Shown here one piece after another: positions 1 to 64,000 of a DNA stretch of 64,000 nt (the stretch's first letter is position 1; every line of letters starts with the position of its first letter). This DNA comes from a virus. Under the pieces are notes generated by a model. That model made no database searches, was not told the DNA's origin, and worked only from the letters and a program-made list of their open reading frames with translations. The stretch is taken from the IMG/VR virus record IMGVR_UViG_3300025009_001990, positions 1-64,000 of that record; one strand, given 5' to 3'. A program made the translations under genes and the position numbers.

Positions 1-133
1 GGGATCTCTATTCCTCATTGTTAGCGGAGTGTTTTAGGTTTTGATTTATTGGTTTAATTCCCCGGCCTTCAACCGTGTATGTTTACATTGTTTTCTCCTT
101 CACAGTTTATGAAATATTTTATATACTTTATTT

Positions 134-162
134 ATTATATATACTTTTAGTTTTTAGATTAA
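134..162 (-). promoter_or_regulatory. Predicted sigma70-like promoter firing leftward out of the window
   Basis: On the minus strand the -35 is TTAATC (162-157), then a 17-base spacer and TATAAT (139-134). The same TTAATC-N17 arrangement occurs at 12131-12159. It lies just after the polymerase stop codon and would drive a gene beyond position 1. Downstream, AAGGAGAA (100-93) precedes an ATG at 88 that is followed at once by TAA. Confidence 0.5.
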
Positions 163-180
163 ACAAAAAAAAACTAAAAG
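144..180. repeat. Perfect 12-base inverted repeat at the polymerase stop codon
   Basis: Arms 144-155 (CTTTTAGTTTTT) and 169-180 (AAAAACTAAAAG) are perfect reverse complements around a 13-base loop. The right arm includes the TAG stop of the DnaE-like gene. There is no clean T-run after it on the minus strand, so it is only a possible terminator or mRNA-end hairpin. It overlaps the -35 of the predicted promoter. Confidence 0.5.
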
Positions 181-2879
181 TCGAAATATTGTTTGTATTT
201 CTTCAAATCTTCTTTCGTAGTAATGTAATCAGGATCAAATGCTTGTATCTTTTCCAATATCTCAATCACATTTTTGTTTATTCCAGGGTATTTTTCTTTT
301 GAAGGCAAGTTGAAGAATCCGCATCTTTTCTTTTTTTGATTCGGCTTTAAATAAGATATTTTTTCTGCAACTGTTTCTCCTACTCCTTTAATTGAGATAA
401 ACGGGGCATAAAGATTTCCTTTCTTGTCACAATTCCATTTTGTTGAATAAGACATTCCTATTTTCGGAAGATTTATTTTCAATCCAAGTCGTTTTGCTTC
501 CCTGATATATTCAATATTTTTTGTCTTGTCTCCATGAGTCAGACAGGAAGCAAGAAATTCATTTGGGTAATATGTTTTAACAAACATATCCCAATATGTA
601 ATCATAGAGTATTCAACAGAATGACTAAGGTTGAAACAATAAGAACCAGACTTTGACATCATATCCCAAATCTTCTCAGATTTCTTTTCTGTAACTGTTT
701 TTTGTTTTTTGCAGCCTTGAAGAAATTCTTCCCTGTATTTATCAAATTCAGCGTGACCCAGACTCTTGCCCATAACTTTTCTTATCTTGTTACAGGTTGA
801 CATTGGAATTCCTGCCAATTGATTTACAACTTTCATTACCTGTTCTTGATAGACAATTACCCCAAAAGTTTCTTCTGTTATTTTGTCAAAAATAGGATGG
901 ATCTTTTCAACTTTTTCTTTTCCTCTTTTCCTCTTTGAATATGATTCTGTCATTCCTGATTGTAGTGGGCCAGGACGCCAAAGAGCGGTTACTGCATAGA
1001 GCATTTGAAATGTTTCTACACCTAATTCTTGACAATAATTTGTTAGACCGAGAGAACCTATTTGAAATGCCCCTGTTGTGTTTCCTTCGGATATTTCTTT
1101 AAATACTTTAGGATCATCAAATGTGATTGTTCTATAATCTATTTCTATTTTGTGATTTTGTTTTATTAATTGTTTGCATTCATTCAAAATTGTAAGAGCC
1201 GAAAGGCCGAGAATATCTAATTTCATCAATCCACAGTATTCAGCGTTTCTCATGTCCCAATTTGCTACTATTTGGCCGGAACGAGAAACGAGATTGCAGT
1301 TGTGTCCATCTCTCAAATCTTTTTCCGAAATACAAACTCCAGCTGCATGTTGTCCGCATCCCCTTATCTGTCCTTCGATTGATTTACATATTTCTACTAC
1401 TTCAGGGTATTTTCTTCCAAAACTTCTGCATTCGTTTATTTTTTTAAATGACACTTCAATTTCTTTTCCTTCCCCAACTTTCCCTTCGTCAATCATGGAT
1501 TTTGCAGCATAATCAACTTCCTGGAGCGGAATATCAAAAACTCTACTTACATCTCTCAGTACTCCCTTCCCTTTCATTGTCAGGAAATTGGAAAGACCGG
1601 AAACATTAAATTTCCCGTATTTGTCGGATAAATACTTTCGAACACTTCCCCTTTTGATATCCTCAAAATCCATATCGATGTCTGGAAGATCCGCACGTTC
1701 ATCTGAAACAAAACGAAAAAACTCTGTACCATAAATAAGGGGATCACAATCAGTAATAAAGAGAAGATAAGCAACAAGACTTCCCCCCACCGAACCCCTT
1801 CCAGGACCTGTAAGCACATCATTTTTGTAACACCACTTTATCAAATCCCAAACAATGAGAAAGTATCGAACAAATCCTTTGGAGATTATCAGCTTCATTT
1901 CCATCTCAATTCTTTCTTTGTATGGCTTCAATTCCTCGAAAGAAAGATGGGATAATCTTCTTCTAATTCCTCTGGCTATTTGGTTTTCTAAAAGAATCAG
2001 CTCATCATCTTTTGAGGGAAAGTTTTTGATACTCGGAAGAAAAACTTCTTGCTTCTCAATTCTAAAGTTTTCACAAAGTCGAGCTACTGTTATGGATCTT
2101 CGAATTGCCCTTTTGATTTCGCTCTCAGAGAGGCAACCTTGTTCGATAAATGCATCATACATTTGCTTTTCAGAACGAAGGAAAAGGCCGTCACAATTGA
2201 ATTTCCACCTGTCTGAATCTTTCCATTTCTTCTTTGATTGAATCGCAAGCAGAACTTCTTGATGCTTTGTCGATTCCTCTGTTGGATAGTGGCAGTCGTT
2301 CGTCGCTACTGTTTGTATTCCGAGTTTTTTTGAAAGAGAAAGGGCAAGTTTATTTGTTTCTATCTGTTCAGGAATTTTATGGGGCATTACTTCGAGATAT
2401 ATACGATCTTTTCCAATCTTTTGAATGTAGTCTTGAAGCATTCCTAAATGGGTTAAATGATGAATAAACGACATCGAACATGCGGAAAGAATCACAAGAC
2501 CTTCAATATGACTCATCAAGGCTTTATGATCAATTCTTGGTCGATGATAAAATCCCTTAATATTCGCGATTGTTAGGAGTTGTAGGATATTCTTCCAGCC
2601 TGTTTGATTCTCGACAAGTAGAGTAATATGATATCGTTTTTCTCCTTTCTCCTTTATTTTCAAATCGGGAACTAAATACATCTCAGCTCCGATAATTGGA
2701 ATTATCCCTATTTCAAGGCATTGTTTTTGATGTTCTATCGCCCCATCAATATTCCCATGATTTGTGATTGCGAGATATTCTTGACCGAGTTTTTTTGCAA
2801 GAGCAGCATATTGTTTTGATGTTCCTACTCCGTCAAGAACTGAATACTCGTTGTGGAGATGAAGATGGCAGAAGCTCAT
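174..2879 (-). CDS. dnaE: DNA polymerase III alpha subunit-like (family C) replicative polymerase
   Basis: This is a family C DNA polymerase of 901 residues, shorter than the roughly 1160 of bacterial DnaE. An N-terminal PHP domain (about 1-210) opens with HLHNEYS and ITNHGN. The palm shows GPGRGSVGGSLVAYLL near 358-373, PDIDMDF near 399-405 with the first two catalytic aspartates, and a later MKLDILGL carrying the third. The C-terminal OB and tau-binding regions appear reduced or absent. Its ATG overlaps the clamp stop codon (ATGA, 2879-2876), so polymerase and clamp are probably translationally coupled. Phage use of a DnaE-type rather than family A or B polymerase is uncommon but known. Confidence 0.95.
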   Translation of the reverse strand: MSFCHLHLHNEYSVLDGVGTSKQYAALAKKLGQEYLAITNHGNIDGAIEHQKQCLEIGIIPIIGAEMYLVPDLKIKEKGEKRYHITLLVENQTGWKNILQLLTIANIKGFYHRPRIDHKALMSHIEGLVILSACSMSFIHHLTHLGMLQDYIQKIGKDRIYLEVMPHKIPEQIETNKLALSLSKKLGIQTVATNDCHYPTEESTKHQEVLLAIQSKKKWKDSDRWKFNCDGLFLRSEKQMYDAFIEQGCLSESEIKRAIRRSITVARLCENFRIEKQEVFLPSIKNFPSKDDELILLENQIARGIRRRLSHLSFEELKPYKERIEMEMKLIISKGFVRYFLIVWDLIKWCYKNDVLTGPGRGSVGGSLVAYLLFITDCDPLIYGTEFFRFVSDERADLPDIDMDFEDIKRGSVRKYLSDKYGKFNVSGLSNFLTMKGKGVLRDVSRVFDIPLQEVDYAAKSMIDEGKVGEGKEIEVSFKKINECRSFGRKYPEVVEICKSIEGQIRGCGQHAAGVCISEKDLRDGHNCNLVSRSGQIVANWDMRNAEYCGLMKLDILGLSALTILNECKQLIKQNHKIEIDYRTITFDDPKVFKEISEGNTTGAFQIGSLGLTNYCQELGVETFQMLYAVTALWRPGPLQSGMTESYSKRKRGKEKVEKIHPIFDKITEETFGVIVYQEQVMKVVNQLAGIPMSTCNKIRKVMGKSLGHAEFDKYREEFLQGCKKQKTVTEKKSEKIWDMMSKSGSYCFNLSHSVEYSMITYWDMFVKTYYPNEFLASCLTHGDKTKNIEYIREAKRLGLKINLPKIGMSYSTKWNCDKKGNLYAPFISIKGVGETVAEKISYLKPNQKKKRCGFFNLPSKEKYPGINKNVIEILEKIQAFDPDYITTKEDLKKYKQYFDF

Positions 2880-3910
2880 TTTTCAACATCCTGAATAGTT
2901 GCAACAACGTGCTGATAGTTGTCGGTCAGGAATTCAATTGTTTCTTCTGAAATTACCGCTTTTTGATACGAATAGAGAATCTGCTGTAGATATACAGGGT
3001 TGATAGAAAAAGCGAATTTCTCCCCTTTGTAGTCTTTAATTCTTGTTGTTTCTTCATACCAGTCAGTATCTACTTCTGATCTGATCTTCAAAATTCCTTT
3101 TTCGTCAATGGAAATGTCAATTAGCCTATCCTGTTCTAGTGTTTCTTCCGAGAAAATACTTGCCTTGTCCAATATCTCTTTTGAGACAACGGGAAATTCG
3201 AACTCAATTCCTTCTATGTTGAAATGTTCATTCAGTTCTGGATATTCCCCGTCAAAAGTCCTGCAACTGAAAATACCGTTGTTTCCAATGTCAAAATGGA
3301 CCCAGTTGTCAACAATCGCATATCTGGTTACTGAATCGTATTTTATAAGCGCTTTTCCAGGAATGTACGGAAGAAGAAATTCTTTTTTGAAAGGAGAGGG
3401 TAAAATCCACCTTGTTGCCCTTTCTGAATCACAACTTTCCAGAAAGGTTTCTTTTGCATGAACAGCAGTCAAAATTGGCATTGAAGCATCTCGCCCGCAA
3501 GAAAACAAAACGTCTTTCAGTGCTTTCAAAAAGTTTTCAGGAAGATCAATCCAATCTCTTCTTTTCGGATATGACATTTCCTCAAGAGGCATGTGAATTT
3601 CTGCCTCGAAGTGAATCCCTGCTCTTGAACGTCCGCACTTGATCAAGACTTCATTCTCATCTGCTTCAATGTCTATTTCGTCTTTTTTGAACTTGTTGAT
3701 CAACGAAATGAATTTAGGGGCAGGCATAGCACCTGTAAAAAGATCGTCGGAAATAAATGGAACTTTGACAGAAATTTCATCGTTGTAGGTATAAGCAAAT
3801 CCATCTTTAAAAACAAAATGGTTGGACTGAGAGGATGTTTCTTTTATTCCTGACAGGCCGGGGGTGAGCAGTTCAATTATCTTTTTGAGTCCGTTTAGAT
3901 TTACTTTCAT
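2876..3910 (-). CDS. dnaN: DnaN-like sliding clamp
   Basis: The 344-residue protein has the size and pattern of a bacterial beta clamp: an N-terminal segment of the L..ii..l.pg type, a central CDSERATRWIL resembling the ATDG.R element, FDGEYPEL matching the G.YP(d/e) segment, and a C-terminal NPVYLQQILYSY resembling the conserved N..YL..L. It would hold the adjacent DnaE-like polymerase on DNA. It overlaps that gene by ATGA and the upstream MazG-like gene by four bases. No clamp loader is seen in the window, so host loader subunits would be needed. Similarity is recognisable but divergent. Confidence 0.7.
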   Translation of the reverse strand: MKVNLNGLKKIIELLTPGLSGIKETSSQSNHFVFKDGFAYTYNDEISVKVPFISDDLFTGAMPAPKFISLINKFKKDEIDIEADENEVLIKCGRSRAGIHFEAEIHMPLEEMSYPKRRDWIDLPENFLKALKDVLFSCGRDASMPILTAVHAKETFLESCDSERATRWILPSPFKKEFLLPYIPGKALIKYDSVTRYAIVDNWVHFDIGNNGIFSCRTFDGEYPELNEHFNIEGIEFEFPVVSKEILDKASIFSEETLEQDRLIDISIDEKGILKIRSEVDTDWYEETTRIKDYKGEKFAFSINPVYLQQILYSYQKAVISEETIEFLTDNYQHVVATIQDVEK

Positions 3911-4239
3911 TTTGATCTCCAGTTAGGGTTATTATAATCAACAGGATATTTTATTTTATTTTTTTCTATTTTATCATTAATTGCTGATAAAAAATTGATT
4001 TTATATTCATTACACAAATATAAAATAATTATTAAAACATCGGCTATTTCTTCTTTTAACCGATCTATAACTGGTTCTTGATTCCATTCAAAAAGTTCAG
4101 CAACTTCTGCTGATTCAATTTGGAGTTTATGGCTAAGAGTAAATCCAGAATGAAATTGCTTCCAGTTTCTTTTATCCCTAAATTTGATTAATTTTTTGAC
4201 TATCTTTTTTAGCTTTTTTGATTTGTAGGTATTTTCCAT
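3907..4239 (-). CDS. MazG-like nucleotide pyrophosphohydrolase
   Basis: This 110-residue all-alpha protein carries the MazG/dCTPase signature: ESAEVAELFEW (ExxE type) followed by EEIADVLIIILYLC (ExxD type), which bind metal and the nucleotide triphosphate. The family hydrolyses (d)NTPs to monophosphate and pyrophosphate, often to clean the pool or lower ppGpp. I start at ATG 4239, after GAGG; a GTG lies three codons upstream at 4248. The start sits inside the end of the IbrA-like gene, and the gene ends in an ATGA overlap with the clamp. Confidence 0.85.
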   Translation of the reverse strand: MENTYKSKKLKKIVKKLIKFRDKRNWKQFHSGFTLSHKLQIESAEVAELFEWNQEPVIDRLKEEIADVLIIILYLCNEYKINFLSAINDKIEKNKIKYPVDYNNPNWRSK

Positions 4240-5404
4240 ATGCCTCACTTTTTGGTTGTGTTAATCCTAATCCTTTACACCACCAATCATTTCGTAAAAG
4301 AACTTTACAAAGTCTTCTCCATGACGGAGCCCAATATTTTTCTTCTAAAACTCCAGGGGCTTCATCTGGAATATCATCAATGTATCCACGTCCCTTCCAA
4401 CCTTTTATAAAACATTTGAACCTATAAATGTAATGTTCTCTTGTTATTTTTGGCATTGTAGACAAAAGAAGATTACAAAAACTTTTCCAGGTATGTCCAT
4501 CTGGTTTTGATATTTTATTATATCCAGTGATATTTCCTGTATTGTTGATATATAAAGCCCCACTATTTACTCCGTTTACTCTATTTACAACCTTATACCA
4601 CGTTTCTGGCTCAAGAATATGATAAAGCCATAACCCTCTTCTTTGATCGTCTCCGTATGGTTGACAAAGTCTTTGTTGGCTTAAATTTACTCCTGCTTGA
4701 TGCATAAGATCATATATTTTATTGTGTTCTTTATCGGGGAATTTAGCATGATATGTCCAAATATCGCTAGTTTTCCAGTCATAAATTGGGTAAATATTAT
4801 AACAACGATCTATAATTTTTGTCGTCCATCTTTTATCCTTAAATGTTTCTTTATCATGAATTGCTATTGTCCGAAAACGGTTTAATGATTCATCGGCCCT
4901 AATCCCAATAAAAGCCGCGACATCTTTTCCTTTACTATACCATTCTGCAAATAGAACAATAAATTCCTCGAATTCCATCCTGGGAATAAAAAATGGAAAA
5001 TAATTAATATCAGAAATAACTCCAGGATGATTGGGTAAAGGTCTAACCCAATCATCTTTTTTTAATGGGTCCCAAGTTGTCCAGGACGGTTCAAAATTAC
5101 TAACGGCATTTCGTAATTTTATAGGCAAACAAATCCAATATGTTTTTATATTTTTCTTATATTTGTTGAACATCTGCATAGCATGATCTGAAGTATTTTT
5201 GTACTGAGCTTCAAAATCAATCAACATTACCCCAACAATTCTGTTTCTTTTGATTGCTTCTTCCATAACTAAATGGAAGAGAACAGAACTATCTTTTCCC
5301 CCGGAAAAACTTATAAATATTTTTTCAAAATTATCAAAAATAAAAGAAATGCGCCTTTTTGCTGCAACAAATACATTTATCCCAATATAATTTTTTGTTT
5401 TCAT
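4178..5404 (-). CDS. ibrA: IbrA-like PAPS-reductase-fold protein (DUF3440)
   Basis: 408 residues. FSGGKDSSVLFHLV (33-46) is the PP-loop SGGKDS of the PAPS reductase/adenine nucleotide alpha hydrolase fold. The long C-terminal part has the DUF3440 signature: WKTSDIWTYH, RLCQPYGDDQRRGLWLYH, GHTWKSFCNLLLSTMP and PSWRRLCKVLLRNDWWCKGLG. That is the family of E. coli IbrA, which works with the ParB-like IbrB, here two genes away. True sulfate reduction is unlikely, because IbrA-type proteins have been linked to gene regulation and lack proven reductase activity. Molecular function is unknown. The gene starts one base after the 5406-5828 gene. Confidence 0.88.
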   Translation of the reverse strand: MKTKNYIGINVFVAAKRRISFIFDNFEKIFISFSGGKDSSVLFHLVMEEAIKRNRIVGVMLIDFEAQYKNTSDHAMQMFNKYKKNIKTYWICLPIKLRNAVSNFEPSWTTWDPLKKDDWVRPLPNHPGVISDINYFPFFIPRMEFEEFIVLFAEWYSKGKDVAAFIGIRADESLNRFRTIAIHDKETFKDKRWTTKIIDRCYNIYPIYDWKTSDIWTYHAKFPDKEHNKIYDLMHQAGVNLSQQRLCQPYGDDQRRGLWLYHILEPETWYKVVNRVNGVNSGALYINNTGNITGYNKISKPDGHTWKSFCNLLLSTMPKITREHYIYRFKCFIKGWKGRGYIDDIPDEAPGVLEEKYWAPSWRRLCKVLLRNDWWCKGLGLTQPKSEAYGKYLQIKKAKKDSQKINQI

Positions 5405-5405
5405 A

Positions 5406-5828
5406 TCAATAAAGATTTGCTTCTGTTTTTGATTTTACAGAATCTTCAGTTACTTCAGGAAAATTATTTGCCTTAAGCCATTTATTTATATATTTTAACG
5501 CTATTTTATCAGCATTTATTTGTTGTTCCTCTGTTAATAGGTTATAACCACCACGAAATTTTGACGGAATTTTTTTATAAATACAAATCGCTGCTTGCCC
5601 CATCCAGGCGATTCGATTCATCTTTTCGTTCGTTAAATAATGTTCGCAAGAATTTTTCCATTCAGTTATTACTCTTTTTAAATATTTTTCAAATAATGAA
5701 ATATCAGATAAAAAATCACGATATTCAATTTCTGCTTCTTCATTTGTCATATTTTTTGGTGGATGGTTTTCATAAAAACCAGCTGGGTAACATTCCCATT
5801 TATCCCAAGTGTGATATATCCGGTCCAT
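5406..5828 (-). CDS. Conserved-looking hypothetical protein between ibrA and ibrB
   Basis: 140 residues, soluble, rich in aromatic and charged residues, with an N-terminal WDKWECYPAGFY segment and a mostly helical remainder. I do not recognise the family. The start ATG overlaps the stop of the IbrB-like gene (TAATG) and the stop lies one base before the IbrA-like ATG. The three genes therefore form one tightly coupled cassette, and the protein is likely to work with that pair. Confidence 0.75.
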   Translation of the reverse strand: MDRIYHTWDKWECYPAGFYENHPPKNMTNEEAEIEYRDFLSDISLFEKYLKRVITEWKNSCEHYLTNEKMNRIAWMGQAAICIYKKIPSKFRGGYNLLTEEQQINADKIALKYINKWLKANNFPEVTEDSVKSKTEANLY

Positions 5829-6529
5829 TAAATAATATCCTCTTCGTCCAATAAGTTTAAATTATCATCATCAAATATTGCGGCATCCCAAGCCTCAGTA
5901 AAATCGGAATCAGCAAAAACTTCAGTTAATCCAGAAATTTGACAAAGACGTAAAACCTCATCGGGATCCATTCCGAGTTCCTTACCTATTCTTGTATCGC
6001 TCCAATTTCGTTTTTTTAATTCGATAACAATATCTGACATTGCATTTATTTGATGTTTACCCCTCGCTCTATTATGCCTGATTGTTGAAGCGATACGGTC
6101 ATTTCGTCCTTCTTTATCTTTTTTTATTTTAACTATTGGGAGATAGCCATGGACTCGTTTTTTAACTGCAATACTTTCTTTTCCTATTCTGTTCCGATGA
6201 AAACCGTCAATAACCTCAATGTCATTTTTATTATTCCAGGTAACAATAGGTTGTGTATAACCATCTGATAAAATTGAATGTTCAAGTAATTCCATCTCTG
6301 GAGGAGCTACCGTATTTGGATTATAATCATTTGCGGCAACATTTTCATTTTTAACCCAAATTACACAATCAACCGGCTCATTTCGAAACGGACTATAATG
6401 AGATAATGCTATTTTAATTTTATTAATGGCATCAATTTTTTCATTGATTGATAATGATTGTAATTCAGAAAGCTTGTTTCTGATCTCTCTGACCAATTTT
6501 ATTTTTTTATTAAAGATAGTTCGTTTCAT
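5828..6529 (-). CDS. ibrB: IbrB-like ParB-domain protein
   Basis: 233 residues with a ParB/Srx-type N-terminal domain: LLEHSILSDGYTQPIVTW (81-98) and the phosphate-binding DGFHRNRIG (108-116). A helix-turn-helix-like C-terminal region follows (RIGKELGMDPDEVLRLCQISGL). ParB-fold proteins bind CTP or act as nucleases; in IbrB the domain is paired with IbrA. Its N-terminus is MKRT, like several unrelated proteins of this phage. It follows the radical SAM gene with one intervening base and is coupled to the 5406-5828 gene. Confidence 0.85.
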   Translation of the reverse strand: MKRTIFNKKIKLVREIRNKLSELQSLSINEKIDAINKIKIALSHYSPFRNEPVDCVIWVKNENVAANDYNPNTVAPPEMELLEHSILSDGYTQPIVTWNNKNDIEVIDGFHRNRIGKESIAVKKRVHGYLPIVKIKKDKEGRNDRIASTIRHNRARGKHQINAMSDIVIELKKRNWSDTRIGKELGMDPDEVLRLCQISGLTEVFADSDFTEAWDAAIFDDDNLNLLDEEDII

Positions 6530-6530
6530 T

Positions 6531-7445
6531 TTAATAAATTTTTGATTTTTCCCGAATATCTCTCGGGTCCATTAAAAGACCTCTGTGGTTGCCTTTTCGT
6601 AATATTTTAGGCAATTCAAATTCAGAATATGGAACTTTATCCATTATTCCATTTTTTGCTTTCATCCAATAATTTTTAAATCGCCTTAATTCGTATTCTG
6701 TCCAGCCATTCGCAGCATTAACAAAACCACCTTTGCTTTCAGAAAGCAAAGGTTGATACCTCATCGGGTATATTTCATTAACTTTTATTTCCCTGAGGTA
6801 TTCAGCGCGATAAAGAGCATCTGCTGGGGTATCGGTAAATCCATATAACATTAATACCGATATTTTTTTAATTCCATTATGGTGCGCTATTGTAACTGCT
6901 TTTTTAATATATTCTTCTTTATCGGTTGAATCAAACGCAAACCGAATATCTGTCAATTTTAATTCAGCAATTCTTGATGCTTTTTCTGATGTAAATAATT
7001 TTGCTTCTAATCCTTGGTTAAATTCAATATATGGGAGTTTTTTTAATTTATCAATTACGTTGTTGAAATGGTTTTTCGAAGACGCAAGAAAGTTATTATC
7101 ACAAACGATTGGTCTAGGAACGAAATTTTTAATTTCCCTAAAAACACCTTCTATCTTTGGGACAGCGCAAAAGCTACAATTATTGATACACCCTCTAGTT
7201 GTGAATGTTGCAAGAGGGTTATGGAATGTGATAGGCTCACACCAATCAATAGTTTCCTGGAGAGTAGCTATTCCATCAAATTTATTCCTTAAAAGAATAG
7301 CTCCAGGACCACCAACAACAACCTGTTTCTTTTGTTGTTTAATAAATCGCAATACCTCAGGAACAAGCCAAGTGAACGGGATTGAAATATAAATTATCCC
7401 GTTCACTTGCCAAGTGGCAAAGGTTTTTCGCCACTGATTGATCAT
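6531..7445 (-). CDS. Radical SAM protein, paralogue 1
   Basis: 304 residues from ATG 7445, which sits one base after the upstream stop with GGAAGAAA as ribosome site; longer starts would run into that gene. CINNCSFC (C86, C90, C93) is the CxxxCxxC that binds the [4Fe-4S] cluster of radical SAM enzymes. The N-terminal part has SIPFTW and VVVGGPGA, similar to the Rossmann part of cobalamin-binding radical SAM proteins. A second copy lies at 60887-61753 and shares SIPFTW.LPEV..F, VGGP, the cluster site, the NN.LA.SKNHF.KVIDKL segment and NQG. Substrate unknown. Confidence 0.85.
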   Translation of the reverse strand: MINQWRKTFATWQVNGIIYISIPFTWLVPEVLRFIKQQKKQVVVGGPGAILLRNKFDGIATLQETIDWCEPITFHNPLATFTTRGCINNCSFCAVPKIEGVFREIKNFVPRPIVCDNNFLASSKNHFNNVIDKLKKLPYIEFNQGLEAKLFTSEKASRIAELKLTDIRFAFDSTDKEEYIKKAVTIAHHNGIKKISVLMLYGFTDTPADALYRAEYLREIKVNEIYPMRYQPLLSESKGGFVNAANGWTEYELRRFKNYWMKAKNGIMDKVPYSEFELPKILRKGNHRGLLMDPRDIREKSKIY

Positions 7446-7446
7446 T

Positions 7447-8265
7447 TTATTTCTTCCACGAAAAAGTATTACCGGTTTTGACAACAAGACCAAGGATGAG
7501 GAGAGACGGAACAACGTATCCAAACATATAATTAGATACGTTTTCGTTTGTTTTTCCGCCATTTTCTACAAATAAAACATCGGCCAGTTTTACCATCTCT
7601 TCACGTGTAGCGGCCCCTTTTTGCAGTGAATCAATAAGAGCATGGCTACGAGTATATGCCAGTTTTATTTTTTTGGAACTTTCTTTTTTCTCGCCAGCTT
7701 TCTTCTTTGCAGGAGCAGTACCATCAGCAATTGCGGTCAGTTTGGTAGTTACGTATTCCCGCAGTTTTTTGATATCCTTCAGGAAAGGGGGTGGGCAGAC
7801 AATTCCGTTGTTTTTGGCGACTGCTTTCAGATCATCAAGAGTCTTTGCTTTTTTGAGGCCAAGCAGACACTTGTGAGCGTTGTCTCTTGCCTCGGTGTTG
7901 TCTTCTTCCGGCTCGGGATCAGCTTTCACCGATTTTTTACCGGATTTCTTTTTCTCAGAAACGGGAGGTGCTTCCTCCTCTGCTTCCTCCTCTGCTTCCT
8001 CCTCTGCTTCCTCAGCAGCTACCTGAGCGACGTTTTTCAATCCCATCAGTTTGAGGGTAGCAGCGGTTTCAGCAGAAATCGTATCGTCTGCCGTAAGATC
8101 CTCAGCTGCTTCCGTGATTTCGTCCGTCAATTCCTCAGCAGTAAGTTCAACATCGATTCCTTGACCTTCATCAAACATGAACGAATTGAAATCCTCTGCT
8201 ACCGCAACGAGTGCTTCGATAGTCGGTTTTACTGCTTTTTTTGTTGCTGCCGGTTTCTTTGCCAT
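7447..8265 (-). CDS. Hypothetical protein with acidic EEAEEEA repeats and Lys/Ala-rich linkers
   Basis: 272 residues. The N-terminus is Lys/Ala rich (MAKKPAATKK). The middle has an acidic repeat (EEAEEEAEEEAEEEA) encoded by about 3.7 copies of a 12-base unit at 7970-8013. A second Lys-rich linker precedes a possibly folded C-terminal domain (about 205-272). A strong AAGGAGAAAACC site precedes the ATG, and a promoter sits upstream at 8333-8361. The alternating charge resembles abundant nucleic-acid-associated proteins, but I do not recognise the family and assign no function. Confidence 0.75.
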   Translation of the reverse strand: MAKKPAATKKAVKPTIEALVAVAEDFNSFMFDEGQGIDVELTAEELTDEITEAAEDLTADDTISAETAATLKLMGLKNVAQVAAEEAEEEAEEEAEEEAPPVSEKKKSGKKSVKADPEPEEDNTEARDNAHKCLLGLKKAKTLDDLKAVAKNNGIVCPPPFLKDIKKLREYVTTKLTAIADGTAPAKKKAGEKKESSKKIKLAYTRSHALIDSLQKGAATREEMVKLADVLFVENGGKTNENVSNYMFGYVVPSLLILGLVVKTGNTFSWKK

Positions 8266-8332
8266 GGTTTTCTCCTTGAAGAAATTAAGGTTGTATGTGA
8301 GAAGGATTTTGATTTCTTCTCTGTATACGACT

Positions 8333-8361
8333 ATTATAAGTACTCTCCATCAAATCGTAAA
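8333..8361 (-). promoter_or_regulatory. Predicted promoter for the 8265-to-174 gene run
   Basis: Minus-strand -35 TTTACG (8361-8356), 17-base spacer, TATAAT (8338-8333), about 68 bases before the ATG at 8265. The -35 overlaps a perfect 14-base palindrome AAAGAAATTTCTTT (8359-8372) that could be an operator. Confidence 0.6.
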
Positions 8362-8389
8362 GAAATTTCTTTGGTAATGCAAAAAAAAA

Positions 8390-9934
8390 TTAGTAAGAAT
8401 ATGTTAATGGTCTTCCCTGGGCCAGACTTTGAAGTATGGTAACATATTGATTTTCGTTACATTCGTCTTCACGAACCGCTAATTTTCCCAACCTCATCAC
8501 CCCTCGTTTTTTTTCTTCCGGGAGCTGATTCATGGTAATCATCCCTGTTACATGACTAAATTTTCGCTTGTCTTCACTGAAGTTTTTCATCGTGATCCAC
8601 TTAGAATAGTAGCTCGCTGCATCGGACTGAGATGCAGAAATTACTAAACAGTGTCGCTGTTGACTCAATCCTCGTATCCCTGCCCAAATGCTGTTTTGCT
8701 GATGTCGGAATTGTTCTCCTTTTTCCGGGACAAGTAAATCCATGTAGTCAATAATTAGCACGTCAGGAACAAATCCTATTTCTAATTCCCAAATGCCGAG
8801 TTTCTTTTTAATTTCTGAAATTGTTAATGATTCATTCGGATATGCTTCAATTAGTAATTTTGCTTTCTTTCCCCATCTTCTTTGATAAATTTCTCCTTGT
8901 TTTGTTGCTTCTGACCATTCTAAAACTTTTACAGGATCTCTAATTTTAAACCATGCTGCTGGTTGATATCTTTCAAATCTCTTTTCGTCTCGAAAACACT
9001 CAATACAAGTGGAGTAATCATTGTCTTCATCCCAAGAAATATATTCCTTTGTTTCTGAATTTCTAATTACCCGCTCTTTTCCTCCCGATGGGCTTTCCTC
9101 ACAACTTCCTGTTTGATTTTGATAGCAGTCCAAGCACGGAACTTTTATTTCTTTACAAAACTTTTGTCTGTTTGATCTTCCGGTAAATCTTATTCCATAT
9201 CGAACAAGCATTTGTGCTCTGGTCATATCCCCAGCGGCAAAGAAAGCAACATTTCGTCCCGCTCTTCTTGCCGCTATTGACATCTCAATGAGCATCCATG
9301 TTTTCCCTCTTTTTTCCGGACCAAGAAGAGTAACGAACGAATCAGGGATAAACAAATCGTCAAGAAATTTACCAGCAGCACCAGGAAGGCGAAAGAGCGG
9401 AGTCGATGAAGTTTCAAACGCTTTCGCCATTTCTTCTGAATTGCTTAGCGGATCGACGATTTTTTCAGAACGTATAGAAAGACTCTTATAATTTAAAATC
9501 GTTCGCTGTGCGTCAACCAGAGCGTTTTTTGAAAGAGAATTAGAAACGCTCTTAGCTACAAATTCAAGATTTTTCGTTTCAAGATACTTTTCAGTCTGAT
9601 CCAGAAGGTATTCAACGTTAAATTGTTCGGCTCTTTCATAATCTTCCGAAAGCGAACTGAGTAAATCTTCAATGAGCGAAAGTTCGTCTTCTTCGATATT
9701 TCCCTCTTTTTCTTCTTTTTTGAAAATGTCCTCAATATGAATTCCAGGGGCTTTTTTAAATTGCTGATAATATCTGGAAACCCATTTAGCTACTGTGCAA
9801 ATATACGGGGTAGTAATTAAATCGATTCTGAAAATATGCTGTACGGCTTTGAAATATTCATCGCTTACAATCAATCCTTGGATTATTTGACGTTCAGGAT
9901 TCTCTTTTACTTTTCTTCTTCGATATCCAGCCAT
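8390..9934 (-). CDS. dnaB: DnaB-like replicative helicase
   Basis: 514 residues. The N-terminal helical domain (ERQIIQGLIVSDEYF) resembles DnaB. The RecA-like domain begins near 180 with Walker A GPEKRGKT (205-212) and has Walker B VLIIDYMDLL in the C-terminal half. An insert between them carries Cys260, 267, 270, 278, 310 and 313, a likely zinc-binding element not typical of DnaB. It would unwind the fork together with the DnaC-like loader (10373-11080) and primase (12156-13073). AAAGGAATGAT precedes the ATG. Good confidence in the class, less in details of the insert. Confidence 0.88.
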   Translation of the reverse strand: MAGYRRRKVKENPERQIIQGLIVSDEYFKAVQHIFRIDLITTPYICTVAKWVSRYYQQFKKAPGIHIEDIFKKEEKEGNIEEDELSLIEDLLSSLSEDYERAEQFNVEYLLDQTEKYLETKNLEFVAKSVSNSLSKNALVDAQRTILNYKSLSIRSEKIVDPLSNSEEMAKAFETSSTPLFRLPGAAGKFLDDLFIPDSFVTLLGPEKRGKTWMLIEMSIAARRAGRNVAFFAAGDMTRAQMLVRYGIRFTGRSNRQKFCKEIKVPCLDCYQNQTGSCEESPSGGKERVIRNSETKEYISWDEDNDYSTCIECFRDEKRFERYQPAAWFKIRDPVKVLEWSEATKQGEIYQRRWGKKAKLLIEAYPNESLTISEIKKKLGIWELEIGFVPDVLIIDYMDLLVPEKGEQFRHQQNSIWAGIRGLSQQRHCLVISASQSDAASYYSKWITMKNFSEDKRKFSHVTGMITMNQLPEEKKRGVMRLGKLAVREDECNENQYVTILQSLAQGRPLTYSY

Positions 9935-9946
9935 ATCATTCCTTTA

Positions 9947-10180
9947 TCAAAAATCAATAAACGGCAAATCTTGCATTAGTATTCTAGCCTGATTAAAATG
10001 GCCTTCGAGTTTTTGAACATTATCCGGGAATTTTAATCTTAAAATAATACGTCTTCCTGTACTAATACTCATTCTTTCGGCTTGTTGTATATTTTCCCAT
10101 GCTCGAACCGGGGCAATTATCATTCCTGTTTTTTTATATTTTAATAATTTTTTAAAACTACAAACATGATAAACAATCAT
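9947..10180 (-). CDS. Small hypothetical protein
   Basis: 77 residues with AAAGGAATAAT before the ATG. The start MIVYHVCSFKKLLKYKKTG and a later R.W..........A weakly resemble the first elements of ADP-ribosyltransferase-type folds (YH...G...R), but the protein is too short for a secure call. It lies between the helicase and loader genes and is expressed with them. Confidence 0.6.
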   Translation of the reverse strand: MIVYHVCSFKKLLKYKKTGMIIAPVRAWENIQQAERMSISTGRRIILRLKFPDNVQKLEGHFNQARILMQDLPFIDF

Positions 10181-10181
10181 A

Positions 10182-10388
10182 TTATTCCTTTATCAATTCT
10201 CCGTCAGATTCGATAATGTCTTTTGGAAAAACAGCAATTTCACCTGTTAGGAACTGAATTTCACCTGTTAGGAACTGAATTTCAAAACATATAAATTGAA
10301 GAAAGTAAGTTTCTTTCAAAACTCGAAACGGAATACAAATATCTGTTTTGTGCCTGTAAAACTGACCCGGCTTTATTTGTTGTTCCAT
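10182..10388 (-). CDS. Small hypothetical protein with an internal tandem repeat
   Basis: 68 residues. The peptide FLTGEIQ is repeated because of a perfect 21-base tandem duplication at 10239-10280. The ATG lies inside the end of the DnaC-like gene (overlap 10373-10388). No recognisable domain; its N-terminal half (GQFYRHKTDICIPFRVL) resembles a small beta-rich SH3-like segment, which is only a guess. Confidence 0.55.
   Translation of the reverse strand: MEQQIKPGQFYRHKTDICIPFRVLKETYFLQFICFEIQFLTGEIQFLTGEIAVFPKDIIESDGELIKE
10239..10280. repeat. Perfect 21-base tandem duplication
   Basis: Two identical head-to-tail copies of a 21-base unit (10239-10259 and 10260-10280) inside the 10182-10388 gene. 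The length is a multiple of three, so the frame is preserved. It looks like a recent slippage duplication. Confidence 0.85.
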
Positions 10389-11080
10389 TTGGTCCTGACT
10401 CTCTTTCGTTTGTCATTTCCTTTTATTTCAATTTCCCTACACATCCCGGCTATTCTGCTTGTTAACCTATCGTCATCCATTTTTTTACTTAGTTCTTGAA
10501 TGGACAAATTGGAAGTAATAAAAGTTGGTTTACTGTTTTCATATCGATGGTTGATAATTAGATAAATAACCTGTAAAGAAAAGTCAGAAGTTTTTTCAAT
10601 CCCCAAATCGTCCAAGCATAACCATTTTGATTTGGTGCATTCGTTAAATATTTCTTGTTCTCTATTTGATCTCGACTGATAAGATTGCCGAATTTCAAAA
10701 AGCATTTGTGGAACATTAAACCAAGCCCCATCATATTTAAGTTCATATCGGAGATTCAAATACAACCAAATAGCTGCTTGTTGACTTTTCCCTACCCCGG
10801 TTTTACCAAAAAGATAAAATCCCTGATTCTGTTCCCCGTTTTTAACTATCTTACTTTCGATAAATGAACAGGTTGATAATGGAGTTATATTTTTAACAAG
10901 ATTTATTGGAACAGAATCAGGGAGACATTTTTCAGGACTTTTTGTCAAAACATGTTTTTCAATTACGCAAGATGGACAATCTTTTCTTTTAGCTGCTGTC
11001 GCAACATCGTCTGAATCTTCCTCATCATAAAATTTCATTTCAAATTCTTTTTTGCAGGTTTCACAGATATTTTTTATCAT
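10373..11080 (-). CDS. dnaC: DnaC/IstB-like helicase loader ATPase
   Basis: 235 residues. N-terminal CETC (6-9) and CPSC (35-38) form a probable zinc finger. Walker A is GKTGVGKS (92-99), Walker B is WLCLDDLG (153-160), then sensor-1 FITSN and an arginine region DDRLTSRI. This is the order of DnaC/DnaI-type AAA+ loaders, which place the DnaB hexamer on DNA. Flanked by the helicase on one side and an initiator-like protein on the other, the assignment fits the context. Confidence 0.88.
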   Translation of the reverse strand: MIKNICETCKKEFEMKFYDEEDSDDVATAAKRKDCPSCVIEKHVLTKSPEKCLPDSVPINLVKNITPLSTCSFIESKIVKNGEQNQGFYLFGKTGVGKSQQAAIWLYLNLRYELKYDGAWFNVPQMLFEIRQSYQSRSNREQEIFNECTKSKWLCLDDLGIEKTSDFSLQVIYLIINHRYENSKPTFITSNLSIQELSKKMDDDRLTSRIAGMCREIEIKGNDKRKRVRTKWNNK

Positions 11081-11086
11081 TTTTGT

Positions 11087-11959
11087 TTAATCCTTCATAA
11101 TGACTGTTTCGTAATTGTCATCATATTTTCCTTCTTGATAAGCAGCTCCACCTTTTATACTTTTTGGTTTTTTCTTGTTTGAATATTTTCCTTCAAGAAT
11201 TTTCAGATAGTTTTGGTCATTAGCAACTATGAAATCAAAATTGATTTTCCAGCCACGATCATTATCTCCGAGCAGAAATTCGGAATCAGCAATTTTATCA
11301 AATATCTTTTTCCAACCTGATAACTTAGAAAGTTCGGGAGATTCTTCAATTCTTATTTTTATTTTATTTGTTCGGGATGGTGTTAATTTAATGACAGAAG
11401 GTAAATCTAATTTATCGGCTGTATCATTCCAAAGATCAATAATTTTTTTCGAAAAGGTACTAAAATCTTTTTTATTCTCCTTAGATTTATTCTCCTTAGA
11501 TTTATTCTCCTTAGATTTATTCTCCTTATTATTCGTACTGTTTTCGATAGGTCTATTCGTACTGTTTTCGATATCTCTAGGGGTTCGATTTTCGATACCC
11601 CTAGTCGTAACGTATTTTTCTATTAGATTTTCTATATTTAGATAATAAAATTCTTTAGCTGGGATGCCCTTCATATGGGTTTTTAAGATTCCAATTTCTA
11701 TTAATTTCCTTTTATTATTCCTTAACTGTAAACGAGACATTCCGATTTGTTCTGTTTGATCTTCGAAAGTAAGAAAAAATGAACCATCTTTTTCCAACAT
11801 ATTCCTGTTTAGAAAGTATTTATATTTATCAATAAGGTTACATAAAAAAACAGTTAAATCTAATCCGAATATTTTGATGAGAGATTTATTTAAAATAATA
11901 AACCCATCTGAACTAAATGCTTCCAGTGCTAATAGTTGGGAATTTCGATCTATATTCAT
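11087..11959 (-). CDS. Replication initiator-like protein with winged-helix N-terminus
   Basis: 290 residues. The first 120 (FFLTFEDQTEQIGMSRLQL.NNKRKLIEIGIL) look like a winged helix of phage initiator or DnaD/replication-protein-O type. A low-complexity linker of KENKS repeats follows, from a 15-base tandem repeat at 11471-11528. The C-terminal domain (about 170-265) resembles the segment often fused to such initiators, with WKKIFDKI and GWKINFDFIV. It sits directly before the DnaC-like loader, as initiators usually do. AAAAGGAGATCAG precedes the ATG. No specific family can be proven by eye. Confidence 0.65.
   Translation of the reverse strand: MNIDRNSQLLALEAFSSDGFIILNKSLIKIFGLDLTVFLCNLIDKYKYFLNRNMLEKDGSFFLTFEDQTEQIGMSRLQLRNNKRKLIEIGILKTHMKGIPAKEFYYLNIENLIEKYVTTRGIENRTPRDIENSTNRPIENSTNNKENKSKENKSKENKSKENKKDFSTFSKKIIDLWNDTADKLDLPSVIKLTPSRTNKIKIRIEESPELSKLSGWKKIFDKIADSEFLLGDNDRGWKINFDFIVANDQNYLKILEGKYSNKKKPKSIKGGAAYQEGKYDDNYETVIMKD
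11471..11528. repeat. 15-base in-frame tandem repeat (about 3.9 copies)
   Basis: Units at 11471-11485, 11486-11500 and 11501-11515 are identical, and 11516-11528 is a partial fourth copy. They encode the KENKS linker of the initiator-like protein. A 20-base direct repeat with tactgttttcgata follows just downstream. Confidence 0.85.
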
Positions 11960-12130
11960 TTCTGATCTCCTTTTGCGTGAAAGAAGCTATGAAAAAGGAA
12001 GAAGAGGAAGGTACGGCAAACGTCAATTTCTGTCAGGACCATTCAGAATGTTGACTACCTTCCCCCGGCAGAAGCCAAACAGGGGATCAGTCTGTTTTCT
12101 TTGAAGGAGGGGAAAAAGTCCAGTAATCTT

Positions 12131-12159
12131 ACTATAAGCTATTTTCTAATTTCGATTAA
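12131..12159 (-). promoter_or_regulatory. Predicted promoter before the initiator/loader/helicase genes
   Basis: Minus-strand -35 TTAATC (12159-12154), 17-base spacer, TATAGT (12136-12131). It is followed by a leader of about 165 bases before the ATG at 11959. The leader has nested inverted repeats (TTCCCC with GGGGAA around AACAG/CTGTT) and CATTC-T-GAATG. Confidence 0.5.
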
Positions 12160-13073
12160 AAAATATTTTTTAAAAGTTCTCTCATTAAATTATCAGCATC
12201 ATTCTGATTCATTTCCCCTGGATCTTCATCTTTCAAATCAATGATTATCACTTCTCTATTCCCATTAGAGAGACAATTTGCTAATTTCTCAGCTTGTTCT
12301 ACTGCTGTAGGTTCAGGATCAAATAAAATAAATATCTGCTTGAAAGGTAATAACAATTTGACTTGAGACAATGTAAACTTAATTCCGAATGTAGCAACTG
12401 ATCCTGGCCCCAATCTCCAAACGTCAGTTACTCCTTCACAAACAACAACAGAATCACTTTTAACAAGGCCTAATCCATAGAGACATGCTTTATGATCTCT
12501 TGATTCAAAATCAGCAGGACAGGCCTTATATTTCATTTTGCTCTTGTCTGTTATATCCCTTCCTTGATAACTAACGAGTTTGTTCTGATAATAAATCGGT
12601 ATTATAATTCTGTGGTTAAAATTCCCGATTGGCCCTGTTCCTTTTATTTTCCAAATTTCTTTTAACTTCTCATGATCAAAATTTCTATTTTCTAAATATC
12701 GAATATGTTGCTTCTTCAGTTCGGTTGTTCCTGACGGCAATTTACATTCTTTTCTTGATTTCCTTTCTTTTTTTTGATAAGGAATATATGAGCCGTCAAC
12801 TTGATATTTTTTTAATATCGGATAGATACTATCTTCATCAAGTTTTAAAACGATAGATAGAACATGAACAACGTTTTTCCCTCCTCCGCATCTCCAGCAG
12901 GAATATCTGCCAGCAAATTTAGAGGAGTCGTCAATGCAATATCCGAGATGAAATCCGGAATGTCCCGAACAGAAAGGGCATGGAATTCCTATCCAACCGA
13001 GAGAAACGTGTTTGTGTCCTCCGATTTGGTAGGAAATTCCAAAATCCTCATAGAGCTTGATTATGTTGATCAT
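12156..13073 (-). CDS. dnaG: DnaG-type DNA primase
   Basis: 305 residues. Zinc-binding domain with C32, C35, C59 and C62 (CPFC and CWRC), as in primases. A TOPRIM-like core carries the catalytic glutamate in VVVCEGVTDV (E213) and FDPEP (251-255) for metal binding. Shorter than cellular DnaG and lacking the C-terminal helicase-binding domain, as is common in phages. Its ATG overlaps the stop of the preceding 88-residue gene (ATGA). It supplies RNA primers for the DnaE-like polymerase. Confidence 0.88.
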   Translation of the reverse strand: MINIIKLYEDFGISYQIGGHKHVSLGWIGIPCPFCSGHSGFHLGYCIDDSSKFAGRYSCWRCGGGKNVVHVLSIVLKLDEDSIYPILKKYQVDGSYIPYQKKERKSRKECKLPSGTTELKKQHIRYLENRNFDHEKLKEIWKIKGTGPIGNFNHRIIIPIYYQNKLVSYQGRDITDKSKMKYKACPADFESRDHKACLYGLGLVKSDSVVVCEGVTDVWRLGPGSVATFGIKFTLSQVKLLLPFKQIFILFDPEPTAVEQAEKLANCLSNGNREVIIIDLKDEDPGEMNQNDADNLMRELLKNIF

Positions 13074-13336
13074 GTCTTTTCAACAACACATTTGCAGTTC
13101 TTGAAATTCATTAACGAGCAGAAGTCAACAGTACAGGCCTTTTCATCATAGCGGTGAATTGTTCTATGAGGGCAACTTCCCCCGTACCAACACGTTTTGG
13201 CCATAGAGCAGATGTGTTGTTTTCGAATCCTATCTTTCGAAATTGCTCTAGGCTGATCGGTTTTAGTTATGTTAGTAGGTAGAGATGGGTATACGGTTCT
13301 TTTACGTTTTTTTAAAGGAGGTTTTGTCCTTTTCAT
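13070..13336 (-). CDS. Small basic Cys/His-rich protein
   Basis: 88 residues. A basic N-terminus (MKRTKPPLKKRKRT) leads to a C-terminal cluster of seven Cys plus His (CSMAKTCWYGGSCPHR, then CTVDFC and CKC), which suggests a metal site. The start shares MKRTK with terminase and sigma-like proteins of this phage. Coupled by ATGA to the primase. Family not recognised. Confidence 0.7.
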   Translation of the reverse strand: MKRTKPPLKKRKRTVYPSLPTNITKTDQPRAISKDRIRKQHICSMAKTCWYGGSCPHRTIHRYDEKACTVDFCSLMNFKNCKCVVEKT

Positions 13337-13337
13337 T

Positions 13338-15062
13338 TTAGTTTTCCTTTGTTATTTTTTGAAGCAGTGCTGAAAGAAGATTTATATCATCGACTTTCTT
13401 TCCATCAAGAATAGCGGCAAGTATTTTTCTTTTATTGTCGAGCAATTCCGCTATATCTTCCTCTATTGTTCCGGCGGCAAGCAAATAATATGCTGTTACT
13501 GAATCGGCTTCTTGTCCAATCCTATGTGGCCTTGCTTCGGCCTGGTCGTGTTCACCTGGCGTCCACCACAATTCAAGAAAGCATGTTGCATGAGCTGCTG
13601 TTAACGTAATCCCCTCTTTTGCTGATCTTGAACCGATGAATACTTTACACTCAGGATCATTTTGAAACCGATCCACAGCGGCTTGTCTATCTTTCAAACT
13701 CGTATTCCCATAAACAAGTACAGCAGCTTTCTGAAAGTGTTCAAATACTTTTTCGAGAATAGTATGATGCTCTCCAAACACAATGAGTTTTTCCCCGCTT
13801 TCAATATAGTTTTCAATCCATTCAAGTGCTAAATCCATTTTGAGTTCAGCGGTTAACTGTTTTGCTTTTTCGATAACAGCAAGATGTTCAGCCTCATTTT
13901 CTTTTAATTCTTCTCTGATTCTCGAAAGGATTTTCTCATATTTATTCAAATCAATTTCAAGAGGGACAACAGTTCTGATTAATGGGGGAAGGTCTTTTAA
14001 AACATCTTTTTTTAATCTTCTAATCATTATTGATTGAGTAAGAAGTTTGTGAAATTCCTTTTTATTTGATGCTCCAGTTACGTTCCAACCGTATCCATCC
14101 CATTTTCTGTCGCAATATCGTTTCGTGAACTGCCACCAATCAGGAATAATATGTTTGTTAACCATTCGAATAACCCCGTAATATTCGATAGGCCGATTTA
14201 CAATAGGAGTTCCCGACATGGGAATTACATGGCTTGCTGATTTCGTTAATTCCTCTGCTGCAATAGTTCGCCCTGCTGATGGATTCTTCAAATAGTGTGA
14301 TTCGTCAAATACGATTGTTTTTATATTCAGATCTTTTATTTGTGAATTTAATTGATAAAGTTTTCCTTTACCTTTACAGTTATTGCATTTTATTCCATGT
14401 TGTTTTTTCGTTCCGTTGCATATCGGACAGGTAATGGATTCATGAATTATATCATAGTTTACAATATAGATATCCTGTCTGTTTCCTCCTGGGAAAGTTG
14501 TGAATTTCTTTTTATTTTTCCCTTCAATTATTACTGGTTCAAGATCGGTAAATTTTAATGCTTCTCTGGCCCAATTCAATTTTAGGCTTGAAGGGCAAAT
14601 GATAAGAGCCGGGAGAACAGTTTTTTTATTTAGATGAATCCAACCGAGAGCTTGAATTGTTTTTCCAAGTCCCATTTCATCCCCTATAATTGCTCTCCCT
14701 TTTTTTTGTTCGAGAAATTGAATTCCCTCTTTTTGAAAAGGGTAGAGGTCAATTCGAAGGCCAGGAACAGAAAAATTAGTTGAAAGAGATGGAACTTTTT
14801 CTTTCTGAATAGATATCCACTTGTTCAATTTTCTTCCGAAAACAAAGCCAAGTTTTTGTAAATTGCTACAAACGAAAGTATCAACGGGGATTCTCCAACT
14901 TTTGTTTTCTTTATTCCATTTTCTTCCCGGAAACGTTTTAATTTCCTCAATCAGATTAGGATTGTACGGAAATTTGACTTCAATCATCCCTTCTCTTCTG
15001 ATCAATTCGGCAGAAAGAATATTTTGAAGGTTTTTCCGATTCAGCGGCAGGTTTGTTTTCAT
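13338..15062 (-). CDS. SNF2-family helicase (SMARCAL1/HARP-like)
   Basis: 574 residues. The N-terminal 90 (FPYNPNLIEEIK.FPGRKWNKENKSWRIP) matches the HARP-like substrate domain. Motif I is GDEMGLGKT (127-135), motif II is DESH (253-256), and the C-terminal helicase half ends in RPHRIGQ and GTIEEDI. Cys212, 215, 226 and 229 form a zinc finger inserted between motifs Ia and II. Such enzymes remodel forks and drive annealing or branch migration. No good ribosome site is visible before ATG 15062, so the start is less certain. Confidence 0.9.
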   Translation of the reverse strand: MKTNLPLNRKNLQNILSAELIRREGMIEVKFPYNPNLIEEIKTFPGRKWNKENKSWRIPVDTFVCSNLQKLGFVFGRKLNKWISIQKEKVPSLSTNFSVPGLRIDLYPFQKEGIQFLEQKKGRAIIGDEMGLGKTIQALGWIHLNKKTVLPALIICPSSLKLNWAREALKFTDLEPVIIEGKNKKKFTTFPGGNRQDIYIVNYDIIHESITCPICNGTKKQHGIKCNNCKGKGKLYQLNSQIKDLNIKTIVFDESHYLKNPSAGRTIAAEELTKSASHVIPMSGTPIVNRPIEYYGVIRMVNKHIIPDWWQFTKRYCDRKWDGYGWNVTGASNKKEFHKLLTQSIMIRRLKKDVLKDLPPLIRTVVPLEIDLNKYEKILSRIREELKENEAEHLAVIEKAKQLTAELKMDLALEWIENYIESGEKLIVFGEHHTILEKVFEHFQKAAVLVYGNTSLKDRQAAVDRFQNDPECKVFIGSRSAKEGITLTAAHATCFLELWWTPGEHDQAEARPHRIGQEADSVTAYYLLAAGTIEEDIAELLDNKRKILAAILDGKKVDDINLLSALLQKITKEN

Positions 15063-15134
15063 ACGGGGAAATAGAAAGAATTTGACCGTGATATTTTGGA
15101 AGGAGCTTTTTCAAAGAAAGTATTTGTTTTTCTG

Positions 15135-15347
15135 TCAACCTTCCTCTTTTTCGATATTGATCAACGAGAGATGAACAAAAACAGAATCGGTTGAATTAAA
15201 ACCCATCCCGTTTTGATATTTAGTAGAAAATTCTTGTTGTTCATCTGGTGTTTGAAAAGAATGAAGGATCAGCATTGCTCCAATAGCATATTCGTCTTTT
15301 TGAATAGCTGATTTGAAGGTGTCTGATGTGGGAGTTTGAATGTTCAT
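15135..15347 (-). CDS. Small hypothetical protein
   Basis: 70 residues with AAAGGAAATTCAA before the ATG, downstream of the promoter at 15396-15424. Acidic, soluble, no recognised motif. The 72 bases between its stop and the SNF2 start hold only a short TTG-started frame that I do not accept. Confidence 0.6.
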   Translation of the reverse strand: MNIQTPTSDTFKSAIQKDEYAIGAMLILHSFQTPDEQQEFSTKYQNGMGFNSTDSVFVHLSLINIEKEEG

Positions 15348-15395
15348 TTGAATTTCCTTTTGTCTGTATATAAACAGGTCAGGAGGTATTTATTT

Positions 15396-15424
15396 ATTAT
15401 AGTCTGTTTGATAATAAAAGTTAA
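15396..15424 (-). promoter_or_regulatory. Predicted promoter after the sigma-like gene
   Basis: Minus-strand TTAACT (15424-15419), 17-base spacer, TATAAT (15401-15396). The -35 overlaps the TAA stop of the sigma-like gene. It would drive the 15347 gene, SNF2 helicase and primase. The same TTAACT -35 recurs at 56147-56174. Confidence 0.6.
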
Positions 15425-15954
15425 GAATTTTTTAACATCTCCTCTATTTCATGAACTGCCTTCCAATATCGCGGCCATTTCCACAATAATGTTTCTCGGC
15501 AGTGTTCTTTTAAATCTCTTCTAATATCTCTTTTGTTGCAAGTTGTCGGAATCGGCCATTTTGTTCTTTTTGATTCTATTCCAACATTTTGAAAAATACA
15601 TCTGATTATCGTCTTAGCATCTTTAGAGAGATGTTGAATATTGTCTTTGAATTCAACAAGTTTACAAGGATCTTCTACCCCATCAATTCCAAGTGCTTCT
15701 TCTATTTCGATAAAACAATTTGGATGCGGGTGAATTTTATGATTATTTCTGTTCATCTTTTGTAAAAGTAAATTGTGGTATAGCCAGGTGCAAAACTTTC
15801 CCTTTTTTGGATCATGAGTTTTGCAGGCTTTTACAAAAGGTTCATGTCCATCACCATTCAAAAAAGCCTGTCTTCCAAGGATTTTACATATTAATCCCTG
15901 GAAGTTTTCGTATTTAGGCGGTTCACATTTTAAGGGAAATTTTGTTCTTTTCAT
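15421..15954 (-). CDS. Sigma-factor-like protein
   Basis: 177 residues. The segment AFLNGDGHEPFVKACKTHDPKKG and then KFCTWLYHNLLLQKMNR resembles the sigma70 region 2 pattern (A..af.ka...yd...g.F.tWl...i). LSKDAKTIIRCIF may mark the start of a region 4-like part, with a basic helical C-terminus. This suggests a phage-encoded transcription factor that could redirect host RNA polymerase. Coupled by ATGA to the upstream 60-residue gene. The match is to a pattern only, so it could be another helical regulator. Confidence 0.5.
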   Translation of the reverse strand: MKRTKFPLKCEPPKYENFQGLICKILGRQAFLNGDGHEPFVKACKTHDPKKGKFCTWLYHNLLLQKMNRNNHKIHPHPNCFIEIEEALGIDGVEDPCKLVEFKDNIQHLSKDAKTIIRCIFQNVGIESKRTKWPIPTTCNKRDIRRDLKEHCRETLLWKWPRYWKAVHEIEEMLKNS

Positions 15955-16133
15955 CTTTTTACTCGTTCGAAAAGCCTTTTTAGGGACAGGCGGGTGGAAT
16001 CGGTTTTAGAATCATAGGAAATATTATCGATAGACCAACTAGCGTGTTTAGATAAATAGAAATCTCCGATTGAAAAAAACCAAACAAAATCTCCTTCAAT
16101 TATGAAAATCTGTTTGTATTGTGTTCTTTTCAT
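15951..16133 (-). CDS. Small hypothetical protein with MKRT start
   Basis: 60 residues, strong AAGGAGGAATATT before the ATG, and an N-terminal half of alternating hydrophobic and aromatic residues followed by a basic end. It is the first gene after repeated element A (16153-16212) and overlaps the sigma-like gene by ATGA. Family unknown. Confidence 0.65.
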   Translation of the reverse strand: MKRTQYKQIFIIEGDFVWFFSIGDFYLSKHASWSIDNISYDSKTDSTRLSLKRLFERVKR

Positions 16134-16152
16134 AATATTCCTCCTTATATTT

Positions 16153-16212
16153 GTTTAACCACTCAACTTCCGGCTGGGATATTTCTACCCCAGCCTTGGT
16201 TCAGGGGTTAAG
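16153..16212 (-). ncRNA. Candidate structured RNA element, copy A
   Basis: On the minus strand an outer stem TTAACC (16211-16206) pairs with GGTTAA (16160-16155). An inner stem GGCTGGG (16195-16189) pairs with CCCAGCC (16178-16172). Single-stranded CCTGAACCAA and AGTTGAGT lie between the stems. A related element with conserved unpaired parts and changed inner-stem bases lies at 17248-17305. It begins at the stop codon of the hexapeptide-repeat gene and ends about 20 bases before the ATG at 16133, so it would be in that gene's leader. Class unknown. Confidence 0.6.
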
Positions 16213-17005
16213 AAATCATTTGGATAACAAGGTTAATGATTTTTACACATTTTTCGTAATCTTTACAGAGGTTTTTATATACTTTTGATTCAAGAATTTC
16301 AGGCCACTCTTGAATTGTATGTAATTTGCAACCTACTTGGATATAATTACAATATGCTGTTATATTCCATTCGCAGGCGTTTATCATACATATTGGTGAA
16401 ATTTTTATTTCAGCATCTCCGGACACCTGAGCATTTCCGTGCACCTGAGCATCTCCGTACACCCAAGCATCTCCGGACACCTGAGCATTTCCGGACACCC
16501 GAGCATTTCCGTACACCCAAGCATCTCCGTACACCTGAGCATTTCCGTACACCTGAGCATCTCCGTACACCTGAGCATCTCCGGACACCCAAGCATTTCC
16601 GGACACCTGAGTATTTCCGTGCACCCAAGCATCTCCGTACACCTGAGCATCTCCGTACACCTGAGCATTTCCGTGCACCTGAGCATTTCCGTACACCTGA
16701 GCATCTCCGTACACCTGAGCATCTCCGTACACCTGAGCATTTCCGTGCACCTGAGCATCTCCGTACACCCAAGCATCTCCGGACACCTGAGCATTTCCGG
16801 ACACCTGAGCATTTCCGTGCACCCAAGCATCTCCGTACACCTGAGCATTTCCGTGCACCCAAGCATTTTCAATTTGAGAAAGATTTGATTCTTTTTCGAT
16901 CAAACCACCAAGATCTCCAATTTTTATATCAAATTTAGAGATATTAATGAGGGATTTAATTCTAAACATTCCATTTTCTTGCGGAATCATTTCGTATTTT
17001 TTCAT
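16208..17005 (-). CDS. Hexapeptide-repeat (beta-helix) protein
   Basis: 265 residues. The N-terminal domain (MFRIKSL...IKIGDLGGLIEKESNLSQ) is the leader seen in a phage family that continues as hexapeptide repeats. Here 25 consecutive hexads of the form NAxVxG or DAxVxG (about 60-210) predict a left-handed beta-helix. A Cys-containing C-terminal domain follows. CTAAAGGAGAACATC precedes the ATG. The role of such phage proteins is unproven; hexapeptide helices are typical of acyltransferases, but catalytic histidines are not evident in the repeat. Confidence 0.8.
   Translation of the reverse strand: MKKYEMIPQENGMFRIKSLINISKFDIKIGDLGGLIEKESNLSQIENAWVHGNAQVYGDAWVHGNAQVSGNAQVSGDAWVYGDAQVHGNAQVYGDAQVYGDAQVYGNAQVHGNAQVYGDAQVYGDAWVHGNTQVSGNAWVSGDAQVYGDAQVYGNAQVYGDAWVYGNARVSGNAQVSGDAWVYGDAQVHGNAQVSGDAEIKISPICMINACEWNITAYCNYIQVGCKLHTIQEWPEILESKVYKNLCKDYEKCVKIINLVIQMIS
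16412..16865. repeat. 18-base tandem repeat array, about 25 units
   Basis: Units of 18 bases with variants at a few positions (ca-tctccg or ca-tttccg, then tac, tgc or gac, then acctga or accca) run head to tail. Because 18 is a multiple of three, the array keeps most of the six frames open, which creates long spurious frames on both strands. The minus frame with start, ribosome site and flanking unique domains is the real gene. Confidence 0.95.
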
Positions 17006-17016
17006 GATGTTCTCCT

Positions 17017-17220
17017 TTAGTTTTGGTTGGTCAGCAATTGCCGATATGCCTCGTTTTCCGTTATGTGCTGGAAGTCAGAAAGAATCTCGACCGCTTCAGA
17101 AATCATACCTGAATTATACAATCGTTGACAGTGCTTGATGGTTCCTTTCAGTAAGTCCTGATTGAAAGCAACTCGATGTCTGTTTACCCGTGCTCTTTGT
17201 TCTGATGTGAGTTCCAACAT
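17017..17220 (-). CDS. Small helical hypothetical protein
   Basis: 67 residues, predicted all-helical (RLYNSGMISEAVEILSDFQ), with CCAATTGGAGGTCAATC before the ATG. It is the first gene after repeated element B (17248-17305). No family recognised. Confidence 0.65.
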   Translation of the reverse strand: MLELTSEQRARVNRHRVAFNQDLLKGTIKHCQRLYNSGMISEAVEILSDFQHITENEAYRQLLTNQN

Positions 17221-17247
17221 GATTGACCTCCAATTGGTTTAGATTCT

Positions 17248-17305
17248 GTTTAACCACTTAACTACTAGCCGGAGGGAAACTTCCAGCTTTGGTTCAGGGA
17301 TTAAG
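17248..17305 (-). ncRNA. Candidate structured RNA element, copy B
   Basis: Homologous to 16153-16212. The outer stem is TTAATC with GGTTAA (one G-U). The inner stem is AGCTGG with CCGGCT, where the first pair is A-U instead of G-C in copy A, so pairing is kept while sequence changes. CCCTGAACCAA and AGTTAAGTGGTTAAACA are conserved. It lies in the gap between the 17349 and 17220 genes, about 27 bases upstream of the latter's start codon. Confidence 0.6.
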
Positions 17306-17348
17306 CATTTTTGTTTTTAAACATTCGTTCAGTTGAAAAAAGATAGGT

Positions 17349-17513
17349 TTATTGACTCCATCCGTTTGGATTCCAGTTTTCAACCGTAACTCCATTTCTC
17401 CTAAACTGAACAACAAGAGATGTTCCTTGCCAATAATACCCGATATATTCCGCCTTTAATTTAGTGGCGATTGCTTTTGCTTTTCGTTCAGCGGATTTGC
17501 TTATTGGTCTCAT
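17349..17513 (-). CDS. Small basic hypothetical protein
   Basis: 54 residues from ATG 17513, chosen because CAGGAGGATGAT lies directly upstream; a TTG at 17564 lacks a ribosome site. The sequence has a basic N-terminal helix (KSAERKAKAIATKLKAEYIG) and a beta-rich end (GTSLVVQFRRNG), as in small nucleic-acid-binding folds. Family unknown. Confidence 0.6.
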   Translation of the reverse strand: MRPISKSAERKAKAIATKLKAEYIGYYWQGTSLVVQFRRNGVTVENWNPNGWSQ

Positions 17514-17556
17514 ATCATCCTCCTGCCCGGATTCCGCCGGGCTAGGTTGTTTGTAT

Positions 17557-17817
17557 TTATTCAATAATCTTGACTCTCTGAAGAGTTTTTTGAGTAGTTA
17601 CTATTGCATGAATATCAATTTCTTTATTGTGCCAGTTTGAGAAACTGTATTTCCACGCGGCAGCTTCATTAAACCATTTGTAAATAACGTCATTTATTTT
17701 AAAATAGACACAACCAGCCTCAAATGGACAATTACTAGATCTCATTTCCGAACCAGTACCGTTTATAACCGCTTTACCAGAAAATCTTATCTTTCCATCA
17801 CTTAATTTATCATTCAT
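17557..17817 (-). CDS. First gene of the leftward operon, hypothetical
   Basis: 86 residues with AATAAGGGGATTCACC before the ATG. Beta-rich with two Cys and several Trp; the N-terminal third (GKIRFSGKAVINGTG) looks like a beta-barrel edge. No family recognised. It is the first protein after the hammerhead ribozyme; its cleaved mRNA would begin at 17880, 63 bases before the start codon. Position at the head of an early operon suggests an immediate-early role. Confidence 0.65.
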   Translation of the reverse strand: MNDKLSDGKIRFSGKAVINGTGSEMRSSNCPFEAGCVYFKINDVIYKWFNEAAAWKYSFSNWHNKEIDIHAIVTTQKTLQRVKIIE

Positions 17818-17833
17818 GGTGAATCCCCTTATT

Positions 17834-17887
17834 TAGTGTTTCGCCCTGAATGGGCTCGTCAGTTTGATTTACAAATCAAAGACACTA
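17834..17887 (-). ncRNA. Hammerhead ribozyme (type III topology)
   Basis: All invariant core parts are present. The stem III 5' arm TAGTG (17887-17883) is followed by U16.1 and C17, giving cleavage triplet GTC (17883-17881). Stem I is TTTGAT/ATCAAA with loop TTGTAA (17880-17863). Then come CTGACGA (17862-17856), stem II GCCC/GGGC with loop ATTCA (17855-17843), GAAA (17842-17839) and the stem III 3' arm CACTA (17838-17834). Predicted self-cleavage lies between 17881 and 17880. It sits in the 5' leader of the leftward operon, between the promoter at 17989-18017 and the ATG at 17817. Confidence 0.92.
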
Positions 17888-17896
17888 TTTTCGTCA

Positions 17897-17943
17897 TCTG
17901 GTAGAGCGCTCTGCAACTACCAGACCATCTCCACCCTTCGGGT
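17897..17943 (-). other. Two leader hairpins upstream of the ribozyme
   Basis: TCTGGTAG (17924-17917) pairs with CTACCAGA (17904-17897) around a 12-base loop. Just before it, ACCC-GAA-GGGT (17943-17933) forms a short hairpin. After ribozyme cleavage both would be on the released leader of about 100 nt. The rest of the 387-base gap (17818-18204) holds the two divergent promoters and AT-rich sequence with TTAACG direct repeats near 18026-18040; I see no gene in it. Confidence 0.55.
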
Positions 17944-17988
17944 TCTCCTTTAAGTTCCCCCTTTCCTCTCTTCTCCTCTATATACTTA

Positions 17989-18017
17989 ACTATAAGCTTT
18001 CTGTTGATGGAAGTAAA
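17989..18017 (-). promoter_or_regulatory. Predicted promoter of the leftward early operon
   Basis: Minus-strand TTTACT (18017-18012), 17-base spacer, TATAGT (17994-17989). Transcription would start near 17982 and run through the leader hairpins and hammerhead ribozyme into the 17817 gene. Confidence 0.6.
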
Positions 18018-18139
18018 GAAAAATCTTAACGTTTTTAACGAATTTAATATAAATAAATTCTTTAAAGCAATCAACAACTTAACTGCTTGATATAAAAAAT
18101 AATTTTCCCTACAACTTCAATCACTTAAAAACTAGGGGC

Positions 18140-18168
18140 TTTTCTTTTCAGAAATTTCTCTTTATAAT
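18140..18168 (+). promoter_or_regulatory. Predicted promoter of the rightward structural operon
   Basis: TTTTCT (18140-18145), 17-base spacer, TATAAT (18163-18168), 37 bases before the small terminase ATG. The -35 is weak. The palindrome AGAAATTTCT (18150-18159) lies in the spacer and resembles the one at the 8333-8361 promoter. Confidence 0.45.
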
Positions 18169-18204
18169 AAGTAGTATACATAAACCTATACCCAATAACC
18201 AACT

Positions 18205-18804
18205 ATGAAACGGACCAAACCACCAATCAAACAACCCAAGAAAAAAGCGAAGAGGCAAAGACGTCAAAGAAACCTCTTGGGGATAGAACATAGCTACTTT
18301 GGTACAGAACTCTGGAGAGTATGTGATTGGAATGATGCAGGAAGGCCAAAAGTGTTTAATTCCCCTAACGAGATGATGGTCGCTTGCAACAAGTACTTCC
18401 AGTGGGTCGCAGAAAACAGCTTGATGGAAGAAAAAACGGTTGGACAGTATATGGGAAAAGTACTTACCCATAAGAGTTCGAAGATGAGAGCAATGACCAT
18501 ACGAGGTATGTGTGTGTTTATTGGGATTACTACAATGACATGGGGAGAATACAGAAAAAAACCTGAATTTTCTTATATTGTACAAAAAGTGGAAACAATC
18601 ATATACGAACAGAAGTTCACGGGTGCTGCTGCTGGATTGTTGAGAACAGATATCATCGCAAAGGAACTGGGGTTGATAGATCGACAGGACATTACCTCTG
18701 GAGATAGACCAATTCAAGGAACATCAGTTGAAGTGACGATGAATATGAATGTGAAGGAAGCCGAAAGAGCATATAAGCAGATGTTGAAGGATGAAATAAA
18801 TTGA
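18205..18804 (+). CDS. terS: Terminase small subunit
   Basis: 199 residues. A very basic N-terminus (MKRTKPPIKQPKKKAKR) precedes a helical domain with a helix-turn-helix-like segment (MRAMTIRGMCVFIGITTMTWGEYRK) and the family pattern KFTGAAAGLLRTDIIAKELGL. TerS recognises the packaging site and feeds DNA to TerL, which follows with a TTGA overlap. First gene of the rightward operon. The MKRTK start is shared with other proteins here. Confidence 0.85.
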   Translation: MKRTKPPIKQPKKKAKRQRRQRNLLGIEHSYFGTELWRVCDWNDAGRPKVFNSPNEMMVACNKYFQWVAENSLMEEKTVGQYMGKVLTHKSSKMRAMTIRGMCVFIGITTMTWGEYRKKPEFSYIVQKVETIIYEQKFTGAAAGLLRTDIIAKELGLIDRQDITSGDRPIQGTSVEVTMNMNVKEAERAYKQMLKDEIN

Positions 18805-20462
18805 CAAGTATTGCCCCTAATATGTGGCCACCTAATTACGTGGCTGAATTTGTTTCCCGGTACAATAGGATAAAACAAATGAGGGATAATCCTGTTTTGA
18901 TTGTTGGGGCAAAAGAATATTATTCACATCCTGAGAATTGGGTCGAGTTCATTCAACATTGGATGATTACATACGATCCTCGAAACAGCAAAACAAAAGA
19001 TCTCCCCTCCACTATCCCTTTTATTTTCTTTCCAAGACAAAAACAATTTTTTAATTTTCTGCTTTCGTGTTGGCAAGATGGTGAAAATGGATTAGTTGAA
19101 AAATGTAGAGATATGGGAGCAACTTGGGAATGTTGCTCTTTTGCTGTTTGTATGTGGCTATTCTCTGAAGGATCGTCGGCAGGATTTGGAAGCAGAAAAG
19201 AACAGCTTGTTGATAAGATTGGTGACCCCGATTCGATATTTCAAAAGATTCGAATGCTTATTGATAATATTCCAACTTTTTTTCTTCCTGAAGGGTTTAA
19301 TCAAAAGATCCATTCCTCTTATATGAAGTTGATAAATCCTGAGAATGGAGCAACGATAACAGGAGAAGCAGGAGATAATATTGGAAGGGGTGGAAGAAAG
19401 TCAATTTATTTTAAGGATGAATCTGCCCATTACGAAAGGCCAGAATTGATTGAAGCCGCTCTTGGAGATAATACTGATTGTCAGATCGATATATCCTCCG
19501 TAAACGGAACCGCTAATGTATTTGCCCGTAAAAGACAAAGCGGAGTTGTTTGGGATGGAATAAATCAAATAGAAAGGGGACAAACAAGGGTATTCATATT
19601 TGATTGGAGAGATCATCCGGCTAAAACTCAAGAATGGCATGATCGAAGAAGGGACAAAGCCGAACGGGAAGGACTCCTTCATATATTCGCTCAAGAAGTT
19701 GAGCGGGATTATTCAGCGGCTGTAGAGGGTATTCTCATTCCCGCACAATGGGTACAGTCCGCTGTTGATCTCGACAAGCGATTTCCTAAATTTGCTGCTT
19801 TGATGAAACATGGTCAGATATTTTCTGCTTTGGATGTCGCTGACGAAGGTGGGGATCTTAATTCACAGGCAGATAGAAAAGGGATTACATTGATTGGGCT
19901 TGATAAGTGGGCTCAGGGGGATACGGGTGAGACTGCGAATAAAGCGGTAATGAGATGCAGGATGATTCGAGCGGCAGAATTGTTTTATGATTGTATTGGG
20001 GTTGGAAGTGGAATAAAGGCTGAAACAAATAGATTGAAACGCGAAAATATATTGCCAGCCAATTTGAAAGTTATTCCATGGAATGCTGCCGATTCAGTAA
20101 ATAATCCTAATGGACATTCAATTCAAGGAGATAACGAAAGTCCGCTGAATAAAGATTTGTATAAGAATTTAAAAGCGCAAGGTTGGTGGAATTTAAGGAC
20201 TCGTTTTGAAAAGACATGGAGATTTGTAACGAAAGGCACTCAATACCCTATGTCTGAATTGATAAATATACCATCAGATATAAATCATTTTAACGAATTG
20301 ATATCAGAATTAAGTCAACCGACATATTCTCATAATTCTGAAGGGAAAATAATTGTAGATAAAAAACCAGACGGAACAAGAAGTCCTAATTTGGCTGATT
20401 CTGTGAATATGGTATATTGGCCTGTTGAATCGACAAAACAAGCAGGAGTATGGGGACGATGA
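18801..20462 (+). CDS. terL: Terminase large subunit
   Basis: 553 residues. It starts at TTG 18801, overlapping the TerS stop with AAGGATG upstream; ATG 18822 has no ribosome site. The ATPase shows a Walker A-like KCRDMGATW (101-109) and Walker B SIYFKDESAHYE near 205-216. The C-terminal RNase H-like nuclease has its first acidic site in SALDVADEGGD. It powers headful or site-specific packaging through the portal. It ends in ATGA with the portal gene. Confidence 0.92.
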   Translation: MTSIAPNMWPPNYVAEFVSRYNRIKQMRDNPVLIVGAKEYYSHPENWVEFIQHWMITYDPRNSKTKDLPSTIPFIFFPRQKQFFNFLLSCWQDGENGLVEKCRDMGATWECCSFAVCMWLFSEGSSAGFGSRKEQLVDKIGDPDSIFQKIRMLIDNIPTFFLPEGFNQKIHSSYMKLINPENGATITGEAGDNIGRGGRKSIYFKDESAHYERPELIEAALGDNTDCQIDISSVNGTANVFARKRQSGVVWDGINQIERGQTRVFIFDWRDHPAKTQEWHDRRRDKAEREGLLHIFAQEVERDYSAAVEGILIPAQWVQSAVDLDKRFPKFAALMKHGQIFSALDVADEGGDLNSQADRKGITLIGLDKWAQGDTGETANKAVMRCRMIRAAELFYDCIGVGSGIKAETNRLKRENILPANLKVIPWNAADSVNNPNGHSIQGDNESPLNKDLYKNLKAQGWWNLRTRFEKTWRFVTKGTQYPMSELINIPSDINHFNELISELSQPTYSHNSEGKIIVDKKPDGTRSPNLADSVNMVYWPVESTKQAGVWGR

Positions 20463-21871
20463 AAAGAACTAAGGGGATACAACTTACTTCTGCCGAAAAA
20501 GATGAACAGTTGAGGCGGAATTTATTATACAGGGTATTGGCTACGAGTATATTGGGATCAAGGACATCATACGGCGGAACTCAAACATTTGGCGGATTGA
20601 GGGATGTTTCATCAGCTCTCGGATATCCTCTGTTGGATGGAATTAAATATGCTGACTATTACTATCGATTCAGACGGCAGGATGTTGCGAATGTAATAAT
20701 CACAAAACCTGTAGAATCGAGCTGGGAACGATTTCCAGTGCTACATGCATGGGAAGATAAGGAAGACACTTTTCGTTACGCCTGGGACGATTTCGAAAAG
20801 AAGAATCGAATCTATTCTATTTTACAGCGTGCTGATGTAATATCCGGAATAGGGAGATACGGAGTTTTGTTGATGGGATTAAATGACGGAGCGGATTCTT
20901 TTGCTGTCCCTGTTACATCAGCATCAGAACTTTTGTATCTTCAACCTTTCTCTGAAGATAACGCAACAATAAAGAGTTTTGTAATAGATAAAAACAACCC
21001 TCGTTTTGGTCAACCTGAATTTTATTCTCTGAAATTGAACGACAATCCAGGATTGACAGGAGTTAGCACTTTTGAAATTATTGTTCATCATTCCAGAATT
21101 ATTCATATAGCGGACAATCTTGTTGAGTCGAATATATACGGAATGCCAAGATTGGAAAAAGCATTTAACCGGCTTTTAAATCTTGAATTGATTGTTGGTG
21201 GTTCTGCCGAGATGTTTTGGCAAGGGGCGTTTCCCGGTTTAGCATTTCAAGCAAAAGACGGATTCACGATATCTGAAACTCAATTAACAGATTTACAGGA
21301 AGAAATAAAAAACTATGTACATCAGATGGAAAGGTACATGCGTCTTCAGGGGATGGATGTAAAGAGTCTTGCCCCTATTGTTGCTGATCCTTCCAAACAT
21401 GTTGATGTACAAATGAAGATGATCTCAATTGCAACTGGAATACCGAAGAGAATATTGGAGGGAAGTGAAAGGGGAGAATTAAGTTCTGATCAAGATTCAC
21501 AGAATTGGGCAAAGAAATGTGACAACAGAAGAAAAACATACATTGAACCGTTTATCCTTCGAATGTTGATCGATAGATTGAACGAATTGGGGATATTTAA
21601 AACTCCTGATGACGGATATACAATTGAGTGGCCTGACCTTCAAGATCCAAGCGAGAAAGACAGAGCGGAAGTCGGCAGAATAAGATCAGAGGCAATCAGC
21701 AAATACACTTCTTCCCCTGACGCGCAATTGATCATTTCTTTTGAATCGTTCCTTGAAGAGATAATGGAATTGAGTCCTGAAAAAGTCGAAAGGATTATGG
21801 AAGAGTCGAAAAACATTGTTCCCACTGAGCCTGATGGGGGAGGTGATGATGAAATTGAGACATTAAAATAA
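20459..21871 (+). CDS. Portal protein (DUF1073 type)
   Basis: 470 residues from ATG 20459, which overlaps the TerL stop; an ATG three codons earlier lies inside that gene. Sequence features fit the DUF1073 portal family: GYPLLDGIKYADYYYRFRRQDVANVII, GRYGVLLMGLNDG, and the C-terminal PKRILEGSERGELSSDQDSQNW with FI..ML..RL. The dodecameric portal forms the DNA channel and head-tail joint. Follows TerL directly. The N-terminus is MKRTK. Confidence 0.85.
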   Translation: MKRTKGIQLTSAEKDEQLRRNLLYRVLATSILGSRTSYGGTQTFGGLRDVSSALGYPLLDGIKYADYYYRFRRQDVANVIITKPVESSWERFPVLHAWEDKEDTFRYAWDDFEKKNRIYSILQRADVISGIGRYGVLLMGLNDGADSFAVPVTSASELLYLQPFSEDNATIKSFVIDKNNPRFGQPEFYSLKLNDNPGLTGVSTFEIIVHHSRIIHIADNLVESNIYGMPRLEKAFNRLLNLELIVGGSAEMFWQGAFPGLAFQAKDGFTISETQLTDLQEEIKNYVHQMERYMRLQGMDVKSLAPIVADPSKHVDVQMKMISIATGIPKRILEGSERGELSSDQDSQNWAKKCDNRRKTYIEPFILRMLIDRLNELGIFKTPDDGYTIEWPDLQDPSEKDRAEVGRIRSEAISKYTSSPDAQLIISFESFLEEIMELSPEKVERIMEESKNIVPTEPDGGGDDEIETLK

Positions 21872-21992
21872 CCTTTAAAATTAGAAAAAAGATAGAGAGA
21901 TGAGATAATCTACTCGTAAGAAAAAAGAATCGCAGGAATCGTAGATTTGAAAGAAAGAAATCGATTTTAGAACTTAGTTTAAGGAGAAGAAA

Positions 21993-22274
21993 ATGCCAGA
22001 CCCTTTTAATACTCCAGATCAGACATTTGTTAGAGAAAACATTCCTGTTTTTGCCGTTAGAAGAATCGTAAATATAACAGCAGGAGATATATGGACCCCT
22101 GATTCTACTGATATAGTATTTTATTCAGATACCGATACTACATATACATTAGACAGTATTCCCGATTCTGGATCGGCATACGTTGGATTATCAAAATATT
22201 TTACTATGGGAATTTTTCCAGGAAATATTTTCACTTTTTCAACAAATGTGACTTTAGCAGTAATGGAGAAGTGA
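21993..22274 (+). CDS. Hypothetical protein after portal
   Basis: 93 residues, acidic and beta-rich, with TAAGGAGAAGAAA before the ATG. Repeated Asp/Thr stretches (DSTDIVFYSDTDTTYTLDS) suggest a small virion or decoration protein, but no family is recognised. The 121 bases before it (21872-21992) contain no gene. Confidence 0.6.
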   Translation: MPDPFNTPDQTFVRENIPVFAVRRIVNITAGDIWTPDSTDIVFYSDTDTTYTLDSIPDSGSAYVGLSKYFTMGIFPGNIFTFSTNVTLAVMEK

Positions 22275-22276
22275 AC

Positions 22277-22414
22277 ATGCAATTAGATTTGGGGTTATCA
22301 ATGGGGTCTGTATTAAGATTGGGACCAGTTGTCGAAGTAGACGAAATTGGTTATGAAGATGAGAATGGGGCGATATATATTGATGAAAATGGAGCTACTT
22401 ATGAAGAAATTTAA
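22277..22414 (+). CDS. Small acidic hypothetical protein
   Basis: 45 residues (starting MQLDLGLSMGSVLRLGP). GGAG of the preceding gene end serves as ribosome site, and the stop overlaps the start of the next gene. Tandem acidic segments (DENGAIY and DENGATY) are notable. Such short proteins often accompany cargo genes. Coding is supported by context and spacing only. Confidence 0.5.
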   Translation: MQLDLGLSMGSVLRLGPVVEVDEIGYEDENGAIYIDENGATYEEI

Positions 22415-23612
22415 TATATTTATTTTTTTAATTTTGATATTACTTCCAATATCGGCATTATCAGCAACAACGTTCAGGTTGAATACAAAAGACGCCAAAA
22501 CAACTTTAGTTAATGCTGATATTTTCTTTATTGAGGATTCAGCATCAGCTTGGGCAACTAAAAAAACTTCAGGTGCAAATATCAAAACGTTCCTTAGTGG
22601 AACGTTTGCTGCTACTCTTGGGACAGATGACAACTATGTAACCGACGCTGAAAAAACTGTCATCGGAAACACTTCAGGCACGAATACCGGGGACGTTCCA
22701 GCAGTCGCCACAGTCCGTACCACAGCGGGCGGCGGCAGCACTACGGCACCACCGACCGAGGCGGCTGTTGGTGATGGGTTGGCTGGGAAACAGGCAACTC
22801 TTGTTTCCGGAACGAATATTAAAACAATCAATTCAACCTCGCTCCTTGGTTCAGGTGATATTGTTGTCAGTGGGGCCGGAGATGTAGTCGGTCCGGCATC
22901 GGCAACCGATACAGCCATAGTTCTGTACGATGGAACAACCGGCAAATTGATTAAAAACTCAATATGTACCATATCGGCAACAGGTCATATCTCGTGTGCT
23001 GTTACCGATGGCAACGCCTACTCAGTCTTACCGAACAACACGAGCATTGCACCGCTCGGAGATGGCTCGGAGGAAATTTATAACGAAGGCGGGCAGATCA
23101 AAGTTGTTGAGGCAGATACCGAGTATGACTTGCTGCATTCCGGAGACATCGACGACACCCCAAGCGACGGAAACACGACTCAACCAGCGTCAAGCAATTC
23201 TGTTGCCGATCTCAACACGGCACTACGGGCCAAATACGTCTCTGGCACCGAAGCAGATTTCTATGGGACCATCCTTGATCCGCAAGCGGTCTATGCAGTT
23301 GATGGCACCAATCACGCTATCACGTTGATAAACAATGTTCCAGCGGCATTCACCATTACCGAGATATCAATATCCTGCGATGCCGACCCGACGACCGAAT
23401 TAACTATGACTTTTCAGCATAAGACAGCTGGCGTCGGGTACGGATCGCCGACGACAATCGAGGCGGTGGTTACAGACGGCGGGACGGTAACCTTCACAAC
23501 TGGATTCGATGATGCGACCATTCCAGCAGGGACGAAAGTATTTGCAACTTTGTCCGATCCAGACGATGCACTCAACGAATGTGCTTGGCAAATAGAGGGG
23601 GATTGGGATTGA
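22401..23612 (+). CDS. Secreted or virion fibre-like protein with signal peptide
   Basis: 403 residues from ATG 22401 (GGAG six bases upstream). The first 22 (MKKFNIFIFLILILLPISAL, then SA) form a classic signal peptide. The body has phage-fibre motifs NTSGTNTGDV and INSTSLLGSGDIVVSG, then a beta-sandwich-like C-terminal domain. Base composition changes inside the gene near 22640: the line starting 22681 has 41 of 60 G/C, against about a third in neighbouring phage genes. A signal peptide on a fibre-like protein is odd and suggests export to the host surface. Confidence 0.7.
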   Translation: MKKFNIFIFLILILLPISALSATTFRLNTKDAKTTLVNADIFFIEDSASAWATKKTSGANIKTFLSGTFAATLGTDDNYVTDAEKTVIGNTSGTNTGDVPAVATVRTTAGGGSTTAPPTEAAVGDGLAGKQATLVSGTNIKTINSTSLLGSGDIVVSGAGDVVGPASATDTAIVLYDGTTGKLIKNSICTISATGHISCAVTDGNAYSVLPNNTSIAPLGDGSEEIYNEGGQIKVVEADTEYDLLHSGDIDDTPSDGNTTQPASSNSVADLNTALRAKYVSGTEADFYGTILDPQAVYAVDGTNHAITLINNVPAAFTITEISISCDADPTTELTMTFQHKTAGVGYGSPTTIEAVVTDGGTVTFTTGFDDATIPAGTKVFATLSDPDDALNECAWQIEGDWD

Positions 23613-24232
23613 TGAAAAAATTATCTCTTATATTGCTGGCCCTACTGCTTGCCGAGGGTCAGGCGCTTGCTGGCTCACATAGCGTCTCGATTGCCACGGC
23701 AATCCCTGCTGGCGGCGGTGGCGCATGCCAGGAAACCCCAGAATACTCCGTGCCATATTCGACCGCAGCACCACTAAACAGCACATCGTATTACTACGGA
23801 ATGGGTTACTACGATACTACCGCAACTCGGTCTATATGTAGGATTGATTTGTGGGTACAGTCGATAACAGGCGATCCAGGATCGTTGACATTAACTATTT
23901 ACAACCTCAATCAATCAACATATGCGATAGACGGTGCTGCGATTGCAACCTCAAATACCGTCGACCAGGGGAGCATAACGGCTGGAACATATGTCACATT
24001 TACATTCGATCCGCCGGTTGAACTGACTCAATCTGTAGCATATGGTATCCAGCATCGATTTAGCGGCGGGCCGAGTGCCACAAATTACTATTCAGCCGGA
24101 TATAAGTCAGATTCCCCAACTGATGAGTTTGTTCCAGATGGGTGGGCGATTAAGTGGTTGACCGGCGGGGGATTATCTGGTAGTTGGGACACATCCGCCA
24201 ACAAATCAGCAAGATGGTATTACTATGAATAA
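23612..24232 (+). CDS. Secreted jelly-roll-like protein
   Basis: 206 residues from ATG 23612 (TGATG overlap). Signal peptide MKKLSLILLALLLAEGQALA. The mature part fits a choice-anchor/carbohydrate-binding jelly roll: SICRIDLWVQSITGDPGSLT, AGTYVTFTFDPPVELTQSVAYG. Part of the GC-richer block 22640-26000. It probably binds glycan or host surface, but function is not proven. Confidence 0.65.
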   Translation: MKKLSLILLALLLAEGQALAGSHSVSIATAIPAGGGGACQETPEYSVPYSTAAPLNSTSYYYGMGYYDTTATRSICRIDLWVQSITGDPGSLTLTIYNLNQSTYAIDGAAIATSNTVDQGSITAGTYVTFTFDPPVELTQSVAYGIQHRFSGGPSATNYYSAGYKSDSPTDEFVPDGWAIKWLTGGGLSGSWDTSANKSARWYYYE

Positions 24233-25832
24233 ATTCGTAATAATTATAGTTTTATTTGCAACAAACGCCTTTTGCGCCAGTAATTATTATACTGGAACAG
24301 ACATCATTGATCCGTCCCCATCAGCTCTATCGGTAGGCGACACCTATACCGATACGACAACCGGGGCAACAGTTGAACGACGAACACTGAACACAACTCT
24401 GTTGCCAGAACAGCCGAGCAGTTCAATGATCGTCTATAGCCGATTTTCAGCGCTTAATTCAAACGGCACTTATTTTGTGGTTCACGGAGTAGATTCCACG
24501 AGCGCGTGGATTGTCAGAGAGTCTGATAATGTTGTGCTGCATAAGGTTAATCCTGGCTCGGGAGTCGGCGCTGCAAATGATGAAATCGGGGAAGCACATG
24601 AAATCAGGTGGGACAATAGCGGCAGTTATCCAAACAGAATTTATTTCGTATACGGGATGAAATTTTGGATGATGGACGTTATAGACGGAAATGATACATC
24701 AACTCTGGTGCATGACTTTTCGACTGAATATCCGGCAGGGGTAAAAATCCTCAATGATGTTGAGGGTGATAGTTCCGCCGATTCTCGTTACTGGGCCTGG
24801 CAGGTACTCGGAGAATATACCACTACAACTGTTATCCCATCGCAGCACTACAAACGCATTGCAATCATTACCTATGACAAAACGACCGACACCGTACTCG
24901 GAGATATTTTGCCTGGTGATGTTACCCCGACAGCCAATGAGGCGGGTTGGGCGGCAGAGTTGCCGATCCCAAATATGGTAGAGATTTCTCCAAACGGCGA
25001 CAGGTTAATGACCAACTATAGCCGATGCTATACCGGCTCTCCGACTCAGGATTTTTGCAGTACTGAACTGGACGGTGCGTGGGTTTGGAACCTTGATATA
25101 TCCTCGCAAATAAAGGTCGGTATAACTGAAACCCACAGTGGTTGGGGTTTCAAAAACGGTAAGCAGTTATTTGTCCACCATATGAACCGGCCACAGGGTA
25201 GCGTCGAAGACACGCTACAGGCATGCTACACAGACGGTACGGGAGGCGCATATCCCGATAACTGCTTTAATATCATGAAATTTGCTGACCATAATTACCT
25301 TGGGCAACACCTCACAAGGATGCCAAGCAGTAAACCTGGCTGGATTATAATGTCCACGTACATGGAGGATTATCCAGCAATCGAGCGGGATACAGCGTAC
25401 AGTCTGAATGTTTTCAAATCTCTTAACGGCTACCAATACAAGGCCACAGTCGGAGGAACGACAGCATCTTCTACGCCTACTTTCCCAACTACAACCGGAG
25501 CCACCGTAGCCGATGGTACAGTAACGTGGACATGCCGAGGGAGGACATACCTTAACAACCAGGTACTCGGCATAGAGTTGAAGGATTATACAGATAATCC
25601 ACGAATCTGGAGAATATCTCCCACATATAACGACTATCTTTTTACCGATGCCGATAGGTATAGGGATGAGGCCAGTGCTGCCCTGTCCTTCGATGGGGAT
25701 TCTGTGTATTGGACGAGCAACTGGAATGCTCATGACGGCACTGGAGAGGTTTATAGCGTGGACCTTCCGAGTAATTGGACCGCTATTCTTGATGGAGCAC
25801 AACCCCTCGGAACAGTCCTATTAGGGCAATGA
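24225..25832 (+). CDS. Secreted beta-propeller-like protein
   Basis: 535 residues with signal peptide MNKFVIIIVLFATNAFCA. The body has repeated blade-like motifs (RIYFVYGMKFWMMDV, MVEISPNGDRLMTNYS, GWGFKNGKQLFVHH, AALSFDGDSVYWTSNW). Near 420-450 is a short module TPTFPTTTGATVADGTVTW that is widespread in phage tail proteins. GC-rich compared with flanking phage genes. It could be a polysaccharide-acting or binding propeller; no catalytic motif is assigned. Confidence 0.65.
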   Translation: MNKFVIIIVLFATNAFCASNYYTGTDIIDPSPSALSVGDTYTDTTTGATVERRTLNTTLLPEQPSSSMIVYSRFSALNSNGTYFVVHGVDSTSAWIVRESDNVVLHKVNPGSGVGAANDEIGEAHEIRWDNSGSYPNRIYFVYGMKFWMMDVIDGNDTSTLVHDFSTEYPAGVKILNDVEGDSSADSRYWAWQVLGEYTTTTVIPSQHYKRIAIITYDKTTDTVLGDILPGDVTPTANEAGWAAELPIPNMVEISPNGDRLMTNYSRCYTGSPTQDFCSTELDGAWVWNLDISSQIKVGITETHSGWGFKNGKQLFVHHMNRPQGSVEDTLQACYTDGTGGAYPDNCFNIMKFADHNYLGQHLTRMPSSKPGWIIMSTYMEDYPAIERDTAYSLNVFKSLNGYQYKATVGGTTASSTPTFPTTTGATVADGTVTWTCRGRTYLNNQVLGIELKDYTDNPRIWRISPTYNDYLFTDADRYRDEASAALSFDGDSVYWTSNWNAHDGTGEVYSVDLPSNWTAILDGAQPLGTVLLGQ

Positions 25833-25833
25833 A

Positions 25834-26025
25834 ATGAAAGAACTAATCTGCTGGGCAATAATACTAATCGGAATCATCGCAAGCGTGATCGCATATCATC
25901 GGATTGATCAGCAGAGAATCAATGCTGACTGTCTGGAAACGCAGGCGCGATATACTGAGTTGGCTAAGAAATATCCCCATGAAGCAAACGCTGCACGATT
26001 AGAAACTAATATCATTCAAAACTAA
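25834..26025 (+). CDS. Small membrane-anchored protein
   Basis: 63 residues. One N-terminal membrane helix (LICWAIILIGIIASVIAY) is followed by a soluble helix (about 24-63). Starts two bases after the previous stop. The topology resembles small inner-membrane anchors or an i-spanin-like protein, but its place in a cargo block argues for a partner of the secreted proteins. Confidence 0.55.
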   Translation: MKELICWAIILIGIIASVIAYHRIDQQRINADCLETQARYTELAKKYPHEANAARLETNIIQN

Positions 26026-26056
26026 TATCAACCAAAATGATAAACAAAAAATAATA

Positions 26057-27073
26057 ATGAATCTGCAACAGCAAATAAAAACAATGGGGTTTTACATTGT
26101 CGTGAATGCCATCGATCCTACACGGACAATAACTGTTCGCCAGCGGTTTGTTGCGTCGATGAAATCTCGTTTTGCTCAATTGATGAATGATATAAAAGAA
26201 GCTGTTGTTGATCTTGATGTATTGGCACTTACCGATTCAAACAGGTTGATGTTTAATGCCTCTGGACTGTCAGCAAGACAATTTAATTTTCCCCGTTCAG
26301 ATCAGAAAATTGAAGCGTTTATAAAGTGGTTGCAAGGGAAAAATAAGGAATATATTCTGAGTGGTAAACAAACAGGAATTAGGATTGTAAAAGATTCCCT
26401 GTTGTCTTCCCCAACAGAAGCAAGAGACAGCTGGATGAAAACTTATATCGATTCAGCTTATCAGCAAGGAATTCGAAGGGCAAGACAAGAATTGAGGAAA
26501 AGTGGAATAAATATTGATGATGGACAGTTAGGAGGAGAACCGATTCAAGTTGCTTTCAATTCGATGGTCCATGCGGATAGAGTCGGATTGATATATACCA
26601 GAGCATATTCGTCTCTGAAATCTATTACAACTGAAATGGAATCAGCTGTTTCTGATGTATTGGCTATGGGGATGGCTGATGGAAAACATCCTTTAGAAAT
26701 AGCGAAACTGTTGGACAAAACAATAACAGGGCGGGGAGAAAGCCTTGAGATAGTGGATAGGTTAGGAAGAAAAATTGACAGCCAGAGAAGGGCAGAGATA
26801 TTGGCTAGAACAGAAACAATAAGAGCGCATCATTCAGCAAATATCGGCGAATATAAAGCTGCTGGATTGATGGGGATAAAGATTCAGGTGGAATATCTGA
26901 CTGCTGGAGATGATAGGGTGTGTTCTCGTTGTGCCCCATTAAATGGAAAGATATATTCTGTTGATGAAGCTGAAAATTTAATTCCCGTCCATCCTCAATG
27001 TCGTTGTGTTGCATTACCATATATTCCGAAAGATAGAATATTTCCAGATTTTCAAACAGGAGAACAACAATGA
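26057..27073 (+). CDS. MuF-like minor head protein
   Basis: 338 residues. The C-terminal domain has the SPP1 gp7/Mu gpF signature: LARTETIRAHHSAN, then GDDRVCSRCAPLNGKIY and VHPQCRCVALPY. The N-terminal half is helical. These proteins sit at the portal inside the head and are needed for early infection. The base composition returns to phage-like AT-rich here, showing that the block before it is an insert. Ends in ATGA with the protease. Confidence 0.88.
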   Translation: MNLQQQIKTMGFYIVVNAIDPTRTITVRQRFVASMKSRFAQLMNDIKEAVVDLDVLALTDSNRLMFNASGLSARQFNFPRSDQKIEAFIKWLQGKNKEYILSGKQTGIRIVKDSLLSSPTEARDSWMKTYIDSAYQQGIRRARQELRKSGINIDDGQLGGEPIQVAFNSMVHADRVGLIYTRAYSSLKSITTEMESAVSDVLAMGMADGKHPLEIAKLLDKTITGRGESLEIVDRLGRKIDSQRRAEILARTETIRAHHSANIGEYKAAGLMGIKIQVEYLTAGDDRVCSRCAPLNGKIYSVDEAENLIPVHPQCRCVALPYIPKDRIFPDFQTGEQQ

Positions 27074-28551
27074 AAGAATTGAAGTTGATGTTGAGTAAAG
27101 GGGAGGAAATAAATGTTGCTTTCCGGGCAAGAAAGCAGGGTGGAGTAGATTACCGGATATACCCTTGCGTACTGCTTGCAGAAGGGGTTCATCATGGTTC
27201 TGGATCTGAACCTGTATATTACTCTTCTGCTGTAATACAGGCAAGTGTTAATGCATGGAACAATATGCCGGTAACTATTGGTCATCCAGTAAATCAGGTT
27301 GGAGAATATATCCTTTGCAACAACGATGGAACCATTCGGGCACAGTGGGAAGTGGGGATGGTTCGAAATGCAAAATTTGAGGATAATAAACTCAAAGCCG
27401 ATCTTTGGATAAATGTTTCAAGAGCAAATTCAACAAATCCTCAACTTCTTCCTTTTCTTCAAAATGGTGGGCAATTAGATGTATCCACCGGTTTGTTGGC
27501 AATGGAAGATGGGGTTGAAGGGACTTGGAACAACGAAACTTTTTCCGCAAGTATTACAGAAATTATTCCGGATCATCTTGCATTACTCCCAAACCAGAAA
27601 GGGGCTTGTTCATGGGACGATGGTTGTGGGGTAAGAACTAATTCCGGAAACGAACAAAAACCAATTCCTGTATATATTCAGAACGAACAGGAAATGGGAA
27701 TAAAAATGGAGAAAATCCGGCAATATGTTGATGGGTTAGATGTCAGTGACAATCAACAGGAAAGGTTAACAAAGGTCAATTATCTTCGTGCTGTTTATTC
27801 TGATTATTTTATTTACAACCAAGTTGATAGACCTTTGAATCAAACAAGTAAATCGGTATTGTTGAAACAGAGTTATAGTTTTGATACATCCGATAATATC
27901 GTTCTGAATGGTGAACCAATAGAAGTGATAGAAGAAATAACGTATCGGCAAAAAGTCGTAACAACAAACAATGAAGAGGAGAACGAAGTTATGAATTGTA
28001 ATGACGCAAAAACTGCGGCGCAAAAAACGAAATGCGGAGAAATGATGACAAATGCTCTCATCGAAAATGAGAAAACAGCATTTGTGGAGGCTGATCGTGA
28101 ATGGCTTCTTTCGATGAACAATCAACAACTGGAGAAATTGGTTGCTAATATGGGACCTGAAGAAAAGGAGAAAAAAGAAACGGTGAAGACAAATACCGAA
28201 ATCAAAACCGAAACTATTCAAAAAACACCGGCAGAAATTCTCAATCAGTTTCTTGCTGATGCTCCTGCTCCTATCCGTTCCGTGCTCAACGCTGGAATGA
28301 GAGAATTGGATCGAAAACGTGGTGAAATGATTGGTCAGATCAAAGCAAACGAGCGGAATAAGTTCAGCGACGATCAACTGAAAGAGATGGAACTGTCTGT
28401 ACTCGAATCCATCGTTTCTTTACTTCCTGTTTCTGCTGCAAATAATTATTCCGGGTTATCACCCGCACAGACTCAAATGTTGAATGCGGACGAAGGGGAA
28501 GAACCCTACGTGCCGGTGACTCTTTCCGAGAGTTTGGGTCAAAAGAAGTAA
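27070..28551 (+). CDS. Prohead protease-scaffold protein (DUF2213)
   Basis: 493 residues. The N-terminal 210 matches DUF2213 prohead protease-like proteins: VLLAEGVHHGSG, NMPVTIGHPVN, DVSTGLLAMEDG and DHLALLPNQKGACSWDDGCGVR. The central and C-terminal parts are charged and helical (about 240-430), as expected for a fused scaffold that is cleaved off. It would shape the procapsid before packaging. Confidence 0.82.
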   Translation: MKELKLMLSKGEEINVAFRARKQGGVDYRIYPCVLLAEGVHHGSGSEPVYYSSAVIQASVNAWNNMPVTIGHPVNQVGEYILCNNDGTIRAQWEVGMVRNAKFEDNKLKADLWINVSRANSTNPQLLPFLQNGGQLDVSTGLLAMEDGVEGTWNNETFSASITEIIPDHLALLPNQKGACSWDDGCGVRTNSGNEQKPIPVYIQNEQEMGIKMEKIRQYVDGLDVSDNQQERLTKVNYLRAVYSDYFIYNQVDRPLNQTSKSVLLKQSYSFDTSDNIVLNGEPIEVIEEITYRQKVVTTNNEEENEVMNCNDAKTAAQKTKCGEMMTNALIENEKTAFVEADREWLLSMNNQQLEKLVANMGPEEKEKKETVKTNTEIKTETIQKTPAEILNQFLADAPAPIRSVLNAGMRELDRKRGEMIGQIKANERNKFSDDQLKEMELSVLESIVSLLPVSAANNYSGLSPAQTQMLNADEGEEPYVPVTLSESLGQKK

Positions 28552-28601
28552 TTGAAGTTTGATTTGAAACAAAAACAACAAACGAAAAAGGAGAAATAAA
28601 A

Positions 28602-29087
28602 ATGGCTTCGACTACACCGAAAACGATTGTTCTTTCTGGATTGGGAATCAGAAAAGAAGCAATTGCAAATGCAACAATTACTCCGGGTCATCTTATCGAA
28701 AAGATGAGTACTGGAAAAGTAAGGGTTCACGCAACTGCTGCCGGAAATGCACAAAAAATGTTTGCTGTTGAGGATGACCTCCAGGGTAATACTATCAGTG
28801 ATGATTATGCGGCTTCCTCAATTTGCCAATATAACGTTATGGCTCGTGGTGAGGAAGTTCTGGCAATTATCGCAGACGGTCAAACGATTGTTATTGGTGA
28901 CCCTCTTGAATCTGCTGGCGACGGAACTTTGAGAAAACATGTTCCGGATGTTGACGACAACGAATCAGCGGATTCCACTACTATTTATACTGAGTGTATT
29001 GTTGGTTGGGCGATGGAAGCGATTGATTTGAGTGATTCTTCCGGGGCTGATCCTGCGAGTTCGAGAATTGCTGTTGAAATTGCATAA
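28602..29087 (+). CDS. Head decoration-like protein
   Basis: 161 residues, beta-rich, with AAAAAGGAGAAATAAAA before the ATG. ATITPGHLIEKMSTGKVRVHATAA and GEEVLAIIADGQTIVIGDPL resemble capsid-stabilising beta-tulip-type proteins found between protease and major capsid genes. Position supports this. Family call by pattern and context. Confidence 0.65.
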   Translation: MASTTPKTIVLSGLGIRKEAIANATITPGHLIEKMSTGKVRVHATAAGNAQKMFAVEDDLQGNTISDDYAASSICQYNVMARGEEVLAIIADGQTIVIGDPLESAGDGTLRKHVPDVDDNESADSTTIYTECIVGWAMEAIDLSDSSGADPASSRIAVEIA

Positions 29088-29130
29088 GTAAAACAGTTTT
29101 GAAATAACAAAAAATATTTAGGAGGAACAA

Positions 29131-30204
29131 ATGAAGAAAGGAATGGATCAAGCCACTTTGGATTTTATCCAGAATGGAGCGGCTCAAGGGCCGGTTGCTC
29201 AAAAGTTGCTTGCGAGCAAAATGAACATCAATGTGTTGAAGCCCTGGGTTGGCGTTAACGGTAAATCATACATCACCATGCATGTTAATGGAGTAGCAAC
29301 AGCTATTCCGATCATGAATGCTGCAACCCTTCGGAAGGATGAATGGGTTCAGTTGGATTCAGCAGTATTGTTTGCTGCCCAACAGCGCCTGATTGGCGTA
29401 AAAGATTTGTATGCCAGGAATCTCGTTTTTCGTATTGGTAATGGTCTTGGAACTACTGTTCTCGAATATGAGGATCTGAATGAGTTCACCGCTGCCGAAA
29501 TGACGATGGACGCAATTACCAGAACCAAGAAAGACAGGCCGGAATTCGACCTTAAATATCTGCCCTTGCCGATTGTTCATAAGGATTTTTCTTTCAACAT
29601 TCGGACTCTGACAGCTTCAAGAAATAGCGGTTCGGCAATCGATACCACCTCCGCAGCAATGGCTTCTCGTGTTGTTTCTGAAAAGGTTGAGGACATGCTG
29701 TTCAACGGTACTTCCAGCTATACCTATGGCGGCGGGACTATTTACGGATATATTGATCATCCGAGTAACAATGATGTCACTCTGGCTTTGGCTTGGGATA
29801 ATGCAAGTAAAACCGGCGAATTGATTCTGGACGACGTTCGCGAAATGAAGCAGGCAAGTATTGATGCTATGCATTACGGTCCGTGGGTGCTTTATGTTCC
29901 GACCGCATACGAGACTGTTCTGGATGACGATTTCAAATCAAATTCAGATAAGACAATCCGGGAACGTATTCTTGGTATTTCTGGAATCATGGAAGTGAAG
30001 GTTGCCGACAAACTCCCGGCAGATACTGTTGTACTTGTTGAGATGAATACCGAGACAGTGCGCATGGTTGAAGGGCTGGCGATGACTACGGTTGAATGGC
30101 AGGAAGGTGGCGGATTCACCACCAACTACAAAGTAATGACAATTATGGTCCCGCAGATTCGGGCTGACCAGAATGGAAATTGCGGAGTAACGGTATTGTC
30201 ATAA
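29131..30204 (+). CDS. Major capsid protein (HK97/encapsulin-like fold)
   Basis: 357 residues with TTTAGGAGGAACAA upstream. The sequence fits the encapsulin-like capsid family: GTIYGYIDHPSNN, YGPWVLYVPTAYE, VVLVEMNTETVRMVEG and VMTIMVPQIRADQNG. No obvious removable N-terminal delta domain, consistent with the separate protease-scaffold. Codon use is richer in GC3 than neighbours, as in highly expressed genes. Followed by a terminator-like hairpin. Confidence 0.9.
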   Translation: MKKGMDQATLDFIQNGAAQGPVAQKLLASKMNINVLKPWVGVNGKSYITMHVNGVATAIPIMNAATLRKDEWVQLDSAVLFAAQQRLIGVKDLYARNLVFRIGNGLGTTVLEYEDLNEFTAAEMTMDAITRTKKDRPEFDLKYLPLPIVHKDFSFNIRTLTASRNSGSAIDTTSAAMASRVVSEKVEDMLFNGTSSYTYGGGTIYGYIDHPSNNDVTLALAWDNASKTGELILDDVREMKQASIDAMHYGPWVLYVPTAYETVLDDDFKSNSDKTIRERILGISGIMEVKVADKLPADTVVLVEMNTETVRMVEGLAMTTVEWQEGGGFTTNYKVMTIMVPQIRADQNGNCGVTVLS

Positions 30205-30230
30205 GCACCTGCCTAAATCAACAATATATT

Positions 30231-30265
30231 AAAAGAATGGCAGGTGCGAGTTCTGCCATTCTTTT
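30231..30265 (+). terminator. Terminator-like hairpin after the major capsid gene
   Basis: AAAAGAATGGCAG (30231-30243) pairs perfectly with CTGCCATTCTTTT (30253-30265) across a nine-base loop and ends in TTTT. An alternative stem, GCACCTGCC (30205-30213) with GGCAGGTGC (30239-30247), is mutually exclusive with it. This may reduce transcription beyond the capsid gene or act as an attenuator. Confidence 0.65.
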
Positions 30266-30287
30266 CCTAACCAAGAGGGATTTTAAA

Positions 30288-30758
30288 ATGAGTGAAATTT
30301 GCAGATTCAGAAAAAAGCTGAATTCAGGAAGGCATACTTTCTATTACAACAAAAAAAGATTTTCAGTTGTTCCTGGCCAAATAGTTGTATGTACCGATGA
30401 AGCACTTGGAAAGAATATCGGTACATACGACAGGCTTGGAATTATTTCTGAAATAAAAGAATCGGAAAAGATTGTTGGAAATAAACTCCAACTTGTTGCT
30501 CTGGATGGAGGATATTACAATGTTATCAATCCCGATAATCCCGACAAACCTTTAAACAGCAAAGCATTAAGAAAGTCGGCAGCAAATAAGCTTCTTTCTC
30601 AATTGTCTGTTTCAGAAATTGAAATAGATCCTTCTCTTGAAGATTTGAAATGGGATGATCTTCTTGAAATCGTAGGAAAGGAAGGAATACCGCTTCCAGC
30701 AACTTGTGAAACAGCAGAAGAATTGAAAGAAGTAATCACGAAAGCAAGAAAAAAGTAA
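30288..30758 (+). CDS. Hypothetical head protein with HeH/LEM-like C-terminus
   Basis: 156 residues from ATG 30288 after AAGAGGGATTTTAAA. The N-terminal part (FRKKLNSGRHTFYYNKKRFSVVPGQIV) looks beta-rich. The C-terminal 40 (LEDLKWDDLLEIVGKEGIPLPATCETAEEL) fits a small helix-extended-helix domain often found in phage head-completion proteins. It starts the module downstream of the capsid terminator. Confidence 0.65.
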   Translation: MSEICRFRKKLNSGRHTFYYNKKRFSVVPGQIVVCTDEALGKNIGTYDRLGIISEIKESEKIVGNKLQLVALDGGYYNVINPDNPDKPLNSKALRKSAANKLLSQLSVSEIEIDPSLEDLKWDDLLEIVGKEGIPLPATCETAEELKEVITKARKK

Positions 30759-31420
30759 TGGATACAAGCCTGTGGGAAATACCGGAAATTTGGCCTGATT
30801 CAACCGTTTTTATTATCGGCGGTGGACCAAGTTTGAATCAAATGGATTTGACCCTGATTCATGATAAGCGGGTGATAGGGGTCAATCAGGCCTTTAAATT
30901 AGGACCGTGGGTTGATATTTGTTGGTTTGGAGATAGAACTTGGTATGATGATAAAGCCGGAAAAGAAATATATAAATATGGAGGGTTGATTGTTACTTGT
31001 TCAAATCCAGGGGCAAGAGGAAGAAGCAAACGAGTGAAATATGTTGGAAGAAGCAATCGAGGAATTGATGGGATTGAATCAAAGAGCAGGCAACATGTAT
31101 GCTGGAATAGCAACTCAGGGGCGTCAGCTATTAATCTTGCTTATTGGTTAGGAGCAAAAACTGTTGTGCTGCTTGGATTTGATATGCAGATCCCAAACGA
31201 CTCAAAAGATCAAAAGGATCATTGGCACGATGACTATGAAGTAAAGATCGACAAGAGAACAGGAAAACTTTACGATCCTTATAAACGATTTATGAAATAT
31301 TGGCCGAAAGTAGCAAAAGATGCAAAGAAACTTGAGTTGAGAATAATTAATGCTACTCCAGGTGGATCTTTAAATTGTTTTGAAAGAATGACGTTGGAAG
31401 AAATATGCAAAACGCTTTAA
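30758..31420 (+). CDS. DUF115-like / motility-accessory-type protein
   Basis: 220 residues. The start VFIIGGGPSLNQMDLTLIHDKRVIGVN and GAKTVVLLGFDMQIPN are typical of the DUF115/Maf-like Rossmann family, associated with sugar transfer or flagellin glycosylation. TAATG overlap with the preceding gene. It opens a run of glycan-type genes between capsid and connector genes. Confidence 0.75.
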   Translation: MDTSLWEIPEIWPDSTVFIIGGGPSLNQMDLTLIHDKRVIGVNQAFKLGPWVDICWFGDRTWYDDKAGKEIYKYGGLIVTCSNPGARGRSKRVKYVGRSNRGIDGIESKSRQHVCWNSNSGASAINLAYWLGAKTVVLLGFDMQIPNDSKDQKDHWHDDYEVKIDKRTGKLYDPYKRFMKYWPKVAKDAKKLELRIINATPGGSLNCFERMTLEEICKTL

Positions 31421-31482
31421 TTGATATAGTAGTTTTCTTTATTGTTGTTGGATTGATAACCTTTTTCTTTGGGGCAATATAA
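31405..31482 (+). CDS. 25-residue membrane peptide
   Basis: MQNALIDIVVFFIVVGLITF then FGAI: one predicted membrane helix. GGAAG lies just upstream inside the end of the DUF115-like gene, and the stop is one base before the next start. Too short for homology, but spacing supports translation. Confidence 0.4.
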   Translation: MQNALIDIVVFFIVVGLITFFFGAI

Positions 31483-31483
31483 T

Positions 31484-32206
31484 ATGCTATCTCTTATTTA
31501 TTCATATTATGAAAATCCTGGAATGTATCGTCGGCAAGTCGAGGAATGGAATCAATATCCTGATAAAATAAAGAAACTCATTTCGATATACATAACTGAT
31601 GATTGTTCTGTTAATTTTCCGTTGAGAGATATTAAAGAAAGTCTTAAAGGAATAGAAATATATAAATTTGAAATAACAAAAAAAGCAAATTGGAATTGGT
31701 TGGCTTGTAGAAATATCGGTTCACACTATTCAGATAAAAAATGGTTACTTTTAACTGATATCGACCATTTGGTGTCCGTAGAAAATATTGAAAAGCTGAT
31801 AAGGACAATTTCTAAAAATAGATTGAATGATAATTTTGTTTATTTGTTTGAACGTGTAGATGCTCCTTTTAATATTCCGTATAAACCTCATAATGATTCA
31901 TTTATGATGACAAAAAGTTTGTATTGGAAGATTGGAGGGTATGACGAAGAGCTTTCCGGTAATTACGGTACAAGCGGAAGATATCGTGCAAGAGCGTTTA
32001 GTATAGCAGAAGGAAACAAAAGATTTCAAATATCCCTTATTAGATACCCCAGGGAATTAATTGCTGATGCAAGTACTGTCGGAATGATTAGAAAAGGAAG
32101 TGGAAGAGATCCATTAGCGTTAAAAAGAATTGAAGATAAAAAGTTGGTGGAAGGAAGAGAAAAAGAAATTAAAACTTTATCATTTCCATATCAAAGGATT
32201 TTATAA
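31484..32206 (+). CDS. Glycosyltransferase (GT2-like)
   Basis: 240 residues from ATG 31484; an upstream TTG is less likely. It has the GT-A pattern: LIYSYYENPGMYRRQVEEW, then SIYITDDCS and the metal-binding LLLTDIDHLV, and later WKIGGYDEELSGNYGTSG. Such GT2-like enzymes add sugars from nucleotide-sugar donors. Overlaps the next gene by TAATG. Confidence 0.8.
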   Translation: MLSLIYSYYENPGMYRRQVEEWNQYPDKIKKLISIYITDDCSVNFPLRDIKESLKGIEIYKFEITKKANWNWLACRNIGSHYSDKKWLLLTDIDHLVSVENIEKLIRTISKNRLNDNFVYLFERVDAPFNIPYKPHNDSFMMTKSLYWKIGGYDEELSGNYGTSGRYRARAFSIAEGNKRFQISLIRYPRELIADASTVGMIRKGSGRDPLALKRIEDKKLVEGREKEIKTLSFPYQRIL

Positions 32207-33534
32207 TGAAACCAGTTGTTAAAATCAAATTCAGTAACGGAGCTGGGAATAATATATTCCAGTATGTTTACGCCAGAATGTTGGCAGAATCTATCGGAGG
32301 AGTATTAAGCCATCCCGCCCTACCCGTTTTAGGAATTAAAGCAAATACTGTCAAATTCAATTCTAAATATCCTGTTGTTGAAGTGAATGGAAGTTCGAAA
32401 AATCCGGTAAATTATCATCAAATATTGAAAAATAAAAAAGTGGTGAATTATGATCTTAGAATATATCCGGAAGATTTCACATTGTATACACCGATACTGG
32501 ATGAGATTCGTTCTTGGTTTCCGGCAGTTGAGAGAATTAATGTTGATGATCTTTGTTTTCATTTGCGCCTTGGGGATCGTCTTATTATGCAAAGTACTTA
32601 CAAAGAGGAAAACTTTGTAAGTACTCAAGACTTCATTAAAGCAATTGATTCTTTCAATTTCAGGAAACTTCATATTGTTACCGATATGCCTGTCTGGCGT
32701 CCGATATTTGCTGGAGATGTAGACAGTTTCGTTTTTCATCGTGGAGTAAAACCAGAAAGTAGAATTGATTCACAAACAGCAGCAAGTTATTTCAATACTC
32801 TTTATGAGGGATTAATGCAATACGATCCGATTGTTCGAGTAGGAAATTCTGTTCAATCTGATTTTGAATACATGCGAGGATTTGATAAAATACTTTTCCA
32901 GCACGGTACATTAAGTTGGTGGGCAGCCGCTTTGAGTTATGCTTCTGAAGTCGCCCTTCTTGGTAGATGGAGGGGTTCAAAGAATATTAATCTTGGCTGG
33001 ACAGATATTCTCGGTTGGAGGCAATGGGGAAGATTAACTGCTCCATCACATGAATTGAAAGATAGACATCTTGCTCAACTTGCAAAGCAGCACGGATTAA
33101 GAACCTTTGTTGAGACAGGAACAAGAGGAGGAGCAGCGCTTGAAGCTCTTTCCGGACAGTTTGACAAAATGTATTCTGTCGAGCTTATTGAATCGGCTTA
33201 CAACAAGGTAAAAACAAAACTCAGGAATCATAAACACATTAAATTGTATTGCGGGGATAGTGCAAAAGTACTTCCGGAAATAATGAAGGAAATAAAAGAA
33301 CCTACATTGTTTTGGCTTGATGCTCATGATGGTCGAAAGCATACTCCGATATTAGATGAATTGAAAAGTATATTACCGTCAAAGCTTCACCATGTAATTG
33401 CTATTGATGATTTGAGATATTTTGGAACTGAGAAAGCATATCCTACTGTTGATACAATAACTGAATTGGTAAAACAATTACAGCCATCAGCTTATATCAG
33501 CTTTAAATTCGATTCAATAAGGATAATGTTATGA
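32206..33534 (+). CDS. Fused GT11-like glycosyltransferase and methyltransferase
   Basis: 442 residues. The N-terminal 270 resembles GT11 (alpha-1,2-fucosyltransferase-like): SNGAGNNIFQYVYARMLAE, CFHLRLGDRL and FQHGTLSWWAAALSYAS. The C-terminal 160 is a class I SAM methyltransferase-like domain: FVETGTRGGAALEAL, MYSVELIESAYNKV, LYCGDSAKVLPEIM and WLDAHDG. Fusion suggests sequential addition of a sugar and a methyl cap on the same glycan. Frame is continuous. Confidence 0.75.
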   Translation: MKPVVKIKFSNGAGNNIFQYVYARMLAESIGGVLSHPALPVLGIKANTVKFNSKYPVVEVNGSSKNPVNYHQILKNKKVVNYDLRIYPEDFTLYTPILDEIRSWFPAVERINVDDLCFHLRLGDRLIMQSTYKEENFVSTQDFIKAIDSFNFRKLHIVTDMPVWRPIFAGDVDSFVFHRGVKPESRIDSQTAASYFNTLYEGLMQYDPIVRVGNSVQSDFEYMRGFDKILFQHGTLSWWAAALSYASEVALLGRWRGSKNINLGWTDILGWRQWGRLTAPSHELKDRHLAQLAKQHGLRTFVETGTRGGAALEALSGQFDKMYSVELIESAYNKVKTKLRNHKHIKLYCGDSAKVLPEIMKEIKEPTLFWLDAHDGRKHTPILDELKSILPSKLHHVIAIDDLRYFGTEKAYPTVDTITELVKQLQPSAYISFKFDSIRIML

Positions 33535-33815
33535 GTAAAAACTCTCAAAAAAAATATGCTTTATTTGATCCAAAGACGGGACATGTTACCCAAATAAAAA
33601 GAAGCTATCTTGAAGAAGGTCATCAACCTACTATTTGCGGTGAACATATTGTACTGGCCAATTTAATTGTAGAATTGGTGGAAGATCCTATTGCACGTAA
33701 AAGGATTTTGGAAAAAGTAGACATTGTTTATGATATGGGAAAGAGAATGGGAGCGAAACTTGTTGAATATCATAATGCTTCAGGAAAAGGCGGTGGTTGG
33801 CGTGAAGGATATTGA
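33531..33815 (+). CDS. Small hypothetical protein, tandem paralogue 1
   Basis: 94 residues, ATGA overlap with the previous gene. The C-terminal half (HIVLANLIVELVEDP, ILEKVDIVYDMGKRM, AKLVEYHN) is matched by the next gene (NIILANFINNHPVMD, IILMELDKIYKSSKRM, LKLVEYKN). The pair is therefore a tandem duplication. Role unknown; embedded in the glycan gene run. Confidence 0.65.
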   Translation: MSKNSQKKYALFDPKTGHVTQIKRSYLEEGHQPTICGEHIVLANLIVELVEDPIARKRILEKVDIVYDMGKRMGAKLVEYHNASGKGGGWREGY

Positions 33816-34083
33816 TACAATACTCGATCCATATAAAGTAAGTATTTTTGATACCGACGGAAAACTCCTCCCTGTTCTCCCTAAGTTTCTTTTACCAAAT
33901 ATGGTAAATAAGATATGTGTTCAAAATATTATTCTCGCCAATTTCATAAATAATCATCCCGTAATGGATAGAGAAACAAAAACAATCATTTTGATGGAAC
34001 TGGACAAAATATACAAGAGCAGCAAACGAATGCATTTGAAATTGGTTGAATACAAAAATAAGAGGAAAGAGGAATCAAAATGA
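33802..34083 (+). CDS. Small hypothetical protein, tandem paralogue 2
   Basis: 93 residues from GTG 33802, which gives the same length as paralogue 1; a GTG three codons earlier is also possible, and AAGG lies about ten bases upstream. Ends in ATGA with the methyltransferase. Sequence similarity to 33531-33815 spans the last 50 residues. Start uncertain. Confidence 0.55.
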   Translation: MKDIDTILDPYKVSIFDTDGKLLPVLPKFLLPNMVNKICVQNIILANFINNHPVMDRETKTIILMELDKIYKSSKRMHLKLVEYKNKRKEESK

Positions 34084-34685
34084 TTCAATATAAAAAATTT
34101 GCTGATTATGAAGCTTATGTAAAAAAGCAAGGGGGCAAAATCTCTTTCAGTTTAGATAAAATTAAAGAAAAGAATAGTAGTAGACAGATTAAGTTCGAAT
34201 CGATTTTTAAGAAAGTAAAGAATGACTTTTTGAAGGGAAATATACTCTGTCTTGGGGCACGTACCGGGTGTGAGGTAGTAGCAGCAAGAAATTTAGGGTA
34301 TAAAAAGTCATTAGGTGTGGATCTTCATCCGGTTGGAGATTTGGTAGTAAAAGGGGATTGGCACAAATTACTTTTAGGGGTAAGCACTTTTGATAATGCT
34401 TTTTGCAATTCTCTTGACCATTGTTTTGATCTTCCGGCTTTTGTCCAGGAATTGAAAAGCGTTTTGAAACCAGGCGGAATATTTTATTTCATGGTTATGA
34501 AGAAAATGGCTCTTTCAACTGTTGAGGGAAGTATTTCTGATAGGATGGCTTCAAGGGCTTATGATTCAATGTTTTGGGATACTGAGCAGGATATAATTGA
34601 TGAGTTCGTTTCTCATGGATTTGAATTACGAAAAACATGGACAGATACCAAATGGTTTCATTGCATACTCAGGAACGTCAAATGA
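34080..34685 (+). CDS. SAM-dependent methyltransferase
   Basis: 201 residues. Class I fold: ILCLGARTGCEVVAARNLG (motif I), KSLGVDLHPVG (acidic loop), FDNAFCNSLDHCFDL (post-II) and LKPGGIFYFMVMKK. It resembles type 11 small-molecule or glycan methyltransferases rather than DNA methylases. Overlaps neighbours by ATGA at both ends. Confidence 0.8.
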   Translation: MIQYKKFADYEAYVKKQGGKISFSLDKIKEKNSSRQIKFESIFKKVKNDFLKGNILCLGARTGCEVVAARNLGYKKSLGVDLHPVGDLVVKGDWHKLLLGVSTFDNAFCNSLDHCFDLPAFVQELKSVLKPGGIFYFMVMKKMALSTVEGSISDRMASRAYDSMFWDTEQDIIDEFVSHGFELRKTWTDTKWFHCILRNVK

Positions 34686-36223
34686 TTAATATAGTTTGCT
34701 GGAAATGGAATCCAATCGAAGGATTACCAACCACAAAAAAGAATCAGAAATATAGTTTTAAGCATGTGAATGCACTATATGAGATGCTTGTTAGGAATGT
34801 AACAATTCCGTTCAAGCTTATTTGTGTGACTGATCATTCTGAAGGAATTATTCCTGAAGTTGAAATTATTCCGTTATGGGATGAGTTCCGAGATAAAGGC
34901 GGTTGTTTTGTTCGTCTTACTTGTTTTAAAAAAGATTTCAGATTATTTGGGGAAAGATTTTGGTCAATTGACCTTGATTGTATAATTACTGGAAATATCA
35001 ACCATCTTTTAACTCGTGAAGAAGATTTTTTGATTTGGGCGCCAGAAAGATCCAGAATAAGTAAACGGGTAACTCCATATTGTGGAAGTCTTTTTATGTT
35101 GAAAGCAGGAAGTCATCCAGAGGTTTATGATTATTTCCGTCCAGGTTCGTTTAGCGTAAATCGACATAATCAATATTTAGGGGGGACTGATCAAAAACAA
35201 ATAGCCAGAACAGTTCAAAATGGAAAAACAATAGGACAAACAGAAGGAATATATAATTTTATTCCAGATATTTCCATTCATGATAAAGTTCCTGAGAATG
35301 CTTGTATTATGTTTTTTAATGGAAAGTTTCTTCCTGACAGCATTGGATTGTTGAGGGAATTTCCGTGGATTGGAGAACATTATCCAGCAGCAGGAACAGG
35401 AGTTGATAGATATAAAAGGCACACTGAAGAAGATTTACTCAGAAGGGAAAGAGTTGCGGCAAACAGACAATTAAAGAAAGAAGGAATTAAGATACAAAAA
35501 GAATTGAAACCAATAGATCCAAATCCATTAATTAATTTTATTATCTATTGGTGGGGAAATTGGCCTAACGGAAATTCTCAACTTGGAATTAATTATATAA
35601 ACAAATTAGCAAAAGGGATCAAAAATAATATTCCAATTGATTTGAGATATAAGATAGTTTTGTTTACTGACGATGAAAATATTCAAATCGAAAATGTTGA
35701 AATAAGAAAATTGGATGTTCCGGTTGATCTGAAGTGGAATCTCAAAAAGATGTTTATGTATTCAAAACAAGCAAATTTAGAAGGATATTCCATTTGTTTT
35801 GATTTGGATACTATAATTACTGGAAGTTTGGAACCGTTAATAAAAGCAACAATCGAAAACAATAAAAATATTATAACATGTCAAGCAGCTTATAAACCAA
35901 AATGTATCGGCGGAAGTATTGTTGGATTTAAATCATGTGATAATCTTGAAAGGCTTTTGTGGAATCCTATTCTGAAAAACAGAGATTTAATTGAAAGAAG
36001 AACGAAAGGGTCAGAGAGATTCTATTTTCAAATGGTATTGGGGATAAGGAAAGTTTCTTTCTGGGAAAATGTCATTCCAGGAAAAGTATTATCATATAAG
36101 AGGGATTGTAAAAATGGACTTCCTGTTGATTCTGCTATTGTTCGATTTCATGGAAATCCTCGGCCGCATGAAGTACGTGATACATGGGTAAAAAGATATT
36201 GGATAGGTGAAAATGATGATTGA
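34682..36223 (+). CDS. Two-domain glycosyltransferase (duplicated GT8-like fold)
   Basis: 513 residues from ATG 34682 (ATGA overlap). Two homologous halves: residues 1-250 with INIVCWKW, FKLICVTD, SIDLDCIITGN; and residues 290-513 with INFIIYWWGNW, YKIVLFTDD, CFDLDTIITGS. Each DxD-type motif (DLDCI, DLDTI) is expected to bind a metal and nucleotide sugar. An internal duplication giving two active sites suggests processive or dual-sugar addition. Confidence 0.8.
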   Translation: MINIVCWKWNPIEGLPTTKKNQKYSFKHVNALYEMLVRNVTIPFKLICVTDHSEGIIPEVEIIPLWDEFRDKGGCFVRLTCFKKDFRLFGERFWSIDLDCIITGNINHLLTREEDFLIWAPERSRISKRVTPYCGSLFMLKAGSHPEVYDYFRPGSFSVNRHNQYLGGTDQKQIARTVQNGKTIGQTEGIYNFIPDISIHDKVPENACIMFFNGKFLPDSIGLLREFPWIGEHYPAAGTGVDRYKRHTEEDLLRRERVAANRQLKKEGIKIQKELKPIDPNPLINFIIYWWGNWPNGNSQLGINYINKLAKGIKNNIPIDLRYKIVLFTDDENIQIENVEIRKLDVPVDLKWNLKKMFMYSKQANLEGYSICFDLDTIITGSLEPLIKATIENNKNIITCQAAYKPKCIGGSIVGFKSCDNLERLLWNPILKNRDLIERRTKGSERFYFQMVLGIRKVSFWENVIPGKVLSYKRDCKNGLPVDSAIVRFHGNPRPHEVRDTWVKRYWIGENDD

Positions 36224-36887
36224 TCCGATTATTATAACAGGTGCTGCCCGCTCTGGAACATCGATGACTGCTGGAATGATTAATATTTGTGGTGCATTTG
36301 GCGGGGATATGTTTGGGCCGAATGAGTTTAATCAGAAGGGAATGTTTGAGAATCGTGAAATAAGACAGGATATCGTAAAACCTTATTTAAAAAAGATTGG
36401 TGTCGATCCATTAGGACAAAGGCCATTACCTAATAATAGACAAATATTCGAATTATCTCCAAGACAAATTGAAGTTTGGAAAAAGTTGATTACTGAATCG
36501 ATGATAAAGCAGGGGTACAAAGATGGTCCATGGTTTTATAAAGGAGCAAAGTGCTGTTTAGTTTGGTATCTTTGGTCAATGGCTTTTCCTACTGCAAAAT
36601 GGGTTATTGTTCGAAGAAACGATAGAGATATTGCAAAAAGTTGTTTGAAAACTCGATTTATGAGAGCTTATAAAGATGAACAAGGTTGGATGGATTGGGT
36701 TCAGGAACATAAAAAGAGATTTAACGAAATGAAAATTGTTGGGTTAAACATATTCGAGTTCTGGCCATCGACAGCAATAAAAGGAGATTTTTCATCTGCA
36801 AAAGAAATGGTCGAATGGCTTGGATTGAATTGGCAGGATAAACTTTGCAGGGCTTTTGTCGATCCTAAATTATATTCGAAATTTTGA
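36213..36887 (+). CDS. PAPS-dependent sulfotransferase-like protein
   Basis: 224 residues (ATG 36213; GTG 36207 and ATG 36216 are alternatives). The N-terminal IIITGAARSGTSMTAGMI is the 5'-phosphosulfate-binding loop and KWVIVRRNDRDIAKSCLKT matches the 3'-phosphate-binding site. It would transfer sulfate from PAPS to a glycan or protein. An APS kinase that makes PAPS is encoded at 62795-63328. Last gene of the glycan island. Confidence 0.82.
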   Translation: MMIDPIIITGAARSGTSMTAGMINICGAFGGDMFGPNEFNQKGMFENREIRQDIVKPYLKKIGVDPLGQRPLPNNRQIFELSPRQIEVWKKLITESMIKQGYKDGPWFYKGAKCCLVWYLWSMAFPTAKWVIVRRNDRDIAKSCLKTRFMRAYKDEQGWMDWVQEHKKRFNEMKIVGLNIFEFWPSTAIKGDFSSAKEMVEWLGLNWQDKLCRAFVDPKLYSKF

Positions 36888-36901
36888 TTGGAGAATAGGT
36901 T

Positions 36902-37276
36902 ATGGCAAATAGAGTTACAGACGATGAAGTGTTTGAGATAATCGAAACATCATTGACCGATATAGATGTTTTTATTAATACTGCGAATTTAATGGTAACT
37001 GGATATCTCACGGGAAAAGGCTTGTCTGATGCTACATTGAAAGAAATTGAAAAGTATATCTCAGCACACATTCTTTCTTTGCGTGATCCTAGGACGAAAT
37101 CTGTAGGCGTGGATGTGCTATCCGAATCTTATCAAGGTCAGTGGGGATTAGGATTGAACGGAACGTCTTATGGACAGACTGCGATATTACTCGATACAAG
37201 CGGAACTTTGGGAATGTTGGCTAAAAACGGATTTGCTCAGGCATCTTCTATGAACGTGATAGGGTGGCATGAATGA
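36902..37276 (+). CDS. Head-tail connector protein
   Basis: 124 residues, all-helical start (VTDDEVFEIIETSLTDIDVFI, ISAHILSLRD) and a Gly-rich end, as in gp6/DUF4054-like adaptors that dock under the portal. GGAGAATAGGTT precedes the ATG. Next to three more head-tail joining genes. Confidence 0.7.
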   Translation: MANRVTDDEVFEIIETSLTDIDVFINTANLMVTGYLTGKGLSDATLKEIEKYISAHILSLRDPRTKSVGVDVLSESYQGQWGLGLNGTSYGQTAILLDTSGTLGMLAKNGFAQASSMNVIGWHE

Positions 37277-37632
37277 ATCTCCAAAAGTATTTGAATCAGA
37301 CAGCAGTTTATTGGGCGAATCCTGTTTCTGACGGGTTAGGTGGGTATACCTATTCTGATCCTGTCGAAGTCGATGTAAGGTGGACAGATAAGCAGGAAAA
37401 AGTATTGTCTGCCGGATTGTCTGCTGAAAATACTGTTGAAGAAATTCTTTCCAAATCCGTTATCCTAGCTGAATCGGATTTTGATACTCAAGGTCGAATG
37501 TTTTTGGGAACTTTAATTGATTTAGAAAGCGATAATCTTCCTGGATCAGTAAATGCTTTGACAATTGTTACTGTTGATAAGATCCCGACAATTAACGCAA
37601 CTCAATTTTTGAGAAAAGTGTATTTGATATGA
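37273..37632 (+). CDS. Head closure / head-tail joining protein
   Basis: 119 residues, small beta-barrel type (AVYWANPVSDGLGGYTYSDPVEVDVRW) like SPP1 gp16/lambda FII proteins that plug the DNA channel and bind the tail. ATGA overlaps on both sides. Confidence 0.7.
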   Translation: MNLQKYLNQTAVYWANPVSDGLGGYTYSDPVEVDVRWTDKQEKVLSAGLSAENTVEEILSKSVILAESDFDTQGRMFLGTLIDLESDNLPGSVNALTIVTVDKIPTINATQFLRKVYLI

Positions 37633-38144
37633 ATGAATTGATTGGATTGAATGAAGTTCTTCGTAGGTTGAACAAAACGATTGACGATATTGAACTTCAC
37701 ACGAAAGAAGGATTGACAGAAGCTGCATTGGTCGTAAAAGCTGATTCGGTCAGAAAAACTCCAATTGATTATGGCAATTTAAGATCAAGTGCTTTTATTA
37801 TGGTTACTGATAATCCAGCAGACAATCAAAGCCCATCATTTAAAGGACCAGAAGCAGCAAAGGCTCAAGCAGATCATTCAAGAGGACTTTCAGAAGGAAG
37901 AGGAATCGTCAATAAGGGAAAACATATTTACAATGCTATTGTCGGATATACAGCTAATTACGCTTTTTGGGTCCATGAGATGCTAATGTTACATGCCGGA
38001 GAACTTCGACCATCAAGAAGAGGAAATAAAAAAAGAGGAGTATTTTGGCAAGGCGGCGAGAATCAATTTCTTCTTAAATCACTATTGAAAAATAAGGGAA
38101 GGATACTGCAAATACTTGTTAAGTGGGCGAGGATAAAGAGATGA
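37629..38144 (+). CDS. HK97 gp10-like tail completion protein
   Basis: 171 residues. The helical start EGLTEAALVVKADSVRKTPIDYGNLRSSAF and GYTANYAFWVHE are the HK97 gp10/neck-protein signature. It joins the head adaptor to the tail. ATGA overlaps with both neighbours. Confidence 0.8.
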   Translation: MNELIGLNEVLRRLNKTIDDIELHTKEGLTEAALVVKADSVRKTPIDYGNLRSSAFIMVTDNPADNQSPSFKGPEAAKAQADHSRGLSEGRGIVNKGKHIYNAIVGYTANYAFWVHEMLMLHAGELRPSRRGNKKRGVFWQGGENQFLLKSLLKNKGRILQILVKWARIKR

Positions 38145-38548
38145 ATCCAGCATCAATTGATTTCAAGGACTATTTATTGACATATTCAGCATTGTCTTCT
38201 GCTGAAATTGATTTTATATTAGGAACAAATTTGTTTGTTGGACTTCTTCCGGATTTGTCTTCAGGAATTTGCACCTGTTTATTCGAATCTGCCGGAATGA
38301 CTCCTGAACCTAATGATATTCGTCAGCCTTCTATTCAAATCTTAACGAGGGGAATTCAAGGAGGATATATTCCAGCCTATTCTGAAATAGAAACAATCTG
38401 CAATATCTTTCATGAATTGACAAACGAAACAATTAACAGTACGCGATATATCCAGATTAGAAAAATAAATGATATAACACACGTAGGAAATGATGAAAAA
38501 GGTAGACCGATATTTAGTTGTACGTTAAGCGCAATGCGCACAGAATAA
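38141..38548 (+). CDS. Tail terminator / minor capsid-like protein
   Basis: 135 residues from ATG 38141 (ATGA). IRQPSIQILTRGIQGGYIPAYSEIETICNIFHEL and later INDITHVGNDEKGRPIFSCTLSA fit the tail-terminator/Minor_capsid_3 type that caps the tail tube. Directly before the tail tube gene, as expected. Confidence 0.72.
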   Translation: MNPASIDFKDYLLTYSALSSAEIDFILGTNLFVGLLPDLSSGICTCLFESAGMTPEPNDIRQPSIQILTRGIQGGYIPAYSEIETICNIFHELTNETINSTRYIQIRKINDITHVGNDEKGRPIFSCTLSAMRTE

Positions 38549-38571
38549 CAATCCTGATAAGGAGAATTGAA

Positions 38572-38994
38572 ATGAGTTCAGAGGCAATCAGTGGCGTAGG
38601 AACAATTTTTAAAAGATCGGATATGGAAAGTTCTCCGACTTTTAATGCAATCGCAGAAATTAACAGTGTGCAAGGGCCGGACAAAAGCAGGGCTGTAATT
38701 GATGTTACCCATCTTGGAAGTACAGGTGGATATCGGGAATTTATTGCCGCATTCAGGGATGGGGGTCAGGTAGTTTTGGAGATGAACTTTACGCGTGATA
38801 CGTATTTGGATATGAATGATGATTATGAGATTGATACTCGTGTTGATTATCAAATCGTTCTCCCGGATACCGGAAATACAACCCTTGAGTTTTCAGGGCT
38901 TGTTATAAATCTTGGTCTTGGAATTCCCTTGGATAACAAAATTACAGCACCAGTAACGATTAAGATTTCAGGGCCGGTAACAATCACTTCATAA
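38572..38994 (+). CDS. Major tail tube protein
   Basis: 140 residues from ATG 38572 after TAAGGAGAATTGAA. Sequence fits siphovirus tube proteins: GVGTIFKRSDMESSPTF, DVTHLGSTGGYREFIAAFRD, GGQVVLEMNFTRD and the beta-rich end APVTIKISGPVT. It forms hexameric rings of the long non-contractile tail. Confidence 0.85.
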   Translation: MSSEAISGVGTIFKRSDMESSPTFNAIAEINSVQGPDKSRAVIDVTHLGSTGGYREFIAAFRDGGQVVLEMNFTRDTYLDMNDDYEIDTRVDYQIVLPDTGNTTLEFSGLVINLGLGIPLDNKITAPVTIKISGPVTITS

Positions 38995-39040
38995 CAATTA
39001 ACAAACCAGAAGTATATAAAACCAAGTAATGGAGTTAAAA

Positions 39041-39448
39041 ATGGAAAATCAAGAAATGAAAGTACTGACAAAAAAAGACATTCTCCGAGTTACTGAATTG
39101 AAACGGCAGATGGTAGATGTCCCTGAATGGGGTGGTGCTGTTTGTGTTCAGGAGATGACAGGAGAAGCCAGGGCTGAATATGACAAATGGCTTGTTGAAA
39201 AAGGAAATGTGGGGGGGATGAGGATCAGGGTTTTGATTGCTACTGTAATCGATCCCGAAAATGGAAAACAATTATTCTCCGAGTTGGATATTCCGGATTT
39301 GCTTTCAAAATCATCTTTGGCAATTGAAAGAATATCAGATGTTGGCGGTGATCTTTCCGGCTTGAGCGATAAAGCAAAAGGAGAGCAAATAAAAAACTCC
39401 GAAACAGTTCCGAACGTCGATTTGCCTTCCGACTCTGTAGAGAGTTAG
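39041..39448 (+). CDS. Tail assembly chaperone (G-like, zero-frame product)
   Basis: 135 residues from ATG 39041 with TGGAG seven bases upstream; ATG 39029 has no ribosome site. Similar in size and place to lambda gpG: helical with acidic segments. Its last quarter contains a slippery heptamer (39391-39397) that lets ribosomes enter the downstream frame. Chaperones the tape measure during tail assembly. Confidence 0.8.
   Translation: MENQEMKVLTKKDILRVTELKRQMVDVPEWGGAVCVQEMTGEARAEYDKWLVEKGNVGGMRIRVLIATVIDPENGKQLFSELDIPDLLSKSSLAIERISDVGGDLSGLSDKAKGEQIKNSETVPNVDLPSDSVES
39391..39397 (+). promoter_or_regulatory. Programmed -1 frameshift site A AAA AAC
   Basis: In the frame of the 39041 gene the codons read ATA AAA AAC, giving a perfect X XXY YYZ heptamer. 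After a -1 slip translation continues at 39397 with CTC CGA in the frame of 39397-39837, open with no stop. A small GTCG/CGAC stem lies downstream near 39415-39433. Confidence 0.88.
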
Positions 39449-39837
39449 GTTATGCTCATCCTGATTATTTATTCCAACATCTCACATCTAGTCAATTTTC
39501 AGAGTGGATGGCTTATGAGATGTTGGAACCGTTCGGGGCTGAACACGAGAGAAATTTAGCAAATTGGCAATGTATGACAACAGCCAATTTTTCACAAATG
39601 ATGGTAAAGAATGAAAAAGGAGAAAGAAAGCTTTGGGAACCATCGGATTTTATTCCTAATCCGATTGAGGAACCGAAAAAAGTTGAGATAAAGAAAAAGC
39701 AAAGTACTGAAGAATTGAAAACGGCTTTGTTGGGACTTGCATCGAATAGTAAAAGAATCGAAGATAAGAAAGCAAAAATCGCAGCCAGAGCAGCAAAAAA
39801 AGTAATGAATAGGAAACTACGGAGAGAAAGAAAATGA
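39397..39837 (+). CDS. Tail assembly chaperone frameshift extension (T part of GT)
   Basis: This frame has no convincing start of its own before ATG 39508, and homology to gpT-type sequence begins upstream of that ATG (FAFRLCRELGYAHPDYLF, SSQFSEWMAYEMLEPFG). It is therefore read as a -1 fusion: residues from 39041-39397 joined to 39397-39837. The end is basic and helical and overlaps the tape measure gene by ATGA. Confidence 0.85.
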   Translation, partial: LRNSSERRFAFRLCRELGYAHPDYLFQHLTSSQFSEWMAYEMLEPFGAEHERNLANWQCMTTANFSQMMVKNEKGERKLWEPSDFIPNPIEEPKKVEIKKKQSTEELKTALLGLASNSKRIEDKKAKIAARAAKKVMNRKLRRERK

Positions 39838-42668
39838 TCGATTTAGGATCGATGTATACCAGGATTCAGGCCGATACTTCCCAACTTCATAAAGCCGAGA
39901 ATGATATCAAGGCTTTTGCTGGCCGTGCTGCTGCTCTTTTTGCAACTGTTTTTTCTGTTCAACAAGCTGCAAATTTTGTGAAAACTGTTACATTCGCCAC
40001 TGCTCGTTTTGATACGATGGGCGTGGTAATGAATCGTGTTGGAAATAATGCCGGTTATTCCGCAAGCCAGATGGAAAAATACGAAATGAGCTTGCGGAAA
40101 GCTGGCATTTCCATGACTGCTGCCAGAGAAACATTATCAAAAATGGCTCAGGCTCAAATTGATTTGACAAAGAGTTCTGAACTTGCTCGGATAGCACAGG
40201 ATGCTGCTGTAATTGGGAATATTAATTCCTCGGAAGCCTTTGAAAAAATGATTTATGCTATTCAATCAGGACAGATTGAGATATTGAGAACGATAGGCAT
40301 AAATGTCAATTTTGAAGCATCTTATAAGAAACTTGCTGATCAATTAGGGATAACTACAAAGCAATTAACTGAACACGAAAAAATTCAGGCCAGAACAAAT
40401 GTTGTATTAGCGGAAGGGCCAAAACTGTTCGGGGTATATTCTGATGCTATGGATTCCCCAATGAAAAAGTTCAATACATTAACAGGTAGATTGATTCCTG
40501 ATTTTGAGGTTGCACTTGGAAGGCTTTTTCAACCTGCTTTTGGAACCGCAGTTGATGTTGCAACAGCAAAAGTAAAAGGATTTAATGAATCACTTGATGA
40601 TAAGAAGTTAAAGGAATGGGGAGAAACAATAAATTCAGTCCTTAAATTTGTTGCTGAATATGGGGGTTCTCTTGTTGAGTTGACAGGATTTTTACTTGCT
40701 GCAAAGTTTGCCCAAATAGCTTTAAATGCTGCTGTAAGCGCAAACCCTTATGTCTTAGCTGCCGGGGCTTTGGTTGTTTTGAATAAGCAGCTTGAAGTAT
40801 ATAATATGAATTTAGGGAGTTTACCAAAAAAATATAACGCTTTAACAGCATCATTAGGAAATATTGCTGATGTGATGAAAGGACTTCGTGATCCGAATAC
40901 AGGAAGACTTTTCACGGAGGAAGAACAAGGATTAAAACGTATTGCTGAACTTCAAAAAGAATTGGGAGATGGTAAGAAGTGGTATGAAGATTTGGGAATG
41001 AAGTCGGAAAGATTCGCTGCAATAAGAAAAGAAATAGAGGGAATAAAAGAAGCACTTGAGGAAGCACCAGGAAATAAGAGATTAGAAGAAGCTTTGAAAG
41101 CCGCTGAAGAACGGGCAAAGATTATGAAAGCTGTTCCTGAAGAAAGATCAGGAACAGATAGCAAAGGCCGTGCCGAGAACTGGAATGCCGTTCTGAATGC
41201 CCAAATCGCCTATTTGAAATCAGCAGAAGAAAGAAAAATGGCGATTATTCTTGCCTCCAACTCCCTTGAACAAGAATATAATCAGAATGCTTATGACTTA
41301 GGACTTTCCGACTATCAAACATATTTACAAAAGAAACAAGCATTAACTGAATCGGCACTGCAAGCAAATTTAGATTCGAAGAAAAAAGAACTTTCTGATG
41401 CTGAAGAAGCTCTTGGAAAACTATCTCCATCAACAGATAAACAAGGAAATGTTCGTGCTGATAAAGATGCTCAGGCAGAATATCAAGCATTGCAGAAGAT
41501 CGAAGAAGCAAAACAGGGGGTAATTGAAGCTGAGAACCAATTAACAATGGCTCGGATTCAAGGAGCAAAAGAAACTGTTGATAAAAACAGAGAAGTACAA
41601 AACAGTTACAAGCAAATTGAAATCCAATTGTTGCAGATGAGTGGCAAGCCGATCGAAGCAGCAAAACTTCAGGCACAAATGGATGAGGAATCAATTGAAC
41701 GAAAACAGTTGATTGAAGCCGCTATTAATAAAATAGCGGGAGCACAAGAAGCACTTGACAATTTGAGAAAACAATCAAGTTTAGAAATACAAAATTTAGA
41801 ATTAGAAGAACTTTCTCGGAAGGAACAGGCAAAACAAGGAATAGCCGATATAAACAACGAATTTCAGAAATCCAGAGAAATTCAGATAGAGTTGTTGAAT
41901 ATTGAAATTGAAAGAGCAGAACTGAATGGAAATTTGAAGGAACAGATCGATTTATTGAAAGAACAGAAACAAGCATTGGAAGATTTACAAACTCCGATCG
42001 GAGCTCTTAATAAAGGTTGGGAAGATGCTACTGCAAGATGGAAAGATCAAGCACAGGTAATGCAGGACATTGCAAGAGAAACCGCCCAGATTATGCAATC
42101 CGCATTTTCTGATTTCTTTTTTGACGTTCTTGAAGGGAAATTGAAAACTGTAGGAGATTATGCCCGTTCCTTCCTTCGTGCGATAAATCAAGAAATCGCC
42201 AACACGCTTGCCAAAACAGTTGTGTCTAACATGAGTGGAACAGGGAGTGCTATAAGTGGATTGGTAGGGATATTTGGGGGGATGTTTAGCGGAGGTGGTG
42301 GAACTTCGACTTCCGGTGTTGCCCAAACTTGGCATTCAGGTGGTGTTGTAGGAATCGATAAAACAACGTCTAGGATTCAACCTACTGCTGCATTTTCCGG
42401 TGTGCCTAGGTATCATCAAGGGCTTGCGAATGATGAATTCAGAGCTATTTTAAAGCGTAGGGAAATGGTTCTTACAGAGGGGCAACAAGATGTTTTAGCA
42501 GGAATGATAGCTGATCGTCGTCCTGGATTAGGATTTGAAAATAAAACATCTAATTCAATAAATGTCCCAATTAATATTTCTGGGGGATCTCCAAATAAAG
42601 ATTTAATCAGAGAATTACGTACCGAAGTTGAGGGTGTTGTAATTGAAGTTTTGAGGAGACACAGCTAA
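39834..42668 (+). CDS. Tape measure protein
   Basis: 944 residues, the longest helical protein of the tail block. N-terminal TMP signature (YTRIQADTSQLHKAENDIKAFAGRAAALFATVFSV, SGQIEILRTIGI), a hydrophobic stretch near 280-315, long coiled coil (about 330-720) and a Gly-rich C-terminal quarter (GTGSAISGLVGIFGGMFSGGG). Length predicts a tail of roughly 140 nm by the usual 1.5 Angstrom per residue rule. Overlaps the frameshift gene by ATGA. Confidence 0.88.
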   Translation: MIDLGSMYTRIQADTSQLHKAENDIKAFAGRAAALFATVFSVQQAANFVKTVTFATARFDTMGVVMNRVGNNAGYSASQMEKYEMSLRKAGISMTAARETLSKMAQAQIDLTKSSELARIAQDAAVIGNINSSEAFEKMIYAIQSGQIEILRTIGINVNFEASYKKLADQLGITTKQLTEHEKIQARTNVVLAEGPKLFGVYSDAMDSPMKKFNTLTGRLIPDFEVALGRLFQPAFGTAVDVATAKVKGFNESLDDKKLKEWGETINSVLKFVAEYGGSLVELTGFLLAAKFAQIALNAAVSANPYVLAAGALVVLNKQLEVYNMNLGSLPKKYNALTASLGNIADVMKGLRDPNTGRLFTEEEQGLKRIAELQKELGDGKKWYEDLGMKSERFAAIRKEIEGIKEALEEAPGNKRLEEALKAAEERAKIMKAVPEERSGTDSKGRAENWNAVLNAQIAYLKSAEERKMAIILASNSLEQEYNQNAYDLGLSDYQTYLQKKQALTESALQANLDSKKKELSDAEEALGKLSPSTDKQGNVRADKDAQAEYQALQKIEEAKQGVIEAENQLTMARIQGAKETVDKNREVQNSYKQIEIQLLQMSGKPIEAAKLQAQMDEESIERKQLIEAAINKIAGAQEALDNLRKQSSLEIQNLELEELSRKEQAKQGIADINNEFQKSREIQIELLNIEIERAELNGNLKEQIDLLKEQKQALEDLQTPIGALNKGWEDATARWKDQAQVMQDIARETAQIMQSAFSDFFFDVLEGKLKTVGDYARSFLRAINQEIANTLAKTVVSNMSGTGSAISGLVGIFGGMFSGGGGTSTSGVAQTWHSGGVVGIDKTTSRIQPTAAFSGVPRYHQGLANDEFRAILKRREMVLTEGQQDVLAGMIADRRPGLGFENKTSNSINVPINISGGSPNKDLIRELRTEVEGVVIEVLRRHS

Positions 42669-43036
42669 TGTCAAGAATGGTGCTTGGGGGTTATACAATG
42701 CCGGACAATCCATCATCTGTTTCGGATTTGATGACTCCAAAACGGCATACAGCAGTTGTCAAAACATATTCATCAATCGCTTTCTTTTCATGGGGAGCGT
42801 CTATGTTAGGAAAGCAAATCACTTTGAGATGGTTAGGGATGACTACAGATCAATATGAATATCATCAAGCACAATTAGAAAATGACACATATATGACATT
42901 TGATCCAAAAGATGGAAGTCTCCAAACATATACGGTTGAGATGGTAGATTTACGGGGTGAAATGCATATGGAAACAGATGGCGATTATCGAGTAAATGTT
43001 GAAATGGATCTCGTATTTTTAAGTGAAGGGGCATAA
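42668..43036 (+). CDS. Minor tail protein (distal tail-like)
   Basis: 122 residues, beta-rich, TAATG overlap with the tape measure. ITLRWLGMTTDQYEYHQAQLENDTYMTFDP resembles small minor tail proteins located between tape measure and hub. Could be a reduced Dit. Family not firmly identified. Confidence 0.6.
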   Translation: MSRMVLGGYTMPDNPSSVSDLMTPKRHTAVVKTYSSIAFFSWGASMLGKQITLRWLGMTTDQYEYHQAQLENDTYMTFDPKDGSLQTYTVEMVDLRGEMHMETDGDYRVNVEMDLVFLSEGA

Positions 43037-43038
43037 TT

Positions 43039-46000
43039 ATGGCTCTTACTCTTGATCCTGTATTACTTGCTGCACAAACAGTAGTCTCTAGACGGCCTAT
43101 TGTGAGTTTGACTTCAGGCCGATTGGCATTTGATTTTCCATTTGTTGGCACCCCTATTGCCAATCCAAATGATAGAATTCAATATCATTCAGTTCCATTG
43201 TTTTTGAGTGATGGTCGTTTTGCTATTTTTTATGCTTCAGATACTGTTAATTATACAGCAAGAGAATTGCATTATATTGTATCTGATTCTGATGGTGGTC
43301 AATTTTTACCATATGTTACTGTAGCAAATTGTGGTTCAACTTTTACATATATTGATGGAATTGTTTTAAATGATGATGATTTTGTTATTGTTGGAACATT
43401 AACAAATAATACAATTGTTTGTTATAAAGTTTCTTCAGCTGGAGTTAAATTAAGTGAGACGATTTTTGCATCTCTTCCTGATTTATTGGGAGTGTCAGTA
43501 ACAACAACAGATACTGGATATGTAATAATTTATATTCAGTTAATTGCCGGAGAATATGTAATTTCAAAAAGAACGTCTACAGATCTTATTACATGGTCAT
43601 CAGCTACAGTAATTTATATTACTGATTTGGATATTACAACTCCGATACAACACCCAAAAGTTCGTCGTCTTGATGATGGATCATATTTATTTCTTTTTTC
43701 TTATGCTTCTTTAATTGATGATGATACAATAATATACAATATTGGTAGTTCGCTTTCTTATGATCTTTTAACTTGGCTTGCAATTGTTCCTGTAACTTCA
43801 ACAACAACTGTTTCAAAAGATTTTCTATATCCTTTCTTTGATCAGAAATCAGATGAGACGATAACAGTTGTTGCACAGGAAGATAACGGATATTTGACAC
43901 TTACAAAAGATTCTCCTGGTTGGGATACTTCATTAAGTCTTACTCCTCAAAATATGTGGGTTGATGATGTAAATGGAAAATTATATGTTACTGGAATTTG
44001 GACAGGAACAGGGGCAAAAATATTTGAAGGAACTGTCAAAATAGATATTGCAACTTGGACAATAGATAAATTTTATGATACAACAACAACACCGCCTGTT
44101 CCTGATTTGTGGACAGTTGGGGCTCCTTACAATCCGGATCAAAATCCGATATCTAATGGAATTGTGACTTTTGGTGGGGGGGCGTATGTTGCCGTTTGTG
44201 TTGTAAATTATAATACTGATACAATTACAGGATATTATTTTCGAGATTATTCGGCAACTTTTGGTGAAGAAGCAGAAGCAAATGTAAATCATTCATTGGA
44301 ACATGGAGCTATATCTTATTCAGCGGTCCATGGGGATATTCTTTGGTTGGGTTTTTACTCTGGATATTTATATGATGTTCCAAAGGTTCAGTTTGGATAT
44401 ATTGATATCACCGATGTAACACCACCTTATGATTTTACTTTAGTTGGAACATCGAATGATTGGACAGTAACTTCAGCACAACAAATAAATGGTCCTAATT
44501 TTTCATTTTATCCCGATGATGATCTTGTTTTGATTGCTTGTCAACCTTATTCTGTTAATCTTCAAGTAATTCCATTAGTTGTACAAAGTCTTGTTGATGG
44601 GTCACAGGTTAAATATTACAATATAACTGATTATATTGAATTCCCTTATAATGGAGTAACTTACGCATATTTAGTGGGAGATACTATTTACGCAATACCG
44701 AGCTATCATTATTTGTATGCACCTGATGCTCATAAATGGGGATTACTTGAGATAGATATTAATACAGACCATATGATTTATCATTACCCTCCATGGCTTA
44801 CAGGAAGGCCTGATGAAGGATATTTTCGGCAAATTGCTGTAAGTGAAGATACAGATGAATTAATAATTAGAACAGAGGGTGGAGCAGCGATATTCAATTA
44901 TGTTTCGAAAACATGGATGCAATATGAGGATGATAATATTGAAGGATATCCTTCGGAAATAACAGATCCTGATCATTGCACAATTGCTTATGATTCGACA
45001 AATGAGATCTTTTTTTATGGGGGAAGTAACGCCCTTTATTATTCTCCAAAATCTGGAGTGACCAGTCAAATCGTTTATCTTTCTGGAACAATGGGAGTTT
45101 CTGAATGGGGATTTTCAGCAGATGATTTACTTGCAATAGGATATACAAATACAGTTCCGAGAGTTGTTGTGCCCCCAAGTATTGATATTATTTATGCAAC
45201 ATGGACAAATACTTTCGATATTGATAATATTTATTGGGATCAACAACAAGCGTATTTGGATCTCAATGAATTTCTTACCGGTGAGATTGTTTGCGATATG
45301 GCAATTGATGATTATTTTACATTGAAATTCACCTTAACAAATGGTCATCTTTTTGATCCTCACAATAGGAATTCTATTTTGAGAACATATATTAGCAAAG
45401 GGAAATATGTATTACTTCAATTTGGTGAAACTGTTGATGATGTTGATTATTTAGTCAATCAGGGAAAATATGTAATAAGAGGATTGAAAGTTAAATATCA
45501 AAGAGATGAATACCCTTTAATAGAAGTTTCTTGCGAAGATGTTCGTTCTTTATGGGGAATACATCAAGTTGTATCAAATAATGTCACCCTTCAAACACCG
45601 GAAGCGTCTCTTAGGACAATAATTTTAGCAAATACAGAGATAGCTACAGAACATATAGAAATACCGAGTATGCCATTGAGCTTTGCTTTTGACGCTCAAT
45701 GGGTAGAAACATATTTACAAGAAATAATAGATGATATATCTCATCGATTCCAACACTTCTGTTGTATGGATATGGATGGAGATATAACATTCAGGCCAAT
45801 CACACTTGATGGAACATCTGTGAATACTCATACTGTTGCTCAGATAATTGAATATTCTCCCGATGATTCATATTCTGATTTGACAAATAGATTTACAGTT
45901 ACAGGAGAATCATTAAATGACTTTCAAATCTTACTTGCAGAAGAAAGAGTCGGAAGTTTAAATGGTACTGTTGGTTGGTATGGATTTAAAAAAGATTTCA

Positions 46001-46698
46001 AAATTTGGTATTCAGAGGATAAATCAAGAAGATGTAAATATCCGAGAATTGAAGTATTAGAAAGTGCAACTTCAATATTGTTTCGATTGGCAGGAGAAAT
46101 AACTGAAAGAATATCCGAAGTGGATGAATTTGATAAATATTGTGTGATTGAAGTCAAAGCCCCTGATTTAATTCCTGTATTACTTGCTGGAATCGCTTTA
46201 TACTTAGCAGGTAATGTAATTGGGGACTTTGTTACTCCATACATGACTATTCCTTTTGGTCGGATAATTGAGGGACTTGGTTTGTATATTGTAATGATGG
46301 TTTTAGGTTCAATAGGGAATTTTCAGTACGCAATTCATGCACAACCAGTTGGATATGCAAAAAGACAATATCAAGCAACTGTAGATGACGCTGAATTACA
46401 ACTTGAATTAGGACAAATTACCGAACAGAAAATTGAAGGTTTTGCTTGTTACGATACCGGAGATTGTGAAGATGTTGCTGAATTCGAATTGATGGTATCA
46501 AAAGCTCAAAGAAGTAGATTGATGGTTAAAAAGATTGCACATTTGCAGGATGAAATAGGTGACACTGTAACTGTAACTCATCCATATACGAATATAACTG
46601 ATGATATTTATATTACAAAAATAGTCCGAAGATATAAACAATCAGCAGGAAATGATGATGGTTATTTTATTGATGAAATTGAAGGATGGATTGCATGA
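43039..46698 (+). CDS. Tail hub/central spike protein with beta-propeller-like N-terminal region
   Basis: 1219 residues. The first part begins like siphovirus hub proteins (SRRPIVSLTSGRLAFDFPFVG) and carries repeats typical of sialidase/BNR propellers (PLFLSDGRFAIFYASD, VRRLDDGSYLFLFSYAS, IVTFGGGAYVAVCVVN). The C-terminal 450 has the gp27-like hub (LNEFLTGEIVCDMAI, YPLIEVSCEDVRSLW) with an apolar stretch near 1035-1095 (VLLAGIALYLAG, GLYIVMMVLGS), and ends in VTHPYTNITDDIYITKIV. It may bind and then insert in the host membrane. Confidence 0.72.
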   Translation: MALTLDPVLLAAQTVVSRRPIVSLTSGRLAFDFPFVGTPIANPNDRIQYHSVPLFLSDGRFAIFYASDTVNYTARELHYIVSDSDGGQFLPYVTVANCGSTFTYIDGIVLNDDDFVIVGTLTNNTIVCYKVSSAGVKLSETIFASLPDLLGVSVTTTDTGYVIIYIQLIAGEYVISKRTSTDLITWSSATVIYITDLDITTPIQHPKVRRLDDGSYLFLFSYASLIDDDTIIYNIGSSLSYDLLTWLAIVPVTSTTTVSKDFLYPFFDQKSDETITVVAQEDNGYLTLTKDSPGWDTSLSLTPQNMWVDDVNGKLYVTGIWTGTGAKIFEGTVKIDIATWTIDKFYDTTTTPPVPDLWTVGAPYNPDQNPISNGIVTFGGGAYVAVCVVNYNTDTITGYYFRDYSATFGEEAEANVNHSLEHGAISYSAVHGDILWLGFYSGYLYDVPKVQFGYIDITDVTPPYDFTLVGTSNDWTVTSAQQINGPNFSFYPDDDLVLIACQPYSVNLQVIPLVVQSLVDGSQVKYYNITDYIEFPYNGVTYAYLVGDTIYAIPSYHYLYAPDAHKWGLLEIDINTDHMIYHYPPWLTGRPDEGYFRQIAVSEDTDELIIRTEGGAAIFNYVSKTWMQYEDDNIEGYPSEITDPDHCTIAYDSTNEIFFYGGSNALYYSPKSGVTSQIVYLSGTMGVSEWGFSADDLLAIGYTNTVPRVVVPPSIDIIYATWTNTFDIDNIYWDQQQAYLDLNEFLTGEIVCDMAIDDYFTLKFTLTNGHLFDPHNRNSILRTYISKGKYVLLQFGETVDDVDYLVNQGKYVIRGLKVKYQRDEYPLIEVSCEDVRSLWGIHQVVSNNVTLQTPEASLRTIILANTEIATEHIEIPSMPLSFAFDAQWVETYLQEIIDDISHRFQHFCCMDMDGDITFRPITLDGTSVNTHTVAQIIEYSPDDSYSDLTNRFTVTGESLNDFQILLAEERVGSLNGTVGWYGFKKDFKIWYSEDKSRRCKYPRIEVLESATSILFRLAGEITERISEVDEFDKYCVIEVKAPDLIPVLLAGIALYLAGNVIGDFVTPYMTIPFGRIIEGLGLYIVMMVLGSIGNFQYAIHAQPVGYAKRQYQATVDDAELQLELGQITEQKIEGFACYDTGDCEDVAEFELMVSKAQRSRLMVKKIAHLQDEIGDTVTVTHPYTNITDDIYITKIVRRYKQSAGNDDGYFIDEIEGWIA

Positions 46699-47798
46699 CA
46701 ATATATTCGCTAAAAAAGAGATTCCTCCGAGATCGAATGAGGAGAGAATTACATAATAAAGTGGAAACTCGTGATGCTATTCTTTGGGATGTAATTCCGG
46801 AACAAAAGCTTTGTCGTGTCAAATTTCAAGGTTCTGATAATCTTGTTGAATGTAAATATCCAGAGAATATTGAACAGACTCCACGATGGTTGAAGCCTGG
46901 AACATCCGTAAAGGTGAATCATCGATCTGGGAACAAACATTCTTTTGAGGTAATTAGTCATGGATTGTTTGTTCCAACCCCAACAATTAATAGTGAGACA
47001 GGATTGTCTAATCCTGCAGGACCAACAATCGCTCCTGGTGTTGATACTGTTTTAATAGGTTGTCTTGTAAAAGCATTGTCAGATGTACAAGCAATGAAAG
47101 TTTATGTGCAAACAGGAACATATCGGATAGGAGGAATATTTTATAGCTTAACTCCAATGTTAATGACAGATGATAATATAGCTGATATGTCAATGGGAGT
47201 TCCTTTTGATATTACTCAGGGAGTTTATGAAATAAACGCAGCACATGCTACTCTTTGGCGTATGGATAGATTAGTTACAGCCGCTGATCATGTTGTTGAT
47301 GTTCTTGTTGGTGATAATGCAGTAAATGAACCAGATCCCCCTGATGTTCCTTCAAATCATGTTTCACTTGGAACAGTATTAATACCTCCAGGTTTTACGG
47401 CAATAGATGATACATTGATAAATAGAACATATGAAGATCCAGCTGCAAGTTTAATCAATGTCTCAATTGCTGATTCTGATTTGACTTGGACAGAAGAAAC
47501 AACTTCAATTACCCTTACTTTGCTTGATCAATATGGAAATCCATTGTTAGGAACATATGTTTCTGTGCTTTGTTCAATCACAAGTGGGAGTGGCATACTT
47601 TCAACATCGAATGTTGCAATAAGTACAACAACAGGACAAGCAACATTAACATATACAAGAGAGGATGGTTATGCTGAGTCTTCAGGGAATATCGAAAATG
47701 GACCTATTTGGTTGAATTTTGTATTATCAAATAATAGTCTTATTTCTATGATTGCAACAATTACAATTTATAATGAATTGGGAGAACCAATATTATGA
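46695..47798 (+). CDS. Baseplate/tail fibre protein with Ig-like (Big_1) domain
   Basis: 367 residues from ATG 46695 (ATGA). The N-terminal region (KLCRVKFQGSDNLVECKYPE...WLKPGTSVKVNHRSGNKH) is OB-like as in gpV-type baseplate proteins. The C-terminal 110 (DLTWTEETTSITLTLLDQYG, SGILSTSNVAISTTTGQATL) is a bacterial Ig-like group 1 domain, common in fibres that contact the cell surface. Confidence 0.68.
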   Translation: MTIYSLKKRFLRDRMRRELHNKVETRDAILWDVIPEQKLCRVKFQGSDNLVECKYPENIEQTPRWLKPGTSVKVNHRSGNKHSFEVISHGLFVPTPTINSETGLSNPAGPTIAPGVDTVLIGCLVKALSDVQAMKVYVQTGTYRIGGIFYSLTPMLMTDDNIADMSMGVPFDITQGVYEINAAHATLWRMDRLVTAADHVVDVLVGDNAVNEPDPPDVPSNHVSLGTVLIPPGFTAIDDTLINRTYEDPAASLINVSIADSDLTWTEETTSITLTLLDQYGNPLLGTYVSVLCSITSGSGILSTSNVAISTTTGQATLTYTREDGYAESSGNIENGPIWLNFVLSNNSLISMIATITIYNELGEPIL

Positions 47799-47983
47799 CA
47801 ATTGAAAATGAATTAAAAATAATTGAACTACTTACGGAAATAAAAGATGAATTGAAGATTATGAATGATCGAGATAAACGTTCGTATGAATCTTCTATCA
47901 ATCGAACAAAAGATGCTGATGCTTTGATGAAAAATGTTATGAATATGTTTGGCAATTTAGGGGGGGTAAAAAATGGGAAATAA
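47795..47983 (+). CDS. Small coiled-coil tail-region protein
   Basis: 62 residues, ATGA overlap, helical coiled coil (IENELKIIELLTEIKDELKIM). Gly-rich end GNLGG supplies the ribosome site of the next gene. Possibly an assembly chaperone for the following fibre proteins. Confidence 0.6.
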   Translation: MTIENELKIIELLTEIKDELKIMNDRDKRSYESSINRTKDADALMKNVMNMFGNLGGVKNGK

Positions 47984-48755
47984 TTTTCACACTCCATGGA
48001 CAACAGCAAGTTCTTTTCGAGCAAGTGAGATGGTTTTTCCATTATCTCAACTTGATAAGATAATAACATATCTAAAACGAGCAATTGTTTCTTGTGCTGG
48101 AAATATTACTTGGTCAGGTGGAACACTTACATGGTCCGGAACAATTAGCATATATTTTATTAGGGAAGATGGACAAACAATATTAAATACTATTGCAGCA
48201 GGAAGTCAGGCTGTATCAGATGGACAATTTGTTTATGTGGCATTGAATGAAACAAATAATACCGTTTTAACAACTTCAGTCGCTTCTGCTTCAGGAGGTT
48301 CTGCTTCAAATTTTTTGACAAATAATATTTTAGTACTTGGTTATCGAAATACAACATCTGATGCTTTTTATCCCGTTAACTTAACAGTACCTCTTACTGC
48401 GGCGAATAATCCATTTGACATTGGTTTGTTTTATCCTGGAATACCTGATCCAAATATAACACTTTTAAATGTTTCTTTGACAAGGACTGTAACATTTCCT
48501 GCTGATTTCAGTGGTAGTTATGCTATATCTGTAACTGCTGCTTCAGCGGAGTTTATGTTTGAGATTGAGAAGAATTCTGTTCAGGTTGCAACAATTACGT
48601 TTGCCGCCGCTTCTGATGAAGGGGTATTCGATTCTTCCGGGATTCCAGTTGTTTTTATTGCTGGTGATATTTTAACAGTCGTATCTGAAACAGTTTCAGC
48701 AGCAGATGCAACATTATCTGATGTTGGAATAACGTTAGCGGGATTGAGGAGTTAA
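47973..48755 (+). CDS. Tail protein, probable receptor-binding component
   Basis: 260 residues, GGGGGGG upstream within the previous gene. Beta-rich, with an N-terminal segment (MVFPLSQLDKIITYLKRAIVSCAGNITWSGGTLTWSG) typical of structural proteins that precede receptor-binding proteins. The C-terminal half repeats Thr/Ser-rich strands as in jelly-roll tips. Confidence 0.6.
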   Translation: MGNNFHTPWTTASSFRASEMVFPLSQLDKIITYLKRAIVSCAGNITWSGGTLTWSGTISIYFIREDGQTILNTIAAGSQAVSDGQFVYVALNETNNTVLTTSVASASGGSASNFLTNNILVLGYRNTTSDAFYPVNLTVPLTAANNPFDIGLFYPGIPDPNITLLNVSLTRTVTFPADFSGSYAISVTAASAEFMFEIEKNSVQVATITFAAASDEGVFDSSGIPVVFIAGDILTVVSETVSAADATLSDVGITLAGLRS

Positions 48756-48756
48756 T

Positions 48757-49752
48757 ATGGCTGCTCATCGTTATTGGAGATTGCGGTTTTTAAATCCTGT
48801 TGGATATGCTTTGGTTTCGATAGGCGAAATTGAATTTAGAACTTCACACGGTGGTACTCAAGCAGCTACAGGTGGAACAGCTTTATCAGGAGGGAATTAT
48901 TCAGGAAGTTATCTTCCTGCTGAAGCATTTAATGGTATTTATTCATCAAGTTCTGCGGCAGATGGTTGGGTATGTCCTTCTGGTAGTTCTTCTGGTTGGG
49001 TTGGGTATGACTGGGGGGTTGGGGTAACAGTTGATATTGTCGAATTTGCTTTGTGGCCTAGATTCGGAGTTCCTTTAGAATACCCTGAAAATATTGTATT
49101 GGATTTTTCTGATGATGGAGTTAATTGGACAACTTCATGGGGGGTTGCCCGTGCTTCTTATATTGCCACAACACTACAAGTGTATTCATCACCTGTAACA
49201 GCACACTCAATCGGATATATTCCTTGTCGTGAAGGTTTTGAAGATGGTAATGCGGATAATTGGTATTTTACTTTATCTGCTGGTAATTGGTCTGTTGCAG
49301 CTTCTCAATCTGGTTATAATGCTGAAGGTAATTATGCTTTATGGCATGTAGCAGGAGGTTCAGAGGTAGCTATTGCTGTGGCTGATTTAACAACAAATCA
49401 TATTGAATCTGTTTTAGATGCAGGAACAGAAAACCTAGATGTTTCAGTTAGCATTATTGATTATGTTAGTGATGCTGATTCTGGAAGATTTAGACTTATA
49501 TTTTTTGATGAGAATGGATATGGAATATCCGCAACAGCTTTTACAGCAGGTTCGTCTATCTCTTCTTGGACAACTGTAAATATGTCGGTACCTATTCCAG
49601 TAGGGACTAGAATGGTAATGATTGAATTACGATGTGATTTGAGCACAGGATTGATATGTAATATTGGATTTGATTCTATCTCAATTGGACCAGAACCATT
49701 TCCTCCAGAACCAGGAGTTGGAGGAAGAGTTGTTGTTTTTATTTGTACTTAA
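48757..49752 (+). CDS. Receptor-binding-type protein with F5/8 type C (discoidin) domain
   Basis: 331 residues. RYWRLRFLNPVGYALVSIGEIEFR, AEAFNG, WVGYDWG and VEFALWPR are the discoidin/F5-8C signature of a glycan-binding jelly roll. The C-terminal part (DGNADNWYFTLSAGNWSVAAS) is a second beta sandwich. Last gene of the tail module, fitting a receptor-binding role. Confidence 0.72.
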   Translation: MAAHRYWRLRFLNPVGYALVSIGEIEFRTSHGGTQAATGGTALSGGNYSGSYLPAEAFNGIYSSSSAADGWVCPSGSSSGWVGYDWGVGVTVDIVEFALWPRFGVPLEYPENIVLDFSDDGVNWTTSWGVARASYIATTLQVYSSPVTAHSIGYIPCREGFEDGNADNWYFTLSAGNWSVAASQSGYNAEGNYALWHVAGGSEVAIAVADLTTNHIESVLDAGTENLDVSVSIIDYVSDADSGRFRLIFFDENGYGISATAFTAGSSISSWTTVNMSVPIPVGTRMVMIELRCDLSTGLICNIGFDSISIGPEPFPPEPGVGGRVVVFICT

Positions 49753-49777
49753 TTGAAATTAGCAAAACAAGTATAAT
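49749..49777 (+). promoter_or_regulatory. Predicted plus-strand promoter for the membrane/lysis-region genes
   Basis: TTAATT (49749-49754), 17-base spacer, TATAAT (49772-49777), between the discoidin gene and the ATG at 49797. It belongs to the same promoter family as the minus-strand sites. Confidence 0.5.
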
Positions 49778-49796
49778 ATAGTATAAGGTAAATATT

Positions 49797-50153
49797 ATGA
49801 GAGTGTTTCGAGAAGAAATATTGATAAAATATCAACAAGAAACTAATTGTCCTTTTGTTAAAATTCGACTTCCGGATAGATCATATACTCTTCCAACGGT
49901 CATAGAAGTACAGGATTGGATGGAAGAGTTTGCTGTTGAACCGTATAAAGAAGAAGTAAACGATTGCGACAACAGAGCATTAAGACTTCTTGCTCACTTT
50001 TCTGGAAAAGGATATGCTTTTGGTTGGGCTTCAATTGGTTATCATGACATTTGTACATTTCTTTCTGATCAAAAGCAAATTTGGTACGTAGAACCATCAA
50101 ATTGTTTAATTTATCAACCTGATGTTAATCTAACATGGATGGTGATGCCATGA
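49797..50153 (+). CDS. Small protein with possible Cys-His-Glu cysteine-peptidase-like motif
   Basis: 118 residues. NDCDNRALRLL (C57), SIGYHDICTFL (H83) and IWYVEPSN (E99) recall the Cys-His-Glu order of the papain-like C-terminal domain found in some lectins and phage proteins. No catalysis can be claimed. AAGG lies upstream and ATGA overlaps the next gene. First gene after the promoter at 49749. Confidence 0.65.
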   Translation: MRVFREEILIKYQQETNCPFVKIRLPDRSYTLPTVIEVQDWMEEFAVEPYKEEVNDCDNRALRLLAHFSGKGYAFGWASIGYHDICTFLSDQKQIWYVEPSNCLIYQPDVNLTWMVMP

Positions 50154-50338
50154 AACAAGTCGTTATTGTGTTTTCAATTGTTTGGGGATTAATCATTGGT
50201 ATAATATATATAGGGATATATTTTAGACCTTGTTGTACAAATGAGGAAGATACTAAAAAAGTTTTAGAGTGGAAAACTCAAACAGAGCAGGAAGGCATAA
50301 AACATCCTGCTATAACCAAAATTAGATGGAGGATGTAA
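50150..50338 (+). CDS. Small single-pass membrane protein
   Basis: 62 residues from ATG 50150 (ATGA). Membrane helix VVIVFSIVWGLIIGIIYIGIYF, then a CC pair and a charged tail. Might belong to the lysis set (holin or i-spanin-like), but no specific family is recognised. Confidence 0.6.
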   Translation: MKQVVIVFSIVWGLIIGIIYIGIYFRPCCTNEEDTKKVLEWKTQTEQEGIKHPAITKIRWRM

Positions 50339-51048
50339 TGAACAATTTTGATTATGTTGGATGGAGAGCTGGACAAAAAAGAATGAATCAAGAAAAAAGA
50401 GAAGCAATGATAGAAAAAGTTGTTGTTGTTGTTTTTCTTGTTCTGCTGGGATTGTTTGTATTGTGTTCTTCAGGTTGTGCAGTGAAATCTCCAGGAACAC
50501 GTACATTCCAGTTTGGTCCAGACGGAACGACAATAACATCTGAAACCACAACAGCAGAACCGAATACACTTGCGGATATTGAGAAGGAAAAATCTGTTCA
50601 AAAGTGTTGGACAGCTTTTGGTAAAATTAGAACAGCTATCGCAGATGCTGCAGAAAGTAATCCACTTGTTCTTGCTATGGTTCAACAATCTGACAGTATT
50701 AACAATATTGTTTCTCTCGCATTCACGAAAAAACCGTATAATCCATGCCCATCAAGTACAAATTCTTCCGATGTTGAAATTGCAGATGCTGAAATGTATA
50801 GTAATATTTATCGGGAGGGAGCAGGCGTTTTAAAGTTTGCTCTCGGATCATGGGCAGCAACAGATATCTCGGACAATCTGTTCGGAGCACTCGGAAAAGC
50901 AGGGGCTTATACCTTTGCAGCATCAGGAGAAGGTTCAAGTATAAGTGTCTCAGATGCCTTCAAATCTTCTGTATTCGGTGATGGAGCTACTACAAACGAT
51001 GTATTGAGTAATCCATCGTTTGTTACCGAGATGCTGGAACAACAATAA
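50338..51048 (+). CDS. Membrane or lipoprotein-like protein
   Basis: 236 residues from ATG 50338 with GGAGG upstream. After a basic N-terminus there is a hydrophobic helix (VVVVVFLVLLGLFVLCSSGC) ending in a lipobox-like SSGC. The soluble part holds two Cys and a helical end. Possibly outer-membrane anchored; could be a superinfection or lysis protein. Confidence 0.6.
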   Translation: MNNFDYVGWRAGQKRMNQEKREAMIEKVVVVVFLVLLGLFVLCSSGCAVKSPGTRTFQFGPDGTTITSETTTAEPNTLADIEKEKSVQKCWTAFGKIRTAIADAAESNPLVLAMVQQSDSINNIVSLAFTKKPYNPCPSSTNSSDVEIADAEMYSNIYREGAGVLKFALGSWAATDISDNLFGALGKAGAYTFAASGEGSSISVSDAFKSSVFGDGATTNDVLSNPSFVTEMLEQQ

Positions 51049-51060
51049 AGGGAATGTGTT

Positions 51061-51429
51061 ATGAAAAAGTATATTTTTGGTTTCATATTTTTGTTGCTTG
51101 TTTTTGTTTTTACGAACTTTGCTTCAGCTTCGTTGAAAACAATTCAAGTTCATTTTAGTTATCCAACACCGGCACAAGCATTCAATTTGTATATGGATGG
51201 AAAACAAATCTGCAATACAAATACACCGGATGTAATGAATTGTACGGATGTAGAAATCCCTTATGGAGTTCACCTGTTCACAATGACGGCTGTGGTTGAT
51301 AACGTCGAAACAAATCATAGCCCGGCTTATGTATGGGTGTTTTCTCCTGAACAAGGAAAACCGCCGGTTGTTATCACATTCACTGTAACAGTTGATGGCG
51401 AGAATGTCGAACTTGGTCCGGCGAACTGA
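51061..51429 (+). CDS. Secreted Ig/FnIII-like protein
   Basis: 122 residues with signal peptide MKKYIFGFIFLLLVFVFTNF (then ASAS). The mature part (HFSYPTPAQAFNLYMDGKQI, VEIPYGVHLFTMTAVVDNVE) matches a fibronectin III-like beta sandwich. Two Cys could form a disulfide. Unusual for a phage to export such a domain; role unknown. Confidence 0.65.
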   Translation: MKKYIFGFIFLLLVFVFTNFASASLKTIQVHFSYPTPAQAFNLYMDGKQICNTNTPDVMNCTDVEIPYGVHLFTMTAVVDNVETNHSPAYVWVFSPEQGKPPVVITFTVTVDGENVELGPAN

Positions 51430-51458
51430 AGTGAAAAGGAAAATTATCATTTCAGTTA

Positions 51459-51502
51459 CAGTAAAACTCTCTACTCTATACAAATGGGGGAGAGTTTTAC
51501 TG
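51459..51502 (+). terminator. Long perfect hairpin after the secreted protein gene
   Basis: CAGTAAAACTCTC (51459-51471) and GAGAGTTTTACTG (51490-51502) are perfect complements with an 18-base loop. There is no T-run afterwards, so termination is uncertain; it could protect the mRNA end or bind a regulator. Confidence 0.5.
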
Positions 51503-51535
51503 AAACGTTTACGTTTAATTTGATGGAGGTTTACC

Positions 51536-52051
51536 ATGGCAAATGGATCAAGAACGAAAACGTTACGACATATTGAAACAGTTAGAAATTTTATAGGGGG
51601 GATGATTCAAGAGTTAATCACCCGTCAACAACATCATGATCAATCAAAATTAGAATCTCCTGAAGTGGACATATTTGAAAAATACACTCCGTTATTGCGA
51701 AAATGTACATATGGATCTGATGAGTACAAAAAACATTTATTATTAATGCAAACTGCTTTAGATCATCACTATCGAACAAATAGACATCATCCTGAATTCC
51801 ATCTTTTTGGTTTAGAAAACGCTGATCCTGTTTTTGATTCACCTTTAGAACGAATGAATTTAATAGATTTAAATGAATTATGTTGTGATTGGTATGCAGC
51901 ATCACTTCGTCATGACGATGGTGATTATCATAGAAGTATTGAGATAAATCAAAAAAGATTTGGTTTTACTGATGAGACAAAGCGGATACTTCTAAATACA
52001 ATGGAGTTTCTGGAATCAAAAAACATATATCATAAAGCGGAGGAAAGTTAA
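51536..52051 (+). CDS. DUF5662-like phage protein
   Basis: 171 residues, TGGAGGTTTACC before the ATG. HHDQSKLESPE, TYGSDEYKKHL, ALDHHYRTNRHHPEFH and DLNELCCDWYAASLRHDDGD show the His/Asp-rich pattern of the DUF5662 family, suggesting a metal-dependent, HD-like helical fold. Substrate unknown. TAATG overlap with the next gene. Confidence 0.65.
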   Translation: MANGSRTKTLRHIETVRNFIGGMIQELITRQQHHDQSKLESPEVDIFEKYTPLLRKCTYGSDEYKKHLLLMQTALDHHYRTNRHHPEFHLFGLENADPVFDSPLERMNLIDLNELCCDWYAASLRHDDGDYHRSIEINQKRFGFTDETKRILLNTMEFLESKNIYHKAEES

Positions 52052-52341
52052 TGATGGGAAAAATGTTAGTGTCTTTTGGGTTGAAATATCTTGCATCTAA
52101 AATGAATGGATATAAATCCTATTCAGGAGCTACCAGTAAAATAATTGGAGGAGTTGTTTCGATTTTGACTGGTATTGTTGGTGCGATTGGATATATGTAT
52201 CCAGATTTAGGATTGCCGGAGATGGAAATAGAAGCAATAATCGGTTTGTTTGGCGCTGGATGGTATGCAATCAGTTCTGGATTTGAGGGGATAGGGATTG
52301 CTCACAAACTTGTGAAAGCAGAGGAGAACAAAAAACAATGA
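52051..52341 (+). CDS. Holin-like membrane protein
   Basis: 96 residues with two predicted membrane segments (KIIGGVVSILTGIVGAIGYMY and IEAIIGLFGAGWYAISSGF) and a charged C-terminus. Size and topology match small holins. The lysin candidate lies close by on the opposite strand at 53457-53867. ATGA overlap with the next gene. Confidence 0.62.
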   Translation: MMGKMLVSFGLKYLASKMNGYKSYSGATSKIIGGVVSILTGIVGAIGYMYPDLGLPEMEIEAIIGLFGAGWYAISSGFEGIGIAHKLVKAEENKKQ

Positions 52342-52691
52342 CTGCTAAGAAAATGGAATGTGAAGAGTGTGATGAACATAAAGTTCTAATTGAGAGGATA
52401 AAGATTTTGGAAAAGCTACCCACATTGTTTTCTTGGATGAATGTTACGAAGGGAATTAGTTTTTTGCTTGTTATTACAATTACTATTTTGTTTGGAATCG
52501 TAATGACAACTAGATCGGAACTGTTTGAGAGAAACAAAGATCAAGAAGTAAAATTGGAAAAGCAAGTGGAGGTAATAAAAAGCACAGTGAATAAGATTGA
52601 AACAAACGTGGCTGTAATGGTACGAACTTATGAAATGAGCCAACAAACAACTCAAAAAGAACTGGAAGAGATCAGAAGAAAAATACAATGA
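52338..52691 (+). CDS. Membrane-anchored coiled-coil protein (lysis-associated?)
   Basis: 117 residues. N-terminal CEECDEH, one membrane helix (GISFLLVITITILFGIVM), then a long coiled coil (about 60-117). The layout recalls XhlA-type or spanin-like lysis accessory proteins encoded beside holins. ATGA overlaps on both sides. Confidence 0.6.
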   Translation: MTAKKMECEECDEHKVLIERIKILEKLPTLFSWMNVTKGISFLLVITITILFGIVMTTRSELFERNKDQEVKLEKQVEVIKSTVNKIETNVAVMVRTYEMSQQTTQKELEEIRRKIQ

Positions 52692-52870
52692 AAATAATAT
52701 TGCGGCAGTGCTGTGTTTGTAAACGATATGTAAATAGTGAAGGGCAGCATCAGGTATTTCTCCCGACCTGCCCTTACATCCCTATTTCACACGGATATTG
52801 TGATGAGTGTTTAAAGATTCAAATGGAGGAGATTACCAAAAACCAGAATCGTCAGAAGAATCAATTGTAG
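52688..52870 (+). CDS. Small zinc-ribbon-like protein
   Basis: 60 residues with CCVC and CDEC pairs typical of a zinc knuckle. Last gene of the rightward operon. It overlaps the converging minus-strand gene by 38 bases (52833-52870). Confidence 0.6.
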   Translation: MKIILRQCCVCKRYVNSEGQHQVFLPTCPYIPISHGYCDECLKIQMEEITKNQNRQKNQL

Positions 52871-53024
52871 CATTAATACATTCAGGTAGTTTTCTAACAC
52901 GAGATTTCAACGGTAGTTCAAAAGCAAAGCAATAATTTCCGTCAACATAATCGTCATTTTCTTTAAATCTGCAATCTTTGCAGTATTCTCCATCAGGAAT
53001 TCTCTCTACTTTAATACAAATCAC
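52833..53024 (-). CDS. Small Cys-containing hypothetical protein
   Basis: 63 residues with AGGAGGAAGAAGTG upstream of the ATG. IPDGEYCKDCRF plus two further Cys suggest a metal site. Its end converges with the plus-strand operon. Overlaps the next upstream gene by 14 bases. Confidence 0.6.
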   Translation of the reverse strand: MICIKVERIPDGEYCKDCRFKENDDYVDGNYCFAFELPLKSRVRKLPECINATIDSSDDSGFW

Positions 53025-53214
53025 TTCTTCCTCCTAATTTCGATTTTTTAAGAAGTTTAATATAGACTACATCTAATAGCCTAATCGTCTCAGGTACAGC
53101 ATTTTCGATGGCTAGTTTTCGACATTTGTTGCAGAGATCCCTCCCTTTATAAATTTCGGTATAGATTGACTTTCGTTCTCCACATTCCTCGCAATAGTCA
53201 AATTCTTGTGCCAT
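53011..53214 (-). CDS. Small zinc-finger-like protein
   Basis: 67 residues from ATG 53214 after GAGGAAAAAGTC. YCEECGERK and LCNKCRK form a DksA-like or treble-clef Cys4 pattern (CxxC-x17-CxxC). It could bind RNA polymerase or DNA, but this is only pattern-based. Confidence 0.62.
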   Translation of the reverse strand: MAQEFDYCEECGERKSIYTEIYKGRDLCNKCRKLAIENAVPETIRLLDVVYIKLLKKSKLGGRSDLY

Positions 53215-53224
53215 GACTTTTTCC

Positions 53225-53455
53225 TCAACTGAATTCACCGGACTGCATCTTGTCATCCATGTCTAATCCAGGATGAATCCGATCAACACATCGATAGCAA
53301 AGCATTGGATGTGGAGTTCCTACTGATAATAGTGTTCCACAGTCCGGACAATGATAGTTGGTAAGTGGGTGACCCTTTAATTTCTCCGGGTGTTCTGGAC
53401 ATTCAGCAGGTTTTAGCATAAAAACACTATCTTTACAACGCGGGCAGGTTTCCAT
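53225..53455 (-). CDS. Small protein with three CxxC pairs
   Basis: 76 residues; CPRC, CPDC and CYRC pairs suggest two zinc sites. The ATG follows the lysin stop by one base. Function unknown. Confidence 0.62.
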   Translation of the reverse strand: METCPRCKDSVFMLKPAECPEHPEKLKGHPLTNYHCPDCGTLLSVGTPHPMLCYRCVDRIHPGLDMDDKMQSGEFS

Positions 53456-53456
53456 C

Positions 53457-53867
53457 TTATTTAAACCTCATTTGTTTGTCATCACGATAGAAAGAATGAT
53501 TTCCTATTTTACACACAAATATCATTGATTTTTCCCATGAAGGAATGATAATATTTGGGTTGAAATAATGATCTGCCCCTTGAAGACAATGACCAAGAGA
53601 ACGTTCTTGGATGCAATTTGCTGCCGAGATAATACATTTCCTGAAGGATTCAGTATCGAGAATTTTTGACTGTTCAGGAAAAGAAGTACCAATTGTCCAG
53701 GAGAATTGGGAAGGGGCGAGAATGATTTCTTTTACAGTTTTGTTTCTGGTTATTACTCGATTCAGAACAACATGACAAACAGCAATTTGTCCTTCTGTCG
53801 ATTCTCCTCTTGCTTCATGATAAGCGTTGAGTCATAACCAATATAAATCTTCTGCATATCTTTCCAT
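53457..53867 (-). CDS. SleB/CwlJ-type cell wall hydrolase (lysin) interrupted by an in-frame TGA
   Basis: AAGGAGAACTTTG precedes ATG 53867. Codons 1-11 read MERYAEDLYWL, codon 12 is TGA (53834-53832), and the same frame continues for 124 codons: LNAYHEARGESTEGQIAV, LNRV, QFSW, GADHYFNP, IGNHSFYR, stop 53457. The Hydrolase_2 (SleB) core is intact, including the catalytic glutamate in HEARGE. No start codon lies between the TGA and HEARGE, so active protein needs readthrough of the TGA (followed by C) or the gene is a pseudogene, or the base is an error. Family members usually have a small residue at this position. Confidence 0.82.
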
Positions 53868-54181
53868 CAAAGTTCTCCTTTAATTAAATCAGGACATTCA
53901 TAACAACGAAATGGAAAATTTTCTTTTACAACACAATTTTCCGGTCCTTTACAAGCGTATTCTATATCGGGTTTTGTTTCAAACCAATTTGCTTTCCATC
54001 CACAATAACAATCGAATAAACGCATTTCTTTACAGTCAGCAGCTGTTGTGATTTTCCTTCCTGTAACAGGATCAAAAACCTTTCCTTTCAACTCTTTCCA
54101 AGGAACATTACAATTTCCCCAATCATTTCGGTTTTTGCAATCCTTACAAAATAGCGGTTTTACTATTATTAGGCACACCAT
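53867..54181 (-). CDS. Cys-rich hypothetical protein
   Basis: 104 residues with ten Cys, in CKDCKN, DCYCGW, YACKGPENC and RCYECPD. Probably zinc-binding. Its stop overlaps the lysin ATG (TGATG) so the two are coupled. Family not recognised. Confidence 0.62.
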   Translation of the reverse strand: MVCLIIVKPLFCKDCKNRNDWGNCNVPWKELKGKVFDPVTGRKITTAADCKEMRLFDCYCGWKANWFETKPDIEYACKGPENCVVKENFPFRCYECPDLIKGEL

Positions 54182-54183
54182 AA

Positions 54184-54408
54184 TTAATTACCATACCAAG
54201 TTGTACAAATATGGTTTCGGATTATTCCGCTTGCTAATTGTTTCTTTCTTCTTTCGCATTCCCTTCTTCCTTGATGTGGATGGGAATTACTTCTTTTGTA
54301 TAATTTGCTGAAATTAAAATGTTTCTTTCTCGGTTCAAATAAATGGGAAATAAATTGAGCAAACGATTTTACTTCTTTTGAATAACTAAATTGGAAAGTT
54401 TTGTTCAT
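54184..54408 (-). CDS. Small basic hypothetical protein
   Basis: 74 residues, AAGGAGAACAAA before the ATG. Rich in Lys, Arg and His (RSNSHPHQGRRECERRKKQ), which suggests nucleic acid binding. No family recognised. Confidence 0.55.
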   Translation of the reverse strand: MNKTFQFSYSKEVKSFAQFISHLFEPRKKHFNFSKLYKRSNSHPHQGRRECERRKKQLASGIIRNHICTTWYGN

Positions 54409-54435
54409 TTTGTTCTCCTTAAAAAGTTTCAGTTG

Positions 54436-55167
54436 TTATTTTCCGTGTTGAGATAAATATCGAATCTTATCCATTGTAACCATTTTATTGATATTAATTT
54501 TATCAACATTGAGCTGATTTACAAGATCAAAATACTGTTCATAGATGTGCAAACCATCGCTGTAAGCAAAGGTTGAACCATCTTCAACGGGAAAATACCC
54601 ATAAATAGAATCAAAAACAAATTCCTTTAATAGTTGAAGCCCACCAAGATTTTCAGGAAGCCCTGCATATAAATCCCAGGATCGGAAATATAAAGTCATA
54701 TTTAATTTTCCATTTACTACTTTAAAAGAAATTGAACGAAGACAAGGTGGATCAGGTAAAAAAGTTGTGTCAGAATTTCCAATACAAATGGTCGCCTGAT
54801 TTGTATTTCCTCCTGGTTCAATTAACAAATCAATAATTCTATCAATTTGCTTCGTGATAAATTCTCCATAGGTATATTCCTCGTTTTCAGCCTTTTCTGA
54901 TCCCATAAGTTGATTGACAAAATAGGTAGCTATCTTATCGTCATCAGTAGGAGCAGGAATGCCTGCTGGAAGGATAGGGGCAAGTGGACGAGTTTCCGGA
55001 TTGGTTATTGTGATGAAAACAGAATCAAGTTGTTTTCTGATCTGTCCTTCATAACTTCCTTTTTCAACAACAAAATCATATCCGTTTTTAATACACAACC
55101 ACATTGCGTCCCGCCACACTTCATTGATGTCATATCCACGAACACAATTGAATTCAAAGTTTATCAT
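54436..55167 (-). CDS. thyA: Thymidylate synthase-like (ThyA family)
   Basis: 243 residues from ATG 55167 (GAGGAATAAA upstream; earlier ATG lies inside the previous gene). Catalytic Cys in PPCLRSISFKV, then the FRSWDLYAGLPENLGGLQLL dUMP-binding segment of ThyA, and HIYEQYFDLV near the end. It would methylate or hydroxymethylate dUMP or dCMP. N-terminal domain (NPETRPLAP) is divergent from E. coli ThyA, closer to the archaeal-type layout. Confidence 0.82.
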   Translation of the reverse strand: MINFEFNCVRGYDINEVWRDAMWLCIKNGYDFVVEKGSYEGQIRKQLDSVFITITNPETRPLAPILPAGIPAPTDDDKIATYFVNQLMGSEKAENEEYTYGEFITKQIDRIIDLLIEPGGNTNQATICIGNSDTTFLPDPPCLRSISFKVVNGKLNMTLYFRSWDLYAGLPENLGGLQLLKEFVFDSIYGYFPVEDGSTFAYSDGLHIYEQYFDLVNQLNVDKININKMVTMDKIRYLSQHGK

Positions 55168-55168
55168 T

Positions 55169-55528
55169 TTATTCCTCTTTAAATAGATTTTCAAGAAATC
55201 GACGTAATGAACGATTTGCAACAATTTCCCTTACTTCTTCTGAATAATTAATACCAATTTCATCATTTCCTTCAATATCTTTATGGCATTTATCTAATGC
55301 TTCTTTTATTCTTCTAATTTTATCAGCATTAGAACTTGAATTACTTATATCATTAAGATGTCTTGAAGCTATTTTTAAAGATTCTAACCTGCTTTTATTT
55401 TCAATATCTTTTATTTCTTGAGTTTTGTGAATATAATCATCACATGATTTATGACGATGAATACTGCATGCTCCTTCATATTCAACATCATGATTCCAGC
55501 ATTTTTCATTATCACAATCTGGTTTCAT
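55169..55528 (-). CDS. Hypothetical helical protein with N-terminal Cys cluster
   Basis: 119 residues. CDNEKCWNHD and CSIHRHKSCDDY may bind a metal; the rest is helical and charged. Stop is one base before the thymidylate synthase ATG. No family known. Confidence 0.6.
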   Translation of the reverse strand: MKPDCDNEKCWNHDVEYEGACSIHRHKSCDDYIHKTQEIKDIENKSRLESLKIASRHLNDISNSSSNADKIRRIKEALDKCHKDIEGNDEIGINYSEEVREIVANRSLRRFLENLFKEE

Positions 55529-55534
55529 ACTTCC

Positions 55535-55753
55535 TCACTTTAAATGCAAAACTGAATCAAGAACAATATATTTGGCTGCAAGTTTTGCATTACTTTTTGA
55601 TTGAGCAACGATATTATCTTTAAAATATCGTTGAAAACGAGAATCAGGGTCTTCAGGGATTTTCATTGACAATACTTTTGCTATTTGAACAATAATGGAC
55701 GCCATAGTTTCAGCGTCCATTATTTCAACGAGTTGCTTTACTTGTTTTCTCAT
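55535..55753 (-). CDS. Small helical hypothetical protein
   Basis: 72 residues, all-helical (MASIIVQIAKVLSMKIPEDP). The ATG overlaps the stop of the small lipoprotein-like gene. Function unknown. Confidence 0.58.
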   Translation of the reverse strand: MRKQVKQLVEIMDAETMASIIVQIAKVLSMKIPEDPDSRFQRYFKDNIVAQSKSNAKLAAKYIVLDSVLHLK

Positions 55754-55878
55754 AGGGCTTTCATGAGTTGGGAATTCTCAACCATTTCCTGAAATTGATT
55801 TTGAAGGTACTTGCCTCCTGCAACAAAACAGCCAAAAGCAAGCATCATTATAACCAAAGTAATCATTATTGTTTTCAT
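55750..55878 (-). CDS. 42-residue lipoprotein-like peptide
   Basis: MKTIMITLVIMMLAFGC is a short export signal ending in a lipobox-like AFGC, followed by a helical tail (YLQNQFQEMVENS). AAGGAGTAACATTT precedes ATG 55878 and the stop overlaps the next gene by ATGA. An o-spanin-like protein is possible. Confidence 0.6.
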   Translation of the reverse strand: MKTIMITLVIMMLAFGCFVAGGKYLQNQFQEMVENSQLMKAL

Positions 55879-55883
55879 AAATG

Positions 55884-56093
55884 TTACTCCTTATAGTTTT
55901 TGAGCTTCCATCCTTCACAAATCCCAATTACTGTATTTGGCAAGAACTTTTCAGGATAATCTCCGGCAGCAGGAACAGTTGGTTTGAGAGTTACAGACAG
56001 GTTCGATGGTTCTGAACACCGTACATAGTTGCTGTCCAAAATTAAATGATGTTTACAATATAGACATTTCCCCTCCCGTTTGAATTCTTCCAT
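55884..56093 (-). CDS. Small zinc-ribbon-like protein
   Basis: 69 residues with CLYCKHH, a single Cys (RCSE) and CEGW; AAAGGAGAAACATC before the ATG. Lies downstream of the promoter at 56147-56174. Family unknown. Confidence 0.6.
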   Translation of the reverse strand: MEEFKREGKCLYCKHHLILDSNYVRCSEPSNLSVTLKPTVPAAGDYPEKFLPNTVIGICEGWKLKNYKE

Positions 56094-56146
56094 GATGTTT
56101 CTCCTTTTTGAGAATTTTGGAAGTGAATTGAAGGTTCTCTCTTTAT

Positions 56147-56174
56147 ATTATAAGCCTTTTTACTGAAAAGTTAA
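56147..56174 (-). promoter_or_regulatory. Predicted promoter for the 56093-to-52833 genes
   Basis: TTAACT (56174-56169), 16-base spacer, TATAAT (56152-56147) on the minus strand. It overlaps the stop of the preceding gene. It would drive the Cys-rich genes, thymidylate synthase and lysin. Confidence 0.6.
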
Positions 56175-56590
56175 GATTTTATTTCTTGTCTAAGTTGTTT
56201 TTCATCAAGCGGGCCAATCAACCGGAGATGCCAACCGTCAACAATCCCAGATTCGTAGTCAATTGAATCTGTTATACAATCGATGGAATATAGTTTTCCA
56301 TGTTGGGCTGTTTCGATGTTTTCAATAGGAAAGTCATTTCCAACTTCAAAAAAACTTTCATATTCCCAATTACATTGAGCACAGCTAGGACAAGATAATT
56401 TTTTCAATCGCTGCAATCTTGTCTTGAAGCCAAATCCTCTTTTGGTTTTGAAGTGCTGAACTTCCGCCCGGAAAATCGATCCTTGACAATTACTTATTTT
56501 AGGAGATTGATCAAATTCAACAAGATTATCTAATAATGATTGTGTTGATGGTAATGGTTTTATTTCTATTTTATTATACGACATTGACAT
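56171..56590 (-). CDS. Hypothetical protein with CPSCAQC motif
   Basis: 139 residues, AAGGAGAATATGAA upstream. One CPSCAQC cluster in an otherwise beta-rich sequence with a conserved-looking GWHLRLIGPLDEKQL end. No function inferred. Confidence 0.6.
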   Translation of the reverse strand: MSMSYNKIEIKPLPSTQSLLDNLVEFDQSPKISNCQGSIFRAEVQHFKTKRGFGFKTRLQRLKKLSCPSCAQCNWEYESFFEVGNDFPIENIETAQHGKLYSIDCITDSIDYESGIVDGWHLRLIGPLDEKQLRQEIKS

Positions 56591-56605
56591 TTCATATTCT
56601 CCTTT

Positions 56606-56689
56606 TTAATATTGAGGCATACCAGTAAAATACCAATATGCAAACCAAGACAAAGAAGTTGTCCACAAGATTATATAAACGTACTTCAT
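56606..56689 (-). CDS. 27-residue membrane peptide
   Basis: MKYVYIILWTTSLSWFAYWY then FTGMPQY, one hydrophobic aromatic helix. The ATG overlaps the upstream stop (ATGA), which supports coupled translation. Confidence 0.4.
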   Translation of the reverse strand: MKYVYIILWTTSLSWFAYWYFTGMPQY

Positions 56690-56982
56690 TGTTTTTTCAA
56701 TCGATGATTTTTTGGAAGAATAGAAATAAGAAATTCAATTTCTTCTTCTACAGCATCCCAATATTTGGATGAATTATAATATTTAGAACCTACACATTTC
56801 CAAAACGGTGTCCCTTTGCATCCTTGTTTTGTTTTATCATCTATCGGACATCTTTCACAATTCTCTCCGGAATTAACGCATAGATGACAAGTTGGCAATT
56901 TAGAATAATCACATCCAGCAGCAATCAAATTCCATCGCTTTTCAATACAATCTTCTAACGCTTTTAACATTTTAGCATTCAT
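56686..56982 (-). CDS. Cys-rich hypothetical protein
   Basis: 98 residues; CHLCVNSGENCERC and CKGTPFWKC pattern of a zinc-binding domain found in small phage proteins. ATGA overlaps at both ends. Function unknown. Confidence 0.62.
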   Translation of the reverse strand: MNAKMLKALEDCIEKRWNLIAAGCDYSKLPTCHLCVNSGENCERCPIDDKTKQGCKGTPFWKCVGSKYYNSSKYWDAVEEEIEFLISILPKNHRLKKQ

Positions 56983-57338
56983 TGTTGATTCATCTCCCGT
57001 AAAGAAATTAATTCGTTATACCAGTTATCTAACAATTTGAATAATTCAGGATGAGTTGAAAGAATTCTTCTTCTTTTTCTCAATGTTTCCCAAAGAAGTT
57101 CTTGAACTTCTTTCCACGTTGCAGGTATTCTTTTCAAAGTTTCTGTCATTTTATTTTTCTTTTCCATTTCGGTGTATTCTTCTGCTGCTGTATTCCACCC
57201 GTCAATCCAAATTTCTCTTTTTTTCAGATTGTTCTTTATCCAAAGAGGCATACAAGATTCAATTCTTCTTCCTGGAAAGAAGTGATAATGACCGTTGTTG
57301 AAAATTTCTTTTTGATTAGAAACTGGTGTTATTTTCAT
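56979..57338 (-). CDS. Helical hypothetical protein
   Basis: 119 residues, Trp-rich and basic (KKREIWIDGWNTAAEEYTEME). GWN..AE resembles phage proteins of the Lar/restriction-alleviation neighbourhood, but no domain is clear. Confidence 0.6.
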   Translation of the reverse strand: MKITPVSNQKEIFNNGHYHFFPGRRIESCMPLWIKNNLKKREIWIDGWNTAAEEYTEMEKKNKMTETLKRIPATWKEVQELLWETLRKRRRILSTHPELFKLLDNWYNELISLREMNQQ

Positions 57339-57340
57339 CT

Positions 57341-57547
57341 TTAATCCTCTTTTAAAATAAGATTATATTTTATTGGATTTTCTTGCATTACAAAAGGTTC
57401 TGGAAATTTTGTTATAGTAATTTTGACTAATTCTCCAACTTTCATATTGATGTTAATTTCTACAATATTTTCTGGAAGATTAGGGATTATTTTTTTAATT
57501 ACATTTTTAAAAAATTCATCAGATTTAATAAACTGTATATTTGTCAT
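57341..57547 (-). CDS. Small hypothetical protein
   Basis: 68 residues, alternating hydrophobic beta pattern (ENIVEININMKVGELVKITI). ATGA overlap with the Rad50 C-half gene. No family. Confidence 0.55.
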   Translation of the reverse strand: MTNIQFIKSDEFFKNVIKKIIPNLPENIVEININMKVGELVKITITKFPEPFVMQENPIKYNLILKED

Positions 57548-58194
57548 TTCAATCTCCTTACTTTTGTTTTTCTTCCGATCATTGAAAACTCATAAACAGA
57601 ATCACCTACTTCAAGCAATTCTTCCCTGCTTGCTCTTTCATCGGCAATCATTATGATTTGTAAACCAGGCCAATTTTGTTTTGGTTTTGGTTTACAAATT
57701 TCTGAAAGAATAGCAAGAGCACGCCTATTTGCTTCCGCCCCTTTCAAATGTTTGAATGGTTCATCAAGCCAAATACTGGCTCTGGATTTGGGGATTTTCA
57801 TCGACCAAAGAGCAGGGCGTAAAGCCATTCCGGCAATGTCTACAGGACCAAGGCCAGTACTTGCTTTTGGATCTATCCTTTCATTATCCCGGATAAACCA
57901 AAAATCTACCTCAGTTGTATTTCTTCTGATTTCAATCTGAACATCAAATTGATATGGATCGTCAAAAACAGTGGAAAGAGCGAGTTGAGGAAGTTCTGAG
58001 AGTTGATATTTCAATTCGTTTTGAGTCTGCTGAGAACAGATTTGAATTAAAGCATGGGCTTTTTCACCATCTTTGTGTTCTCCCCGCAATTTTCGAAATT
58101 CAGTCTTGGCGGAGGACAGTTGTTTTTTCAATTCGTTCTGAGCACCAACAAGGTTGTTGTATTTAGCTCGGAAGTCTTCAGTTTTCGAATTCAT
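57544..58194 (-). CDS. sbcC: Rad50/SbcC-like ATPase, C-terminal half
   Basis: 216 residues. A coiled coil (1-75) leads into the ABC C-lobe: signature-like STGLGPVDIAGMALRPALW, Walker B ASIWLDEPFKHLKG, and an H-loop region LQIIMIADERAS. It lacks Walker A, which is on the separate 61743-62798 protein. The two should assemble as a split Rad50, with the 82-residue coiled-coil gene immediately upstream. The D-loop position and Q-loop are not clear. Confidence 0.8.
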   Translation of the reverse strand: MNSKTEDFRAKYNNLVGAQNELKKQLSSAKTEFRKLRGEHKDGEKAHALIQICSQQTQNELKYQLSELPQLALSTVFDDPYQFDVQIEIRRNTTEVDFWFIRDNERIDPKASTGLGPVDIAGMALRPALWSMKIPKSRASIWLDEPFKHLKGAEANRRALAILSEICKPKPKQNWPGLQIIMIADERASREELLEVGDSVYEFSMIGRKTKVRRLK

Positions 58195-58426
58195 TCAGTT
58201 TGTCCTCAATTTCTTCAAGAAGAGAATCAAGAGTTTCTTCTAATTGTTCTTTTTCTTTTCCTTTCTTCTTTAAGAAGTCTTCGATTTGATCTGAAGAGGT
58301 TATTCCGTATGAAGAGAGTTGTTGTTCAAGTTGTCTGATTTCTCCGCTTAAGCTGGATTGTTCAAGTTGAAGTTCATCTAAGCGTTTTGTTATTTTCTGA
58401 ATTTGTGGTTGATAGTTTGTTTTCAT
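58178..58426 (-). CDS. Coiled-coil protein before the Rad50 C-half
   Basis: 82 residues, almost entirely coiled coil (KITKRLDELQLEQSSLSGEI). Overlaps the C-half gene by 17 bases. Likely part of the arm of the split Rad50-like complex. Confidence 0.65.
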   Translation of the reverse strand: MKTNYQPQIQKITKRLDELQLEQSSLSGEIRQLEQQLSSYGITSSDQIEDFLKKKGKEKEQLEETLDSLLEEIEDKLNEFEN

Positions 58427-58557
58427 ATTAATTCTTTTTTGAAATTTATCATAATTCCAAACATTGGAATCGGGAAAATATATAGTTTTTTATTTAAACT
58501 ATCCCAATAAATACCGATCCAGAAATCATACCAAGCAAATATTAGTTTTGTTTTCAT
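58423..58557 (-). CDS. 44-residue FAWYDFWIG-type small phage protein
   Basis: MKTKLIFAWYDFWIGIYWDS then NKKLYIFPIPMFGI. This short pattern resembles small conserved phage proteins of unknown role. ATGA overlaps at both ends support translation. Two aromatic-rich strands, no membrane helix certain. Confidence 0.6.
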   Translation of the reverse strand: MKTKLIFAWYDFWIGIYWDSLNKKLYIFPIPMFGIMINFKKELI

Positions 58558-58763
58558 ACAAATCCTTTATCTATTGCAAGCCATTCAGGAATAATAATTC
58601 TGATTAATCCATTTTGAAGAGTTTCGTATTCGTCTTCTAATTGAGATTTTGGAATCCATTCCTCTGTTGTTCCGTCAGAAACTTTAATTGCCCTTTCTGT
58701 TTCTGCTATTAATTCAACATCAAGTTCAACATAATTTTTGTCGGTAGATTGCAGTATTTTCAT
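58554..58763 (-). CDS. Small acidic hypothetical protein
   Basis: 69 residues with beta-strand pattern (AIKVSDGTTEEWIPKSQL), as in small SH3-like phage proteins of the ssDNA-binding or modifier type. Not identified. ATGA overlaps. Confidence 0.58.
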   Translation of the reverse strand: MKILQSTDKNYVELDVELIAETERAIKVSDGTTEEWIPKSQLEDEYETLQNGLIRIIIPEWLAIDKGFV

Positions 58764-58978
58764 TCTGGTAATCCTTTATGTTTTCTTAGTTGTTTGATGT
58801 ATTCAGTTTCTTTTTCCGATACAGCTTTTCTCTGATTATCAATATCTCTTTTCAACTTTTCCTCTAAACACTTTTTGTGGATAGGATGATTTTCGAAATA
58901 TGTTAATTGTTTTTGATATACTCTATCTTTACACTCCAAACAATATACATAATCCCAACCAACTTTCATTTTACTCAC
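58760..58978 (-). CDS. Small CxxC protein
   Basis: 72 residues; YCLECKDRVYQKQL, with a later HKKCLEEK, forms a treble-clef-like Cys/His pattern, followed by a charged helix. Coupled by ATGA. Confidence 0.58.
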   Translation of the reverse strand: MSKMKVGWDYVYCLECKDRVYQKQLTYFENHPIHKKCLEEKLKRDIDNQRKAVSEKETEYIKQLRKHKGLPE

Positions 58979-59163
58979 CTTTCAAAGAGAATAGGTTTTC
59001 CACAAATAGGACAGAATGAAGTCTGATAAACCTTCTTTTTCTCTAATCCCCATACGTTTCCACAACCAGTATAATAATAGTTGTAGTAAAGTCCCATTTG
59101 CCTTTTAAATCTCCATTTGCAATATCTTTTCGGGAAGAGAAAGTCTTTTATGAATTTGAACAT
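58975..59163 (-). CDS. Small zinc-ribbon-like protein
   Basis: 62 residues. FCPICGKPI near the end and YTGCGNVWG form a C-x-x-C pair with an upstream Cys. Zinc ribbon likely. ATGA overlap. Confidence 0.6.
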   Translation of the reverse strand: MFKFIKDFLFPKRYCKWRFKRQMGLYYNYYYTGCGNVWGLEKKKVYQTSFCPICGKPILFER

Positions 59164-59387
59164 GTTTCCTCCTGTGGCGGTTTTGGTTTGAGGTTCAATT
59201 TAATTTCTTTTTCTACTTGTCGATAAATCTTATCCTGTTCTTTTCTTCGTTTCTTTACTGTTTCGATCTGTTTTAAAGCTGCTGGCCAATTCTTTCTACC
59301 TAAAAATTCCCTGAGAAGCTGATCGACAAATTCTAAGTTGTTTTTCTTCAAAAGGTCAACACATTTATTATTTGGCATTTGTTCCAT
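59148..59387 (-). CDS. Small helical charged hypothetical protein
   Basis: 79 residues, helical (NLEFVDQLLREFLGRKNWPA; EQDKIYRQVEKEIKLNLK). Overlaps the next gene by 16 bases. Preceded by AT-rich TATAAT-like repeats at 59411-59424 that may hold a promoter. Confidence 0.55.
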   Translation of the reverse strand: MEQMPNNKCVDLLKKNNLEFVDQLLREFLGRKNWPAALKQIETVKKRRKEQDKIYRQVEKEIKLNLKPKPPQEETCSNS

Positions 59388-59426
59388 CGTAGTAACTCCA
59401 TACTTTCTTAATTATTATATTATACT

Positions 59427-59972
59427 TTAAAATCTAAATTCAGGCCAAACTAATTTAATGGCTTTAACTAATTCTGATTTATAATTACAACTCCATTTTG
59501 GACATTGAACTTCTATAGTAAAGCGAACAAGAGCAGCTTCTAATGGATCAGAATAACCTCCTAAATATATAGATTTTTTATCAATATGTATTTGAGCCGC
59601 CCAATTTTTATTAGCCTTACTCCAACAAACTCCTGGAAAACCTGATTTATTATGTATATTTTTATTTTTATTTTGTTGATTACAAACTCTTGTAACATGA
59701 CGAAGATTATTCCAATGGTTTGAACCAGGTCTTCTATTTTTATGATCGATTTGATATTCGGGAATATATCCTTTCATATATAACCAAGCTAAACGATGAG
59801 CATAATATCTTTTATTATTTATTTGTATTGTCCTATAACCATTTTTATCAAAACCGCCAGCAATATCCCCTATTTTAATCTTGCTTTTTTGTTTATTTTT
59901 TATTTTCCATGTAAAAAGCCCTGACTTTGGATTATAATGAAGTATTTGTTTTAATTCTGTTTGTGTTATCAT
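59427..59972 (-). CDS. HNH homing endonuclease with AP2-like DNA-binding domain
   Basis: 181 residues from ATG 59972, chosen because it starts the family leader MITQTELKQILHYNP.SG. HNH core: AHRLAWLYMKG, YQIDHKNRRPGSNHWNNLR, NQQNKN. A C-terminal AP2-type segment (GFPGVCWSKANKNWAAQIH) follows. A free-standing homing enzyme that starts inside the 3' end of the SbcD-like gene, typical of a mobile insertion between operon genes. Confidence 0.9.
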   Translation of the reverse strand: MITQTELKQILHYNPKSGLFTWKIKNKQKSKIKIGDIAGGFDKNGYRTIQINNKRYYAHRLAWLYMKGYIPEYQIDHKNRRPGSNHWNNLRHVTRVCNQQNKNKNIHNKSGFPGVCWSKANKNWAAQIHIDKKSIYLGGYSDPLEAALVRFTIEVQCPKWSCNYKSELVKAIKLVWPEFRF

Positions 59973-60903
59973 AATATTCCCATACTTTATCGACAATTCT
60001 CTGGTTTACTTTATTCTTTAAGAGAAATTGTTCCAGATTCTTTTCAAAGTTGATTCCTTCTACGACTTGTTGACCCAATTTCTCTACAAATGCTGATAAT
60101 CTGATTTCTTTTTCTTCTGCTTTTTCAAGATGTTCTCTGGATAAAACATTTTGTTCAATTGGAATATATTTCTTTTCTACTCGACATTCCTCTGGATACC
60201 AAAGAAAAACACATGGCCTATGATCTATTTGGTCAGCATCATTTCTCATCAGGCTTCCAGCATTTACCAGTATCGTATTTTTTCTTTGTCCTGTAAATGT
60301 TTGATGGTTATCTCCTGTTACAATCAAATCAAAATTTGGGAACTTTTTCAACACTTCATTCTTCTCCCAACCTTCACAACCAGGGAAAGGAGGATTTCCG
60401 TCATATATCATCCCGTGAAAGAGTAATACAAAATAAGTGTCTTTTTTGAACTCTTTTTCTTCTTTGAAATCCCAATCAGGCTCTTTCAATTCTTGTCCAT
60501 AGGGAATACGATGAATAATAATTCTTTTTTCATTGATTCGAAAAGTATCTTTTGTTTGGATAATTCCTGCAGCTTCTAAAACAGACATGGCTGAATTATC
60601 ATAATTCTCTATTGTCTTTCCGGGCAAATCATGATTTCCGGGAACTGTAAATATTGGGGGAAGATTTTTAATTGCCCATTGAAGCAAAAAATGGGATGGA
60701 TATTGTTTGTATCGCTTGTCAAACAAATCTCCACCATCGAATATAGGACATTGAAGACTTTCAGACAAATCTTTCAGCCATTTTATCTTTCGTTGTAATG
60801 TTTCCCAATAGTTATCAATCCTGGAAACAGGAGGATACATTCGTAATTCAATATCGGCTGTTATTATTGCACTGGGAATTGATTTGTTATTTGACCGTTT
60901 CAT
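59932..60903 (-). CDS. sbcD: SbcD/Mre11-like metallophosphatase nuclease
   Basis: 323 residues. Calcineurin-type metallophosphatase motifs: DLFDKRYK near the first metal site (FDGGDLFD), VPGNHDLPG (NHD), LLFHGMI, and VTGDNHQTF (GDxH). Lacks the N-terminal DxH in its usual form (TADIELR), which is a divergence to note. Partner nuclease of the split Rad50-like proteins. MKRS start; the last 40 bases overlap the HNH gene. Confidence 0.82.
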   Translation of the reverse strand: MKRSNNKSIPSAIITADIELRMYPPVSRIDNYWETLQRKIKWLKDLSESLQCPIFDGGDLFDKRYKQYPSHFLLQWAIKNLPPIFTVPGNHDLPGKTIENYDNSAMSVLEAAGIIQTKDTFRINEKRIIIHRIPYGQELKEPDWDFKEEKEFKKDTYFVLLFHGMIYDGNPPFPGCEGWEKNEVLKKFPNFDLIVTGDNHQTFTGQRKNTILVNAGSLMRNDADQIDHRPCVFLWYPEECRVEKKYIPIEQNVLSREHLEKAEEKEIRLSAFVEKLGQQVVEGINFEKNLEQFLLKNKVNQRIVDKVWEYYDNTNRIKTNTSL

Positions 60904-61753
60904 TTGTTATTCCTTTTGGAATATGTCCTCTTCTCATATAGTAATATCCCATTATTTCTAATCTTTGTTGTTCTGTCCAACCAAATCCTTTTTGTTCATC
61001 TGTAACGATATTTTTTTCTAATTGAAATAAATGATGATACCACATTGGATATACTGTAATTTTATGTTTTTTGATCCATTCACATCTAATCCAACTTTCC
61101 CTTGGATTTTCATTAAATCCAATCAAACAATACGAAGAGATATTTGATTTTTTAATTCCTGCAGCAATCAAAATATTTAAAGCATCTTCCCATTTACCTT
61201 TATAATCCATATGGTCTAATGCAAGTCGAACAGTCGGCTTTTTAATTTCAGAAATTCTTTTTGCATGATATTCTGTCAATAATCTCGAATCAATTCCCTG
61301 ATTAAAATCGGCCCATTTATGTTTTATTAATTTATCAATTACCTTATCGAAATGATTTTTACTTGTAGCCAACAAATTGTTGTCAGTTATTATTGGTAAA
61401 TCAGGGTAATCTTGTAATTCTTTAATACCTCCTGATTCAACCTTTCCTATACCTATTGCGCAAAATTTACATTTACGAACACAACCTGTTGAGGTTCTTG
61501 TTGCTAACGGTTGTATTCGTTGAAGTACCCCTATTTCTTCTTTTCCTTCTGATACTCTTGAAATTTTATCAAAATATCCAGGAATTAAATATACAGCTGG
61601 ACCACCGACAATAACTTGTTTATTTTTATTGAATAAAGTTGGGCCAGTTAAAAACTTGAATACTTCCGGCAATTCCCATGTAAATGGGATTGATATTTTA
61701 AGGATATTGTTGTCTGTCCAATGTATAAATCTTTTTGGCCAATTATATTTCAT
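60887..61753 (-). CDS. Radical SAM protein, paralogue 2
   Basis: 288 residues. CVRKCKFC (C91, C95, C98) binds the iron-sulfur cluster. N-terminal SIPFTWELPEVFKFL and VIVGGPAVYL match paralogue 1 (6531-7445), as do NNLLATSKNHFDKVIDKL and the NQGIDSRLLT segment. It starts inside the end of the Rad50 N-half and ends inside the SbcD-like gene, so it is in the repair operon. Substrate unknown. Confidence 0.85.
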   Translation of the reverse strand: MKYNWPKRFIHWTDNNILKISIPFTWELPEVFKFLTGPTLFNKNKQVIVGGPAVYLIPGYFDKISRVSEGKEEIGVLQRIQPLATRTSTGCVRKCKFCAIGIGKVESGGIKELQDYPDLPIITDNNLLATSKNHFDKVIDKLIKHKWADFNQGIDSRLLTEYHAKRISEIKKPTVRLALDHMDYKGKWEDALNILIAAGIKKSNISSYCLIGFNENPRESWIRCEWIKKHKITVYPMWYHHLFQLEKNIVTDEQKGFGWTEQQRLEIMGYYYMRRGHIPKGITNETVK

Positions 61754-62798
61754 CTATCTGTTTTCCACAAGTTGGGCAATTTTTTGGAATATTTAATTTC
61801 TCTGCTTCTATCTGCTTTTTCAAATATTCTCTTTTATTTAAACATGCTTGAATTTTCCTTTTGATTTCATAAACCGCTGTATATTCAGAATCAACAGTCT
61901 GGAATAGAATTTGCTTTTCTTTTATTCTGTCAATCAGCTTTTCGACTTTTACTAATCCCTTTCCTTTCTTGGAAAGCTCTTTCTTCCTTTCTAATTCGTT
62001 GAAAATAGTCGAGACGTTACTTATATCACGTTTTATATTATCGAACGAATTAGACGTGGTTTCGGCTTTAAGAAATCGATTTTTAATCTCAGGTAAGTTT
62101 TTATATTTTTCTATCTCTATCTTTTTTCTTTCCAACTGCTTTTGAACCTTTGTTACCCCGGAAATTACAGAATTCAAATTCTGGATCATTCTCTCTGCTT
62201 CTTCACATTGGTTCAGCAATTCATTTACCGTAGGGAGATTTACATATTTTTCTAATTTTGTTTCAAGTGATTCAATTATATTTTTCTGATTTCCTTTTTC
62301 CTGATTTAGGGATTGGACATCTCTCTTTGCAGCAGAAAGGGTATTGTCTATTGAATCAAGTCCAACTATTTTATTTAATATTCTTCCTCGTTGGCCGGAA
62401 GTATCAAACATTAAAAAAGCCCTGTCTATTTGAGATTGGAAGTTAGTTTCTTCCATATTGAAAACAGTGGATATTTCTTCAGGAACATCTCTGCCCGCAT
62501 TGAATTCTTTTTTGCTTTCTCCTTCAATCAAAACATATTTGTTTACTGATCCGCTTTTTATCCTTTGAACTTCTTCTCCTGTATCGAAAAACACTTTTAC
62601 TTTTGTTTCCCCTTCCCAAAATAACGGGAGCATATCTTTTCCCAGAGGGGTATTTGTTCGTGCGAAATTGAAAGCACGAAAAGCCCCTGATTTACCCCTA
62701 TCTGATTCTCCGATAAAAACCGTAAGCCCTGGAGTCGGAAAATTCAGAATAGTTCTTTTATGTGATTCGTAATTATGAATTTCGATTTTAGTTATCAT
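61743..62798 (-). CDS. sbcC: Rad50/SbcC-like ATPase, N-terminal half with zinc hook
   Basis: 351 residues from ATG 62798 (ATGA overlap with the APS kinase). ITKIEIHNYESHKRTILNF and Walker A IGESDRGKSGAFR (28-40 region) open an ABC N-lobe. A long coiled coil (about 150-335) ends at CPTCGKQI, the Rad50 zinc hook, at the very C-terminus. The matching C-lobe is a separate protein at 57544-58194. The SbcD-like nuclease lies between them. Confidence 0.85.
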   Translation of the reverse strand: MITKIEIHNYESHKRTILNFPTPGLTVFIGESDRGKSGAFRAFNFARTNTPLGKDMLPLFWEGETKVKVFFDTGEEVQRIKSGSVNKYVLIEGESKKEFNAGRDVPEEISTVFNMEETNFQSQIDRAFLMFDTSGQRGRILNKIVGLDSIDNTLSAAKRDVQSLNQEKGNQKNIIESLETKLEKYVNLPTVNELLNQCEEAERMIQNLNSVISGVTKVQKQLERKKIEIEKYKNLPEIKNRFLKAETTSNSFDNIKRDISNVSTIFNELERKKELSKKGKGLVKVEKLIDRIKEKQILFQTVDSEYTAVYEIKRKIQACLNKREYLKKQIEAEKLNIPKNCPTCGKQIDEI

Positions 62799-63328
62799 AA
62801 AATTCCACGAGCAAATAAATGATTGACTATAATTCGGACACAAGTTTCTACAGGGAAAATTCCATATGTTGGAATAACAACATCACAATCGAATGGTATT
62901 TCATATTTAGAAGAAATCCCGGTAAAGTTTTTAATTTCTCCTGTTTTTGCTTTTTTATAAAGTCCTTTTACATCTCTTTTTATACATATTTCAATCGAGC
63001 AATCACAAAATACTTCTATGATATTATTTCTTCCAATTATTTCTTTTATCATATTTCTATCTGATTCTAGCGGAGATATAAAAGCGGATATCGAAGACAT
63101 ATTTGCGTCAAGAAACAATTTAACTGTTTCGGCTACTCTTCGAAGATTTTCTTTTCTTCCCTCTGAACTGAAATTCAAATCTTTACAAAGTCCTTGTCTG
63201 ATAATATCTCCATCAAATATATAGGGGTTTATTCCATAATATTTTTTTAAATACTTTTGTAAAGCAATTGAAATTGTAGTTTTACCTGATCCAGAAAGTC
63301 CGGTAAGCCAAATATTAAAGTTTTTCAT
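62795..63328 (-). CDS. cysC: Adenylylsulfate (APS) kinase
   Basis: 177 residues from ATG 63328 (ATGA). NIWLTGLSGSGKTT is the P-loop; YIFDGDIIRQGLCKDLNFS and GRKENLRRVAE are CysC hallmarks; FTGISSKYEIP is the APS-binding end. It makes PAPS from APS and ATP. The phage also encodes a sulfotransferase (36213-36887). No ATP sulfurylase is visible, so APS would come from the host. Confidence 0.88.
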   Translation of the reverse strand: MKNFNIWLTGLSGSGKTTISIALQKYLKKYYGINPYIFDGDIIRQGLCKDLNFSSEGRKENLRRVAETVKLFLDANMSSISAFISPLESDRNMIKEIIGRNNIIEVFCDCSIEICIKRDVKGLYKKAKTGEIKNFTGISSKYEIPFDCDVVIPTYGIFPVETCVRIIVNHLFARGIL

Positions 63329-63810
63329 TTTTTTAACTTGTTTAATAAATTCCAATATCGATACATCATTTTTATTCCAATTTCTCTATGTAATTTTACA
63401 TCTTGTTTCTTTTTATGTATTATATTGGCCTTTCTAACTTCATAAACAAATTTTCTTTTTCCATTATCATTATAAATATAAACCCCGCAATATTCAGGAA
63501 TTAAATCAATATCTACAAGACCTTTGGGAATAAGAAACGAAAAATAGTTACAAATTAACAAATTACTTCCTTCTTTTAACGCTTTATGTTTATTTGTATT
63601 ACCGTTCCATCTATTTCCAATTTTTTTGTTGAAATCTGCTTTGAAGTCAGATTTTGTTAATTTTATTTCAATCTCATCAATATAACCACTTGATCTGATT
63701 GCTATTATATCCATTTCATTATATTTTACAAAAATATTTGGGGCAATGATTTTGTATCTTTTGTAAAAAGATTGATAAAAGGCAAGCTGAATATCACATA
63801 CTTTTATCAT
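63325..63810 (-). CDS. PD-(D/E)XK nuclease-like / MmcB-type protein
   Basis: 161 residues from ATG 63810 (ATGA with the RuvC-like gene). DIIAIRSSGYIDEIEIKLTKSD gives the D-x(n)-ExK order of restriction-like nucleases, and KHKALKEGSN follows. LIPKGLVDIDLIPEYCGVYIY fits phage MmcB-like repair proteins. Substrate unknown. Confidence 0.68.
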   Translation of the reverse strand: MIKVCDIQLAFYQSFYKRYKIIAPNIFVKYNEMDIIAIRSSGYIDEIEIKLTKSDFKADFNKKIGNRWNGNTNKHKALKEGSNLLICNYFSFLIPKGLVDIDLIPEYCGVYIYNDNGKRKFVYEVRKANIIHKKKQDVKLHREIGIKMMYRYWNLLNKLKK

Positions 63811-64000
63811 AATTGTCCGCGTCTTGCCCATTCAGCAATTAATATCCCGTCAGCATCAGGTTTACAAAGAACATCCGGGAATAACCTTTTTCCGATAGAC
63901 AGACTTGCCTTTTTTAATTGATCAGTTCCTTTTAATCCTGACGGGAGCATTATCTTTTGCCATTCTTTACTGTCAATATATCGCCTTGGAATATCAAGTA
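63807..64000 (-). CDS. ruvC: RuvC-like Holliday junction resolvase, C-terminal fragment
   Basis: The gene runs off the window end; 64 codons remain. FPDVLCKPDADGILIAEWARRGQL ends the frame, matching the last acidic segment of RuvC-type resolvases (DADA.LIA.y). RYIDSKEWQKIMLPSG precedes it. Start lies outside the window. It heads the repair genes read leftward from here. Confidence 0.72.
   Translation of the reverse strand, partial: LDIPRRYIDSKEWQKIMLPSGLKGTDQLKKASLSIGKRLFPDVLCKPDADGILIAEWARRGQL

Follow-up and report, generated by a model that had tools for sequence, protein, structure and literature searches.

The window, a stretch of 64,000 nucleotides of viral DNA, bears on its minus strand (17833–17888) what is, judged by its core, its fold, Rfam and phage-trained models and covariation in relatives, a real, complete and canonical type III hammerhead, ordinary as a ribozyme and predicted to cleave itself. 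In our preferred reading, to which we assign a probability of about two in three, this hammerhead would process the leader of the early (replication) operon without the aid of a protein, releasing that leader and giving the mRNA a hairpin-capped 5′-OH end. The same order of promoter, folded leader, ribozyme, ribosome site and first gene, with the terminase on the opposite side, appears to recur in many unrelated phages.

Sequence and fold of the hammerhead

Read on the minus strand from 17888 to 17833, the element is AUAGUGUC^UUUGAUUUGUAAAUCAAA CUGACGA GCCC AUUCA GGGC GAAA CACUAA, where ^ marks the predicted cut. The initial annotation had described a complete core, and the conserved positions (C3U4G5A6N7G8A9, G12A13A14A15.1, U16.1 and H17) were indeed all found, as CUGACGA (17856–17862), GAAA (17839–17842) and GUC. 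Stem III pairs 17882–17887 with 17834–17839 (strands AUAGUGU/ACACUA(A)), stem I pairs 17874–17880 with 17863–17869, and stem II pairs 17852–17855 with 17843–17846 (GCCC/GGGC). The minimum free energy (MFE) and centroid folds as well as the models all gave three helices, of which stem III is open and stems I and II carry loops, in agreement with the type III arrangement proposed earlier. The stem lengths given there were 6, 6 and 4 bp; those of stem III (6 bp) and stem II (4 bp) were right, whereas stem I comprises 7 bp in the MFE fold and not 6. The MFE was -14.1 kcal/mol (z -2.9), a value reached by 1 of 200 shuffled sequences.

Cleavage is predicted between C17 (17881) and U1.1 (17880), as deduced from the position of C17 in canonical hammerheads, and this would leave 63 nt to the A of the ATG (17817), the same distance as previously claimed. 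Fast hammerhead cleavage requires a tertiary contact between loop I and loop II; by eye, the loops UGUA and AUUCA offered no clear loop I–loop II pairing conserved across the window's clade. The possibilities of another hammerhead in the window and of paired ribozymes able to make circular RNA were likewise discarded, as only one hammerhead was found.

Model scores and chance controls

At Rfam gathering cut-offs, no match to the hammerhead region of the window was obtained. Scored directly, RF00008 matched it over its full length at 43.5 bits (E 4.5e-8 when 801 nt were searched), the only credible Rfam match, and over the 68,210-base virus record this was the sole match of that family (E 9e-10). 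The initial annotation had proposed an Rfam search as a check, with the lack of a match above threshold counting against a ribozyme; the search thus failed at the gathering score of 48.5, a curator's cut-off and not a biochemical feature, yet returned a clear score below it. We did not accept this shortfall as a refutation because clear phage relatives with covarying stems score below the cut-off too (L003, 40.0 bits; L049, 40.1 bits; L027, 36.7 bits).

An independent covariance model, built from 11 unrelated phage hammerheads, none of them of the window's clade, gave 45.7 bits (E 2e-10) at this site and 12.6 bits at the next best place. We also scanned IMG/VR with a pattern in which stem III and the core were fixed and stems I and II left free. 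The full motif was present in 58 contigs, compared with 2 for the control, in which CTGA was scrambled to CAGT; three of the 58 (L018, L023 and L052) were without stems I and II.

Covariation and spread of the subfamily

Stems I and II covaried strongly across 61 hammerhead matches (43 distinct), with 96% of cells paired and both-sided changes in 11 of 16 pairs. The covariation score was 0.636, against 0.150 for shuffled and 0.04–0.10 for slid alignments, the alignment itself being fitted to the structure model and thus leaning toward structure. The slid controls, together with the free variation of stems I and II seen by eye, argue that the signal is real. The helices were kept by compensatory change in relatives, and within the window's own clade the second position of stem I appears as U-A, U-G and C-G.

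Contigs L002/L009 were identical to the window in the hammerhead region. L003, whose TerS and TerL are 86–87% and 80% identical, respectively, to those of the window, kept the core and all stems with an altered stem I loop, and the hammerhead was present also in L007, L008, L010, L011 and L024. In the alignment of relatives, identity spans the leader, the ribozyme, the Shine-Dalgarno sequence and the ATG, and then ends; the first gene differs in almost every relative, while the leader up to the ATG is conserved. Two relatives carry a core A6 changed to G (L012:108–163, minus; L013:2431–2486, plus), with C-G at position 2 of stem I and an otherwise intact leader. Cleavage may therefore be dispensable or reduced in some phages, and these two hammerheads constitute a natural test of the need for it.

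No named phage with the window's DNA was found in INPHARED, where the best TerS relatives had less than 60% identity. A pattern scan of 84,980 cellular genomes (a host-by-prophage search) gave 9 matches, of which only L153 was a real hammerhead, the same as that of viral contig L045; this hammerhead subfamily therefore appears to be essentially viral.

Two further settings were encountered. A TerS relative (L090:2404–2488, minus) has a hammerhead with enlarged loops (28.2 bits) immediately before an ATG, and its leader, which extends to about 2700, is longer, different and folded. L020 and L058 differ from the terminase-divergent setting: right behind the hammerhead comes a gene of 222 aa, and after it one of 371 aa with a P-loop-like motif.

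Placement between start codon and terminase

Between the ribozyme and the ATG that opens the leftward operon lies a Shine-Dalgarno-like AAGGGG (17825–17830, minus). The first gene (17557–17817, minus) encodes 86 aa without a family match. Other small genes separate it from that of the SNF2-type helicase (13338–15062), and the leftward replication genes (174–15062, all minus) further include those for a DnaG-like primase (12156–13073), an IstB-like ATPase (10373–11080) and DNA polymerase III alpha (174–2879). About 320 nt on the other side of the ribozyme begins the divergent gene for the terminase small subunit TerS (phrog_606, PF16677; 18205–18804, plus), followed by those for the large subunit TerL (18801–20462, plus) and, also rightward, the portal. 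Since the replication genes run leftward and the terminase and portal genes rightward, the ribozyme heads the replication operon, which upholds the initial placement in the leader of a leftward early operon beside a divergent terminase.

This placement was kept in other loci. An ATG followed within 7–24 nt of the ribozyme in 45 of the 46 distinct sites with room, compared with 18% of random positions, where a downstream ORF was counted if it had at least 35 codons and started with ATG; as counted from the table, the spacing was 14–24 nt in 41 sites. By tblastn, TerS was found in 39 of 62 ribozyme loci and lay upstream on the opposite strand in 39/39, although these loci are not independent events, some having been fetched via TerS or being near-identical assemblies. 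The distance between TerS and hammerhead was 190–950 nt, except for two loci at 1.4 and 2.1 kb. Taking families as the independent units, five TerS PHROG families were represented (phrog_606, 51, 309, 1595 and 1206).

Loci were also collected by TerS regardless of the ribozyme. Among 80 phrog_606 loci, 8 contained a total of 10 hammerheads, all divergent and upstream, and the remaining 72, several of which have little upstream DNA, contained none; the hammerhead is thus not required for the operon layout. The marine phrog_51 collection had a hammerhead in 20 of 34 loci. Where identity was at least 64% and about 600 nt or more of upstream DNA was available, a divergent upstream hammerhead was present in 20/20, and four more distant phrog_51 loci with upstream room had no hammerhead. 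Tandem ribozymes, each before its own small ORF, occurred in L053, L055, L095, L016 and L048.

With regard to gene content, an ArdC-type anti-restriction gene (PF08401) directly follows the hammerhead as the operon's first gene in two loci, L025 and L039, and nine further loci have one no more than about 2.5 kb away; YqaJ and Sak recombination genes are found in the operons of other hammerhead loci. The ArdC, YqaJ and Sak genes support the designation of the operon as early, but the first gene is mostly without a known family.

Several other features of the region were recorded. A GC-rich hairpin, GCCCGGCGGAATCCGGGC (17525–17542, minus), immediately precedes the second gene's ribosome site; L003 has it too (about 738–757) although the adjoining genes differ, so that it looks like a constant element between exchangeable genes. 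Five unrelated predicted proteins (13070–13336, 15421–15954, 15951–16133, 18205–18804 and 20450–21871) have MKRT(K/Q) at or near their start, as does TerS of L003, L005, L024 and L049, and the underlying DNA is not one repeated motif. A gene for a YdcK-like beta-solenoid repeat protein (16208–17005, minus), with near-perfect DNA repeats, is open in several frames on both strands, and this gene follows in L003 also. At 4178–5404 (minus), a phage gene combines PAPS reductase and DUF3440 domains.

Predicted promoter and leader RNA

An early promoter is predicted at 17989–18017 (minus), with -35 TTTACT (18012–18017), a spacer of 17 and -10 TATAGT (17989–17994). Its 9 of 12 hexamer matches lie, taken alone, in the range of chance, as 5 such sites were found for 3.1 expected. 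By eye, a promoter stands at the same place in relatives with better hexamers, good by the sigma-70 standard, namely TTGACA-17-TATTAT in L007/L010 and TTGACC-17-TATAAT in L012/L013, and these aligned promoters support, as a prediction, the earlier claim that the ribozyme lies between a promoter and the first gene. If, as assumed here, transcription starts about 7 nt downstream of the -10, near 17982, promoter and cleavage site would delimit a released leader RNA of ~100 nt (17881–17982, minus).

Two hairpins were recognized in this leader. The first, P2 (GGG-GGAACUUAAAGGAGAA-CCC; 17940–17961, minus), has a GGS/SCC stem and a purine-rich loop common to the window, L007, L024, L049, L095, L146 and L149; its stem shows a coordinated change from GGG/CCC to GGC/GCC, and its loop is nearly invariant. 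The second, P3 (17900–17935, minus), has a 7-bp outer stem, GGUGGAG/CUCUACC, which pairs 7/7 in the window, L024, L049, L095 and L149 despite differing sequences, and 6/7 in L007. These pairs were counted on a hand-made alignment, which is weaker than a blind one, since MAFFT could not align P3. Against shuffles, and for a start set at 4 nt behind P2, P3 reached p values of 0.0007–0.03 in each of those five leaders and was not significant in L007 and L146. A scan for the P2 element identified 13 contigs, with a hammerhead directly behind it in 13/13. In the marine phrog_51 clade, the hammerhead is preceded by a different conserved leader, the hairpins of which appear by eye to covary, and no credible Rfam family was found in the leaders of either clade.

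Three candidates in this region were rejected. RNAalifold joined the leader start to stem III/I by a long-range pair, which is broken in L095 and unsupported; a short ORF overlapping the ribozyme (ATG ~17898, 12 codons) is, by eye, not kept in L007; and a tRNA-like reading of the leader found no backing from ARAGORN.

We put forward, tentatively and at less than even odds, that the leader represents a class of phage early-leader RNA not described before, defined by a hairpin with a GGARGUUAANCGAGAA loop and a variable 7-bp hairpin and receiving its 3′ end from the hammerhead. Leader and ribozyme together would then form a self-processing control module of early operons, shared by unrelated phages and combined with exchangeable first genes, anti-restriction genes included.

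Proposed processing role and alternative explanations

From the sequence, fold, covariation and conserved placement, we infer that cutting occurs, when it would take place and what purpose it would have. The leftward transcript would start near 17982 and fold its structured leader of ~100 nt, after which the ribozyme would fold and cut itself between 17881 and 17880, freeing a leader with a 2′,3′-cyclic phosphate end. The early mRNA would gain a 5′-hydroxyl at 17880, capped at once by stem I and situated 63 nt before the start codon. On general grounds, decay that depends on a 5′-phosphate would be expected to act poorly on a 5′-OH beside a terminal hairpin, and the cut should unlink the first ribosome site from the leader fold. 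The net effect would resemble that of RNase III processing ahead of T7 gene 0.3 or in the lambda PL leader, with no need for a host enzyme. The tandem ribozymes, each ahead of its own small ORF, would fit such a processing role. Both effects that the initial annotation had considered, a 5′-OH mRNA end and a separated leader RNA, are candidates with indirect support.

Among the alternatives, most weight goes to the released leader RNA as the actual product, which we regard as unlikely. The ribozyme would then serve to trim the 3′ end of a ~100-nt structured phage RNA acting in trans or on RNA polymerase (a put-/nut-like antiterminator or a decoy being examples), and the mRNA end would be a by-product. 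Only the position and fold of the leader are suggestive of a put/nut-type antiterminator. That the leader is folded and conserved is seen in the full pairing of P3 in five divergent leaders, the joint change in the P2 stem and the nearly invariant P2 loop; moreover, in none of the 13 contigs did the leader lack a hammerhead behind it, and the second clade has another conserved leader in the same position. However, the leader matches no Rfam family, P3 is weak in L007 and L146, and the second tandem ribozymes inside operons (L053, L055 and L095) have no such leader ahead of them.

We consider it improbable that the hammerheads are mobile or vestigial insertions that spread with accessory gene cassettes and are functionless for the phage. 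While the change of first gene from phage to phage behind a constant leader, the tandem copies ahead of small ORFs and the one clade with a changed core base would suit such an origin, stems kept by compensatory changes, a fixed distance to the ATG and a fixed side of the terminase across five TerS families argue against it, and the conserved part is the leader and not the gene. A chance sequence merely resembling a hammerhead is highly improbable, since against the score under the Rfam gathering cut-off stand the E values of 4.5e-8 (RF00008) and 2e-10 (independent model), a core intact in relatives at 80% protein identity and the 2 contigs of the scrambled-core scan versus 58 with the full motif.

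Comparison with known systems

A functional parallel to a leader-processing hammerhead is RNase III processing in the lambda PL leader and ahead of T7 gene 0.3, where the cut falls just before the first early ribosome site and makes the 5′ end of the mRNA. This is an analogy only: there, a host protein cuts and leaves a 5′-phosphate, whereas in the window the RNA is predicted to cut itself and to leave a 5′-OH.

Type III hammerheads (RF00008) of phages and prophages were reported by Perreault et al. 2011 (PMC3088659) and reviewed in PMC6155905, and share with that of the window the core, the permutation, the stems and the location in phage genomes. Both adjoin small non-conserved ORFs and some anti-restriction genes, which are ardA in PMC3088659, behind hammerheads in Agrobacterium and Legionella, and ArdC in the present loci. 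In the parts consulted, these two papers stress integrases, prophages and gene-flanking ribozymes and do not describe a place opposite the terminase or a conserved folded leader.

The hammerhead of Pseudomonas phage PaP3, whose activity has been reported (PMC3088659), lies at 44070–44123 (minus) in NC_004466 and is a weak match to the present subfamily (18.8 bits). Like that of the window, it belongs to a leftward early operon diverging from the terminase side, here of a circular map; unlike it, it has small ORFs on either side within the operon, and its distance to TerS, measured across the origin, is ~3.4 kb.

In haloviruses HF1/HF2, an early polycistronic transcript has a hammerhead placed 13 nt ahead of the start codon of its first gene, and the 5′ end of this transcript was mapped within 3 nt of the cleavage site (PMC3088659). 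The likeness to the window lies in a hammerhead shortly before the first gene of an early operon, and the mapped end gives, by analogy, an in vivo hint for leader processing. However, HF1/HF2 are archaeal viruses, their variant hammerhead is discussed with divergent cores, the first gene is a helicase, and a terminase-divergent leader is not described in the relevant part of PMC3088659.

According to PMC6155905, the role of bacterial and phage hammerheads is an open question in the field. The fixed architecture across five terminase families offers a concrete hypothesis, early-leader processing with a defined, predicted 5′-OH end at 17880, and the recurrence of the arrangement makes the job of these phage ribozymes testable; it also points to a conserved leader RNA outside all Rfam families. 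Within the portions of the open-licence papers covered by our search, a terminase-divergent early-leader module with a conserved folded leader seems not to have been described. On that basis, the placement is the new part, and HF1/HF2 are the published precedent for a hammerhead before the first early gene.
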